Source: Desmodesmus armatus (taxonomy: Eukaryota; Chlorophyta; Chlorophyceae; Sphaeropleales; Scenedesmaceae). From it: a DNA stretch of 64,000 nucleotides. Both the position numbers and the translations under genes were made by a program. This document shows positions 1 through 64,000 of this stretch, piece by piece. The DNA lies in NCBI GenBank assembly GCA_007449985.2, contig VIIQ02000213.1, positions 1-64,000 on the forward strand. Direction: 5' to 3'. Every line of letters begins with the position of its first letter. The stretch's first letter is position 1. The notes under the pieces are model-generated. The model had not been told where the DNA came from. It ran no database searches and saw nothing but the letters and a program-made list of their open reading frames with translations.

Positions 1-18
1 GGGGGGGGGGGGGGGGGG
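1..18. repeat. Poly-G run at window edge
   Basis: The window opens with an uninterrupted G run. Similar G or C runs of 10 to 30 bases are common in this window. A run exactly at position 1 may mark a contig break, where assembly stopped in a homopolymer; that is inference. The dioxygenase gene that follows on the minus strand is cut off here. Confidence 0.8.
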
Positions 19-2407
19 CGCTGACACTGCTGCTCCAACTGCTGAGACCGCCAGACTTTGCGTTGCGCAGGCACAGCAGCGTAACAATGTCTGCAAACCA
101 AACCACAACACAGCAGGTTGCACAAATCCATGTCAAGGGTGTGTGTGTTGCTTACAGGCGTGTGAGGGGGCTGGAGGTGCCATGGCCAATGTCCTTGATG
201 CAACCAACCAGAACCCTTGAGCAGACAGCGTCCCTGCAACACTCCCCCCCCCCAACAAACACAGACTGCCCCCCCCCCCCCCCAAGAGGCCCCCCTCCCG
301 CCCAATAAACACCACAACACACCTGCTGAGTCGTTGTGGAAGGGCTGTGCTGCGTGTGTTGCGTACAGCCGTGTGAGGGGGCTGGAGGGGTCGTGGCCAA
401 TGTCCTTGATGTGGCCGATCCCCCCCCCCTTCATAACATCCCCAAGCTGTCAACGCCCCTTACCCCCCCCCCCCCTCCCAGGACCCCCCTCCCCCCCCCC
501 CCCCTCACCCCCCCCCCCCCCCCCCCCACCACCACCACCCCAAGATAAACCCAAACAAAACACGACACACCTGCTGAGTCGTTGTGGAAGGGCTGTGCTG
601 CGTGTGTGGCGTACAGCCGTGTGAGGGGGCTGGAGGGATCATGGCCGATGTCCTTGATGTGCGGCATCACCCCCCCCCCTCCACCTCCACCCCACCCGAC
701 CCGGGCAAACGCACACCACCTACGAGCTGTCCCCCCACCCCACCCCCCACCCGCCCCCAAGAAAAAGATATAAGACAGACACACACACCTGCTGAGTCGT
801 TGTGGAAGGGCTGTGCTGCGTGTGTGGCGTACAGGCGTGTGAGGGGGCTGGAGGGGTCGTGACCGATGTCCTTGATGTGGCCGATCATGTGTCCCTTCTT
901 GTTGTTGCTGCTGGCCTTGCCCCAGTAGAGGCCCATGCCCCAGTATGCAATGAAGGTCTCACGAGTGCTGTACCTGCATTTGGTTTGGAGGGGAGGGGGC
1001 GCGCTTGTGTAAGTGGAAACATGACCTTCAAAGACATGCCGGGTAACAAGGGTTGGGTTTAGTCAGGGGGGGGGGGGGCACCATTGTTGCTGCTGGTCTT
1101 GCCCCAGAACAGGCCCATGCCCCAGTACGCAATCAAGGTCTCATGGCTGCTGCTGTTGAGTAGGGGGGGTGTTGGCGGGTACCTGACCTTCGAACATGCC
1201 GTTGGCAAAGAGGTTTCCTTTGGTTGGTGGTGGTGGTGGTGGTGGTGGTGGGGGGGGGGGGGGGTTGCATACAAGCAGGATACAGTGCGCCTTTCTCACC
1301 TCTCCACAGGCACGCCACGGATCAGAGCAAAGCCGCGGCTGACACCACCTCATCCCGCACGGACTCCAGGTAAGGGCCCAGGGTGGGCAGAGGGAAGTCT
1401 GCCTTGGTGACAGTCTGCAGGAAAAAAGGCGGGAAGGTGTGATCAGCACACAGGCGCGTGTGCATGCAGGAACATGAACATCCTGCAGGACTGTGTGCTG
1501 TGCTGAGGTGGGTCCAGCACAGTGGGTATGCATGCAGTGCATGCAGCATTCCTTGTCTCAAAAGGCCAAACATGGATGCTTCCAGACTTCTGCATATGAT
1601 GTCAGCACCCAAGGTTGTTGTGCATGGCGTCTAGTCAGCCATGCAAGCGGCCTGCCCTGAAGCACGGGGCTTCAGATGCATCAGGGACCACTTCATGCTG
1701 TGCTGAGGTGTGCAGGATGAGTTGAGCACGTGCATAAGCATTGATGCAGCTGCTCGGTTGCAGCTCTGTGCTGGTGCTGGTAGCCCTGTGGTATGGTCCC
1801 GCCCAAAGAGCAGCAACCCTTGATGCCTAGCTGAAAACCTGTGTGCATGTGTTTATCGTGATCCATATCGCCTTTTGCTATGGCTAAAAGCACTGCAGCT
1901 GCCTGGGTGCAGTTGGCTGGAAGGACCCTTGCTTTCGCTGTGCTGTTGGGGTACCCCTTTGGTCCCGCCCACAAAGCACAGAGCAGCAGGACCCTCTAGC
2001 ATCTGATCTGCTGCCCTGCTCACGTGTATGTCTCGGTCCTTGATGCCTTTTGCGATGACGTTCGATACAGCAGCCTCGAGCTCTGCGATGTGTGTCTCGC
2101 TGAGCACGTTGATCCAGTCTGTGCGGCCCCTGTAGTCTGCTGCTGTCCAAGCCTCAGGACCCTCGATGGTGGTGAAGGGCTCCACGGAACCCATCCTGCG
2201 AGATCGCAAACAGGTACATCAATGTGTTAAAGGATATGTGGGTGGGTAAGGCTGGTGCTGGTTGGCTAGAGGAGGGTGCTGCTGCTGCTGATGGCGTGCA
2301 ATCCCTGTCAGCATATTCCAGCCGCTCTGCGAGTGCCAGCGCTGGGCGCTCAGAAACGTTCTAAGAGCAACGGCCACGTACTTGGAAGTCTTGACGTGTG
2401 ATGCCAT
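1..2407 (-). CDS. TauD/TfdA-family dioxygenase, 5' part (3' end outside window)
   Basis: Four exons are supported by phase and splice sites: 2382-2407 (ATG), 2024-2195, 1300-1414 and 789-973. The protein starts MASHVKTSKMGSVEPF and carries family landmarks in order: EGPEAW, LSETHIAELEAAV, LPTLGPYLESVRDE, RGFALIRGVPVERY, AYWGMGLYWGKASSNN, GHIKDIGHDP, LTRLYATHAAQPFHND. The final HND is the H-x-D of the Fe(II)-binding triad of 2-oxoglutarate-dependent dioxygenases; the distal His and 2OG-binding Arg would lie downstream, beyond position 1. The substrate cannot be told. Exon 3 needs one extra base near 1340 to join DEVVS to RGF in one frame, so the gene is frameshifted as written (assembly error or mutation). 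Introns are rich in G runs on the sense strand. It is divergent from the carrier gene at 3199. Confidence 0.75.
140..1147 (-). repeat. Tandem copies of dioxygenase exon 4
   Basis: The second half of exon 4 (encoding HIKDIGHDPSSPLTRLYATH to FHNDSAG) recurs downstream at about 571-662 and 323-421, each ending at a CAG/GTGTG 5' splice site, and as a decayed copy near 140-205 that has an in-frame stop after SPLTRL. The first half (AYWGMGLFWGKTSSNNG) recurs upstream at about 1080-1147. Copies are separated by poly-C and poly-G spacers. They may be unused relics or alternative exons; none of the extra copies has an obvious good acceptor. Confidence 0.8.
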
Positions 2408-3198
2408 GTTTGCTGCAAGCGGCGAGGACTGGGGGAAGAGCAGCAGAGCAGCAGAAGTGGAACGCCAACAAAAGGGATGGTGGGCATCAAACTTTGCAAG
2501 AATCGAAGCACGATGCTGTGTTGGTTGCGTTGGGCAGCACTAACGGGAACGCCAAAGTGTTCCATTCCCCAACTGTGCCCGTTCCTCAGCAGCAGGAACG
2601 TACCTGTATGTCCAGTAATTCAGACAGTAGATCTGTTTATGCAACAAGCTGTGAGTGTTGCTGTGAGACGGGGGAGTCAGCGAGAAGAGAGCGGCAGGAA
2701 CTGGGTGAAGCAGTAGCCGCGTGTGTGGCTTTGGGCAAATGTAGTAACGTTGAGAAAACCTGCGCGTTGACGCAAAACGACTTAATGAATGGTGCTCGGC
2801 ACAACCTTTTGAGTCCTTGGGTTGGTGGAACGGGACGAAGTTGGAACGCCGTAGTCACGCATGCAGAAGTTGCACCACAGCTGCTGCCAGCTACACCATC
2901 CACTGCTCTGTATTATTTGTCTTTAGTCTTCACAGCCATCTCTGGTTCTTGCCACGAGTGTAGCTGGTGTGCCCGCGGCCCAAACGCAGTGTGACAAGAA
3001 GCGCTCAGGTGCCCAAATATTACAAACTGACACAATTTCTTCTTCTTATCGTGTTCCATAGTGCAGTACCGCCAATTATCCAGTTCTTGAGGTGGAACCT
3101 TGGGCGCCATCATACCTGCAGTGCTTGGAATGTCCTGACAGCACCACCGCTGAGCTTCTTACGACCATACCATCACAGTCTGACATAGCTACAGTAAA
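2408..3198. other. Divergent intergenic region
   Basis: This stretch separates the starts of the minus-strand dioxygenase and the plus-strand carrier, so it should hold both promoters. A 198-codon open frame runs on the plus strand (2398-2994) but overlaps the dioxygenase start and shows no domain. No clear TATA element or other motif is recognised. Confidence 0.5.
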
Positions 3199-6100
3199 AT
3201 GACCCGTCTTGTGACCGGTGTGGCGGACGCCCAGCAGAAAAACTCCCATGGACAGCAGTGGGGTCTTTTACGGGAGTTTGCAGCCAGCGGCATCTCCGTG
3301 GGGTGTGCAAACACCGTGCTGAACCCAGTAGGTATGTGATATTTCGCTCTTCACGTTAGCTGCGATGTCTGGCTCCGAACAAGCACCCCAGCACTTCAGA
3401 TGGTTACCATCTCACCATCCAAGGTTTCACACCACCAGCCCAACAGCTCGTAACTCTAGTGTATACGCAACATGAACAACTACTGTATCCGTCCACTACG
3501 CCAGATGGCCTCATCTCCGTATGTTTCGGCACTACGGCTTTGGCACCCCCTCTGCTTTTTCCAGCCAGCCAGAAACAGGCGACAGCAGCACGTGCCTAAA
3601 ACAACCCTTCCACAACCTCAGAACGAAAACAAACACACTCTAAAAACCAAATGCTGTGTCTAGTTCAAGCACCACTCACCAACCTACCCATTTGTTTCAT
3701 TGCACCTGCCTTACAGAGGTAGTCAAGATCCGCATGCACCTTGCATCAGCTGGACCAGCCCCTGCAGCAGCAGCAGCAGCAGCACCCTCAGCAGCATCAG
3801 CAGCAGCATCAACGGCATACCCCCATCCTGCCTTTTCAGCAGCAGCAGCAGGAGGAGGAGGAGCGCCGGGGGGTAACCCTTCAGTATTCGCAGCAGCTCC
3901 CCGCTACTTCTCACACACAGCAGCCTTCAGGGGAGTAGCAGCAGGCACCCCAGCAGCAGCAGCAGCAGCAGCAACAGCGCCATCAACGCTGCTGTTCCCA
4001 CTTTCAGAGACAGCCGCCGCAGCCGCCAAGAGCAGCAGAGCAGCAGCAGCAGCAACAGCAGACCAGGCGCTGTCTGCCTCCCTGCAGGCAGCGACAGCAG
4101 CAGTGGGTCACCCGGTGACACACCAGCAGCAGATCGGCAGCAGCAGCAGGGTGTCACTTGGGTTACACCAGGCTGCTGCTGTGAGCCGGCCTGGGTTCCT
4201 GGCCACTGCTGGCAGCATTCTGAGGGAGGAGGGACCAACAGCATTCTCACGCGGCATTCAGGTACGTTGGCAGTTGAAAGCCATTCCGATAGCTGAGAAG
4301 GCTGCATGAACCCTCCTAAATCAAATGAGATCAAAGTTACACCTGTAGCTATGAAGCTCAAGAGCTCATGCCAGCCATTCAATGATATCGCGGAGATGGC
4401 AGAACAAACCAGAAAGAACAAACACTGTGGCTCGAACCAGAGAGTCCTGCCTCTTAGTGACAGGCGTGGACCCCCATGTGCAGCAGACCAGCTGGCTGCT
4501 GACTTCCATACACTCGCCCCAAGGCCCCCCACGCAGCACCCCCAACCACCACCACCACCACTGAACTCTTCTGCCCTCCCTCTCCACCCACCCTGCCCCA
4601 ACAGGCATCTGCAACGCGTGCGGTGCTGGATGGTGGCCTCCGTCTGGAGGTGTAAGAGCCCGTCAAAACATTCATAGCACACAGCAGGCTGCACCCCCCC
4701 CCCCCCCCCCCCCCCCGGCTCATGCCCCCCCCCCCCCCACACCCCCCCACCCACCCCCCACCCCCACCCCACCCCACCCCACCCCACCCCCCACCAACCA
4801 CCACCAACAATGCATGACGTGACCCAATTTTTGCCTGCCTCCCTCCACCCCCTCCCCCCTCCCTAGGCATCTGCAACACGTGCCGTGCTCAATGGCGGCA
4901 TTCGGCTAGGGTTGTACGACCCCATCAAAACCCTGATGTCAGTTGACGGCAGCGGCAGGGACCTACACATGGGGCAGAAGCTGGCGGCCGGCAGCATTTC
5001 TGGCGGCATTGGTGCTGTGCTGACTACACCGATCGAGCTGGCAAAGACACGCCTGCAGGTGTGTGTGTGTGGGGGGGGGGGGGGGGGGGGATGCGCGAGA
5101 GGGGGGGGGTGGGTGCAGCAGTGTGCCCTTGCACCCTTTGAGTGGCTAGAAGAAGTGTGTTTGGGGGAGAAACTGGCGGCCGGCAGCATTTCTGGCGGCA
5201 TTGGTGCTGTGCTGACTACACCCATCGAGCTGGCCAAAACACGTCTGCAGGTATGTGTGTGGTTTGTGGGGCTTTGGCGCCCGGGGGGGGGGGGGGGGGG
5301 GGGGCAGCAGTGTGGTGTGCCCTCAGTGGAGGACGTTTTTGCTGGGGGGGGGGGGTGCACTCATTGGAAAGCTAGAAGAAGTGTGCTTTGGGGGAGGGGG
5401 GCGAGTGTGGCAGCTGGCAGCATTTCTGGCGGCATTGGTGCTGTGCTGACGACAGCAATTGAGCTGGCCAAAATGCGTCTGCAGGTATGTGTGTGGTTTG
5501 GGTGGGTGGGTGGGGCAGTGTGGTGTGCCCTCAGTGGAGAACGTTTTTCTGATGGGGGGGGGGGGGGTTGGGGGGGGGGGGGGGGGAGTTTGGTTGGTGC
5601 CCTAAATTGAGAGCTAGAAGAAGTGTGCTTGGGGGTGGGGGGGGGGGTGAGTCTGGCTGTCGGCAGCATTTCTGGCAGCATTGGTGCCGTGCTGACGACA
5701 CCGATTGAGCTGGCCAGAACGCGCCGGCACGGGAAGGGGGGGGCGAAGGCGGGGAAGGGGGGGGGGGGGGGGGAGAGCGTGGTGTTCCCTCAGAGAGTGG
5801 GTGGAAGGGTCACTCACTCACTCATTGTTCGTTACATTGAGATCCCTGAAACACCCAGCCCACACCATGTAAGCTCAGGGACCCAAACCACGTCCCTTCA
5901 GTGCAACTTAAGGCGCCACCTCCTTCTCAAGAGCAGCGAACCACCTGCAACACACAAGGTTTGACAACATGCAAACATGTACAAGGCATAAAGGGTGTGG
6001 CGGCTGGCAGCATCTCTGGCGGCATTGCTGCTCAGCAGCAACGGTGTAACCTTGCACACAGTTGTAGCATGATTCAGCGGAGTAGCGCAGTGGAAGCGTG

Positions 6101-6444
6101 ATGGGCTCATATCTGTGTGAGATACCCATAGGTCACAGGATCGAAACCTGTCTCCGCTATGCAAGTCAAATGCCTAAGCCTTCTGGCGAGTATGGGCATG
6201 CCGGCGGGTGGCAGGCAACACATGATGTGGCAAGCTACTGGCCATGGTTACTGTCAGTTTTGACAGTTACCAGTCCAGGTGGATTCTCTCAGATATACTA
6301 AGTATCAGCGTGCCAGCAAGCTGCCAGGGAACACTTGGTGTGGTGCTCTACTGGCCATGGGCAACATCAATCCTGACTACCATCAGCCTAAGTGGATTCT
6401 CCAATGTTTGGACACAACTGCTGCTGCTCGCCCTTTTTTGTTGA

Positions 6445-6475
<31 letters not shown>

Positions 6476-7067
6476 AGGCTCCCAGTGCTGCCACCCGCAG
6501 CATGTCTGTTGTGCTGCGTGGGGTGATACAGCAGCAGGGCATTACAAACACACACTCACTCATTGCTGCTGCTGCTGCTGCTGCTGCTGCAGGCTCCCAG
6601 TGCCTCCACCCGCAGCATGCCTGTTGTGCTGCGTGGGGTGATTCAGCAGCAGGGCATTACGAACACACACTCACTCATTGCTGCTGCTGCTGCTGTTGTC
6701 ACTGCTGCTGCTGCTGCTGCTGCTGCAGGCTCCCAGTGCTGCCACCCGCAGCATGTATGTGGTGCTGTGTGGGGAGATACAGCAGCAGGGCATTACAAAC
6801 ACACACTCACTCATTGCTGCTGCTGCTGCTGCTGCTGCTGCAGGCTCCCAGTGCCTCCACCCGCAGCATGCCTGTTGTGCTGCGTGGGGTGATTCAGCAG
6901 CAGGGCATTACGAACACACACTCACTCATTGCTGCTGCTGCTGCTGTTGTCACTGCTGCTGCTGCTGCTGCTGCTGCTGCAGGCTCCCAGTGCTGCCACC
7001 CGCAGCATGTATGTGGTGCTGTGTGGGGAGATACAGCAGCAGGGCATTACGAACACACACTCACGCA

Positions 7068-7104
<37 letters not shown>

Positions 7105-8410
7105 AGGCTCCCAGTGCCTCCACCCGCAGCATGTCTGTGGTGCTGCGTGGCGTAATTCAGCAGCAGGGCATTGCTGGACTGTGGCGGGGGGCCACTCCTT
7201 CTGTTCTGCGGCTGATCTTGCTCAACAGCAGCATGGTGGCAACATACGATGAGGTGAGGGGGGATGACGAATCCCATTTAAAATGTGCAGAGGGGGGGGG
7301 GCACTGCCCTCCGGGAGGGTGCAGATTTGGGGGGGGGGGGGTCAGAGCCACCCCCTCTGTCCTGCGGTTGATTCTGCTCAACAGCAGCATGGTGGCAACA
7401 TACGATGAGGTGAGGGGGGATGACTCATCCCATTTAAAATGTGCAGAGGGGGGGGGCACTGCCCTCCGGGAGGGTGCAGATTTGGGGGGGGGGTCAGAGC
7501 CACCCCCTCTGTCCTGCGGTTGATTCTGCTCAACAGCAGCATGGTGGCAACATACGATGAGGTGAGGGGGGATGACTCAGCATCTTGAAGGGGAAGGGGG
7601 GGGGGGGGGGGGGAGACACGCGGGGGGGGGGGGGGGGGGAGGGGATAGGGGGGGGGGGGGGGGGCTTCTATGATGTCGTGCGATCCTGAGGGTGTTTGAA
7701 GGGGAACATAAGGGTGGTTGAGGGGGGGGGAGGGGGGGGGGGGGTATCGTTATGCGGCTGATCCTGGCCAAACAGCAGCATGGTGGCAACATACGATGAG
7801 GTGAGGGGATTGAAGGCGCACGGCGGGGGTGGTGGTGTAGGTGGGTGGAGGGGAGGGGGGGGGGATTTGGGGGAAGGGGGAAGGGGGGAGGGGGTGCAGT
7901 GTGGGGTCCGGCAGGGGGGGGGGGGGCAGTGTGGGCATGGGAAGGGGAGGAGAGAGGTGTGTGGCACACACCCAAACTCACTGTTGCACCACTGGCACAT
8001 TACATCAGCACGTATAACTTGACTGCTGACCATGTCCATATTACTCAGTGTTAAAGTAATACTGCCCCCCCCCCCTCCCCCGCCAATAAACAGGTCAAAG
8101 GCCACATCAAGGCGCTGACAGGCTTCTCAGGACTGCAGCTGGTGCTGTCCAGCAGCATGGTGGCGGGATTAGTCACCACAACGGTCATCAACCCGCGGAC
8201 GTCGCGAGGTCCTACATGCAGACCGGCCGCGGGAACAGCTTGACCGGCGTTGTGCGCGGCATTTTGGCGCGAGAGGGCCCGCGGGGCTTTCTGAAGGGTT
8301 GGACCGCGGCCTACGCGCGGACGGGACCGCAAACGCTGATCATCTTCACGGTTTCGGAGATGATTCGGCCGCTGTTTGGGCTCAACGTGATTGGGGGCAG
8401 CAGCAGTTAG
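3199..8410 (+). CDS. Mitochondrial carrier family protein (SLC25), UCP/dicarboxylate-like
   Basis: Exons by phase: 3199-3331, 3717-4261, 4867-5058, 7107-7253, 8094-8410, about 444 aa. Three carrier repeats are visible, each with its signature: NPVEVVKIRM (split across intron 1), TPIELAKTRLQ at the end of exon 3, and INP.DVARSYMQTG in exon 5. Other landmarks are REEGPTAFSRGIQ, GIRLGLYDPIKTLM, QQQGIAGLWRGATPSVLR and EGPRGFLKGWTAAYARTGPQ. The RLGLYDPIK style suggests the uncoupling-protein/dicarboxylate/2-oxoglutarate branch, but the substrate is not assignable. Exon 2 has an insertion of about 130 Ala/Ser/Gln-rich residues encoded by CAG repeats, unusual for a family of about 300 aa. Exon 5 needs one extra base near 8194-8198 to keep INP in frame with DVARSYMQ. 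It would act in the mitochondrial inner membrane. Confidence 0.85.
4318..4386 (+). repeat. Dispersed repeat, copy 1 (carrier intron 2)
   Basis: A segment containing GATCAAAGTTACACCTGTAG followed by CTATGAAGCTC recurs in inverted orientation at about 22772-22846 and directly at about 31951-32003 inside an intron of the helicase gene. The core GTTACACCTGTAGCT is identical in all three. It may be a short MITE- or SINE-type element; no terminal repeats or target duplications are evident. Confidence 0.7.
4602..6032 (+). repeat. Tandem copies of carrier exon 3
   Basis: A decayed copy of the start of exon 3 (ASATRAVLDGGLRLE then stop) lies at 4602-4677. After the true exon, the segment LAAGSISGGIGAVLTTPIEL to RLQ is repeated at 5173-5250, 5411-5484, about 5653-5723 (no 5' splice site) and as a stub at 5994-6032. 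The first two extra copies keep an intact CTGCAG/GTATGT donor. Spacers contain G runs of 10-25 bases. The original has the only clear acceptor, though the copy at 5411 is preceded by GTGGCAG. Confidence 0.85.
6076..6159 (+). tRNA. Initiator tRNA-Met (CAT) with 12-nt intron
   Basis: A 7-bp acceptor stem AGCGGAG/CTCCGCT is followed by the D arm (GCGCAGTGGAAGCGT), an anticodon stem ATGGG/CCCAT with loop CTCATAA after removal of about 12 nt (TCTGTGTGAGAT) inserted just 3' of the anticodon, and a T arm ACAGG/CCTGT with loop ATCGAAA. The A1-T72 pair and the AUCGAAA T loop are hallmarks of eukaryotic cytosolic initiator tRNA. The canonical intron position supports a nuclear gene spliced by the tRNA endonuclease. 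It lies on the sense strand inside intron 3 of the carrier gene. CCA is not encoded. Confidence 0.92.
6478..7106 (+). repeat. Five short copies of carrier exon 4 start, each behind a CTG tract
   Basis: The start of exon 4 (APSAATRSMSVVLRGVIQQQ) is repeated at 6478, 6593, 6729, 6844 and 6983 before the full exon at 7107. Each copy follows (CTG)n CAG, which supplies the 3' splice site, and ends in GGGCATTAC plus ACACACTCACTCATTG instead of continuing to GLWRG. Spacings alternate near 115 and 136-139 bases, so a two-copy block of about 251 bases was itself duplicated. None of the short copies has an evident donor. Confidence 0.88.
7254..7802 (+). repeat. Tandem copies of carrier exon 4 end
   Basis: The 3' part of exon 4 (ATPSVLRLILLNSSMVATYD plus the GAG/GTGAGG donor) is repeated at about 7348-7410 and 7497-7561, and partially at 7754-7800. 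The first spacers, beginning GGGGATGAC and containing CCCATTTAAAATGTGCAGAG and a long G run, are near-identical, giving a unit of about 150 bases. Later spacers are almost pure G. Confidence 0.85.
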
Positions 8411-8522
8411 GCTTGCCAGGTTTTTGTTCGGGGTTTGCTTTTTCTTTGCGTGATTAACGAAGGTGCTGGAATCGCCTGATCCTCTTGTTCGCTTGAAAGC
8501 TAGCGCTGCAGCTTGTTATGGT

Positions 8523-8527
8523 TGTAA
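8523..8527 (+). terminator. Probable poly(A) signal TGTAA of carrier gene
   Basis: TGTAA, the usual chlorophyte polyadenylation motif, lies about 113 bases after the carrier TAG. Only the motif and its spacing support this. Confidence 0.45.
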
Positions 8528-8837
8528 ACGTGCTGGGTTTGGGTGTTGGCATGGGTCGCGGGTTACTGGCGCCCGGCATCAAGTGGTTTGAGCTGTCCGA
8601 CACAAGGACCTTCCAAAGGTGTGATTTCTCACCAACCGTATGAGCCATATACCCTGGCTCTCTTGACACTCAGCCTCGTGTGGCCCTTGCCAGAGTTTGT
8701 ATGCCTCAGTGCATGTGAGTAGTGTGCGTTGTGGGACACTAGGCGGGCAACTCCCCTTCACCACTAACCTCCCCCCCCCTCCCTTCACCCTTGCCAAGAG
8801 GGACTTGAAGGGGGGCGTGAAGGGGGGGGGGGTGAAG

Positions 8838-9095
8838 GGGGCTGTTCGGGCTCAACGTGATTGGGGGCAGCAGCTAGGCCGCCTAGCCGCCTGGTGGTCT
8901 TTGGACGTGGTTGATTTACTGTCGCGCAAAAGACGACAGGCTGGAGTGCGTGAACGCGCAGCAGATTTCTGGACGCGTGAGAGCCAGCGCAGCAGCTTGC
9001 TTATTCGCATGTGCTAGCTTTGGGTGTCGGCATGGTTTTTGCTCATTTTGCGCTCGGCATCAGAACGTTTTCACCTGTCTGAGCTGTCCGAGTGA
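8838..9095 (+). repeat. Decayed duplicate of carrier 3' end and 3' UTR
   Basis: The coding end (LFGLNVIGGSS then TAG) and about 200 bases of 3' UTR, including GGGTGT.GGCATGG and GAGCTGTCCGA, recur here about 470 bases downstream. The copy has no upstream carrier exon and is not a gene. The stretch between the two copies (8606-8837) shows no gene. Confidence 0.75.
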
Positions 9096-9985
9096 AGCCT
9101 GCGATTGTGAGATTGCTTCATGAATCTTTGATCAAACACCCGTTCCCATCACGTTTGATCAAACACCCGTTCCCATCAGTTATATTTGATCAAACACCTG
9201 ACTCACTCGACGCTCGTCCACCTAGTGTGGCTCCTGCCAAGATGCGCATGCTGCATGCAACAGCAGTTTGCGTTGTTTGGGCTCGTGGGTTACTGGCTGA
9301 AGATGGATGGTGGAGTGATTGGCTGGGCTTGGTTGGTTGGTTGGTTGGTTTGACTGTATATCACGTTTGACCTGGGCTGTCGCAGCGTAACTCGGCATGT
9401 GCTGCATCCAAAGCAGGGCTGAGTTCCTCCCAGGCTGGTACCAGCTGTGCTCAACCCCTTCGTATGTGAGGTCCTGGGCCTCAGGACCTCATGCGGCATG
9501 TTGGTGTCTTTGACCTGCTAGCTTCCCACCACAAATGGTGATGGGTGCTGGAAGCAAATACACGGCGTCAAATTTTGTAACATAAGGTCCATCTCAAACC
9601 CATCAACAGCACCACCACTCTGCCCCCCCCCCTCAGACTCTGAGAGTCAGCTCAAGTTGAGAGGGGGAGGGGGGGGCGAGTGATGCTGACAGCATGATCC
9701 AAGTCACTACGGTAGTGAGAGCAGACATGCCTACATTCCAGCACACCGGATGGTATGCATAGCTGGCAAAATCATCAGCTTTCAAAGCCGGGCCGGGCAG
9801 GTTCTGAAGGCATGAGTGGCTAGCCTAGCCGGAAGAAGACACTGTCAATGCATGTTGCCAGGTGCAGTCATCATGGCTGACGATTACTGACGACCTTGAT
9901 CACGGTTGTCACAGCCAAGACCATGACGGACAGCCAGCCGGTCAAGAGCTGGATCTGCAAGCACTTCCACTGCATGCACTATGTG

Positions 9986-10130
9986 AAGCTGCTGCTGCTG
10001 CTGCTGCTGCAACTGCTGTTGCAACTGCTGTTGCAACCTCAGCTGTTGCTGACGCTGCTGCTGCTGCTGCTGCTACTGCTGCTCCCGCTCCAGCAATTGC
10101 TGCTGCAACAACTTCTGTTGCATCAACTGC
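9986..10130 (+). repeat. Imperfect CTG/TTG microsatellite
   Basis: Mostly CTG triplets interrupted by TTG and CAACTG. It creates long low-complexity open frames (poly-Leu, poly-Ala, poly-Gln) on both strands that are not treated as genes. Confidence 0.8.
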
Positions 10131-10864
10131 TGTGCTGAGGAACGGTCCGCTTCTGCCAAGCTGGGCATCAATAACATGCATAATATTGTGGTGCATGTTT
10201 CTGGTATGTCAGGTGATCCGCAGCTCTGAGCACTGAGCTGGCAGCTCTGCTTGCATGAGTGATGGCACTGCATACATGTTCCAGTCTGAAGCGTGGCCTG
10301 CCAAGGTGCCATGAATACTATGCTGGGTAGTAACCAGCTATACTAGGCTGGGTAGTACCCAGTGGGTACCAGTGGGCACGGCTATGAGGCCAGGACACTT
10401 TCGTTACCTGCTACCAGCATGCAGTGCATTGAAGCAGCAGCCGCAGTAGCAACTGTCAGATGGATTCAATTTGTTGCTCCTGATGTATATAACTGCTTCT
10501 CAGCTTTGTGTGGTGAGCCTCACCCGGCACTCGAAGGGGGGCGGGGGGCGACAAAGGCACGGAGCATGGCTGACAGTTGCTGTGCTGTCCCAGTTCCTTG
10601 CGTTTGACTCCAATTTGGTGGTGTTCTCCATGTGTACGTACTATATACAGTTTGCATCCGAGTACGATAGTGCGCAGTAACACAAAATGTCTTTGTTTGT
10701 GATATCGATATCAGCATGATGCTGTTAGAGCAGCGTCAGTTACTGTTTGTGGTTTGGGTGTGCTCATGTTAGGGTTGATTGTTTGTTGGCAGGTTTGTTT
10801 GCGTACTATAATACTGACTGAACCTGACCGTAGTAGTACTACAACACTGGCAAGTGATGTGAGG

Positions 10865-10919
10865 GTGGTGGCTGGGCCAGCCACCACCTGTGGTGGACCC
10901 CACTGGGGTCCACCACAGG
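10865..10919. other. Two adjacent perfect hairpins
   Basis: The first hairpin has 11-bp arms (10865-10875 with 10877-10887) around a single base. The second has 15-bp arms (10887-10901 with 10905-10919) around ACT, so the two share only base 10887. No gene is adjacent. It may be a small palindromic element or a structured RNA. Confidence 0.8.
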
Positions 10920-11024
10920 CCATGCTGGTGTTGTTGATGCTCGGCACTTGGCTAGAGGCGCCTCAAATTTGATATTTACATGTTGTTTGAATGTTTTGTG
11001 TGCTTTCCAGAGTTCAACTGCACA

Positions 11025-11700
11025 AAAAGACTTATCAGAAAGATGCAAGAGACTACTTCAACACCAGCAGCCCGCAATCATTGCGTGGCACGCGTGGTTG
11101 GCCAGTGGTGGGGGGGGGGGGAGCCAAATATGGCAACGCTGCAACAAACGGCAATTCAAACATGCAGTTTGAATCATTCACAGGCTGTGAATGCTGGCTA
11201 GATTGGTAGTGCACGCAACTAACCCCTCAAATTGATGCACCTGACTACTGCAGCACTGTAGTACCAAGTGCTGTGACCGGGGTCCATCATGCACTGTGAT
11301 GGTGATGGATATGCTCTGTCACAGGCTCCAGGCTGGGGCCTCAACAGCAAAAAATTGCAAGTTGTGTGTTCTTGCCAAAGTTCATCCCCAAAAAATGTAT
11401 ATGCTCTGTCACAGGCCCCAGGCTGGGGCCTCAACAGCAAAAAATTGCAAGTTGTGTTCTTGCCAGAGTTCAACAGAGTTCAACAACAGAGTGCAGATGA
11501 TCTGCACAAAAAAGCATCTCAGCAAATTGCAAGAGACACCAGCAGCCTGCCAGACACGTGGTGTGTGTGTGCCGGGGGAGGGGGGGGGGGGTCCGGTAAA
11601 CCATCCCCGGGGAGCCTAATGTGGCGACACTTCAACAATTGGCAATTCACACATGCAGGTTCAATGCTATGTATGCTGGCTACAGTGCTAGCGCTAATTG
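11025..11700 (+). repeat. Duplicated block with an internal tandem repeat
   Basis: A segment running from AAAAAGACTTATCAGAAAGA through GCAAGAGACTAC, a G run, GGCAACGCTGCAACAA and GCTGGCTAGATTGG (11025-11210) is echoed with divergence at about 11500-11700. Between them a unit of roughly 90 bases (GCTCTGTCACAGGC, CAGGCTGGGGCCTCAACAGC) is tandemly doubled at 11311-11480. Confidence 0.65.
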
Positions 11701-13639
11701 CCACTTCAACTATTGGGTGTTGGTGTCCACCAAATCCATCGAGTCTTTGCGTTGAAAATGTGAGGTGCGCAGTAGCAAAGGTGATCGGACATGGGCACTA
11801 GGGCAATGTAGGCATAAACTCGCTTTAGTTGAGGTTATGTGAGCGCTGCAGTCAGCACGGTGCTTTCAATCCATTGCAAATTGCTCACTTCACTGCCATA
11901 ACATGTATGATACAACTGTCTTTCTCTGTTTAGACTCGCACTTGCTGTTTGCAAAGTGCGGACCTTGGATCCTTGTCAGGCTCAACACCTGTAACCCTCG
12001 CTGCGTTTGTACTGTTTGCACTGCGTGGAGTCAATGTATGCCATGGGGCCCGGCATGTCACTTCTCAGCAATGACTTGAGCTTGGCATGTCAACCGTCAT
12101 TATACTGAATGATTCAGTAAGCCATGCTGCTCACGCATGCCTCGTTGGGACACACTATTGACACTGTGAAACACGCATATTCAACAAGGGGAATTGTGAT
12201 TCCCCGACCATATGGTCAAAATGCATTTTGAGCATTGCTTACACACTGTCACAGGATGACTGCAGTGCCACTTTGATGCAGCAGCAAATCTCATGTAGGT
12301 GAAAGTGACGGGCAAGCTGCCACCATAGCCAGCTGTAATGGGGGCTAGCACAAATTGGCACGAGCATCAATGCCCCGAAAACTCGTCAGCAACACCGAAG
12401 ACGAGAGCGATCAAGCAGGAGAGAGACTAAAGAAAGATGAAATCCCAACAAACACGACAAGCCACATCGTACGTTGAAGGTACACATGCTGCCCCAGCAG
12501 CAGCAGAGCAGATCCAAGGCGCTGCAGACCAAGTCAACAGAGCTCTACATTTCCCTGCACATGCATACACACTCATGAGCCCACCCTGGCAGTCATACCC
12601 ATCACAAACATGCATATGCATGCACGTGAACAACAGACCAGAGCCGCCAGCGCAAAAAAAAGAAAAAACACTTCATATATACGTGAGGCCCATTGGCAGC
12701 GTCAGATGCAACATCCTGCACGCCCCTGCTGTATGTGTCACCTCACAACGTTGTTAACTCGGTGGTGTTGACACCACGGGCATGCATGCTGCGTCGACCA
12801 GACAACAGGATGATCTCTTTCAAACGAAAGGGGAAAAAGTCTCCGGGTCTTGCCCCTTTGTTTTCACGTCGCCGAAGCGGCCGCGATGCGAAGGGGAAGG
12901 AAGAGCCAAGGGCGACACTCATGCTTTTGTGAAAACAAAGATTCGGACACACAAAAAGTGCATCCTTATGGGTGCTGCCCCTTTGTGTCTTGTCGCTGTG
13001 AAGCGGTTCAAAGGGAGAATGAAAGATCGAAACACACATCACAACCAATCATGGCGATCAAACAAATCAACAAAAGAAGAAGCCGCCGCCTTGCAGCAAG
13101 AACTGCACACATACGCTGCAAGCGCTGGCTCGTACCACCGGCAACCTACATTAGTTGAGTACTCTCCGACCGCAACAACCAGATTCGGGCGCAACACCTG
13201 CCTCTCACCACGCCATGCCAATGCCACAGCGCACCAAGCCGTCGGTCTTTCCATGTCACTGTGGCAAGAACCACCGGGCCTGCTTCATATAGACTAACCG
13301 CAGAATTTATCGCATGGTTTCTGGGCCGTACTGGCTCCCAACAAAGTGCTCCCCAGGGGCAACTGGGCCTGTCAAGTAGCAACATCAACAGCAACAGCAA
13401 CATCAACAGCAACATCAAGATCAGCAGTAACAGCAACATCAAGAGTATCAGCAGGCGGGGCGAATTCGTTCAGGCAAGACATACAGTATATTGCTCGTTA
13501 TGATGCATGCATTGTCCATCAGCAAACACACGCGAAGTAAAACGCAGACGAAACAGCAACAGCAATGCCCAAAAAAGTGACAAAAGCACAGCACTTTAGC
13601 AAGCTGTAAGCATGTCAGCGCCATAGAGCTGGAACACCA

Positions 13640-15345
13640 CGAGGTACCCTTCTGGGGCCCCTACTATGTGAGGCAAACCAGCAGCACAGGGTGACCAAGC
13701 TCAATCTCTGAGCCACAACCAGACCCCGCACTGATGCAAAAAACATGGGCCAGCCATTCGTTCAAGCAGGCTGCACTGGCCACACCACGGCAAGCCGCCA
13801 GCGTCTTTCGTGGACAGATGCATCACCGGATGACACGGCTGGTACCCTAAGAGCCTTGTGGGGACTCTCCTGAGATGACTTGCAGCACAGGGTGACCAGC
13901 CAGATCCTCTCAGCCACAAATCAGCACCGTTGCTCTCATCTCTGCGCTACCGCTGTACCGTAGAGATGACAATGTCAAAGTCCAAAGTCCAAAGTGACAT
14001 CTTTGAAAGAGGCACGACTCGCTGAGCCAGGCACATTCAATGAATGATTCAAGCAGGCCGCACTCAGTGTGGCCAGGCTGGCTTGGCCAGTGTGGCACAC
14101 AACAAACAGGTGCCAGCGTCTTTCAGTGGACAAGTGCACCACATACGGACACTTCCTGAAGTCCACGAGCATTGCCGGCTCCCTCACAAGGGTGGCCAGG
14201 CTGTCTCTTGAATTGTCAATTTGAGCGACAGCACCAAAGCAGTGGCGAGGGCACAATCTTTCAACAGGTGCGCCAACGGCTGCCTGAAGTCCACTGGCGG
14301 CCAGGCCCTAAGCTGCTCACAAGCACAGAACAGGCGGCCCGGGGACACTCCAAAGGCCTACTAACTGCAGCTGGTATCCTACGTTGGCTTTCTTTGAGAT
14401 GGCCAGGCATTCCCAGAGCGCAAACAAGCAACAGGGATGCCAAAGCGGTGACAAGGGTGCTGTGCACTGCGCAAGCCGCAAGCAGCTTCAGCACCAAAAC
14501 ACCAAAGAACTAACCAAAGCGCCACATGACGAGAAACTGGTATCTTAGGAGTCCTACGAGCCTTGTTGGCTCCCTCACAGGGGTGGCCGGGCTTTCTCTG
14601 GGTTTTCAGTCTCAGCAACAACGGCATCAAAGCGGTGGCAACGGCGCAGCCGTTCAGGGAAGCTTCAAGCAGGTTAGAAAACACACTGCAGGCGATTTGA
14701 CCACATGCCGCTCAGCTCAGCTGTACCCTACGAGCCTTGTCTGCTTCTAGTGGGATGGCCAGGCATCCCCACAGCGACCAACCAGCAACAGTGCGAGCCA
14801 AGAAGTGACAAGGGTGCTGTGAGCTAGGCAAGCAGCACATGGCTGCAGCACCAAAGGAGTGAAACAATGCACCACATGCCGGGACGACTGGCATTCTACG
14901 AGCCTTGTTGGCCCCCTCACAAAGGGCAGGCCAAGCTTTTTCTCAGGCATCAGTATGATCAGTATGATCAGATGGTCTGTGGAACAGTGACGCTGAAGCA
15001 GTAGCAAGGGCGCAGTCATTCAGGCAAGCAGCATGGCTGGCAAGCAGCTGAGGAACACACCAACGTGGTGGACCGCAGGCGGACACAGCTGCTACCTTCC
15101 AAGCCGTGTTGGCTCCCTACGGAATCACCAGGCATTCAAAATGAGTGACAAAACTGCTGTGAACTATGCAGAACACAAGCGGCTGTAGCAGTAACATAGC
15201 AGAACGATCCATCAAAGGACGAGACAACTGGCATCCTACGAGCCTTGTTGGTTTGCTCGCAGGGGTGCCCAGGCTTCCCCTGAACCGTCAGTCTTATCAG
15301 TAGCAACAGTCTCAGCAACAGCAACACCACAACACGAAGAGGCAC
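13640..15345. repeat. Degenerate long-unit tandem repeat
   Basis: A unit of about 140-200 bases is repeated. It contains CCTACGAGCCTTGTTGGC, CTCACAGGGGTGGCCAGGC, a CAGTCTCAGCAACA segment and GGCAACGGCGC. Landmark GAGCCTTGT (or a variant) occurs near 13851, 14549, 14728, 14896, 15095 and 15236. Copies diverge substantially, so the array is old. No coding frame persists across units. Confidence 0.7.
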
Positions 15346-15472
15346 CCACCCTCACAAACGTGATGGCTACCATATTGCGATAAAAAACCCCAGACCACCC
15401 CCTCCCCCCCCCGGGTACGTGGGGGATGGGGGGTGGGGGGGTGGGAGTGGGGGGGGGGGTGAAATCCCTGCA

Positions 15473-15520
15473 TTAGGGTTTAGGGTTTAAGGGTTAAACC
15501 TGAACCCTAAACCCTAACCC
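15473..15520. repeat. Head-to-head interstitial telomeric repeats
   Basis: About three TTTAGGG-type units run directly into about three CCCTAAA-type units, joined by TTAAACCTGAA. TTTAGGG is the telomere type of many green algae and land plants. A shorter head-to-head pair sits at 15721-15757 (GGGTTTGGGGTTTAGG then CCCCTAAACCCTAAA). A very G/C-rich stretch precedes the first pair (15390-15460). Confidence 0.75.
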
Positions 15521-16226
15521 AGTATAGCTTAGGATCACACACAGAGAGCATGCCTGTGTGACTCAGCGCACAAAACCCGGCCCAACCCCAAACCTCAACC
15601 TGCCTAAACCCTACTTGAGCATGGATGATCCTTTGCCAACAAAACCCAGCTCAGCCCCGTGCTCAGATGTCACCGGGCCGACCACATAGCTGTCTTGAAA
15701 AGCAGCAACCACCACAAACTGGGTTTGGGGTTTAGGAACCCCTAAACCCTAAACTCTAGCAACCCAATGCCGCATGAGGCTCAACGTGCGGGCTCAACCG
15801 ATGTCACGGCCGCCGTGATCCCACCACCCTCGTCACCACCACTGATAGCTGGCAACGACAGCGATCTCTGCCTGCAATGAGCTAGCTGTGACTCCCCCCC
15901 CCCTCCTCCTCCCCCCCCCCCCCCACACACACACACCATGATGAACAACACACTGGCACCCTAAGACAATCGATTTACCCCTTCTGGGCCACTCCCTGCC
16001 CGCGCAGAAGGGGCGAAGCAACCGATAAAACGCTGTCACACCGTACCCCATACACCTCTGCTGAAAGTAGCACACAAGAGGAGTGACATGCATTGGTGCA
16101 GGCGCTGCAACAAATGCCTACACTGCAAACATGATTCCAACATCCTCTTCGCACACCGCTTCTGACTGAGCACAGCAGCGACAGCAATAGCTGCCTGCAA
16201 TGAGCTAGCTCCCCCCCCCCCCCCCC

Positions 16227-16282
<56 letters not shown>

Positions 16283-17200
16283 ACCCACCACCACCACCAC
16301 CACCCCACCCCCCGCCATGATAAACCCCCAGGGGGTAACCAACATATCCTTCAACACTGTACCCCGCATACCTGTGCTGGAGGTAGAAGGGGAGTGCCAT
16401 GCATTGGTGCAGGCGCTGCAACAAATGCCTTCACTGCAAACATCGTTTGCTTTTGCTTCAAGGCTTGAATGGCAGCCCTTGCACAGAATTGGCACAGCAG
16501 CCGTCCGCGACAGCACTCCCACCCAGATTCTCACAGACTGCGAGAGTCAGCAGCTAGCTGTGCGCCAACCAACCTCGGAACATGGGGATAGGTGGCCCAA
16601 TCGAGGGTCACGATCATTCGCGCTGCACAGACCGCAGACAGGCAAGCCGCACTCCCTTTCTCCGTCAAACACAGAGCTCACCCCGATCATCGGCTGAGCC
16701 CTGGGCTGCAACATGCGCTGTCGCCGCAATTGCTCTCTGTGTGCAAGGGCCACAGCCATCAGTGATCCCACTTCCAACAAACCCAGACGTCCCCACTGAC
16801 AACAACACCAGCTAGCTTTGCTGTCAACCCTTACGCAGGGGCACTGCAGCAATCAGTCTGATCATCACACCCTGTGCACAGCTAGCTGCCAGCATAGACG
16901 CACCCCTGTCATGTCCTGCGGCCGGGGCTGAGGATAGCATTTGTGTGACGTACCCTGCCGGTCCACCCCTCCCCGCAAGGCCAGATTGCCATTGTCAGTC
17001 CCGCAAGCACGGAGCTGGCCCAGCGTGCCTGCGACAACACCCCAAGCTAGCACAGCATGACGCAACCCAACACATTTACATCCACGGACCTGGGAACATC
17101 ACAAGTAGATGACGGCCCGGTCAGCACAGAAACATCCCACCAGCACTCGCAACATGCTTGCCTGTTGATGTAATCACAATCAAGCTTGCCTGTTGACTCA
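15521..17200. other. Non-genic region with simple repeats
   Basis: It holds isolated CCTAAACCC motifs, poly-C runs (15894-15924, 16211-16227), a pure (CA)n microsatellite at 16229-16281, and two related segments around 16030-16130 and 16360-16440 sharing CATTGGTGCAGGCGCTGCAA. The ORFs here are by-products of these repeats. I see no gene. Confidence 0.55.
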
Positions 17201-17235
17201 GTTAATATTCAAACTCAAACAAGGATATGCAAAGG

Positions 17236-17850
17236 CTGATAGCAGCTGCCAACACCAAACCCTTTACACAATCGCCAACGCTCATGCACATGTTGAAACG
17301 CTGACAGCCGCTGCAACCCAAAACCCTCCACACACTTGCAAACACACACATGTACAAAGGCAGGCAGCAGCTGCTGACTTCAACCCTTCACACAATTGCA
17401 ATAGCAGATGCATAGGCAGGCAGCAGCTGCCAACCCCCATCGCTCCACACAAGCGCAGACACACATGTACAAAAGCTGGCAGCAGCTGCAAACCCCAACC
17501 CTCAACACACTCGCAAATACAACCCTTTTATAAGTATTGGCAGCAGGTGCCAAAACCCAAACCTCCGCACGCTGGCAAAAACATACATGCCAAAGTGGAA
17601 AGCAGCGGCCAACCCCAAACCCCCCACACACTCACAAACACACCCGTGTACAAAAGCTGGCAACAGCCGCTGCTTGCTGGTTGGCGACCAACCAGGAACC
17701 CTCCACACAATTGCGGAAACACATGCAAACGGTGACAGCAGCTGCCAACCCCAACCCCTCCACACACTCGCACACACCCCCGTGTGGGCAGCAGTTGCGA
17801 ATGTTCAACGCTCCACGCAACTGCACAAACATACATGCAAAGGCATACTG
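17236..17850. repeat. About ten copies of a 60-base minisatellite
   Basis: The unit contains GGCAGCAGCTGCCAACCCC, AACCCTCCACACACTCGCAA and ACACACATGTACAAAAGCT. The CAGCTGC landmark recurs near 17246, 17306, 17367, 17423, 17483, 17543, 17604, 17662, 17731 and 17791. Divergence between units is moderate. Confidence 0.8.
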
Positions 17851-17949
17851 CATAGCACCTACCATACACAAATCAATGCCTCAAAGCGCAACGTCAACGG
17901 TGGTGGTTGCTGCTGCTGCTGGGATGCTGAGCTGCCTGCATCGCCCACA

Positions 17950-18092
<143 letters not shown>

Positions 18093-18124
18093 GATGCTGA
18101 GCTGCCTGCATTGCCCACACAGAT

Positions 18125-18325
18125 CAGCAGCTACAAGGCGCCTCCTTGGCCAAAGATAACAAAACACAAGGGGCAGCCACATAGTATAGGCCACAGTATA
18201 CCTCAAGCCACAACATCCCACAGTGGTGGCAGCAGCGGCTGCTAAAAGTGCTGAGCTGCCAGCAGCGCCATAACAAACCACCAGACCGCCGCTGCTGCTG
18301 CTGCTGCTGCTGTTGCAGCTGCTGC

Positions 18326-18378
<53 letters not shown>

Positions 18379-19265
18379 ACGTTCTGAGCCAATGGCAGTG
18401 CCCAAAAAGATAACTGAAACACAAGGGTGGGAGCCAAATCATGCGCAGCCACCTGAGAACAATTACAGTGCTCTCCAGGATAACCGAAACACAAGGGCGC
18501 GAGCCAAATTGTGCCGCAGCCACTTGAGACAATTCACATGTGCTGCACAGCTTCAGAGCGCAACAAGGACAATAAGTTCAGCGGCTGCTGCTGACGTTCT
18601 GAGTTACTAGCAGCGCCAAAACAGATCACTGGTACGGACGGGTGTAAGTCAAACGTGCACCGCACCCACCCTAGACAAATCAGCTGCCTGAAAAAGAAGC
18701 AGCAACAGTGGGAGTAGCTGCTGCAAGCATGTTACGGGAGCTGCGCAGCACCCAAACAGATTGCCAACAACATACGGATGCAGAACAAAGTGTGGAGCAT
18801 CCCTCCAGACACTGATCGGAACAGCTGCCTGCAGCAGCAACAATGGTGATAACAACAACAGTAGCAGCAGCTTCCAGCAGCACAGTGTGTATTGAAACTG
18901 CTAGCAGCGCCCAAACAGATCACCAAGGCACACAGCAGCGAGTGTGTCGTGTTGTGTGTACCGCACAGTCCCAGACAGGTTGCACTGTGAAAGCCATGCA
19001 CGTGCATCCAGCTGCGACGGACAATGCCAGCAACACACCCCTTACTGACCGCCCCCCCCCCCCTCCCCCCACCCCCCACCCCCACCCTGTCGCTGCCTGC
19101 GGATGGTCTGCTGCACTCCCACAGCAGCCGTGGAGCCGTGCTGCTGCTGCTGCTGCTGCTGGTGGTGGTGGTGCCGCTGCTGCTGCAGCCGAACATAAAG
19201 TGCGACAGTGCGGCAGTAGCACATAACACAGCAGCCCCCCCCCCCCCCCCTTTGCAACACAGCAC
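18125..19265. other. Non-genic region with CTG tracts
   Basis: A second interrupted CTG tract lies at about 18290-18380. Segments around it (GATAACTGAAACACAAGGGTGG and GATAACCGAAACACAAGGGCG, and repeated CAGCAGCGCC.AA.CAGATCAC.) are internal repeats. No gene is supported. Confidence 0.55.
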
Positions 19266-19269
19266 ACGC

Positions 19270-19319
19270 ACCCGCTAGCTGCGCACGCTGCGGGCGAAGA
19301 AGGAATGAGAACGCTGCGG

Positions 19320-19380
<61 letters not shown>

Positions 19381-19565
19381 TGCAGCGTGCAGCACAACTA
19401 GCCCCCAGCATGGTCCCCCTCTAGCTAGCTGCGCACACTGTTTGATGGCTGCTGCTGAGGCTGACGTAGGGGAACACCCCCCCCACAGGTAAGGGCACCC
19501 TCTAGCTGCGTCCACTGCTCGCACAGCTGCTGTTGAGGTTGGTAGTGCTGCTGCTCTCTAGGTCC
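19270..19565 (-). repeat. Decayed copies of the terminal exon of the 179-aa gene
   Basis: Downstream of the true last exon (19634-19735, -), the motif CTCTAGCTGCGCACACTG plus GCTGCTGCTGAGGCTGA recurs near 19272, 19424 and 19500 in increasingly altered form. A (CTG)20 tract at 19319-19378 precedes one of them on the minus strand, as a CTG tract also precedes the true exon. Confidence 0.65.
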
Positions 19566-19633
19566 CCCCCACCCCACCCATTTCCCCCACCCGGAGGTGG
19601 GGGGTCAGGGAGGTTAGTCAGGTGGTTCACCCT

Positions 19634-20929
19634 CTAGCTGCGCACACTGCCGGCAGGGCTGCTGCTGAGGCTGAGTGCACTGCTGCTGGCTGTCAGGCTG
19701 TCACAGGTGTCCTGCAACTCGGGGTCGAGGGGCTCCTGCAGCAGCAGCAGCAGCAGCAGCGGCGGCGGCGGCGACAGCAGCAACAGCAGCAACAGCAGCA
19801 GTGAGTTTGAGATTGAGGCCGCACAATAGACAAGTATGAGTGGGGTTGTCAGGCACATGCAGCCCCCCCCCCCCCCTTGCCCTCCGAAGGGGGAGTCCCC
19901 CCTTCCTCCACCCCTTCCTCCACCCCGCACCCCCCCCCTTCCACCCCCCCTTCCTCCACCCCGCAACCCCCCCCTTCCACCCCCTCTTCCTACACCCCGC
20001 ACCCCCCCCCCCTTCCACCCCCTCTTCCTACACCCCGCACCCCCCCCCCTTCCACCCCGCCACCTCCCCCGCACCCCCCCCCCCCTTCCACCCATCCAAA
20101 CCCCACCAGCACCACCCCCTGCCTACCCCCTCTGCCCTCCGCCACGCCTCACACTGCGAGCACTGACAGCTGCAAATCTCACCTGCAGGCAGGGCATGGC
20201 AACTGTGCCCGTGCCAGTTTGATCCCCCCCCCCCCACCACCCACCCACCCCCACCCACCCCCACCCACCCCCCGCCAGCCCCTCCCAAGGTGTAGCCCCC
20301 CCCCCCCCCCCCCCCCCCCAATGTTCCACACACTATAAACACTCACAGCTGCACCTCAAAGGTTACCTGCAGGAAGCGCATGGCCAACTGTGCTGGCATG
20401 GGCGGGTGCTGTGCTGGCATGTGGCACTGTCCTGCAGGCTGCAGGACTGCCCTGTGCTGCTGCCGCGTGAGCACAAGCTGCTGCGTGTGCCGAAGCATCA
20501 TTACTGCCACGCCGATTGCGTTTTCTGCAGACTCCATCGCTGCTTCGGCTGCTAGGAAGCCCTGCTGTTTGATCTGATCACCATACTGCTGCTCTGCTGA
20601 TGAGAAGAGCCGCGCAGCTTCTGCTGCTGCTGTTGTCGCGACATCCATAGCTTCCTGTGTGCTGACTAGGATACTGTCGACAAACGGGAGGAGGTCCGGG
20701 TCGTGCTGACAAAACATGGCACGGACTGCTGCTGCTGAGTTACCCCCCAATGATCCTTCCACGCTGCTCACTGCACAACCTACATATAGGCAAACATAAG
20801 GTTTGTTTGCATCCTTGCGGGTGGTCTTGGCATATATACGGCGTCATTGCCGGGGCGTAACGATGCAGGAATGATACGGAACGTCACCGACGCACCTGCA
20901 GTCCCAACCGGACAAACCACGTCCTTCAT
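19634..20929 (-). CDS. Unknown 179-aa protein, three exons
   Basis: Exons: 20896-20929 (ATG), 20367-20770 and 19634-19735 (TAG). Splice sites are GTGCGT...TGTGCAG and GTAACC...(CTG)nCAG, and phases agree. The protein starts MKDVVCPVGTAVSSVEGSLG and has an alanine-rich, probably helical middle (TTAAAEAARLFSSAEQQYGD to AIGVAVMMLRHTQQLVLTRQ), a Met/Pro/His-rich stretch and an acidic/serine tail EPLDPELQDTCDSL to SVRS. I recognise no family. A decayed paralogue with the same three-exon plan lies 3.3 kb away on the same strand, which supports this model. Intron 2 contains the poly-C minisatellite. Confidence 0.7.
19861..20100. repeat. C-rich minisatellite in intron 2 of the 179-aa gene
   Basis: A unit of about 35 bases (CCCCCTTCCACCCC followed by TCTTCCTACACCCCGCAC) is repeated six or more times with length variation in the C runs. 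Pure C runs at about 20222-20236 and 20298-20318 follow. A partial copy of the end of exon 2 sits near 20160-20215. Confidence 0.8.
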
Positions 20930-22436
20930 TTTCCTTGAGATAAGGAAACAAAGATTCTCCCCAGCTGGGTGGTCAACTTGCCAATGGCCACGAAGGCTAC
21001 TGCTTTGAGGGTGGCACTGCTACTGCTAGTGGAACAGCTGCATGGTCTGTGCACGAATGGTTTTGACCCAAGAAATATGAGAATGCGATGGAGTGCCGTT
21101 GCTTTGCCGGTGGTGATGGGGCCAATGGCGATCAGCAAGGGTTTGTCAACCACACGAAATGGGCGTACAAGAACTTGTAAAAGAAGAGTATTGGGGTCCG
21201 GGCGTGTTTGCGATGACGTTTCGATAACATACCGTTTGAAACAATCCAAAACCAGCCGAGAGGTTAAGGATACTTGTGTCACTCGTCTACTTTATCCCTC
21301 ACTCATCGAGTCGTACTACGACATACGGTCCTTGCGAACAATCCTTGCGAAGGATCTGATGAATCTTTCTGTATCTAGAGGGAAAATCTATCCAAATAAT
21401 TTCTTATTTCCTCGAAACTGCTGATGCCTGCTACTACTGCTAGCCTAGGTTACCAACAAACTAGGTTCCCAACAAACAAATGTTCAGAGACAGAACTGTG
21501 CTTCACTGTGGCGTAATTCGAAGATATCACGAGTTTCACGCAGAAGATGATGACATGCTGATCGTAAGGGGAAGGGGGGCTGCAGTGTCAGATGATGCAG
21601 GTCAGGAGCATCTATTGGACTGCAAGCATGGTCCGTAACCCCACTGTTTCTGTTTTCATACTGACAGCCTTCCTTCACCACCTGCACCTGATGTTCTACT
21701 TAGCTGCACATGGCTACATGCAGCCAAAGCAAACCCTTCAATACATAAGCACCTGCCGATTCTGGGGATGTGGCCAGCTGAATGTGAACCCTAGTCGCAA
21801 GCCTTAGTCTGGCTGAAGAGGCTGAAGAGGGGCCCTGTTTAGTTTCAAAGAAGTTCGATTTCAGAAAATCACACCCTGGGGTCCCAGAAAGGCAAACAAG
21901 CAACACAGTACTGCATGTACGCCCAGCGTACTCTTTAGCTGTACAACCCCTCCCACCACCATGCTCAGCAATTGTGTGCACACTTGTACAACCCCCAACA
22001 CTACAAACGCATGCACAGCAACTGTGCCACGATACGCTATCCGTCACTCGGGCCCAGAATGTAGCAGTCTGGAAAGTCGCCAACCCAACTGCTCACAAAT
22101 GCGAGACAGGTCCACTTGTCACAGAAGCAGCACACAAGCGTGCTTTGCACGATGTACATTGTCATGCCAGATGCACCACAAGACTGACAACACAGAACAT
22201 GCGCCCGGCCTGCGGTACACCTGTACAACCCCAAATACCGCAAACCATGCACAGCAACTGTGCCACAGTACGGTACATCTCATTCAGTTCCAGAAGGTAG
22301 CCAGCCTGGCTCCGGGAGACTACTAGTAGTAATGCTTGTAGCCAAGAAGCTGTTGCATGCCATGCTTTTGGGATAAAATCAGCAGCAGCACAATCATCAC
22401 CACCACCACCACCACCACCAGCACCACCACCACCAC

Positions 22437-22503
<67 letters not shown>

Positions 22504-23307
22504 TCAAGTTGCTGGTTCATTGGCGACGCAGCTTCCCAACAGCGCGATGGACCCCCGCAAAGATTTTTTCAGTACCCACCAGCGCAATGCTCAGCCTGTC
22601 TTTGGCAGGTACGTGGCGATAGCTCAAGTACAATATAACAACAGCAGCCATGATTGACAGCAGCTGCGAAGTCAGTGAGCAGCCTCCAGAGGCCCAAACC
22701 CGGTAAAACCCAACAAAAAAGAAAGGAGCAGCCTCCAGCGGCCAGGAACATCAATGAAGCCACAACCCACCCAATGGAATGGCTGGCATGAGATCTTGAG
22801 TTTCATAGCTACAGGTGTAACTTTGATTGATTTGAACCCACCCAGGGTCGCACAGAGACAGAAGCTACAGATCAATCAGCTCTGCATGCATGGCCAGTGT
22901 CAATGAAAGCAGCAAGTGCCGCCCCCAAGGGCCTTGCAAAATTTGTAAACGTAGTACGTTCTGCTGGGATCCCCCCCCCCTGCGCATTTGGAGCCCCGAC
23001 TTGCTGACGCTGGCCGCAACGCCGCTGCTTAGGCTGTAGCAGCTGCTGCTGGCCATGAACGGGGCTGGTACAGCGGATGCTGCTGAGCACGCTATGCAGC
23101 ACAGCTGAAAAGTAGGGTGCAGCTGCTCACCCCCACCCCCCCACCCCCACCCCAGCCGCAAGTAGAGGCATGTGCGCCCTCTTCCTAGTTACACATGGAC
23201 TGGCTCTAGAGCAACTGCTCTGCAACAGCCCCTGCACCACCTACTGCTGCTGCTGCTGCCAGGCGCGGTCGGTGCGGCACCAGCAGGTGCCAAATCAACC
23301 CCTCTAG
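20930..23307. other. Intergenic region between paralogues
   Basis: Open frames on both strands at 20926-21424 lack any recognisable domain. A tandem of (ACC)n then (AGC)n lies at 22399-22502. Dispersed-repeat copy 2 lies at 22772-22846. Two related 200-base segments (about 21960-22060 and 22200-22290) share TGTACAACCCC, GCACAGCAACTGTGCCAC and ACTACAAACGCATG-like sequence. No gene is supported. Confidence 0.5.
22772..22846 (-). repeat. Dispersed repeat, copy 2
   Basis: Inverted copy of the 4318-4386 repeat; it retains the AGCTACAGGTGTAAC core and extends to GGAATGGCTGGCATGAG, matching the right side of copy 1 (CTCATGCCAGCCATTC). Confidence 0.7.
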
Positions 23308-24213
23308 CTAGCTGCACATGCTGGCTCCAGAGCCACTGCTGCTGAGGCTGAGTGCACTGCTGCTGGCTGCCAGGCTGTCACTGGTGTCCTGCAGCTCGGG
23401 GTCGAGCGGCTCCTGCAGCAGCATCAGCCGCAACAGTGAGATCGCGCGTCACATTGTTTTGCTGAAGCATATGTCAGGGGCTGACGCTTTTGCGCATACT
23501 GCACATGCAAGGGCACTGTCTGGGTCGTGCATTTGTTGTCACGACACCCCCCCCCCCCCCCGCACCACATCTGCCATACACTGTTCATGGGCCATGAACA
23601 TAGCCAGCTGCAAAGCTCACCTGCAGCTCACCTGAAGTGCATAGCAAAGTGTGCTGGCATGGCAAACTGTGCTGACATGGGGTGGTGTCCTGCAGGCTGC
23701 AGGTGTGCTGGCACTGGCAGGAACTGTATTGCAGGCTGCAGGACTGCCCTCTCCTGCTGGCTTGTCAGCAACAGCTGCTGCGTGTGCCGCAGCATCGTCA
23801 TCGAAACTCCGAGTGCGATTTCAGCTGACAACGTTGCTGCTTCAGCTGCTAGAAACCTGTGCTGTTTGATCTGGGCACCAGACTGCTGCTCTGCTGCTGA
23901 CAGGAGCCTTGCCGCCATTTCTGCCGTTGCTGTTGCGGCATTCATGGCTTCTTCTGTCTTGTAAGCACGCTTTCGACAAAGTGGTGGAGACCCGACTCCG
24001 AGTGCTGACAGTGGGCAGCACGAAGGGATGCTGGGTTACACCACCCCGTTGGCCCTTCAAAGCTGCATACCGCATAACCTACTTGATGTACAACATGGTT
24101 ATGTTGCAGAACAACTGAATAAGCAGGGCAAATGTAGGCGTCACAGGCCGGAGCTAATTACAGCGATCGAACCACGCACCTGATGTTCCAAAGGAACACA
24201 GCGCGCCCTCCAT
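23308..24213 (-). pseudogene. Decayed paralogue of the 179-aa gene
   Basis: Exon 1 (24180-24213, MEGALCSFGTS) has the same 34-nt length and GTGCGT donor as the intact copy. Exon 2 (about 23632-24062) encodes FVESVL, EEAMNAATATAEMAARLLSA, SGAQIKQHRFLAAEAATLSA and MLRHTQQLLLTSQQ. Exon 3 (23308-23412) encodes EPLDPELQDTSDSLAASSSA and ends at TAG. The frame breaks inside exon 2 at least twice, near the start and near 23950, and the exon 2 donor phase no longer matches exon 3. If these are sequencing indels the gene might be intact. Confidence 0.65.
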
Positions 24214-27093
24214 TGTTGTTACTACAGTGATCGCTTCTGAGTTGTGCAGCTGGCAGCTGAGATAGTGATTGTCACGACGGCTGCAGTGCTGCCACTGCTG
24301 CTGATTTAGCAGGTGGTTCTGCTACTGCTACTGCCACAGCTGCACACTCTGCATGCAGAAGCTTTATTACTAAGAAAAAGTGACATAGCGACACGTTGCA
24401 AACGGTGCCGCGTCTGTTTTGTCGGGAAGCTTGATCCGTAATCCCTAAGGGGCCGATCGTGTTTGGGGTCTTCTCCACATGCGCCTAGCGTGCACTGCTC
24501 GGTTGCTGCCAACACTTAATCAGCATAGCTTCCCACGCACTCAAGGCATAACAACAGCACGACAGGCACCCGCCGTTTCTCACTTGGTCGTAGTACGACT
24601 TTCAGCCCTGCTAATCCGAACCTGGGGCATAAGCCGACATGCAACGTTGCGGACATGTTTCATCGTCGCTTCTGGCTACTCGCGAAGCAGCACGCAGTGG
24701 GGTCAGCGAAGACAGTCGCCACCAGCCCAGGGGCAGTAATGATGACAAAGCAGGCCTGCTTAGTCAAGCCTAATCAGGTCTTAGCTTGACAGCAACCCCC
24801 CATAGCTTGGTAGCAATGGCAACTCCTAACACTCAGCAGCACCAGGCAGCACTCCGAGCAGATGGTGATGCCCCCCCCCCCCCCTATTCCCCCCACCTCA
24901 TCATATGTTGCCACAACTCTCAGCAGATGCTGATGTCAGCTGCAACTCAGCACAGGCAGCTCTCGACTGCGCGGTCCTGTCCGTCATTGTCTTGACTGTG
25001 ACAGGTGCAAGCACAGCCGTCTGTAACCGCCAGCCCTGATGAGTCAAGCTGGCTGCACCTGGCTGCAGTCATCAAACAGTATCTTTCTCTGGGGCCCTGT
25101 GCCCCGCAACGTGCGTGGCAGTATCTTTTTCTTAAGCCCTTCACGCCTTGACAGCAGCAGAATCCACACTGGACAATCAATCAGCATCAAAACCACATGT
25201 GCATCGCTGTTTGTTAGGGCTTTGCCACACTGGGCACGCCACGCTAATGTGCTGATTGCATGCACTCGACGGAAGCAGCCTGCCGTGAAGCACCAGCAAG
25301 CATCCCACATCCAGTAATTAGGCATCAGCAATCCTGCCGGCCAGAAGACGCAGCCACCTCCACCCTTGTCAGGTGGGCATGTGCAGGTCTTCAACAGCCC
25401 TGACATTACACAGCAACTAAGGGCGGCCTGATCTTCGTGAATTCAAACGGTTCAAAAGGTTCGAACCCGCACCAAAGTAGACTGGCGCAGACTGCACTCA
25501 GTGCCACTCAATGATTGAAGACAGCATTCAATGCTTGAAGACAGCATGACAAGTACAACCACCACATGCAGGATACTGGGGACAGCAAAGTGACTGCCAA
25601 CCAAACGCCGTGCATTTCTTAGCCCCTGGGGCCCCCTGCCCACAAAACACTGTTTTGAACTGGAAGCATTTTCATATACAAGATGCACAAACGAACACAA
25701 ACAAACGCCAAGGCCTGCTGCAGTTGCATCAATAGACGAATGAAACTGCCCTCCCGCACCGAACAACAGACCATATGTTGCGGCCCCCTGGCAAGTGTGC
25801 AAGTCATGCACCAACTGACAATACACACAATGTAGTACTTCTTACCAGCAGAGCTGCCAGCGAGGTGTGCGCAGCTGAGCGGCACACCTGCATGGTCGCA
25901 AAGAGTGGTGTAAAAACCCTGCCAATTGTCAAACAACCACACAGCCAGAATAACTCGCGGCAGGTGAATTGCTGTACATGCAGCACATGGAATAGGTTGG
26001 TAGCATCATCGCCAACGAAGTGCACAGGGTTTTGTGTCAAGCAGAGAGCCCATGGTGAGCCGATGTGCCTGGTGACATGGCATGCGTGACGTAGTCCTGT
26101 TATGCACTTTGAAGATACAAAGATACATGGTATCAAGAACCCACGCAAAAAGAGTGCCACCATGGCTGTACGGTACAACTGCCACAAAAAAAACTTCCAC
26201 CTGGGCGCCATCCATGGTGAAGCACATGCAGTGCATGCAGAGTTACACACGATGCCAGCGCGCATACTAACACATGAGTGAGCACACCCAACAGACGTGT
26301 TGTATGCCTGCATGGGCAACACATTCCAGAGGGAGCACAAAATCAGCTAGCCATGCAAGGTAATTCAGTTGCCAATCTGGCTATTATTGCTACAAGGTGG
26401 TTGCCCACCCTGGGCAGCCTGGTGCGGCACCATCGAGGCCTGCAGCCTAGAAGCTGCCGCTCCAAATGAAACAAACCACATGTGGCGTGCTTGTTCTTGT
26501 GTCACACAACTATGTTGCCTCTGGGACCACATGCCGAGCATGTTGTAACATCAGCTCAGGTGCGATTTTCAAGGTGCGGTGCTCCTGGGCCGCTGTGACC
26601 CCCCCCCCCCCATATCACCCGATAGCGATCAACCAACACACACGCCGACCCATAACAAACAGGTTGCTGGCACCAGCATACCCGCCCCACCACCCACAGC
26701 CTGACAAGCCCGGCTGTTGGAGCAAATGGTGCATGCAAAGCCTGCGCCACCCTAGGAACAGTCTGAACATCAGCCCGCGCCGGGCGCAACACACATCCAA
26801 CATCACGCCGCACACCGCCGCCGCAAAGTCTGGCGCCACACTGTGTGGTCACAAGTATATTGCATCGACCTCCCCTGGAGGGAGATGGGGATGCGGCGGT
26901 CCTTCACCCCCAGGAGAAGCAGTAAGTCACTATACGGGTGAAAAATCGACGTTGCCAGACAAAGCTGCGCAGACTCCGTTTCACAACATGGATAATTAGT
27001 TTTTGAAACTTTGCTGAAAGACTGCCGATGCCAATCTGCGCGGACCTGAAATGGTTCGAGACAGCCTGACATCCGTTCCAAAATCCCGCATGA

Positions 27094-27128
27094 GCAAAGT
27101 TTTATCACCCGTTGCAGAAGCTTTGTCG
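27094..27128 (+). repeat. Left arm of long-range 35-nt inverted repeat
   Basis: This 35-nt segment (GCAAAGTTTTATCACCCGTT then GCAGAAGCTTTGTCG) matches the reverse complement of 46221-46254 with one substitution and one single-base gap. The arms bracket about 19.1 kb that includes the helicase and recombinase genes. The GTTGCAGAAGC core also occurs in the shorter inverted repeat at 46259 and 46970, so it belongs to a small repeat family. Confidence 0.75.
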
Positions 27129-27924
27129 TGCCCCAACCAGTCTGTGCGCCGCAACAAACACACATGCTCAACAGGCCTTTGGGAGGTTTCCAGAATTCGC
27201 AGAGTGCGAAACATTCCGCTGCATCCAACTGCAGCTAGTTATCTCTGTCTCTGTCTCTGTCCCTGTCCGCTTCTTATTGTTGCACATGTCATGTCCCCAC
27301 CATGGTCATGTCCAAACCCTGTTCATGCCATGTTCATGTCCTGTGCCTTCCCTGGTCATGACGGTTAAGTTCAAATCTCTATCAGCCCTGCCCATGCCCA
27401 TGCACATCCCTGCTTCACCTTGGCCACAGGCTTGGCCTTGGTGACAACTTGATCTGTGCCAAGCTCGCTTGGGCACAGCTTGCACCCAGCACATCACCCC
27501 ACAGCTTCAGCCAGCATAAGTAAGCAATCCACCACGGATCATCTTGTGAGTGTTGGCAACAGCTCGGCACATTGCAGATGATCACGGACCACAACATGTT
27601 ACATGTGAGCTGGAATTGGCCACTTGCTGCATGCACAAGGACAACCATGCATGCAACAACTGTTACCGGGTCCGCCGCGCTGAACGCTGGAGGCTGCTCA
27701 CCCTGGACCCTTCTACCCTATAGCTGCCTGATAATCAACAGTCATGCTCCACCCCTTGACACACCAACTGCCTGTCCTGTGGGCACTACAACCAACCCAT
27801 ACAAGTGCCGTCAATGCTGTGTGCACAGTGGGCCATGCATGGGTGAGGACGAACATCGCAGCTTCATCTGAGCCACAGCACAGCGTGCTAGGCCCAGAGC
27901 CTCTAACCTGCTGCAAACCAGGAC

Positions 27925-28700
27925 GTGTGGCCATGCAAGAAACATCATGTGGGAGCCTAGTCTGTGACCTGGCACCCAGATGACAACACAGGTCACAGAA
28001 ACCTCTAGAACCACTCACAATTCCACATGATGCCACTGAGCCTATCAAGTGCTGCCGAACCATCCACCACAGATCCTAGCAACAATGCCTTGTCCATTTG
28101 GCTGTACATGGCTTGGGACACACGTGGCAGCACACCATCTGAGCAGAAGCACCACACCATCCTGCCCAGAACCACCAGTACCTGCTGCAGATCCATGTAT
28201 GTATGGCCATGCCCAGCTAACCACGTGGGAGCCTAATCTGTGACCTGCAGCCGCAGGCAGTCAACAACACAGGCCACAGACACCTCTTGCCCCACTCACA
28301 ATTCCACGATGGCGCCACAAGGCCTATGCAATGCTGCAGCACATCAAACAAAGATGCATGCAACAAAGCCTTGCGCAGTTGGCTGTACATGGCTTGGGAC
28401 ACACATGGCAGCATCATCTGAGCAGAACCACGACATCATCCTGCCCAGAAACACCAGTGTCTGCTGCAGATCCATGTATGTATGGCCATGCCCAGGTAAC
28501 CACGTGGGCCCCTATTACGTCACCCTGCACTGCAGTAGCTGACATCGCAACACACATGCAACTGCTGACATTCCCCCGATGATGCCACTATGCAACAATG
28601 CAACATCCATACATAGAGGCAATGCACTTCAAAGTGCATGGCGAAGACACACATGGCAGCCACATGTGGATAGGCGCACAGCAACAATCTGACCAGAACC
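27925..28700. repeat. Tandem repeat of about 290 bases
   Basis: Two clear units (about 27925-28205 and 28205-28500) and a decayed third share GTGGGAGCCTA.TCTGTGACC, CACTCACAATTCCAC, GGCTGTACATGGCTTGGGAC, ATCCTGCCCAGAA and CTGCAGATCCATGTATGTAT. A third, partial unit continues to about 28700. No consistent reading frame is conserved. Confidence 0.75.
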
Positions 28701-28947
28701 ACCCCAACCTGCTGCAAACCCACAGTGCTGACATGCACGCAATCTGCACCTCACAAACACACACCACACACCATCATTCCTCCCCATGCTGCAGCCAAAT
28801 GGCACAGCACATGGCGCAGCAAGACCGCCATTCCATCAGTGCACTGCTGAATCCCCCCCCCCCCCCCCCCAACACACAGGACTTTGCCAAGTTGCCACCA
28901 ACACACACCACTGCACTGCTGTGCAGCCAATCAGGCCCCCTGGCTGC

Positions 28948-31873
28948 TCATGACATCGACGGCAGCACCCTCTGCCGGTACCAGTCAATCACGTCTTGCT
29001 CAGCAGCAAAGACATCGCGGCTACCGCTGAAGCCCCCCAGAATGCGCAGACCAGTGCGCAGATCGCCACGCACCCGCCCCACCCCACTGTAGCCACCACC
29101 GGCCAGCCAGCCGGCACGATTGAGGTCCAACAGGACCCGCGCAAACTCCAGCCCCTGGGTGGCTGAGACCGTTGTAGCCCAGCCGGCACGAATCGGCAAG
29201 TAGTCCACATCGACCTCGAACACGGTGCCAGTGGGGCCCGCCACCAGCACGCCCCTGGTGACCACTGGCACCTGCACCACCGGACCACTGCTGCTGTCAA
29301 GCCTCACCAGCACTGCCTTGCTGCTGCATGTGAGGTAAGGTAGGTGCGCCGCTGCGTTGGGTGTAGATGGGTCGTCTACGATCGCCACTATGACGCCCAG
29401 CTGGCCAGACAAAATCTCCATGCTGGCACCAGCAGCATCAGGCAGCCAGGTGTGAGTGTGTGCCCACTGCAGTAGAACAAAGCAGCAGCAACCGCAATCC
29501 CATCAGAACACAGCATGCACCACAACAAACCAGATCGCCCTACCCTTACAACGGTTCATGAGCAGATTGCATGTCAACATAAGTCTCAGAGATGCGTGTG
29601 CAGCAGACTGCACACAGCAGCGAACAACATGCCGCATGTCACTACAGGGCCCCATACTCCCCCCCTGATGATAACATCAATTATTACTGCAGATCAAGCT
29701 GCAGGAACCCACACAACCTGACAGACAGTGCAGGACCAGCAGATGGCATACAGCGATGCTGTTGCCGACGCACCTTGCGCCCAACGCCGCGCTCTGCCAG
29801 GAAAACCGGCATGCCGACCTTCAGGGTGACAACAACCAGCCCCTGGGCGGTCATGCGCCAGAAGGCCGCTGTCTGATCGTCTTCTTGAATGTCTTGATGC
29901 ATGCGGCGCATCACCGACTCTGCAGCGGACTGTTCCAGCGTGGCCACCCGGTCAGGGACCTGCTGCTGCATGCCCTGCTGCTGGGGGGTGGGCCTGAAGC
30001 GGGTCGTAAGGGCAAGCAGCACATCATTGCCCGGCAGCAGGCTGCGTTGGGCTGCGTTGTGCTCCATCACATGCTGTATGTTGAAATACAGCCGGATGTG
30101 CCACTCGCCTGCATGCAATTACACCCATCACATCCGCGGCAGCAGGTCCAGCGCAGCACAAAAGTTAACACATGTTCACACACGCCGGACGGCCACAACA
30201 CGGCATACGACACATACTGCCACAGGTGCACGCGTTCCAACTATAGTGACCTGCCTTCAAAAAGGCCGTTGGTGAGGCACCAAGCACAGATACATCACTC
30301 ACCAGGACTGAAGTTGCCACCCAAGTTGTTGAGGAAGTCAAGGTCCGACTGGAGGACGTATTGGCCTCCCAACCCAAACTGCACATACAACAGGCCAGCA
30401 GAATGTGACAGCATACTCAAACAACAGCCTTATCAACCCCATGCAACACAATGGACGCACCAGAGTCCAACCTTCACAACTAGCTGTGCGTGTTCACCCC
30501 ACATTTCTGGAACATGTCACTGCATGTCATGCACAAGATGTGGTGATTGCCTGGCCAGAAATGCAGGTCTGCACTGGCACCCACCACTATATATATACAG
30601 GATATATCACCCACAATGTGCCGATGACATACAACAACAGGTAACAGTCAGATCCACATTTCACTCACCCTCATGAGCATGCCGAACTGGTGGGGGGGTA
30701 GCCGGTAGTTCTGCTGCAGCCTGAAGTACAACAGCTGCCCCGACTGCTCCAGCTGCAGCCACGGCTGCATTAGGAATGCAAACTTCTTGAACCACCCGCG
30801 CTGCAATATGCGTGCGTCCTGCAAGCTGTTGATTTGCAGGGCTTCCCCCACAAAGATCATCACAACACCCCATTTCAAAGCGGCCCACAGCAGCACAGCC
30901 ATTAGCAGGGGGTGCACAGTGAAAGCCTCATCAGACAGGAGAGCGGTGCAGCCCTGCTTAAACTCGCGTATCAGACGGCTGCTGTGCAGGTATTTGGCCC
31001 AGAACCACTGGTAACCAGGCACAAACGCGTCCTGAATAGTGGCGAGTGCTGCCTGGCAGGCAACCTCCCATCTAAAGGCCACACCCATGAGGGCCTCAAT
31101 GGTGGCGTGTGCAGCATACAGACGATGCAACAGCCTGTTGCTGAAACAGGTCTGCACGCTGTACGCGATCGCAAGGTCCCGTAACAGAAAACTGCATGCG
31201 ACAGCGCCAACAGTAAAAGGCAGCAGCATAGTATGTCTGTCAGTCAAAGTATTGCCATTCACACAGATGTTCAGGAGGAACATATGGGCTGCAACAGCAG
31301 CTGATGTATACCCTGACGTGCTGGACAATCGACAGCCAGATGATGAGACACACCACAATCAATCGAAGCAGAGCTGCCTGAGGGGCACAATGTCTTCAGT
31401 ACCACCCAAGCCATCTGAACAGGTGTCATCACGCATGCCCACAACTGCCACCAAATGCAGCGTGAAGCCACCTGATACTCACGCCGTAACATTCAGCACA
31501 GTCGTCTTGCCACAGCCAGGCGGCGCCAGCCCGTGAACAAAGTGCTGCTTTGCACCAGGGTTGGTGCGCTTGGCTGCCACATATCTGCTCACGACCAACA
31601 CACTGAGCGCCACAGCGAACAGCTGGTCGTCCGACAGCTGCCCAAGCTGTGTGATGGCAGGTTCCTGCTGCAAGGTGATTGGGTACGCGGCATGCAGACC
31701 CAGCTCAGCCTGTAACGCGGCCAGGGCCAAGCATCGCATGCAGGCAGGGCCATGGTGGCACCCATTGAACCCTACCACGACGGCTGCAGGCAGCAGAAAC
31801 ACAACCAGCAGACGCAACAAAGTGGGCAAACAGAGCACAGTAATCAGCTCAGTTTCCACCAGTCACAGGCCCA
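28948..31873 (-). CDS. PIF1-like DNA helicase, C-terminal exons
   Basis: Exons: about 31493-31750, 30669-31288, 30303-30378, 29774-30108 and 28948-29421 (TGA). Superfamily 1B motifs appear in order: Q-like/Walker A (LSDDQLFAVA, GLAPPGCGKTTVL), motif II (LLSDEAFTVHPLL), motif III (VVMIFVGEALQINSL), then FRLQQNYRLPPHQFG and FGLGGQYVLQSDLDFLNNLG, the PIF1 segment VTLKVGMPVFLAE, and motifs V/VI (AGWATTVSATQGLEFARVLL, YSGVGRVRGDLRTGLRIL). The frame is open throughout all five exons. PIF1 helicases are 5'-3' DNA helicases; in transposons they accompany rolling-circle or recombinase enzymes. No HUH Rep motif is seen nearby, so a Helitron is not supported. Dispersed-repeat copy 3 sits in the upstream intron. 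The GEAL in place of GD..Q at motif III is atypical. Confidence 0.8.
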
Positions 31874-31950
31874 AGTGATGCATGCAGGGCAGGCAACTGC
31901 TGTTGTACATGCGCCACTGGAAAGAGCAGCATCAGCCACATAGGAATGTG

Positions 31951-32003
31951 CTTCAAATCAAATCAAAGTTACACCTGTAGCTGTAAAGCTCTAGAGTTAC
32001 TGG
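31951..32003 (+). repeat. Dispersed repeat, copy 3 (helicase intron)
   Basis: Contains AAATCAAAGTTACACCTGTA then GCTGTAAAGCTCTAGAG, matching the left part of the copy at 4318. It lies antisense to the helicase gene in an intron. Confidence 0.65.
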
Positions 32004-32181
32004 ATGAACGGTGGCAGCCAACGCAATCTACCTTCTGCAAACAACATGATGTCATTTTTTGCAACTACACACACAATACCAAGTGCAACAGAAGCCGGCA
32101 AGAGGCTGTTTATGGCTGGAAGGACGCCTGCTGCTGATGAAGGGATACACTCCCATCCAAGCTGCTGCACCACTGACTTAC

Positions 32182-33269
32182 CTCCCAGGTACAAAAAAAA
32201 CCCAGCACGTCCTCCAGGAGGGACATATGGTACACCCGGTCCAAAAGGACCAGGAGGAGGGACAGGACCCCCACCCCCACCTCCAGCACCACCCGACCCA
32301 CCCCCGCCGCCCTGCAGTCCCCCGCCTGCACCAGCAGGAAAGCCGCCCCCAACCTGGCCTGCACCCTGACGCTGGCCGGGCGCAGCAGCACCCCCAGGGG
32401 CACCAGGCATTGATGTGTTCTGTCCCCCTGGCCCCATCATAGCCTGACGAGCTAATTGAGCAGCAGCCAGCAGCAGCACTGCCGCTGCTTGCTCCCACCA
32501 TCACCCAAGCTATCGAGACTGCCCGCACTGCTGCAGCGACTTGGTGGCTGGCTGCTGCTGCCATCACCCACAGCAGCACTGCTACCTTGACTGCAACTAC
32601 CAGAACTGCTACAGCTGCTAGGGCTCCTGCAACCGCACTGTTCACCCCACACGTCGTAGCTGCCCATTGCAGCCGCCGGTGCCCCAGCACACGCCGATGA
32701 ACTGCTGCTGCTGCTGCCCAACACCAGCCACAACAGGCAGGTGATGCAGCAGGCTCCTACAGAAGTACACACACGAAATGACAGTAAGCAGCTGCCACAC
32801 CACACTGAGGTGACCACCAGCAGCACAGCAACCATCACAAACACCACCCAGCCAGAAAGATAGCGGTGTAGCCCTGGCCTGGCAGCCAGATGGTGGGCTA
32901 CACCGCTACCAAAATGTGGTGGCTGGCCGTATGGCGCGTGACCCTGCAATGCAGCGGGGTAGGGCTGGCCATAGGGCACCTGACCCTGTGGTGCGGCAGG
33001 GTAAGGCTGCCCGTATGCCACCTGAGCCTGTGGGGTGGCCGGGTAGGGAAGGCTGTACAGTCCCTGACCCTGTTGGGTGACGGGGTGGGGCTGACCGTGT
33101 GGCACCTGGACTTGCGAGGTCACCGTGAAGGGCTGCACCGGCATTTCCTGCCCAGGCGGCAGCTGGGCAGCCATGCCCGCCATGCCTCCACCCCAGATCC
33201 CCCCAACAGGGGGCTGCAGGTTCAGCAGGGCAGCAGCTTCATGCAGGCGTTGATGCACCCCAAGATGCA

Positions 33270-33304
<35 letters not shown>

Positions 33305-33524
33305 GGTGGCTGCTGATTGTGCAAGTGTGGCTGCTGCAGCTGCTGCTGTGCCACATTGAACTGTGCAGAGGTGGGCTGCTGCCCGACGGCCGACACCCCA
33401 GACTGCTGCCACCCTGGCTGCTGCTGCTGCTGCAGCTGCTGCTGCTGCCACGTTGCCCCCGTCTGTCCAGAATCCCACTGCTGCTGCTGCTGCTGCCAGG
33501 GTGCCCCCATCTGCCCAGAATCCC

Positions 33525-33564
<40 letters not shown>

Positions 33565-35080
33565 AACAGACCCTGTCTGACCAGCACCCGTCACCTGCTG
33601 GACCGACTGTAGAAGGTGCTGCACAGCAGGTACATGCTGCCCGTCATAGTGCGGCAGCAGCTGCTGTTGCTGTCCACCACCCAGGCACTGCTGCTGCTGT
33701 GCGTCAGCCATGACGGGACAGCCCACTGCAGAAGGCTGTTGCGCAGCTGCAGCTGCACCGGCAGCAAACCCACCAGCATGCAACTGGCCACCTGCACCAT
33801 GTTGCAGCCCAGTGCTGCCAGACCCCAGCTGCTGAACAGCACAACCAGGCTGAGGGGTGACTGGCACCTCCGCAAGGGGGGCAACAGCACTAGGCACCTC
33901 CACCCCCAACCTCATCAGGGGTGTCTGCTGGCCTAATTGGCCTGTGTGAGTGCCGCCTGATGCAGCACCCCCACCCTGATGCTGAACCCCAGGGGCGAGC
34001 TGCTGGCCATGAGCATCCACACAAGATGCATGTGACTGCGCCACAACAGCAGCGTGCCCAGCCAGCGTCTGCCCACCTTCTGCACTTGCAGTTGCTGAAG
34101 ACCCAAGGCCTTGCTGCACACACTGCTGCTGTGCGACTGTCCTGTTTTAATCCTGTGGGCATGTCTGCTGCTGTTCCGTGGGCGCTACGATCACAGCTGC
34201 CCTGCTGATGTGGTCAGGGGGCAGGGCATCTGCGGTTGCAGAAAGCTGCGGCTGCTGCTGCTGCTGCTGCTGGTGTTTGACCAGCCCTGGGGACCTGGCG
34301 GGGACGCTGGCTGCTGCTGGTGCATGCCTGCGGCAGCTGCCACTGCAGCCCCTGGCCCTCCCAGCACAGCCTGGCCGTCCCGTGGCAAGCCCACAGCACC
34401 CTGCTCAGGCTCATGGGGCTGCATGACCAGCTGGGCTGCTGCAGCAGCCTGACTGCTGCTGCATGGGGCCGCATCACAGCTGCCCCCAGGCGTGGGCAAG
34501 TCATCCAGCCCAGAGGACTCACTGCCAGCAGTGGCATCAGGCACCCCCTGCCGCACTGCTACAGCCTTCAATAGGGCTTCGTACCTAGCAAGAGAGACTG
34601 CGCCTGCCTGCTGTTCCACCGCTGACAGGCCAAACTCCAGAGCCAAACTGCTGGCGATACCCTCCTCGGAAGAACTTGATGCTGCTGCAGCAGCACCCAC
34701 AGCCATCCCACCCAACCCAATACCTGCTGCTTTACCAGGGACAGCCGTCAGCATCTGCTCGGGTGAAGCGCGCTGCTCCTGTGGCAGCCGCCCTGGTGGC
34801 AACGACAGCACTGGCAGATGTTGCTGGGGTGCCTGTCTTGGCTGCTGCTGCTGGAGGAGGGCCTGCCCTGAGTGAGGCTGCTGGACCGGCTGCTGCTGCT
34901 GCCGCTGCTGTGGCTCAGGCAGTGCTTGCTTAGGCAACTGGGGCCCAGGCTGCAACTGCTGCTGCTGCTGCTGCTGCTGTGGCTCAGGCATTTCTTGCTC
35001 AGGCAACCGGGGCCCAGGCTGCAACTGCTGCTGCTGTGAGTCAGGCAGTGCTTGCTCAGGCAACTGGGGCCCAGGCTGCA

Positions 35081-35148
<68 letters not shown>

Positions 35149-36538
35149 GGCTCAGGCAGTGCTTGCGCAGGCAACTGGGGCCCAGGCTGCAACTGCTGCT
35201 GCTGCTGCCGAGCAGCCAAGTCAGTGGCACCACCGCCTGGTGAGGAAACAGCCGCGCTTTCGGGTGCTGCTTTCCGCTGGGCAAGCGTACGCAGCAGCTG
35301 TGCTTGGGCCGCAGCGTCAGCAACAGCAGCCGGCTGCTGCACTTGCGCGTGCAGGGCTGGCGTGTGTTGCTGCACATGCTGTCGCGATGTTTTGGGGTGC
35401 TCCTGCTGCTGCAGCTGCATCGACACTGTTGCCGCATTGTCCTGCTGTTGTTGCTGCTGCTGCTGCGGCTGCTGGTTTTGTGCCAGCGCAGGCTGAGGCG
35501 GCGGGGATGCCGACAGCGGCTGCCGCTGCGGCTGCTGCTGGTGGAGGGCCTGCTGCAGTGCTGCCGCGTGGTCCTGCTGCTGCGGAAGCGCACGCGCAGC
35601 CGCCCCCCCCCCCCCCCCCCCCCCCCGCAAGCTGGTGCTGCTGATGTTCAGTCTGCGCAGGCTGAGGCGGCAGGGATGCCGGCAGCTGCTGCTGCTGTGG
35701 CTGGCGGGCCGCTGCTGCTTGCTGAGCCAGCTGAGGCAACTGCGACTGCAGAGGCACACGCGCGGCCGGACCATCCACTTGCGGTTGCTGTTGCAGGTGC
35801 TGTGCCGCCGCAGGCACAAGCAGCGGGGATGCCGGCAGCTGCTGCTGCTGCTGCTGCGGAAGGTTGCAGGTAACTGCTGCCTGCTGATGCGTCTGGGGCA
35901 ACTGCTGTTGTGATGCCTGCTGCTGCGGCACAGCCTGCTGCTGTGGCACACGTTGCCTCGCATCGCTTGGTCCCTGCTGCTGCGACCCAGCCTGATGCTG
36001 CTGAAGCAGCACATCCAGCAATCCAGCTGGCGACTGCTGGGCGCTGACAGCACCACCATGACCCACCTGCTGCGAGACCTGCGGCAGGTGCAGCGGTGGC
36101 CGCACTGATGAGGAGCCCTGCAGCTGCGCTGCGACCGCTTGCCTGCGTGCCTTCAGCTGCTGAAGCTCATCCCCTGCTGGATCGTCGTCCCCAGCGTTCA
36201 GGGCTGCTGCAAGCTGCCTCTCAGTCCGCTCAGCCTGCTTCCGTGCCGCAGCGGTCAGCTCAGTGTACCGTGGGGCTAGCAAGCCCAACTCATGCTGCTG
36301 CTCTGCGAGCTGCTGCTGCTGTTGCCATGAGGCTGTGGCAGGCTGCTGGACGCCACGAGGCTGGCACTGCTCTGTGGGTGGGCTGGCCCCCAACATGAAC
36401 GACAACGGCCCCAACTCCGCAGCTGCAGCAGCAGCCGGCAGGTCACCATTGGGCCCTACCAGGGCATCAGTGGCGGCTAAAACAGCGCGCAGGGCAGCAG
36501 GCGTGCTGCCAGATAGCTGCGGGAACGCCGCCGCTCCA
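32182..36538 (-). CDS. Glutamine-rich middle exons of the helicase gene
   Basis: Three coding blocks lie directly upstream of the helicase exons on the same strand. From 5' they are: 36538 to about 34230 (starts SGAAAFPQLSGSTPAALRAV; an LQPGPQLPEQALP repeat occurs four times among long Gln runs; ends near LTTSAGQL); about 34130 to 32900 (Gln-rich, with a PYGQPYPAAPQGQV repeat about five times); and 32182-32443 (Gly/Pro-rich, ending at GGGAG/GTAAGT). In the first block the frame changes across a G run on the sense strand at about 35605-35627, most easily explained by a wrong homopolymer length. The blocks are prion-like, low in charge and probably disordered. That all belong to one protein with the helicase is inferred from strand, splice sites and absence of other starts. 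Confidence 0.5.
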
Positions 36539-36709
36539 CTGCACACCAAGCATGGGAAGGACACAACAGCAGCACAGCAGCATCAGGATAGCAGCACGGA
36601 TAGCAGCTGCTAACCTTCATACCCAACAAGCACTACAGACCCACCAAGGCATAAGTATGTGCTGCACAACAACATGATGGCAGCGAGACGATCTCATGCC
36701 GACTGATGA

Positions 36710-37273
36710 CTATGACCTGCGCCCAGCAGGCAACTGCACAAACCCACCTGGGCAAGAGCGGGAAGTGAGCTGGAGGTACGATCCCAGCCCTGCCGATGCC
36801 AAGTGCAGCCCGCTGCTGCAGAGCCGCCTGGCCTGCTGCGGACTGCATGAATTGCTGCCCATGCTGCAAGAACTGCTGCTGCAGAAGCTGCTGCTGATGG
36901 CTTCTGCCTGAAGCCTGCTGCTGTGCAATGTTACCCACTGGAGAGGCCCATGCGCTGCCGGCTGCATGATTGCCCTGCGGCAACCCAGGCTGCTGCTGCT
37001 GATGCTGCTGCTGTCGCTGTTAGTGCTGCTGGTTGGGCTGCCAGGCTGAAGCAGCAACCGCCCCTCTGTCCACCTGTGGGTGGTGCCGCTGCTGCTGCTG
37101 GTGCTGCTGCTGTTGCAGGGGCTGCTCCTGACCCATCCAGTGCAAACCAGCTGAGGCCTGCATCATGTTGTGAACAGCAGCCTGCGTCCTGGCCACCTGC
37201 TGCGCTGCGTCATCGTCATCATCATCATATGGATCCAAGCCATGGTCCCAACCTCCATCAGAAGAGTCAGCAC
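36710..37273 (-). CDS. Gln-rich exon with internal TAA
   Basis: The exon starts at an acceptor at 37273; joined to the exon ending at 37902 it reads SPDEGADSSDGGWDHGLDPY in frame, followed by an Asp run and a Gln/His-rich stretch. An in-frame TAA at 37020-37022 sits inside the run QPNQQH-stop-QRQQQHQQQQ, after which the same frame stays open for about 100 codons (PQGNHAAGSAWASPVGN, then a Gln-rich region) to near 36760. The stop is therefore either a nonsense change of a CAA codon, a sequence error, or a reassigned codon. It probably belongs to the same gene as its neighbours. Confidence 0.5.
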
Positions 37274-37901
37274 CTGGGCAGCACGAGTACGGCACATGCA
37301 ACGTATGTCAATGCACACGCTGACATCGCCCTAATGACTACACATGGTAAAGGAACCGACCTTGAGGGCAGCAAACAGGCAACAAACACAAGCAGTCGAC
37401 TCTGACCATGCCCAGTGTGGCAGCAGCACCATAGGTTGCAATGTAGTCGCTCAGCAGGCTCCGCACTCACACACCTGCAGCGGCAGCAGCAGCCTTCCGC
37501 CGTCTCTTGGGGCCCTGCTGAGGGGCATCATGCCCTGCATAGCACAACAAACAACTGCTGAGAGCCTACACTGGGCTAGCAGGGGACCGTGGTGCAGGTT
37601 GAGGGGCATAATGTGTGCTGGAGGAACGGAGTCACCAACGCATTGAAACGATCCCCTGTCTCCACATGTGTCTAGTTGGGACAAAGTGTGTGCGACCTAG
37701 CGGACGAACATGGCTTCGACCCGAGGTGTTGATCTGTGCCAGTGTGCACTGTGAAAGTCACATGTTGGTCCGGCTGATGAACGCAACTTTTGGACAACTT
37801 TTGGACAAGGTAGTTTCGTACGACATTCTGTGGCAACGTGCATGGTCTGAGGGTGTTTTGCTGACAGCAGTGCGACCGGTGATCGTCCACAACACACTCA
37901 C

Positions 37902-38520
37902 CCTCGTCGGGTGAACCCCCCAAGAACACTTTGTAGTCCTGGCTTGCCGATCCGTTCAGAATGGCACGCAGCGCTTGCGTGATGGACAGGTTGTCCGGGA
38001 GCTCCAAGTCGGCACCCGCTGCTGCACCACTGCTGGCCAGCACCAGGTTGGCGCGATCCCGCACCTCCTCCGCCATCTCTACCGGGTTTGAGAGGAAGCG
38101 CTGCCGTGCTGCCGCCAATACCAAGGGGCCGCTGTCACACCCAGGCTGGGCAATGACCCGGTCAACACCCTCGAACACGGCTGCAACCACAGCGCCACTG
38201 AACAGCGGGGGTCTCTTCATACGACTCTTGCAGCTTTCACTACCAGGGCGGTGTGTGCTGCCTTTGAACTGGCCACAGCACCCAGGACATTCATGGAGTA
38301 CCTTGCGGCACCAGACCTTGTCGACTATGATTGTTTGCATCGTGCCGGAAACATCACCAAACACCAAGCAGGAAGAAAGGGCTACGCGCCGCTGCTGCAC
38401 AGTGATCCTGCAGCCACGAGTTACACGGACCCGCCTAACGTTATCGGGTGTGGGGTGCTGGGAGAAGCAATTCACAGTCCCAAACACCAACAACGTTGCC
38501 CAAAAGACATATGATTGGGG
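37902..38520 (-). CDS. Cys/His-rich exon, probable N-terminal part of helicase gene
   Basis: The open frame runs through VFGDVSGTMQTIIVDKVWCR, then KVLHECPGCCGQFKGSTH, RPGSESCKSRMKRP, and a helical segment EMAEEVRDRANLVL, ending at a good donor (GACGAGG/GTGAGT). The spacing C-x2-C-C and later H and C residues could form a zinc-binding site; I do not recognise the family. The 5' limit is uncertain: the frame stays open to 38757 but the upstream part looks non-coding. It is spliced in phase to the exon at 37273. Confidence 0.45.
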
Positions 38521-39387
38521 TGCGGCGTGCCGGGGCGGCCCTGCAGGACATGCAGTCATACCAACCTCAAATTGCAGTGGATGACAGCACAGCCAACTCA
38601 CATGGACCCACCCACCGTGTTTGCATTGCATATGTCTTGTCTGAGTTCTGCTGCCTGTGCAATAGCCAATGCTATTCCCCCACGCCGCGAGAGAAAGTGA
38701 AGGAGAGAGAGAGAGTTCACATACATGGGTGTTTGCTGCTGCTGTTGAGGGCACCAACTATGCATCTGCTCAATCACCGGTGGGAAGCAGCAAAGTACAC
38801 CCCGTCCTTACAGTTGCAAACACGTGACCATGCACACTACCATAACTACCATGCCAGCTTCACCATCAGCATGCATCCTTTTAAGCAACATTCGTAACAC
38901 CCCAAGACCCTGCTGTTGCACCAAGCGTGCAATTGCTCAATCAAACGACAGTTGGACCATAGACAAGTGCACCCCATCCATACAGTTACAAGCACAGTAC
39001 CACAACTACAATGCCAGCTACACCATCAACATGCACCCTTGCAAGCAGCATCCATACCACACTAACTCTCTGAAACTCACTCAGACCACCGCGTTGACAG
39101 AACAGATCCAGAAGCCAACCAATAAAACCACGCACCCCTCCCCCCGTCCAACCATCTACAGGTGGCAAACGCCACAATGCAGCCAGCAGCACCACAAACA
39201 CCCCCCCCCACACACACACACACCCACCAGCAGTGCGTCCCAAAACAGCACAGGTCCTGCCCATAGACAATACAAATGGTGCAGCCAAAAAAGGTGCCCA
39301 CCATCATGACAGCACATGTACATGCTGCGCGACAAGGCCAGATGCAGCGCAACCTGAACAAAGCGCAGCTGACCAATGCCACCCTCG

Positions 39388-41077
39388 TTAAACAAGGTTA
39401 AGCACACGCTTGAGCTGCAAGCTGACGAACGCAGCCTGAGACATGCCGGAGCAGTCCAGCGGCTCAAAGAACCAGGTGCGCAGCACCTCGGTGGTGTCAC
39501 CACACTTCGACAGCACAGTCTGTGCGTCAAACTGGCGCTGCATCTCAGCCCTGAATGCCTTGACATAGGCACCCTGCGCGTAGCGGCCCACCTTGACAGC
39601 GGGCACAGACGGACGGTACCGTGCGTACTGCTCATAGCAGTCACGCCTTGCAGCCTCAGCAACCCTCCTGGCAGCAACAGTGTCAGGGGTCAAGTTGCGT
39701 GAGTGTGCCAGCTCAACAGAGCCGGGCATCTGCCGCACAGGCTGGCCACGCAACAAGGCAGTGGTGTCACCATTCAGGCGGGTGGCATCGGTGTACATGA
39801 CTTTGGTGGTGAGGTTGGGGTTGATGTGCCCCAAAGCAGCAGTGCAATCCAGATCAGTGGCCTGGGGGTGATTGGTGACTGCTGTGCCAGCCGTCTTGCG
39901 CCCGCTGATGGCACTGCACTTGCTGGGGTTCAAACCCAAAGCAATGCCGACAGTGGTGCAGACGCTCGACATGGTGGTGGTGTACACGCTGTAGCGACCG
40001 CCTGTCAGCAGCCGGCCAGACATCATAGGCAAGCCACGCATCTCAGCGGGCACAAACCACGGCTTCACACCGAAGATAGACCCCACCAGGCTATCAATAT
40101 CCTCACACGTCCAATCCCCAGGCCCGGCCAGGCGGTCACTGTGGCCCATCGTGCCACAATTCCCAGGCAGAGCCACATAAGGTGCGTACCCAAAAGCCCC
40201 ATTCAGTATGGCCCAGACCAACCATGCCAGACAAGGACAGGTGTCGACCTCCTCACTATGGGTCAACTTCCCGACACCGATGCGCCTATTCACCAGCTTG
40301 CCCGCCACCACAGTGAACTGGGGGTTGCGATTGAACTTTGTGCGGTTGCCCTGGATCTGCACAGCCACCAGCCGGCCCCCCGCCCAGTGCAGCTGGCAGT
40401 CGCCCCAGGCAATCACAGGCACCCCACCCCACCGAGCAGAAGACATATCGCTAGGCTTGTGTGTGAAGGACATCGGCCGCCAGCCCAGGTAGCTGAAGCA
40501 ACCCAGCGTCATCCGCGCAAAGGCAGGCCACATGGGGTTCTGTAGGTGGGCATACCCATGCACATCCCACATCAACAGCAACTGCATGCCTGCATCCACC
40601 AAAGCAGCATCCCAAGCACACTTGGTGTTGCGCTTGCTGCGTGCAGCTGGGAAGACCATGCCAAACCCACACACGACACGCAAGATGATTGCGAACTGCG
40701 ACTTATGCATGGCACCCAACACAGCAACAGGGGTGGGGCTCATGTATATCAAAACATGCACCAGCATCCGCAGGTACTGCTCCAATGTGCTGCACTGCAG
40801 CCCGTTGCAGCGCTGGCTGTAGTGAAAGAAGTGCCCAGCAACAGCTACCCACATCACCTCCGTCAGGGGCAGCATGGACCAACGACACGCGAAATACCCA
40901 TACACCATGCAAAAATCAAACCACATGTTTATGACATCAACATACTTGAGCCAAGTATCTTCGTTGGGCCCAGCATACTCAGCGCGGGCACGGTCACTCT
41001 TGCACTTGCCCGCATGGTGGCTGGCTGTGTGGTAAGCCACCTGGCGAGTCTCCTGGTCAACCTGCATGAAACGCGCC
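39388..41077 (-). CDS. Tyrosine recombinase (phage-integrase/Crypton-like), main exon
   Basis: A single open frame of 559 codons from its first Met (41067), preceded by an acceptor (GCTGCTGCAG/G at 41077), ends at TAA. The C-terminal half fits a tyrosine recombinase: Arg I in LGWRPMSF (R197), a beta-hairpin Lys candidate in GNRTKF (K244), CPCLAWLVWAIL (typical CP.xaL helix), Arg II in SGRKTAGTA (R390), and LGHINPNLTTKVMYTDATR with H414 and the nucleophile Tyr Y425. The His of the usual HxxR is Ile here. The N-terminal 190 residues would be the core-binding domain. It would cut and rejoin DNA in the nucleus through a covalent 3'-phosphotyrosine. No RNase H or reverse transcriptase lies nearby, which argues against DIRS/Ngaro; Crypton-type is the nearest known class. 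Confidence 0.75.
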
Positions 41078-41702
41078 CTGCAGCAGCCAGCACAAACACC
41101 AGCATGTCAGCATTCCAGGCCACAATGTGCCCATGGCTTGCACGTCCGCATACACACCAAGCGTGCATGGGGTGCTGTACAGCACAGTAGCAGCCACCAG
41201 GACAACTGCGCTATGCAAGGAACCGCACAGACCAGGGCAAAGCAAGCTGCAACAAATGAGCAGCAGCACACTGCGAGACCACGCACCGACTAGCGATAGT
41301 AAGACGCAATGCAGCCCAACACCACCCACCCAACCTCATATCATACACACCTGCCAATCCGACGACCGTACACAGGCAGCCGCATCGTCCACTTAGATGA
41401 TCAGGGCAGCCTTGATACACCTGCAGCATCAGCAAAAAGCAACGGCAGTGTGCTATAAATAATTGATCACGTGCATGACAGATTCCACCTGTGATCAACT
41501 CTCACCAGGAACCCGTCCCACAACTAACAGCGCATGCAGTACCGACCACACCAACAAAGCGTGCGCCAGCAAAGCAAGCAAGTTGCTGCTATCAAACAAG
41601 GATTCTGCACCAGAATTACACAACCGTGCGCAGCTGGGGACAGGCCTGCCAAACCAGACCTTCCCCTTGGTCAACACCCTGCTTCAGACACCCCGGTCTC
41701 AC

Positions 41703-42456
41703 CTGTACAGGAAGCACCAACCCACTTGATGGATTGCCGTTGCAGTATGCTGGACAGCCTGCAGAAGGAAGCAACCAAAGAAAAAAAATGGGACACAGGT
41801 TGCTGACAGTATCGGCAATCATGCAGTCTCGCACACAATCACATGCACAGGCACGGCACCACGTGCGCGCTGGCCCGCAGGCAAACACAGTCACGCACGC
41901 AGTCACAGGGGCGCTGCAACATGCTGGCACGCAAGCTCGCACTCCAGGTCGCATGCTGCCTTGTTCATAACCCCTGACCCTGAACCCCGCACTCCAGGTC
42001 GCATGCTGCCTTGCTCATAACCCCTGACCCTAAACCCCGCACTCCAGGTCGCATGCTGCCTTGCTCATAACCCCTGACCCTAAACCCCGCACTCCAGGTC
42101 GCATGCTGCCTTGCTCATAACCCCTGACCCTAAACCCCGCACTCCAGGTCGCATGCTGCCTTGCTCATAACCCCTGACCCTAAACCCCGCACTCCAGGAT
42201 GCATGCTGGCCTGCAGGAACAGGTACACAGTCCTGCACACACGCCCAACACACGCACACATACCACAAACGCACGTATGCAGAAACGCACACCAGCAGGC
42301 CTCACCTGAATTGAACGCAGGGACCCACGCGTCAGGGGCGGCCCGAGGAGCAGTCCTGACGGCCAGCAGAACAAGCCTGGCACAAAAGCACGACAGCAGG
42401 GCAGTACAGAGCATGTTGGTCAGGCAGCGCTTCATGCAAGAGTGGCACCAGCCCAC
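41703..42456 (-). CDS. Possible 5' exons of the recombinase gene
   Basis: An ATG exon at 42306-42456 (MGWCHSCMKRCL to WVPAFNS, donor TTCAG/GTGAGG) joins in phase to a 56-nt exon at 41703-41758 (GCPAYCNGNPSSGLVLPVQ, donor CAG/GTGAGA). A further candidate (VYQGCPDHLSGRCGCLC, acceptor near 41435) lies between these and the main exon, but I could not find a phase-consistent path into 41077. The 50-base tandem repeat lies in the intron between the first two exons. Confidence 0.3.
41941..42200. repeat. 50-base tandem repeat, about five copies
   Basis: Near-identical units start at 41941, 41991, 42041, 42091 and 42141, with a partial sixth. Each unit reads ACTCCAGGTCGCATGCTGCC, TTGCTCATAACCCCTGACCC, TAAACCCCGC, and so contains a telomere-like CCCTAAACCC. 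Low divergence means recent expansion. There are no spacers, so it is not a CRISPR array. Confidence 0.95.
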
Positions 42457-45400
42457 TGTTCACAGCCACATACACAGCATACACCCAGCATCCTGCTCCC
42501 AAATACCACCTGCACATATTCCGTACAGCAGCATGCACACACCAACCCAGCCGCCCTGCTAGGCCAATGCCGTGCCTACCACATCCCGTGTGGTACCGGC
42601 AGGCACTTCAAAACACAACAGCAAACAGACAGCACTCACAGTATGATGACAGCCGTGTGTCCCCACGATCTTGGGACTTGTGACATCCCCTGCAACACTG
42701 CCAGTCAGAATTAGTGGGAGGGGCAAGATTCGAATCTGTGTTTTCCCTGCATTCAGTGTGGCTAAGGCCAGGACTCTGCCTTCAGGGTTTGTGTGAAACG
42801 GCAACGAGACATGAATGTTGAATCTTCAAGAGGTGTCACCTCTGCAACCCAAAATATGTGCCAGCCGTGACCTGGCAGCCTGCAACATCAGCATGAATGT
42901 TCATTAGTTGTTTGCATGCTGCCCAGGACAGCCAGCATGCACTCTGTCAGCGACATGTGTGCAGCTGCACCTGCATGGCATGACTGCCACCAGGCTTGCG
43001 TACTGATGCAGGCTGAGAGGTTGAGGTGGGCCTGACAAGGGATTGCAGCAGGTCACACTGCACTGCATATTTTATACAGTAAGGGTTACACCTGCAGCAC
43101 CCCAGTTGATGTTGTGTGCCCAGAGTTCTAAGTGATCTGCAAACATGTCATGCTGGCGCCACTGTCAGGTGTTCGCCCTCAGCTGTTGCTGTGGTGAGAT
43201 GACTAGGTGACTGGCCACCAAGCCATGCTGCCATGCACAATAACTGTCAAAGCAGCTGAGCAGGATTTGCTGCTCACAGACCTGACGACCTTCACCGTCG
43301 TGAATTGCATCAACCGACGTCAAAGAGCAGGCAGCTTCCGCGGCTGATGTATACATGTAAAATACGTATGCAATTACTACAGCCAAGCAACCTCAGCAGC
43401 CCACCAGCATGGGGCACGGCAGGCACCTGCCATCGACGGCGATGGGCTGCTGTCACGCGGCGTGAACGTGCCTGACCGCGAGCAAACGGGTGTCCAACAG
43501 TAGATATTGCAACACGTATGCATCACTACAGCCGTTCTGGCTTGACAGCCAAGCACCCTTGGCAGCATGTGCCATGGCACCGGCGATCGACGGAGGTCCA
43601 CCTGCCCCCCGGCGCCAACTGCCGGTCCGAGCGCCAACCTGGCCTGTTCGCAGGCAAACTGGCATCAAACAGCAGCTATTATGCTGCGGTATTTACTGGT
43701 GTGCACCGTCGGCCCTGCCGAGGCCGAAAAAATAAAACCATGTTCAACCGTATTGCACAAGACGTGAAAGTTAAATCTTGCAATAAAAGCCTGCAGGACA
43801 GCAACACAGCAGCCAAAATCCCCTCAGAAGCGGTTGAAACATACATCCAGCCACAACTAAGCAACTGCAACACCGACCAGCTGTCCCCCACGCCACATTG
43901 AATGCGTTTGCAAGGCTGAGCAAAAGCATCAAGTATGCTGGGCAGCCTGAGACGACACATGTTCAGCCACAACAGCACAGGGTTGCTGAGATCACTAGAC
44001 CCTGCCTTGAAAATGGCATCTGCCATGGATTCGAGTCACATTTGCCCACAGCACCACACCGACAATGGCATGCGCATGTCTCACCTGTGCTGCACACGTA
44101 CTTGAGCAGATTGCTCAATAGGCTGCCTCACCCACAACCCTAGCACAGAACACCTACAGAACAGCACAGAGCAGCACGTGTGCACATGACAGTTTGGCGG
44201 TCATGCTCAAGCATCTGTAGCCCCACACGAAGCTGCAGCATTGTGGCCCCAATTACGCATCAGCTGATCACACAACAATCACAATTGGGTTCCATCACCC
44301 CACACATCAACCCAGCTGCCACTCAGTTACTACTCCAGTACTGCCGAACAGCCCACACAGCAGCAAACACTCCCCGACCCCCCAACATTGCAACTGCCTG
44401 GTCCACTACCCCAGCTGCAAACAAACCACTTCTACCCACAACCAGCCAGGCTGTACTCACTTGTGCTGGGACAGCTCGTGCCTGGCACTGTGCTACTGCA
44501 CTGCCGAAACTACCTGTCGTACGCCTGCAGCCAAGACAATCAGCAGCAAAAAGCAACAAACAGTTACTGCACAGCGATGAAGTAGCCAGGACAACCATGT
44601 CAGCGACAGCAAGCAGCAAGCAATCGCGACGGGCAGATCACCAACTGCAGAACGGGATGCATGGCTGCAGCAAGAAGCTCAAAAAGACTGGCATGTCTTC
44701 TAATGCCGCACAAGCGACGACCACAGTGCGAAACAGCGCTGGTCAGGAGACACAGCAGCTGACGATGAGACCACCCTACCCGCAATGACGCTGGGGACCC
44801 ACCTGCTTGGTAAACATACACCCGAAAGCAACGGGAACGCCTCAGAATGCCACTGCAACGCGGCAGCCGCTGCCACACACTTTCTTGCACCGGGCTCCAC
44901 TGTATCCTCAGGCTTCAGGGAGTATGGCATAAAACAAACCAGCCAACCTGAAAAGTAATAGACGTGAGCAACGCATGCGCCCAAACACAGCACTAACCCA
45001 GCTGGGCACCAAAAGTATACCCTGTGTGACAGACCTGTGTGTCTGTGTGTCACTCCAACCGTCCATGGGACGCACCCCGCTCAGAAACAACTCCGGCGTC
45101 CTCATACATCCATTCAAACCATCAGTGATCAACACCCTCGCTCGGTCACTGCCGACCCATGTATTTACCATTGGCCCCATGTGTGCATTGGCCAAGCAAC
45201 TCAAGCCAGCCATTGTACAATACATACAATAGCTGAGCTGATCTTCAGTGACTGAAAAGTGCACTCGACAAAACTTCCACAAACTTACTGCATTCAATGA
45301 CCTGTTCATGCATGAACAACCCACTTGCATTCAGGCATGCATGATTCATGCTGATTCAAAGATATTCAGGTGAGTGCCACTTTGGGGTGTGCGCAAACAA

Positions 45401-46220
45401 AGCTAGTCGGTCAAGAAACAATGCTGTTTCTCGGTGGCACCGAACTGAAGGCTCCACTCGGCGCTGCTGACGGACGCTGCAGCTGACTGGACCGAACTGG
45501 GGTGACACACTTTGCACCGGTGTGCCAAAGCAGACACAGAACGACTTATCTACCACTGGAAGGCCTTTCGGAAGGCACCTGCGCTTGTGGCACCGGTGCA
45601 CAAACATTGAAAAAAAATCACCCCGACTTTTTTGGCAAAAACATCCAGTCAGCGAAACAAATTGCAAAAGTGCCCAACTTTTTTTTGGGGAAAACATCTA
45701 GGCAACAAAAAGCAAACTTTCGCAAAACACAAACCGAACGGAATCACGGTCTCTGTCTTTGTCGCAATTTCGCACTTTTTTCCTCTCCCCCTCTTCCTCT
45801 ATCCTAGAATGGGGACAATAACGTTACCACGGAAAACAATTGTGTGCAAAAGGTGTAGATAAACATCTTGGACGTTTTGGAATTGACAGCAGATGTGCAT
45901 GTGGTCATATCTCACACTCTGGAGCAGACCGTGAGATCATGCCACAGACATCCCTTCTGGCGCTGCTGAGAAGCCAAAAGCTGCTCAAATGTATGTATGA
46001 TAGTTTGAAACCCTGCAAACGCACTCATGTGGCCAAACGGTGAATTTACAGCAGCATGATGGGACCACTTGCCCTTCGCATCCCACCCATAGGCCATCTG
46101 AACGAGATTCAAACGTGCAGATAGCAAAACTTTTATCTGATCGATATCCCAGCAGAGTTTCAGCGCCATCTGTTGCTGTCACGTTCGGACGTTCTGAACG
46201 TTCTGCAACTGAGTCCTGCG

Positions 46221-46254
46221 CGACAAAGCTTCTGCAACGGGTTATAAAATTTGC
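46221..46254 (-). repeat. Right arm of long-range inverted repeat
   Basis: Begins CGACAAAGCTTCTGCAACGG; the reverse complement matches 27094-27128 with one substitution and one single-base gap. It is immediately followed by the shorter inverted-repeat arm at 46259. Confidence 0.75.
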
Positions 46255-46258
46255 CGTT

Positions 46259-46995
46259 ATCACTAGTTGCAGAAGCATTTGCGTTGTCCCTTCTGAAAAA
46301 TGCACAAAAAACAAAAGCATTGTATGATAGTTATAGAAGTTGTTTTGGGCCCTACGGACAGCTGCTGTGGCTGCAGTAGAGCCCCTTCCATCACTGTACA
46401 ACACGATCAGCAGCTGGGAGCTTTTGCGGCGCCACAGGACCCACGCAAGCATCGAAACGTGGCGTTTGGATGTTGCTGGATGCAAATCAAGCAAACAGCA
46501 CCCCTTGCAGAGTCAGCATGAACTGCAAGGCACCAGGCAGGTCCAGCACAAGGTCACATGTGCTGTTGTTGAGCCCTCCAGAGGTGCTGATATGCCACAA
46601 AAATTTATCTAGCGTTGTCCACTAACACTTGAGCGCCTCATCACAGCGTCTCTGCGCCTGTCCTGGCATTCTGGCCTCCCAAAACCCCCATTGCTCAGCT
46701 AAGCTGCTTTCAGTGGCTGAGACCGCAAAACAGCACGTGCTGGCACGCCGATCATACGGACATGTTTCTCTATGATACAAAGAGTGTGTCAGCACCCCTG
46801 CTGTCACGTACACGGGTCCGATAGGGCCAGCAGCAGGACACTTCCGATCTGATGAGGTCGTGGAATTTTAGCAGGCTGCCTGGCGGGCTTCCAGGGCTCA
46901 GAATAGCATCTGTAATACTGCATAAACGTTCTGTGTTTTTTTGCAAAAAACGCACTTGCAAAGCTGGTGACGCAAATGCTTCTGCAACTAGTGAT
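46259..46995. repeat. 737-base segment bounded by perfect 26-bp inverted repeats
   Basis: 46259-46284 and 46970-46995 are exact reverse complements (core CTAGTTGCAGAAGCATTTGC). Similarity fades beyond the 26 bp, and no clear target-site duplication is seen. The interior has no transposase-like ORF, so if mobile it would be non-autonomous. Confidence 0.8.
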
Positions 46996-47793
46996 CGGTC
47001 TCTGTCTTTGTCGCAATTTCGCACTTTTTTCCTCTCCCCCTCTTCCTCTATCCCAGAATGGGGACAATCGTTTTCCACTGATCAAAACGTGCAGTAAAGG
47101 CCGCCCTGCGAAAGCCTCTGGCCTAGCAGTACAAACTCCAGGATGCGATCCTGACTACCCATGAGCTGCTGCAAATGTCCTACTGTCGCCCCAGTAGTGT
47201 CGGGAAAAGGCCATCACTGTCGTAAGACCTGCTGGCTGGGGGATGAGGTGATGATGTACATTGACCATGGATGTCCTGGCATGAAGTGGGCTATACAGAT
47301 GTGAACGTTCTAGATTGAGGCGCAACTATGAAAACGTTTGTCAGCAGGGGCTAACTGTCACACACTGTCAAGTGTCACATACGGATCTGCTGATCATCTC
47401 AGACCGTATGGTGTTGGCATTTGCAGCAGTGTAATATTCCATTGCATGCCATTGGTCGAGCTTGTGGAACTTGCAAATTCAACGGCAGCAGCCATGCTCC
47501 TGAGGCTTCGTGATCACCTTGTGGCAACGCCAACAGGGGTGTCCCCCACGCCCGCTGCTGCACGCAAGATACGTGGTGTGAACATTCAACATTATAGTAT
47601 ACACATTCCGTGCAGGAGCGGTAAAGTTGCAACCTCAACGAGCTGTGGTGCTACTGCTGGGGGGATATATACCCACATAAATGTGCTGCTGCTGTCTGCA
47701 GTTTGTGCCTCCCTGTCAGCAGATGGTGCCAAACGACATCAGCTTTGCCTGCCACACATCCATATTGAAACACACAACCAACACCAGCAAACA

Positions 47794-50700
47794 CTACACA
47801 GCACCAGCCGCTGGCTCATGAGGAGGTCGATGCTGTACTGTCGCCTCTGGCGCCAGCCGTTCTATCTTTAGGCTTGTCAGCTTGTCCAGCACCTCCGGCA
47901 GGTTTGGCAGCTGGTGGTCATTCATGACCCACAACAACTGCAAGCGCGTCAGCTGCACAAATGACGTTGGCAAGCTTGACAGGCTGGAACAGTGGAACAT
48001 GCCCAGCTCCTGCAATGCAGTCAAGCCCCCAAAGGACTCGGGCAGACAAGACAAGCCGTTGCAGCATGACAGGGACAAATCCTGCAGTGAAGCCAAACTA
48101 CCAAATGATTCTGGCAGACAGGACAAGCCATCACAACCCCACATGCACAGGTTCTGCAGTGCAGCCAAGCCCCCAAAGGACTTGGGTAGGCTGCGTAAGC
48201 CACAACAAGACATGTCCAACTTCTGCAGTGCAGCCAAGTCCCCAAAAGACTCTGGCAATATCAACAAGCCACCACAATCTGCCATGTCCAGCTCCTTTAG
48301 TGCAGTCAAGCCATCAAAGGACTCGGGCAGGCCTGACAGCATACTGCACTCTGACAAGCGCAGCTCCTCCAGTGCAGTCAAGCCCCCAAATGACTCAGGC
48401 AAGCTTGTCAAGCCACCACAACCAGACAGGTCCAAAAACGACAGTGCAGCTAAACCCCTGAATGACTCATCTCTCAGGCTGGTCAAGCTTCTACAATTTC
48501 GCATCTGCAGCTTTTCCAATGCAGTCAAACCCCCAAACGATTCAGGCAAGCTGGCCAACTTGCTACTCTCGGACAGGTCCAGCTTCTGCAGTGAAGCCAA
48601 ACCACCAAATGAATCTGGCAGGCTGGACAAGCCAACACAACCAGACATGTCCAACCCCTTCAGTGCAGTCAGGCCACCAAAAGACTCAGGCAGGCTGGAC
48701 AAGCCGACACAATCCGGCATGTGAAGCCTCTGCAGTGAAGCCAAAGCACCAAATGAAGCCGGCAGGCTGGACAAGCCCGCACATGACCGCATGTACAGCC
48801 TTTGCAATGCAGTCAAGCCCGCAAAGGACTCAGGTAGGCTGCACAAGCCACCGCAACGGGACAGGTCCAGCTCCTGCAGTGCACTTAAGCCCCCAAAAGA
48901 ATTGGGCAGGCCTGATAGCATACAGCAATCTTTCATGTACAGCACCTCCAGTGCATTTAAGCCACCAAAGGACTCGGGCAGGCCTGACAGCATACTGCAA
49001 TCCTGAATGTGCAGCTGCTCCAGTGCAGTCAAGCCCCCCAACGACTCAGGCAAGCTGGACAACCCACCACAACCAGACAGGCCCAGAAAGGTAAGTGCAG
49101 CCAAGCCCCTGAGTGACTCAGGTAGGCTGCACAAGCCACCGCAACGGGACAGGTTCAGCTTCTGCAGTGCACTTAAGCCCCCAAAAAAATTGGGCAGGCC
49201 TGATAGCATACAGCAATCTTTCATGTACAGCACCTCCAGTGCATTTAAGCCACCAAAGGACTCGGGCAGGCCTGACAGCATACTGCAGTCCGAAATGTGC
49301 AGCTGCTCCAGTGCAGTCAAGCCCCCCAACGACTCAGGCAAGCTGGACAACCCACCACAACCAGACAGGTTCAGAAAGGTAAGTGCAGCCAAGCCCCTGA
49401 GTGACTCATCTTTCAGGCTGGTCAAATTGATACACCTTTGCAGATCCAGCTCTTCTAATGCAGATAAGCCCCCAAACGAGTCAGGCAAGCAGGTCAAGCC
49501 TTTGCTGTACGACAGGCTCAGCGATCTCAGTGCAGCCAAGCCCCCAAAGACTCTGACAAGCCAGCACTTTGAAAGGAAATAGATAGCACTTGCAGTGCAG
49601 TCATGGACTCAAAGGGCAGTCGCAGGATGCTTTGCCCCCTGCAGTACAGCTCGCACAGGGCTGTCAGCTTACCACACTGGTCTGGCAAGCCGCCCGAGTG
49701 CTCCCAATGCAGGCGCTGTAGGTCGGTGAGGTCTTTTATGGGAAATTGCCGCCAACTCTGCCGCTCTGCCTTGCAAAGGGTCAGCTGCTGGAGGTGTTTG
49801 CAGGAGCTGAGCGTGCTGACAAGAGCTTGCAGCGTGTCCTTATCAAGCCAACGCTCCAGCGGCTCCGCATCAATTTCGAGTGCCCGTAAGGATGGCAGTG
49901 CTGCCACTGCAGCCAAGGTTGCTGCCAGCCCTTCCCAGCACTCACATCTCGGCCCCCTTAGAAACGGGTTGTCCTGCATGCAGCAGATTGATCAGGAGAG
50001 CAGCAACGTGAATGGCAGCGCCCATTGCTAGGTTTTTGGCACATTTTACATGTGTGGTAGTAGCAGAGGGTTGCATGATGCAGAAAAAAGGCAGCCCGCC
50101 CGCAAGAGTGGTGCGAATGTTGCTAGCTTGACCCCCCCCCCCCAATGTTGTCCCGCCTTCCTCTGGGATACGACACCGGGTGTCTGTGCTCCTGGTGTCA
50201 AATCCGTAGCCAACCACTCACTTCAGGCATATCCAGCACCACAAGCTCTTGCAGACAGACTGCAGTGTCGGCCCGCGGTGCCGTAGGCAGCCCTGACAAG
50301 CTGTACCGGCACGTACAGTCACTCCCAAAGTCATGCAACCCAAAGAGATTCATGTCCACCAGGATTCCAAGCCACATCAAGTGTGTTGCATGGTGCAGCA
50401 CGCTGTGTGGCAGGTGGTCGCTGATGAAGACGCGCACAGCGCTGAAGTCACAACCCTGCAGCACGGGGCAGGCCTTGGCCGGCGTATACCCGCTCATTTT
50501 GACTCCTACTGGCTGCTTTCCCTGCAGTGACACCAACATCATCAAATAGTGTCACCAGGTGCCATATGCTGTCAGGGTGCTCAACTAGGCTTCCCCATGC
50601 TAGCTGCTACATGCAGGCAGGTGCACAGCCAGCACACACCAGAACATGAAGACCGGGCCTGGTGTGAAGAGCTCCATCCTGATTAATTAGTACAATACTG

Positions 50701-53651
50701 TACTGTACTGATTAATTAGTGACATGTATCAACACATACAGTGATGGCGCTTGTTGAATCTTGCCAGGTTGATGATCATGAAGTTCAACGTCTACATACA
50801 TCACAGCTGGTGGGGTTTGGTCTGAGCAGACCGGCCAGGGTAGCGCGCACATCCTAATCCCATACTGCGCTCTCTGTAATCTTTTCCTTACCTCGATGAG
50901 GCCTTGCACTGCACCATCACTGGTCACCCACATGCGGCTGCCGACGTACTTGTCACCCAGCCTGCCAGCCTTGAGGAGGATGGACTGGCCCAGCACCCTG
51001 ATAACATCCAGGGTCATGATGCGGTCATGTAGGATGCTGTACTTCAACCATAGCGAGTCCTCGACTGGTTTGGTGTTGATGAGTGACAACTGCTTGAGCT
51101 TCCTGAGGGCTTGGTGAGCCTCACCCGGCCACCACGCCTCCCACACCAGCATGGCCTTGCACAAGGGCTGCCCCTGCAGCACACTGACACTGTCCAGAAA
51201 CATGTTCTGTGCTGCCTCTGACAGCCTGCTGAAGCTGTGGTACACCACACCCTGCAGCCAAGCCTCTGAAGAACCCATATCAGTGGGTGTCCACTCCCCG
51301 TGACCGAAGGCTGCTGCTACCTCCTGCATGTGGGCAAGAAAATGTTGTTACAGAACTTCTGTAACACCTGCTGCTGCCAGCATTTGTCTTAGCTATGACA
51401 CAGTTGTAGCGTACATGTCGACATGCCTCAGCACCAAAGCAGAGCCTGTGACCGAACAATGGTTTGGTTGTTGGAAACCATGCATGTCAAGATGGGTGGG
51501 GCAGGATTGTGTGCTGAGCAACCACGCAACTGCACCGTCTGACAGCACAGACGGGCAATTCTATCCAACAGAGGCAGCCTGCAAAGCAATGTTGTGCTCT
51601 CCTGCTGATGGGGTCTTGGGGTAACCTCTCACCTGCCACAGCTTGCGTGTGTTACCAGCGCTGGTGCCCTCCTCCACCCTCAGGGCACCCCCTATGACCC
51701 GCAGAGCGAGCGGCAGGCAGCTACATGCCTGCAGCAGCTGATTCTCCAGGGTGAACAAGTCTAGCTGCTGCAGCTGCTGCTCCCCCAGCTTGTGCCACCG
51801 CCTGAATAGCTGCCGTGCTGGGGCCGCATCTAGGGGCTTAATGCTGTGGTGGCGCAGGGCGGGAGCATCCTCGGTGAAAATAGCCTGCACAGCAGCAGAG
51901 CAACAGTTGTTGCAGCCCCCGGTGGCTTGCAATGAGGCATGGTGGGAGGGACTGCTATCTGGCATCACATCAGGGCAGCAGCAGCCAGCAGGCATAATCA
52001 GGTGTGCTGCTTGGAGGGTGTTGCAGAGTTGCAGTACCTCAAAAAACCTCAGACAACAATCGTGCCACAGGCAGGACTAGCTGTGCGAAGCTACCGCCTG
52101 AAAAGGCAGGCTATGCGTTATTGGCAGTGTCACAACCCAAATTCCGAGCAGTGCTGTTCTTTGCCAATACGCACAGCTCGCCCAGGCCCACCTCGTAGGC
52201 CGTGCTGCTGGGCAGTGTCTGCACCCTGCTCGTGATGATGATCCTGCTGCCGCTGCTGAACACAGTGGGCAGCAGGCCGTCCAACTGGTGGTCGTGGTTG
52301 ACGTTGTCAAGCAGCAGCAGAACTTTGTGTTTCTGCACCAGCTGCGCCAAAGTCTGCAGCAGCTGTGCGTTGCTGCCTACAGGTACGGTCTCCCCCAGGC
52401 CTTCCAGCAGTTGCACCAGGTGCCGGTGCAGCTGCTCGCTGCTGCTGCCTTCCAAGTCAAGCTCCACCATGACCGCCTTGGCAAACTTGTTGGTGCTGCT
52501 GAGTGTGTTGAACAGCAGGTGTGCCAGAGTGGTCTTGCCCAGCCCGCCTGCACCAGCAACAGCACGGACACAGCAAGGAGTGACTCACACAATGCGCAAA
52601 AGAAGACATATTGGCCGGCCAGTATGGTGAAAACACGTGTTGCATCCATCAGCTAGCAAGCACATGCAACACATGCAGCAGAGACAGCATCAAGGTATCC
52701 ATCAAGCCAGCTGCCGCAGCCAGTCAGTGGCTGCTGGTTCGTTCATGGCAAGAGACTGTTGTTGCCTTCTTCCCACCCAGCACAGGCGTCAACACAACTG
52801 CAGCCACTTCCCTCACCTGGCCCATGCAGCCACAGCCCTAGGGTCCCAGGTTCATCCACCACCAGCTGGGCTGTCAGCTCAGCCAGTTGCTGCTCATAGC
52901 CAACAAGGCCGGGAGGGATGTAGGCCAGCCGCTGCCGAGCAGGCAGCTGCAGCAGCGCCGCAGCAGCCACCCTGCGCGCAAGCACCCACTCCTCATTTTT
53001 GGCGGGATGCACCACCTGCGCCCTGCTACTGCTGTTGCTGCGGGGCAGCGCTGCCGACTGCTGCTGCTGCTGCTGCTGTTGCTGTTCCTGTCGCTGCTGC
53101 TGCTCTTGTGGTGTTGCGTACAGCTGCACTGCTTCGTGCTGCCTGCGCGCCCCCTGGCGCTCTTTCAGGGCCTGCAGGTTACGCAGCATGCGCTCAGGGT
53201 CGAGGCGCTGCAGGTCCTGCAGCTCAGCAGAGTCCTCATCGCCTGCCAGCTCCTTTATGCGCCGCTGAATGTCACTGCGCAGCTGCTTAACTGTGAGGTG
53301 CTGCAGCAAGCTGTGGTGGTGCATGTAGACAGGGATGATGTAGGGGTTGGCTGCTCTGGGGTGGTCAGGGTGGCCGTGCATAGCGATGTCCAATTCCCGC
53401 AGGCACCAGAAGCGTGTGGGGTAGGACTGTGTCAGCACCACCACAAACACTGCGCTGGTGGATGCTGCTTTCGCAAGCTCTGCTGGCCATGCACAGCCGA
53501 GCTGCAGGTCAGCGTGGTCGATGAAGGTCGCCAGCCCTGCTGCTTCAAGTGCTGGCTGGACAATGTTGGCAGCGAAAATGCGGCCATGCTCGTCTGCAGC
53601 TGTGTGGGATATGAACACCTGCGGCTGCAGGCCGTTCTGTTCGCCAGCCAT
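47794..53651 (-). CDS. TIR-NB-LRR protein (NLR-A)
   Basis: Six exons, all phase-consistent: 52817-53651, 52192-52547, 51633-51884, 50892-51323, 50222-50521 and 47794-49973, about 1451 aa. The TIR domain (about 10-160) has QVFISHTAADEHGR, FIDHADLQLG and YPTRFWCLREL, whose Glu corresponds to the NADase glutamate of plant TIRs. The NB-ARC part has Walker A HGPGGLGKTTLA (split by intron 1), kinase-2 VLLLLDNVNHD, GSRIIITSR and CLPLALRVIGG. The last exon carries about 22 LRRs of 24 residues (LPESFGGLTALEELRLSEC type). Comparison with NLR-B shows one base missing near 49550 where SAGLSES should run into FGGLAAL, so the LRR array is out of frame as written. It is a likely cytosolic immune-type receptor by family; its role in an alga is unknown. 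It is head-to-head with NLR-B. Confidence 0.85.
48833..49408 (-). repeat. Intragenic 288-base duplication of four LRRs in NLR-A
   Basis: Two consecutive 288-base blocks (offset 48833 to 49121) encode nearly identical four-repeat segments, each including LRGLAALTFL, CGGLSSLPESLGGLTALEQL, CSMLSGLPESFGGLNALEVL and YMKDCCMLSGLPN. The few differences (NFFGG against NSFGG, NLSGC against GLSGC) indicate recent unequal exchange in register with the 24-residue repeat. Confidence 0.9.
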
Positions 53652-54029
53652 GCAGTTCTTCCTGCAAGCAGCACCCCAGGAGCAGGAGATGGTGAGTCAG
53701 CAACCTTCAGCTGTGGGAAGGGGAGACGCAGGCTGGAAGCTTACATGCGCTGCGCGCCTTCTATGGCAGCATTACCTGGACTGATCTGCTTGAACAGACC
53801 CCTGCAGCCTGAAAAGTTGTGTTGTTGTTTGGGCACGTGTGTGCAGTGACGTGTGCAGTGAGAAGCAGGAACCTGTTGAAGCGGAGGAGGGACACAGCGT
53901 TATCTTCAAACAATTTGCTGATCGTGCGGCTTGCTGGGAGGAGACACCGGCCCTTCCGGTGACCTGCTGATCGAGGTTTGCCAGGCTGTTGTCTTCGCAC
54001 GATGTTGAACAATACAGGTCGCCGTCAAT
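53652..54029. promoter_or_regulatory. Shared divergent upstream region of NLR-A and the membrane protein gene
   Basis: Only 378 bases separate the ATG of NLR-A (-) from the ATG of the 54030 gene (+), so both promoters and 5' UTRs probably lie here. A CCATGCAGTTCTTCCTGCAAG stretch adjoins the NLR-A start. In NLR-B the coding ATG follows a pyrimidine-rich stretch and CAG (56725), suggesting a 5' UTR intron there. No specific element is recognised. Confidence 0.4.
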
Positions 54030-55007
54030 ATGGATCAGCATGAACGACTTGCATCCCTGATGGCGTCGGCTCCTGCATTTCGGGTAACTGTGGTGTCCTC
54101 TGGCTTCGAAGAGCACAAAGAATGGCTCAACTTCCTGGTCTCAGTCCTGAACCTCATCGCAACCATATCCATACCATTCCTGTTGTGGTGGTATGGCAAG
54201 CAGCAGGAGAAGCAGCAGCAGCAACAGGCAGCACAGCAGCGGCTACAGGGCCATGTTGGCCAGCTCAGCAGTGCTGGTGGCGCTGCCATAGAAGAGATTG
54301 GCTCATTCAAGGACGACTGCGAGTCCTTAGGCGCATCGTACACGGATGTGTTCAAACACAAGACCTTGTTTTCTCTGCCAGAAGGAGAGATCACGCGCAA
54401 GCAGCTGCAAGAGGTTGACCGCGCTCGCAGGATTCTGCAAGGCATCTGGGACAACATAATGGACGATTACAGGGCTGACATGCTTGGAGGCCCCATCACG
54501 GACCCTCGGCAGGGCCGCATGCTGCGCAGGGGCTTGACCTATAGGGAGCTGGTGGAGCCTCTCGAGGCTGCAAACTTTGCCCGCCTACAGGCTGTCAACA
54601 GCAGGGTTGCTGCACAGGGACTCTACGTACGCCGCGCGCCACCTGCAGCTACTGGGCAACAGAGCAGCAGCCTGATGGCCGCTGCCATCAAGTGTCGCCC
54701 TGGAGCACGCCCCAGCCGCTTCAGGTGGCTGGAAAACCAGCGGACCCTCCAACTGACTGGTAAGGAGCTGTGGAAGGTTGAGACAGCACAGGACGGCAAG
54801 GAGTACTGCATTGACGCAGCAGCAGCGGTGCTTTTGGAGCCAGGGTGTTCTGCTGACCAGCAGGCATGGCGGGAAGCTCTGGTGAACCACTGGGAAGCAC
54901 TGCAGCAGGCGTGCACACCCCTCACAGCACCGTCTGGTGCTGCTGCTGGAGCTGCCGGGCAGCAGGTGCAGGCAACGGGGGCGGCAAAACTCCCTGCAGG
55001 CCTGTGA
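54030..55007 (+). CDS. Unknown 325-aa single-pass membrane coiled-coil protein
   Basis: An uninterrupted frame starts MDQHERLASLMASAPAF and ends TGA. One membrane span is likely at about residues 33-55 (WLNFLVSVLNLIATISIPFL then LWWYG), followed at once by a Lys/Gln-rich helical stretch (GKQQEKQQQQQAAQQRLQG) and a soluble domain with RKQLQEVDRARRILQGIWDN, RRGLTYRELVEPLEAANFAR and FRWLENQRTLQLTGKELWKV. The tail is Ala/Gly/Gln-rich. I do not recognise the family. A TGTAA motif lies at 55353. The gene is intact, unlike its neighbours, and sits between the two NLRs divergent from NLR-A, so a functional link to them is possible but only inferred from position. Confidence 0.75.
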   Translation: MDQHERLASLMASAPAFRVTVVSSGFEEHKEWLNFLVSVLNLIATISIPFLLWWYGKQQEKQQQQQAAQQRLQGHVGQLSSAGGAAIEEIGSFKDDCESLGASYTDVFKHKTLFSLPEGEITRKQLQEVDRARRILQGIWDNIMDDYRADMLGGPITDPRQGRMLRRGLTYRELVEPLEAANFARLQAVNSRVAAQGLYVRRAPPAATGQQSSSLMAAAIKCRPGARPSRFRWLENQRTLQLTGKELWKVETAQDGKEYCIDAAAAVLLEPGCSADQQAWREALVNHWEALQQACTPLTAPSGAAAGAAGQQVQATGAAKLPAGL

Positions 55008-56735
55008 TTGTACCTGGCATTTGCACGTCAGCAACGCTGGCAGGTCCATCCGTCAGCAACTTGGATCCTTGCGCACCATCCTTGCCAAGGCTTGGATCCC
55101 ACTCATGGTGCAGGATCCTTGTGGGTTGATGAAATTTTGTTTGTTCTATCGTTGCTGCACATCTCACATGACGGAGTTGTCATGGTCTGCCTGGCATCTG
55201 TGTCGCCTGCAACCATGCAAGTTTGTTCTGCATAACAATAAAGACTGGGGCCCCCTGACGGTGAACCCTGGTATCATAACACCAGTCCAGTGTTGCAGTC
55301 GGGTGTGACTGTACCCTGCATACTGTACCAAGGCGATTCAATTGTGGGCGCATGTAAACAGCCACACTGTGTTCAGGTGCTTGGATACACCGAGCTAGCA
55401 TCATGCTAGCGAATGATTCGTTCATTTGGAAAGAGTGCAGCAGTTGCCTTGGTTTTCCCAGTGATGTGTGCAAAGTTTGCGCTTGCTGATATGACATGGC
55501 TAATGCGTTTGTGGTATGATGTCAGCGTAGCGGGTGACAATGGCGTCACTGTATGCTGCCCTGATCCGCGAGGCAGGCTGTCTGTACAGGCTCGCATTTG
55601 TGATCTTGGGTGCGTGCTAGCAACACCAACTGCTGTGGGTTGCATGATCTGCGCTCACCCAGCTACGTTTGTGCTCGTCTGCAGTAACTGAGTGGCATTT
55701 TGACCACGCCCTTCATTATCGTATGCAGTGGTCTGATGTGGTATCTGGTGAGCAGCATGTCTGGGTCCATCGTTGAGCAGTCGTTTTGAGCTGTTCGCCA
55801 TGTCCTGCACGTGCTGTGAGGTGGCCACAAGCGCCGTACAGTCCTCCGCTGTGGCAGGTTCTATGACAGCTGCAGGTTTAGGCTGTGGGAGGGTGCTGAC
55901 GCAGCACAGTGTTGACCTAGTAGAACTGCTGCTTGGGGTGTACTGCTTGCATGCTTTTCCAGGTGTGGTATGCCTGTTGGTGCTGTTGTGGCCTGGGTGG
56001 ATTTGCTCATCGAAGTGTGTGCAATATGATCTGCTGGCAAAGTATGACATGACAATGCGCGTGCGTGAAGCGCTACAGCACTCCAGCTTTGTGGTGCAGC
56101 ACTGGCAGTGCCTCTGGGTTGCTACTGATAGTCCAAAGCCGCACTGTCGACTCCCTTGCAGCATCCAGTGCGTACCACCCCTTTCCAACCCTTCTTTTGA
56201 AATATCTGCAGCTGATCATGATGGTTTTTGGGGTGCTGCACTAGTGCAGCAGCAGTACTGCTGGCATCTGCTTGACACTCAATAAATGATCAACCCCCCT
56301 CCATGCACAGTACCTTAATTGTTGACTGAATGCTCAGTAATCTCAGCTTGAGCACGCCTCAAAAGAAGATCATAAACCTCGGTCAACAAGGCACCATTGG
56401 TCCCTCACAAGTCAAACAGCACAAGCGGATGAGACGATCGCATGCTGCAACAGGCCGTCGATCTGAAAGCACAGAGTCTTCGCCTTACATCAGTCTGCTC
56501 GCGTTTGGAGTCACCGCATCTGTCTAGACAGATCTGTGCACACGGGTCACCTGTACAGGGCAAGCCGCGGTTCCAGCAGAAGGAGTTTGTGGTAAGCACC
56601 GGTAGAAATCACCTTCTGGCACGGGAGTAATGCAGCTTCCCGCTGCTACAGCTAGGCTTGTCACCAATCTCCCTCTGCTGTTGCTGTTGCTGGTGCTGGT
56701 GCTGCTGTTGCTTGCGTGCTTGCAGGATTGGCTGC
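55008..56735. other. Intergenic and probable 5' UTR of NLR-B
   Basis: Moderate-length frames occur on both strands at 55413-56285, but none has a recognisable domain or splice support. The last 100 bases contain a pyrimidine-rich tract ending TTGCTTGCGTGCTTGCAG, a likely acceptor of a 5' UTR intron just before the NLR-B start. Confidence 0.45.
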
Positions 56736-59700
56736 ATGGCTGGCGAACAGAACGGCCTGCAGCCGCAGGTCTTTATTTCCCACACAGCTGCAGACGAGCA
56801 TGGCCGCGTTTTCGCTGCCAGCATTGTACAGCCAGCACTTGAAGCAGGAGCCCTGGCGACCTTCATCGACCATGCTGACCTGCAGCTGGGTTGTGCGTGG
56901 CCAGCAGAGCTTGTGAAAGCAGCAGCCACCAGCGCAGTGTTTGTGGTGGTGTTGACACAGTCCTACCCCACACGCTTCTGGTGCTTGAGGGAGTTGGACA
57001 TAGCCATGCACGGCCACCCTGACCACCCCACAGGGGGAGCCAAGCCCTACATCATCCCCGTGTATATGCACCATCACATGTCACTGCGCCTCCTCACTGT
57101 GCAGCAGCTGCGCAGTGACATTCAGCGCCGCATGGGGGAGCTGGCAGGTGCTCAGGACTCGGCCGAGTGGCAGGATTTGCAGCGCCTGAACCCTGAGCGC
57201 ATGCTGCGCAACATACGGGACCTGAAAAACTTTCAGGGTGCCCGCAGGCAGCACCAAGCAATACTCTACGGCAGAGCACCAGAGCGGCTGCTGAGCTCGC
57301 TCTGGAAGGCCTTCTCTTGGTGCTGCAGCTGTGGCGACAGCAGCAGCAGTACCAGCAGCGGCAGCGGCAGCAAGGCCCCCATGGTGCAACCCCCAAAGGA
57401 TGAGGAGTGGGCGATTGCGTGCAAGGTCGTCAATGCAGCGCTCCCGCAGCTGCCTGCCGCGCACCAGCTGGCAAACATCCCTGGTGACCTGGTCGGTTAT
57501 GAGGGCTAGCTGGCAGTGCTGACAGCCCAGCTTCAGGAGCCTGAGACGCAGGCGCTGTGGCTGTATGGACCAGGTGAATTTGACTGGCTTTGCAAACTGA
57601 CAGATGAATGATATGTAGCAATGACATGCACAGCCTGTGCATGCTGCCAGGGCTTTGCATGTACTGATAAGCCACCAAACTATGCATGCGGCATTTGCTA
57701 GCAAGCCACCGATCGTGAAGGCTGATGGCTATGGCTGACGTACACCAGGCCAACGTATACCTCCTTCTGCCTACCTAGTGTTTGACTGCTGCTGCGTCTG
57801 TTTTGTTGCTGCTGATCCATCACTCATTGCAGGTGGGATCGGCAAGACCACCATGGCACACTTGCTGTTCAACAAACTGAGCAGCACAGGGCACTTTGCC
57901 AAGGCAGCGATGATTGAGCTGGACCTGGAGGGCAGCAGCAGCGAGCAGCTGAACAAGTGCCTGGTGCAGCTGCTGGAGCGTCTGGGGCAGAAAGGGCCCA
58001 AACGCAGCAACGAATAGCTGCTGCAGTCTTTGGCTCAGGTAGTCCAACAGCAGAAGGTGCTGCTGTTACTCGACAATGTCAACCACGACGCCCAGCTGAA
58101 CAGCTTGCTGCCCACTGTGTTCAGCAGCGGCAGCAGGGTGATCATCACAAGCAGGGTGCAGGCACTGCCCAGCAGCACGGCCTACAAGGTGGGCAATGGT
58201 GAAGGGATCAACAACGGCTATGCCGCCTGTGTTCGTCAGGGTGCATCGCTGGATCCCACCGTACACATTGCGCTTATACACAAGCATGCATGCACGCGCG
58301 CACTCCGTACACTGGCCGCCCTTGACACCAGTGATAGACAAGCCACCACTTGCTCACCCACCGGACTGAACAGCACACCCAGGCAACATCACACCTGCTG
58401 ATGTTGCTGCTGCTGCTGTTGCTGCTGTTGCCGCTGCTGGTGCTGCTGCCTCGCAGGCTCTTGTCAGGAAGGACGCCCCCGCTCTGCGCCACCACAGCAT
58501 GGACACGCTCGCCGCAGTCTCAGCACGGCAGGTATTCAGGCAGTGCCACGGGTTGGGCGAGCAGCAGCTGCAGCAGATGAAGCTGAAGCTGAGCAAGCAG
58601 GATCTTCAGTTGCTGTGTAGGCTGGAGGGTCAGCTGCTGCAGGCATGCAGCGGCCTACCCCTCGCCTTGCAGATCATAGGGGGGGCCCTGTGGGTGGAGG
58701 AGGGCACCAGCGCCAACGACATCCTGAAGTTGTGGCATGTGAGACGCTCACCTGAGGTGACCTGATCAAGAGTTTCACGGAAGCACAGCCTTGCAGCCTG
58801 TCTCTGTTGCTGTCTGCTGCTTTATCCGCCATCGGTGCAGTCAGCCAACTGCAAAGTGGGAGCGACAGTGTTTTGCCACTGCTATTACAGTCGCCGAGTG
58901 GCCCATTCACAATAGATCTCAGCAGCGTGCGCGTGCACATGGTTGTCCGCCGCCCATGATGATTGTCATCTGAGTGGCACAGGCCCTGTGGGAGCGGAGT
59001 CCACTGTGGCGCTGATGCATGCTGACCTGCACGCTCAAACCAGTGCTGGTCGCCTGCTGCTGTCCCTTTTGACTGCTTGCATTCACGCAGGAGGTAGCAA
59101 CCTTCAGTCACGGAGAGTGGACACCCACATACATGGGCTCCTCAGAGGCCCAGCTGCAAGACGTGGTGTTCTACAGCTTCAGCAAGCTGTCAGAGGCAGC
59201 ACAGAACATATTCCTGGACAGCGTCAGTGTGCTGCAGGGGCAGCCCTTGTCCAAGGCCATGCTGGTGTGGGAGGCGTGGTGGCCTGACCAAGCTCACCAA
59301 GCCTTCAACAGGTTGAAGCAGCTGTCCCTCATCAACACCACACCAGTCCGAACCTGGCCAAGGGCGGACCACAGCATCCTACAGGACCGCATCACAGCCC
59401 TCGATGTGATCAGGGTGCTGGGTCAGTCCATCATCCTCAAGGCTGGCAGGCTGGGTGACTTATACACCGGCAGCCGCGTCTGGTTGGCCAGTAACCGTGC
59501 AGTGCAAGGCTTCATCGAGGTACGGTAGTAGCACCGATTGAGCAGTATGGGAGAGAAGTGTGCTGCCCCGGCTGGTTTGTTCAGATCAATCCCCACCAGC
59601 TTTGATGTATGTATACTTTGACCTGGCAAGAGTCAACAAGTGCCGCCACGGTATGTGCCAGTGCGTGTCACTCAACCATCACAGTATAGCTCTTTACACC

Positions 59701-60589
59701 AGGCGTGGTCATCATGTTCTGTGCGTGCTAGCGGTGCTTCTGCCTGCATATAACAGCCAGCATGGGGAAGCAGCATCCTGACAGCACATGGCATGTGGTG
59801 ACCCTACTTGATGCTGTTTTTGCCCATGCAGGGGAAGCAACCAGTAGGAGTCAACATGCGCAAGGACACAGCAGCCGGTTCCTACCACGTGCTGCAGCGC
59901 TGCGACTTCAGCGCTGTGCGCATCTTCATCAGCGACCACCTGCCCCTGGCATGCTGCACCATGCACCACACTTGATGTGGCTTGAGATCCTGCCTACGCT
60001 CCCGTGGCATCCCTCTGGTAGTGATTGTACATGCGTGTACACGCTGCCCGGGCTGACTACGGCACCGCGAGCCGACACTGCAGTCTGTCTGCAAGAGCTG
60101 GTGGTGCTGGATCTGTCGGTGAGTGGCTTCCTACGGAGTTGACACTGGCACAAATGCATCGACTCCTGTGGAGTTTTCCGTAATGAGTGTGGAGTGGCAG
60201 GGTGTGGAGAGGCAATGGAGTGGGAGAGGTGGAGGTGGTGGAGAAGGTGTGGGTCTCCACGGGTGTGGAGACGGGTGGAGCAACCAGTAAGGAGAGGGAT
60301 TGGGATCTCCATGGGAGCGGACAGGGTAAGGAGTAGACATGGATCTCCATGAGAAGTGGATTTGGGAGGGGAAAAGGAAGAAATAGGAGCGTAAGCAGCA
60401 GCTGCAGGTCTCCACGGCGTGTGGACCAAGTGTGGAGCTCAGCTGGACCTCCACAGGAGTGGCACCCACAGACCTATCCACCAAGTCCACTGCACTCCAC
60501 ACTCCACACCCCCACTGTGACACTTCTTGCTTGGATGATTTGGCTTGTAGTGTAATGTTGTGTTGTGCTTTGCTGTATGGTTTTTGTTT

Positions 60590-60860
60590 GTTATAAGTTT
60601 GTTTTGTTTGGCTTCTGAGGGTTGGGCATCGGGGATCGGGGTTTATGTGTAAAGGGGACTTCATGCATGGGTTACCTCTCCGAAGGTTTAGGAGTTGATA
60701 ACTGCGCACTTAGATGAAACGTTTTTTGTTTTGTTTTGTTTGGCCTTTGAGATTAGGGTTAGGGTTGGGGGACCAGGGTTTAGGTGTCAAGCGGGACTGC
60801 ATGCAATGGGTTCCCTCTCCAAAGATATAGGAGTTGACAACCGCGCACATTTGGCGGAGG
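60590..60860 (+). repeat. Direct duplication in NLR-B intron 5
   Basis: Two copies of about 130 bases (from about 60600 and 60735) share TTTTGTTTGGC.T.TGAG, GGGTTTA.GTGT.AA, GGACT.CATGCA, TGGGTT.CCTCTCC.AAG and AGGAGTTGA.AAC.GCGCAC. The second contains TTAGGGTTAGGGTTGGGG, a telomere-like run. The preceding 60150-60520 is a TGGAG/CTCCAC-rich degenerate repeat. Confidence 0.7.
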
Positions 60861-61392
60861 GGGAAATTTGTGGAGTGGGGTGAAGGTGATGTACTTTCCT
60901 TTATTGATCATGGTCAGATTGTACTGGTAACTACAACCAGACTCACGACAAAGTCACTTTTTGCGCATCACATATCCCTGCAACTACCATCCAGCTGACA
61001 TGTGACAAACACCTGCTAATCAGCGTTCCAACTATGCTGCTGCTCTGCTGATCATTCTGCTGCATGCAGGACTTTCGTGCCTGTGAGTGCTGGGAAGGTT
61101 TGGCAGCAGCCATGGCTGCAGTGGCAGGACTGCCATTCCTAAGGGCACTCGACATTCATGCCAAGCTGCTGGAGGATCGCCTTGATGAGGACAAGCTGCA
61201 AGCTCTTGTCAGCACCCTCAGCTCGTGCAAACACCTACAGCACCTGACCCTGTGGAACGCAAAGCGACAGGATTGGCGGCAACTGCACTTGACCTCACCG
61301 ACCTACAGCTCCTTGCGTGGCAGGACGCAGGCGAGTTGCCAGACATGCTTGGTGAGCTGACAGCCCTGCGCGAGCTGTACTGCAGGGGAGGA

Positions 61393-62348
61393 GAGAGAGA
61401 GAGATGACGCTAAAATGCCAGGCATTTAGCGTTAGTTGAGGAAGGGGCCGTGTGTGACCTCATAGTGGTCGCCACGTCCCCACCGTAACCCCAGGTGCCT
61501 ATACACCCTAGGGATCAAATTGCTGCTTCAGCTTCTTTCGTTTCCTGTGGTCAGGCAGTGGTTGGCCAAGCAGTTCTCTTTTCCTCTTGCTCCAGCTTGA
61601 TTTGGCGTAGTACCTTGCGTTCTGTATGGCGGCATGTCTCGTGTTCCAGATTTCCTCTACATGTTTACCTGCCAGGTGGTGGAGTTTCTTCAGCAGCTGT
61701 GACAGTGCTGTACCCTGTATTCCCAAGTCCTTCAGGTGCTCTTCTGTTTTCTTGTAAATACATCCAGATACTCCCAGTAAGATGCTTGTCAGTTTCACCT
61801 CTGCGCTGGGGTCGAAGATTTTGATCGATTTCATCAGACGGTCGTGCTGGCGGTCGGCCCTGTTCTCTTGGTGCGTAGGGTCCGTGTCTCTACAGTATTT
61901 AATCTCAATGAGCTCGTAGTGTGTGATGTGTTGTTCCGTATGTACCATTAGCGCGTCGGGTTTGCATCGCTGTCGGATGCTTCCTTTGAGGCCGTCCGGC
62001 ATACTTTCTGGCAAGACACCGAGCGGAATTCTTCCTTTCCCCTTCATGATGGCACATCTACGGCTCAGGCCGACGTCGCTCATCACCAGTTCTGCGCCTC
62101 TGTTTCCGTTGTGCACTGCTTGGATAATCAGTGACCCCGCGTCATTGTGCCGTTTTGTGACTGCCCCGGACAGTCTTGGGCATGCGCTGAGCGCGTGGTG
62201 CCCCCCGTCAGGTTGGTTGCACAGGGGGCAGTTGTTATTATTTATTACTTTATAGCGGCTCAGCAGCTTGTTGGTTGGGAGCAGGCCCCATCTGTATTGT
62301 AAGATCAGCTTCCGTCTTCTGTGTTTGATTGCCGCACTTCGCATGAAG
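61393..62348 (-). mobile_element. 5'-truncated non-LTR retrotransposon with restriction-like endonuclease
   Basis: The element sits in reverse orientation in the last exon of NLR-B, between LYCRG and RPLPFESMTALQ of the LRR frame. It is flanked by a probable target-site duplication TGCAGGG(G)AGGA (61381-61392 and 62349-62359; the copies differ by one G). On its own strand it holds the C-terminal end of the ORF, a short 3' UTR, a terminal stem-loop (arms 61407-61419 and 61421-61432 in plus coordinates) and a (TC)n tail. No reverse transcriptase core remains, so it is a dead-on-arrival copy of about 960 bases. Confidence 0.85.
61508..62344 (-). CDS. C-terminal fragment of non-LTR retrotransposon polyprotein
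   Basis: About 278 residues after 5' truncation; the first Met is not a real start. It has a CCHC zinc knuckle CPLCNQPDGGHHALSAC (Cys39, Cys42, His49/50, Cys55) and then an apparent PD-(D/E)xK endonuclease site: KPDALMV (PD 129-130) and YELIEIKYC (E147, K149). A CCHC followed by a restriction-like endonuclease is the arrangement of R2, NeSL, CRE and RandI/Dualen-type non-LTR elements, the last known from Chlamydomonas. It ends KLKQQFDP then TAG. The exact clade is not resolved without the RT domain. Confidence 0.75.
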   Translation of the reverse strand: MRSAAIKHRRRKLILQYRWGLLPTNKLLSRYKVINNNNCPLCNQPDGGHHALSACPRLSGAVTKRHNDAGSLIIQAVHNGNRGAELVMSDVGLSRRCAIMKGKGRIPLGVLPESMPDGLKGSIRQRCKPDALMVHTEQHITHYELIEIKYCRDTDPTHQENRADRQHDRLMKSIKIFDPSAEVKLTSILLGVSGCIYKKTEEHLKDLGIQGTALSQLLKKLHHLAGKHVEEIWNTRHAAIQNARYYAKSSWSKRKRELLGQPLPDHRKRKKLKQQFDP

Positions 62349-62911
62349 TGCAGGGAGGAAGCAGCCGGCCATTGCCCTTTGAGTCCATGACTGCACTACA
62401 GGTGTTGGAAACGTATATCTGCAGTGCTGGCTTACCAGAGTCGTTTGGTGGCTTGGCTGCACTGACATGGTTGGACCTGTCGGACAGCCAAGGCTTGACC
62501 AGCTTGCCTGACTCGTTTGGGGGGTTGACTGCATTAGAAGTGCTGCAGCTGCGACGGTGTATAAGGTTGACCAGGCTGAAAGATGAGTCATTTAGGGGCT
62601 TAGCTGCACTGACTCTGCTGGACCTAGGTGGTTGTAGTGGGTTGCCCAGCTTGCCTGAGTCCTTTGGGGGCTTGACTGCACTGCAGGGGCTGAACCTGTC
62701 ACTTTGCAACGGCTTGTCCAGCCTTCCCGAGTCCTTTGGGGGCTTGACTGCCTTGCGGGACTTGGACCTGTCCGACTGCTCCAAGCTGTCAAGCTGGCCA
62801 ATGTCACTTGTGCAGCTGACGTGCTTGCAGAAGCTGCAGATTAAGGGCTGTGACCAGCTGCCAGACCTGCCGGAGGCGCTGGCCAGGCTGACACATGTCG
62901 ACTACTTGTGA

Positions 62912-64000
62912 CTGCATACAGTTGGCGCCGGACTTCGCAGCGGCGCTGTGTGGCGGTGAATTTTGATGGTGTGGTGGCCCCGGCGCAGGATGCTGTTTAT
63001 AGTGTGCTTATGGCGTCACAGGCTATGTTTTTGCATGCACTAGCTGTGACAGTTGCCGTGATGGCAACAGCGGTGCTTGTCAGGCTGTGGGTGGGGCAGG
63101 TATGCTGCTGCTGCAACAGCCTGTCTTTTGTGATCCTGTTGTGAGTCAGCATGTCAGTGCATTGGTTGAGTTGAGCTTGGGTTGTCTTGCAATGGTGTGC
63201 GCCGGTCTCAAGACCACCATATGTTTGATGCTGCTATGTGCAAGTTGATTCTTTGCAACCCGTCTCCCTGCCAAGAGGCGACCGCTCAGCGGCTGGTGCC
63301 ATGCCTGGCAATGTATGTGACCTTCATTGAATGCCTTGGTGTTATGACACTGTGCATGCACACTCAAGAGGTGGCTGTTGAATTCTCGTCGGGTGAGGTG
63401 ACATTTATCGAAAGATGAAGCTGCCTGATGTTCGTTATGCAAGCTGCAGGCCTTGATGGTGCAGCAGCTTTTCTTCTTGAACGCCTCCTTGGCAGGTTAT
63501 GGCAGCTGCATGGATTGCTGGTTGTGAGGGTCCTCCAGGAATTGAAGCAGCATGTAGGCATACTGCCCATTTGTTGGCTGTGGTCACAGAGTGAAGGCAT
63601 GCCTACTACCATGATGGGCTCCACTAACTCATGCATCTTGACATGCATCATGCATCATGCACGGTGTCACCCGCGTTAGTAAAGCAGTGCATCTTGCCGT
63701 CACCACATGGTCACCATGAATGCACATTATTTGAGAAAGTACGACACTCTGTCGATGGTGGCAGTACAGTGCTTTTCAAGGGTTTGTGAGGGTTGTCAAA
63801 ACTCTGTATCTGTGTTTGGCCAGAGCCAGTGTGCATAAGACAGCCATATCACGAACGTGGCGTAGTGGTGCATCCAAGGGTTCTCTGCTTGCCGTACCAA
63901 CCCTGACCAATATGCGGTACACTGGCAATGGGTTTACCAACCGGGTTCATATGCACAGGGCAGCTCTCCACCCTCCTTGGCCAGGCACTCCTTAGGGTGC
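62912..64000. other. Region downstream of NLR-B
   Basis: Short frames occur (62908-63144, 63428-63679, plus strand), the first with a hydrophobic stretch MFLHALAVTVAVMATAVLV and a possible donor (GGGCAG/GTATGC), but nothing is recognisable. It may include the NLR-B 3' UTR or the start of another gene beyond the window. Confidence 0.4.

What the first reader, a model, noticed from the sequence alone, without database searches (positions are those of the whole stretch)
27094..46254. Tyrosine recombinase plus PIF1-like helicase: candidate undescribed mobile element
Seen: on one strand, a tyrosine recombinase exon (R197, K244, R390, H414, Y425) lies directly upstream of a multi-exon gene whose C-terminal part has all PIF1-like helicase motifs. 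Known: PIF1-type helicases are the hallmark of Helitrons with an HUH Rep; tyrosine recombinases mark Cryptons and DIRS/Ngaro. I see neither HUH Rep nor RT/RNase H here. Inference: the pair forms one large DNA element using recombinase integration and its own helicase. A near-perfect 35-nt inverted repeat brackets the block.
Basis: partly seen in the sequence, partly recalled or inferred. Interest (0 to 1): 0.75.

Follow-up and report, generated by a model that had tools for sequence, protein, structure and literature searches.

The report
Algal recombinase-helicase mobile element
A green-alga-like genome seems to carry large jumping DNA elements that pair a tyrosine recombinase (a cut-and-paste enzyme) with a PIF1-like DNA helicase, a pairing seen here in two very different families, although the inverted repeat that first drew attention belongs to a small separate transposon that the big one landed in.

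Summary

The inverted repeat was misread. It is the ends of a ~470-bp MITE with five other copies; the 18.7-kb block 27140-45819 sits inside one MITE copy, which lacks 12-16 bp.

The pair recurs: a diverged family at C188 and C610 (YR 25% identical) again has YR then PIF1-like helicase on one strand. The 3 loci with helicase from Walker A to the end all have a YR upstream. Against: YR loci C53 and C794 lack the helicase; helicase fragments at C584, C731 and C171 lack a YR.

No reverse transcriptase, HUH or capsid match in 47 of 47 block ORFs of 120 aa or more. Best reading: a YR DNA transposon with its own helicase; left end unresolved, mobility inferred.

The parts
27140..45819 (-). inserted block (18.68 kb) carrying YR and helicase, oriented by its genes; 5' end at 45819 (that base fits block or MITE)
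   Evidence: both edges are breaks in a MITE copy; the right edge is also the common end of a dispersed family
39388..41106 (-). tyrosine recombinase, 572 aa, single open frame
37864..38352 (-). conserved stretch after the YR with a Cys2-His-Cys motif (CPGC..H..C)
   Evidence: 38.6% identical to C53, tblastn E 8.8e-22
32452..36582 (-). Q/P/G-rich open frames, partly conserved in C53
32182..32443 (-). upstream exon ending PPGGRAGFFLYLG; its splice donor is also present in C53
31483..31783 (-). helicase exon 1, Walker A GCGKTT (minimal model starts at 31709)
30669..31191 (-). helicase exon 2, Walker B LLSDEAFTV
30303..30378 (-). helicase exon 3
29774..30108 (-). helicase exon 4
28948..29466 (-). 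helicase exon 5, motifs V and VI, stop
   Evidence: 11 homologues, alignment A2, dN/dS 0.033 against C584
45737..45819 (+). terminal sequence of the block, dispersed in the genome with a common outer end
   Evidence: 34 matches including itself; edges
27102..27139 (+). left piece of the interrupted MITE
   Evidence: 100% over 34-38 nt to four of five MITE copies, 98% over 41 to the fifth
45820..46248 (+). right piece of the interrupted MITE
   Evidence: 92-94% to five of five MITE copies
42707..43835 (.). probable later nested insertion, absent from the C53 copy
   Evidence: C53 alignment breaks at 42706/43836, and 94-98% pieces at C794

Best explanation
The block 27140-45819 is one copy of a large eukaryotic tyrosine-recombinase DNA transposon that also encodes its own PIF1-like helicase. 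Layout in two families: outer end, 4-5 kb leader, YR, a stretch with a Cys2-His-Cys motif, low-complexity linker, PIF1-like helicase, 1-2 kb, other end. Shown: the YR and helicase genes, selection on both, a block lying inside a MITE, and recurrence of the pair. Inferred: the YR excises the element as a double-stranded circle and inserts it without target duplication; the helicase unwinds the excised circle or a replication intermediate so that the element gains copies, as the Rep-linked PIF1 helicase is thought to do in Helitrons (recalled). Mobility itself is inferred from copies at unrelated sites.
Confidence: 0.62

Rival explanations
1. The YR element ends near 32 kb and the window helicase is a separate mobile or host gene that came to lie next to it; the element is then an ordinary large Crypton-like YR transposon.
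For: C53 YR copy lacks the helicase; C584 and C731 hold helicase pieces without YR; a C53 terminal-repeat copy lies about 270 bp beyond the shared splice donor; 12-16 bp of MITE are missing at the helicase side.
Against: The pair recurs in C188 and C610; the three loci with helicase from Walker A to the end all have a YR upstream on the same strand; the exon before the helicase joins it in frame and its donor is present in C53; the whole block lies within one MITE.
Confidence: 0.2
2. A decayed DIRS/PAT/Ngaro YR retrotransposon whose reverse transcriptase is lost.
For: PAT-like DIRS elements are reported in Chlamydomonas and Volvox (passages of PMC8226300 and PMC3266345); the C53 5' end has an inverted copy of 206 bp at 84482-84687.
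Against: No RT or RNase H match in 47 of 47 block ORFs of 120 aa or more or in the 8 C188/C610 ORFs or ORF pieces scanned; shorter exons were not scanned. The YR is under purifying selection. The YRs that Pfam does detect in this genome are other loci.
Confidence: 0.06
3. A Helitron/Helitron2-like rolling-circle element, the helicase being its Hel domain and the YR a passenger.
For: PIF1-like helicase; terminal 70-200 bp dispersed with a common outer and fuzzy inner edge, like the one-ended copies described for Chlamydomonas (passages of PMC3627910); no TSD signal at 19 sites.
Against: No HUH/Rep match in 47 block ORFs; the YR accompanies the helicase in both families.
Confidence: 0.06
4. An integrated polinton-like virus or virophage with a YR.
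For: Some PLVs carry YRs, and the related Tlr1 element carries a PIF1-like helicase (passages of PMC4642659); the size of 18.7 kb would fit.
Against: No capsid or packaging match in 47 block ORFs, though Pfam can miss remote capsids; no confirmed relative of the YR family in the viral contig scan (151 pattern matches, 0 confirmed) or, for the window YR, in the phage collection.
Confidence: 0.03

Closest known systems
Crypton (YR DNA transposons)
   Same: YR without RT; no TSD signal; Foldseek's top (weak) match is Ndc10, which Kojima and Jurka link to CryptonF
   Different: 12-19 kb with a PIF1-like helicase; the word helicase does not occur in that Crypton survey (term search); no Pfam match
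Starship giant transposons of fungi
   Same: YR gene on one side with its 5' side towards the nearer end, large internal content (Starship features recalled; only listing and abstract starts seen)
   Different: no DUF3435 match by Pfam; alga-like host; a recurrent helicase
Helitron / Helitron2
   Same: PIF1-like helicase as element-encoded enzyme (recalled); dispersed one-sided ends
   Different: YR and no HUH Rep found
DIRS / PAT / Ngaro retrotransposons
   Same: YR; known in volvocine algae
   Different: no RT or RNase H found

Membership tests
Crypton | tyrosine recombinase as the transposition enzyme | tested here: met
   presence of a YR; that it drives transposition is inferred
Crypton | YR close in sequence to Crypton YRs (tree) | not tested
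   no reference Crypton sequences available; Foldseek top hit Ndc10 at E 0.1 is only a hint
Crypton | short terminal direct repeats, no TIR, no TSD | tested here: inconclusive
   no TSD at 19 dispersed ends (mean longest shared word 4.95 vs 4.61 in mispaired control, 31 of 300 control rounds reach it); no inverted match between the two family-B ends; C53 has a 206-bp inverted end
DIRS/PAT/Ngaro | reverse transcriptase and RNase H in the element | tested here: not met
   0 matches in 47 of 47 block ORFs of 120 aa or more
Helitron | HUH Rep endonuclease | tested here: not met
   0 matches in 47 of 47 block ORFs of 120 aa or more
Helitron | PIF1-like helicase | tested here: inconclusive
   window gene below Pfam cut-offs; C188 gene AAA_30 E 1.7e-5 and PIF1 E 0.0048, both below cut-off; motif region conserved in 12 sequences
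Starship | DUF3435 captain | tested here: inconclusive
   no Pfam match for window or C188 YR, but Pfam also misses the general integrase domain in them
Polinton-like virus | capsid proteins and packaging ATPase | tested here: inconclusive
   no Pfam match in 47 block ORFs; remote capsids could be missed

The most novel reading that the evidence does not exclude
A new superfamily of eukaryotic transposons in which a tyrosine recombinase and a PIF1-like helicase form one replication-integration module (in C610 the two are linked by one open frame, with two 2A-like motifs upstream of the YR): a recombinase counterpart of the Helitron Rep-Hel protein that copies an excised circle and re-inserts it.
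Probability: 0.35. Interest if true: 0.8.

Novelty: new variant of a known kind. Interest (0 to 1): 0.62.

Why it matters
Eukaryotic YR DNA transposons are known mainly as short elements or as fungal cargo carriers, and how they gain copies is, to my knowledge, unexplained. An element type that brings its own helicase would suggest how such elements replicate, and would link YR integration with the helicase otherwise typical of Helitrons. Two diverged families in one genome, plus 15 YR and 11 helicase-exon homologues in public data, make it testable.

Tried and rejected
Inverted repeat as element TIRs: rejected. TSDs at dispersed ends: not above control. Viral relatives of the YR: none confirmed. 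Homologues of the spliced 559-aa helicase: none at E<=0.001 among the 7996 candidates scored, while the exon-5 ORF found 11; I put the difference down to introns and the length window. Helicase fold from a single sequence (C188): pLDDT 34, discarded, no fold search made. Family-A to family-B zinc-finger homology: not significant. Right end of family B: left open, because C610 leaves the C188 sequence at C188 149258 while C171 follows it to 149424 and is palindromic there. PIF1 profile over the genome found 5 loci, not the window or C188, so the element helicases lie far from the Pfam model. One weak unrelated Pfam hit in the block (Colicin_im, E 0.027) was disregarded. Literature: in nine searches (lists capped) no title or abstract start that I saw describes a eukaryotic transposon with YR plus PIF1 helicase. 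Only open-licence PMC papers are held; I read passages of seven, none whole, and did not open PMC10799480 or PMC12721341, which hold the terms.
Full report
Setting. The window is G000:C209:1-64000 of a 115.8-Mb, 831-contig genome without a name.

Copies. In the own genome the YR is found at C53 (86%, one stop), C794 (57%, residues 5-391), C188 (29%) and, over about 60 residues, C656; a distant family member as query added C610. C53 aligns with the window in the same order from 34.3 to 45.8 kb, the piece at 32.2-33.0 kb lying inverted beyond it. YR dN/dS between window and C53 is 0.115 over 568 codons.

The helicase. Five exons, 31709 to 28948(-), splice to an open frame; a further exon, 32182-32443, joins in frame through donor GGGAG|gtaagt and acceptor ctgcag. 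That donor is present in C53, although no helicase was found in the 60 kb held there. A search with the ORF holding exon 2 returned only the window. The exon-5 ORF also occurs at C584 (99% aa) and, rearranged, at C731 (84%); C584 matches the window from 27242 to 30275 only. The exon-5 ORF has 11 database homologues, 42-88% identical; TTV, QGLEF and other positions are invariant in the 12. Between the window and C584, exon 5 differs by 20 synonymous and 2 non-synonymous changes (dN/dS 0.033). Family assignment is weak for the window gene (AAA_30 E 0.0011, below cut-off; PDB).

The inverted repeat. The core ACCCGTTGCAGAAGCTTTGTCG occurs 13 times exactly, control 0. Besides the window pair there are pairs spanning 466-473 bp in C162, C172, C224, C586 and C637, one lone exact end in C637 and one two-mismatch hit in C345. 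C172 and C586 have the same flanks, so four independent sites. Aligned to these five MITEs, the window holds the first 33 MITE positions at 27107-27139 and the rest from 45818/45819 to 46248 (92-94%), lacking 12-16 bp between, depending on the copy compared. The 18.7-kb block is therefore an insertion into a MITE, in one or several steps; the missing bases mean that the left edge may have been trimmed.

The right end. Window 45700-45825 matches 34 places (itself included, a lower bound); 19 stop exactly at 45819 and 33 of 34 between 45817 and 45825, where the query ends. In the 13 regions that I fetched, in the window and in C53, sequences part after GGGGACAA or GGGGACAG (one, L045, carries an insertion there), while the inner edge scatters, mostly between 45637 and 45748. 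C53 70004-70209 has an inverted copy at 84482-84687 (98%). No TSD signal at 19 sites. This one-sided abundance resembles what is described for Chlamydomonas one-ended elements (PMC3627910, passages); I cannot explain it under a simple YR model.

The second family. A profile of the window YR family hits C188 141628-143517(+) at E 4.2e-32, and a profile of helicase exon 5 hits C188 145865-148036(+) at E 6.8e-4. That 724-aa ORF shows GGGKTTS, LIIDEVSQV and NCQQMQGMT, AAA_30 E 1.7e-5 and PIF1 E 0.0048, all below curated cut-offs, and Dda-like helicase E 1.9e-4. C610 carries both genes again at 95-97% (YR) and 87% (helicase), with broken frames. Its 878-aa frame 148859-151492(+) runs from the YR C-terminal half into the helicase N-terminal part. 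Two 2A-like motifs (GDVEVNPGP, GDVEANPGP; the name is recalled) lie upstream of the YR in both copies. C188 137187-149258 and C610 139692-154237 are homologous in pieces of 85-98%, interrupted by 3.5 kb present only in C610 and 0.87 kb present only in C188, with a sharp left end and unrelated left flanks. YR profile comparison with family A: E 1.5e-21, 25% identity; reciprocal search E 1.6e-9 to 2.7e-11. Helicase A to B: only E 4.5e-4 by profile.

Counting co-occurrence. YR loci: window, C53, C794, C188, C610 (5; C656 left out as a short fragment). Helicase loci: window, C584, C731, C188, C610, C171 (6). Both: 3 (window, C188, C610), of which C188 and C610 are close copies, so two independent lineages. 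The three helicase-only loci are incomplete: C584 lacks everything before window 30275, C731 is rearranged, C171 matches residues 231-724 only. With 6 helicase loci in 116 Mb, a YR lies within 20 kb of one by chance in about 0.2% of cases (6 x 40 kb / 116 Mb, my estimate), so two independent pairings are unlikely to be chance, although transposon-rich regions cluster.

Mechanism. Shown: conserved YR and helicase genes, purifying selection, a block inside a MITE, copies at unrelated sites. Inferred: excision to a circle by the YR, integration without TSD, helicase-aided replication. Not shown: activity, circles, the precise end on the helicase side.

Comparison. Crypton passages (PMC3212892) describe YR elements, some with a peptidase, with short terminal direct repeats or none and no TIRs. 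PLV passages (PMC4642659) describe YRs in capsid-bearing elements and a PIF1-like helicase in Tlr1, which has another integrase. DIRS passages (PMC3266345) describe RT and RNase H. No RT, HUH or capsid match was found in the 47 block ORFs of 120 aa or more; shorter exons were not scanned. Nine literature listings showed me no YR plus PIF1 eukaryotic transposon. I file it as a new variant of YR DNA transposons and keep a new superfamily as the bold case.

Noticed in passing
window 47938-62830: Nested imperfect palindrome: at least ten inverted-repeat pairs (70-92%) around roughly 55 kb; the left arm at 47794-49608 encodes leucine-rich repeats.
   Followed up: no
window 46996-47068: Solo copy (99%) of the block's terminal 73 nt just outside the MITE, next to a second inverted repeat pair (about 46254-46282 and 46969-46996, seen by eye) resembling the MITE ends.
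   Followed up: partly
G000 C188:139787 and 140789; C610:145830 and 146831: Two 2A-like motifs upstream of the family-B recombinase in both copies.
   Followed up: partly
G000 C2, C36 (two), C142, C552, C711, C712, C231: A separate set of Pfam-detectable tyrosine recombinases, seven of them with the same score, suggesting a recently active YR element of another kind.
   Followed up: no
L061 (C171 about 144026-145456): Family-B right end and its inverted copy flank a 567-bp insert whose own ends are inverted copies.
   Followed up: partly
window 41938-42208: 50-bp tandem repeat, 5.4 copies at 98% matches, inside the leader of the element.
   Followed up: no
window 6076-6159: tRNA gene by Rfam, for which ARAGORN gives an incomplete anticodon.
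   Followed up: no
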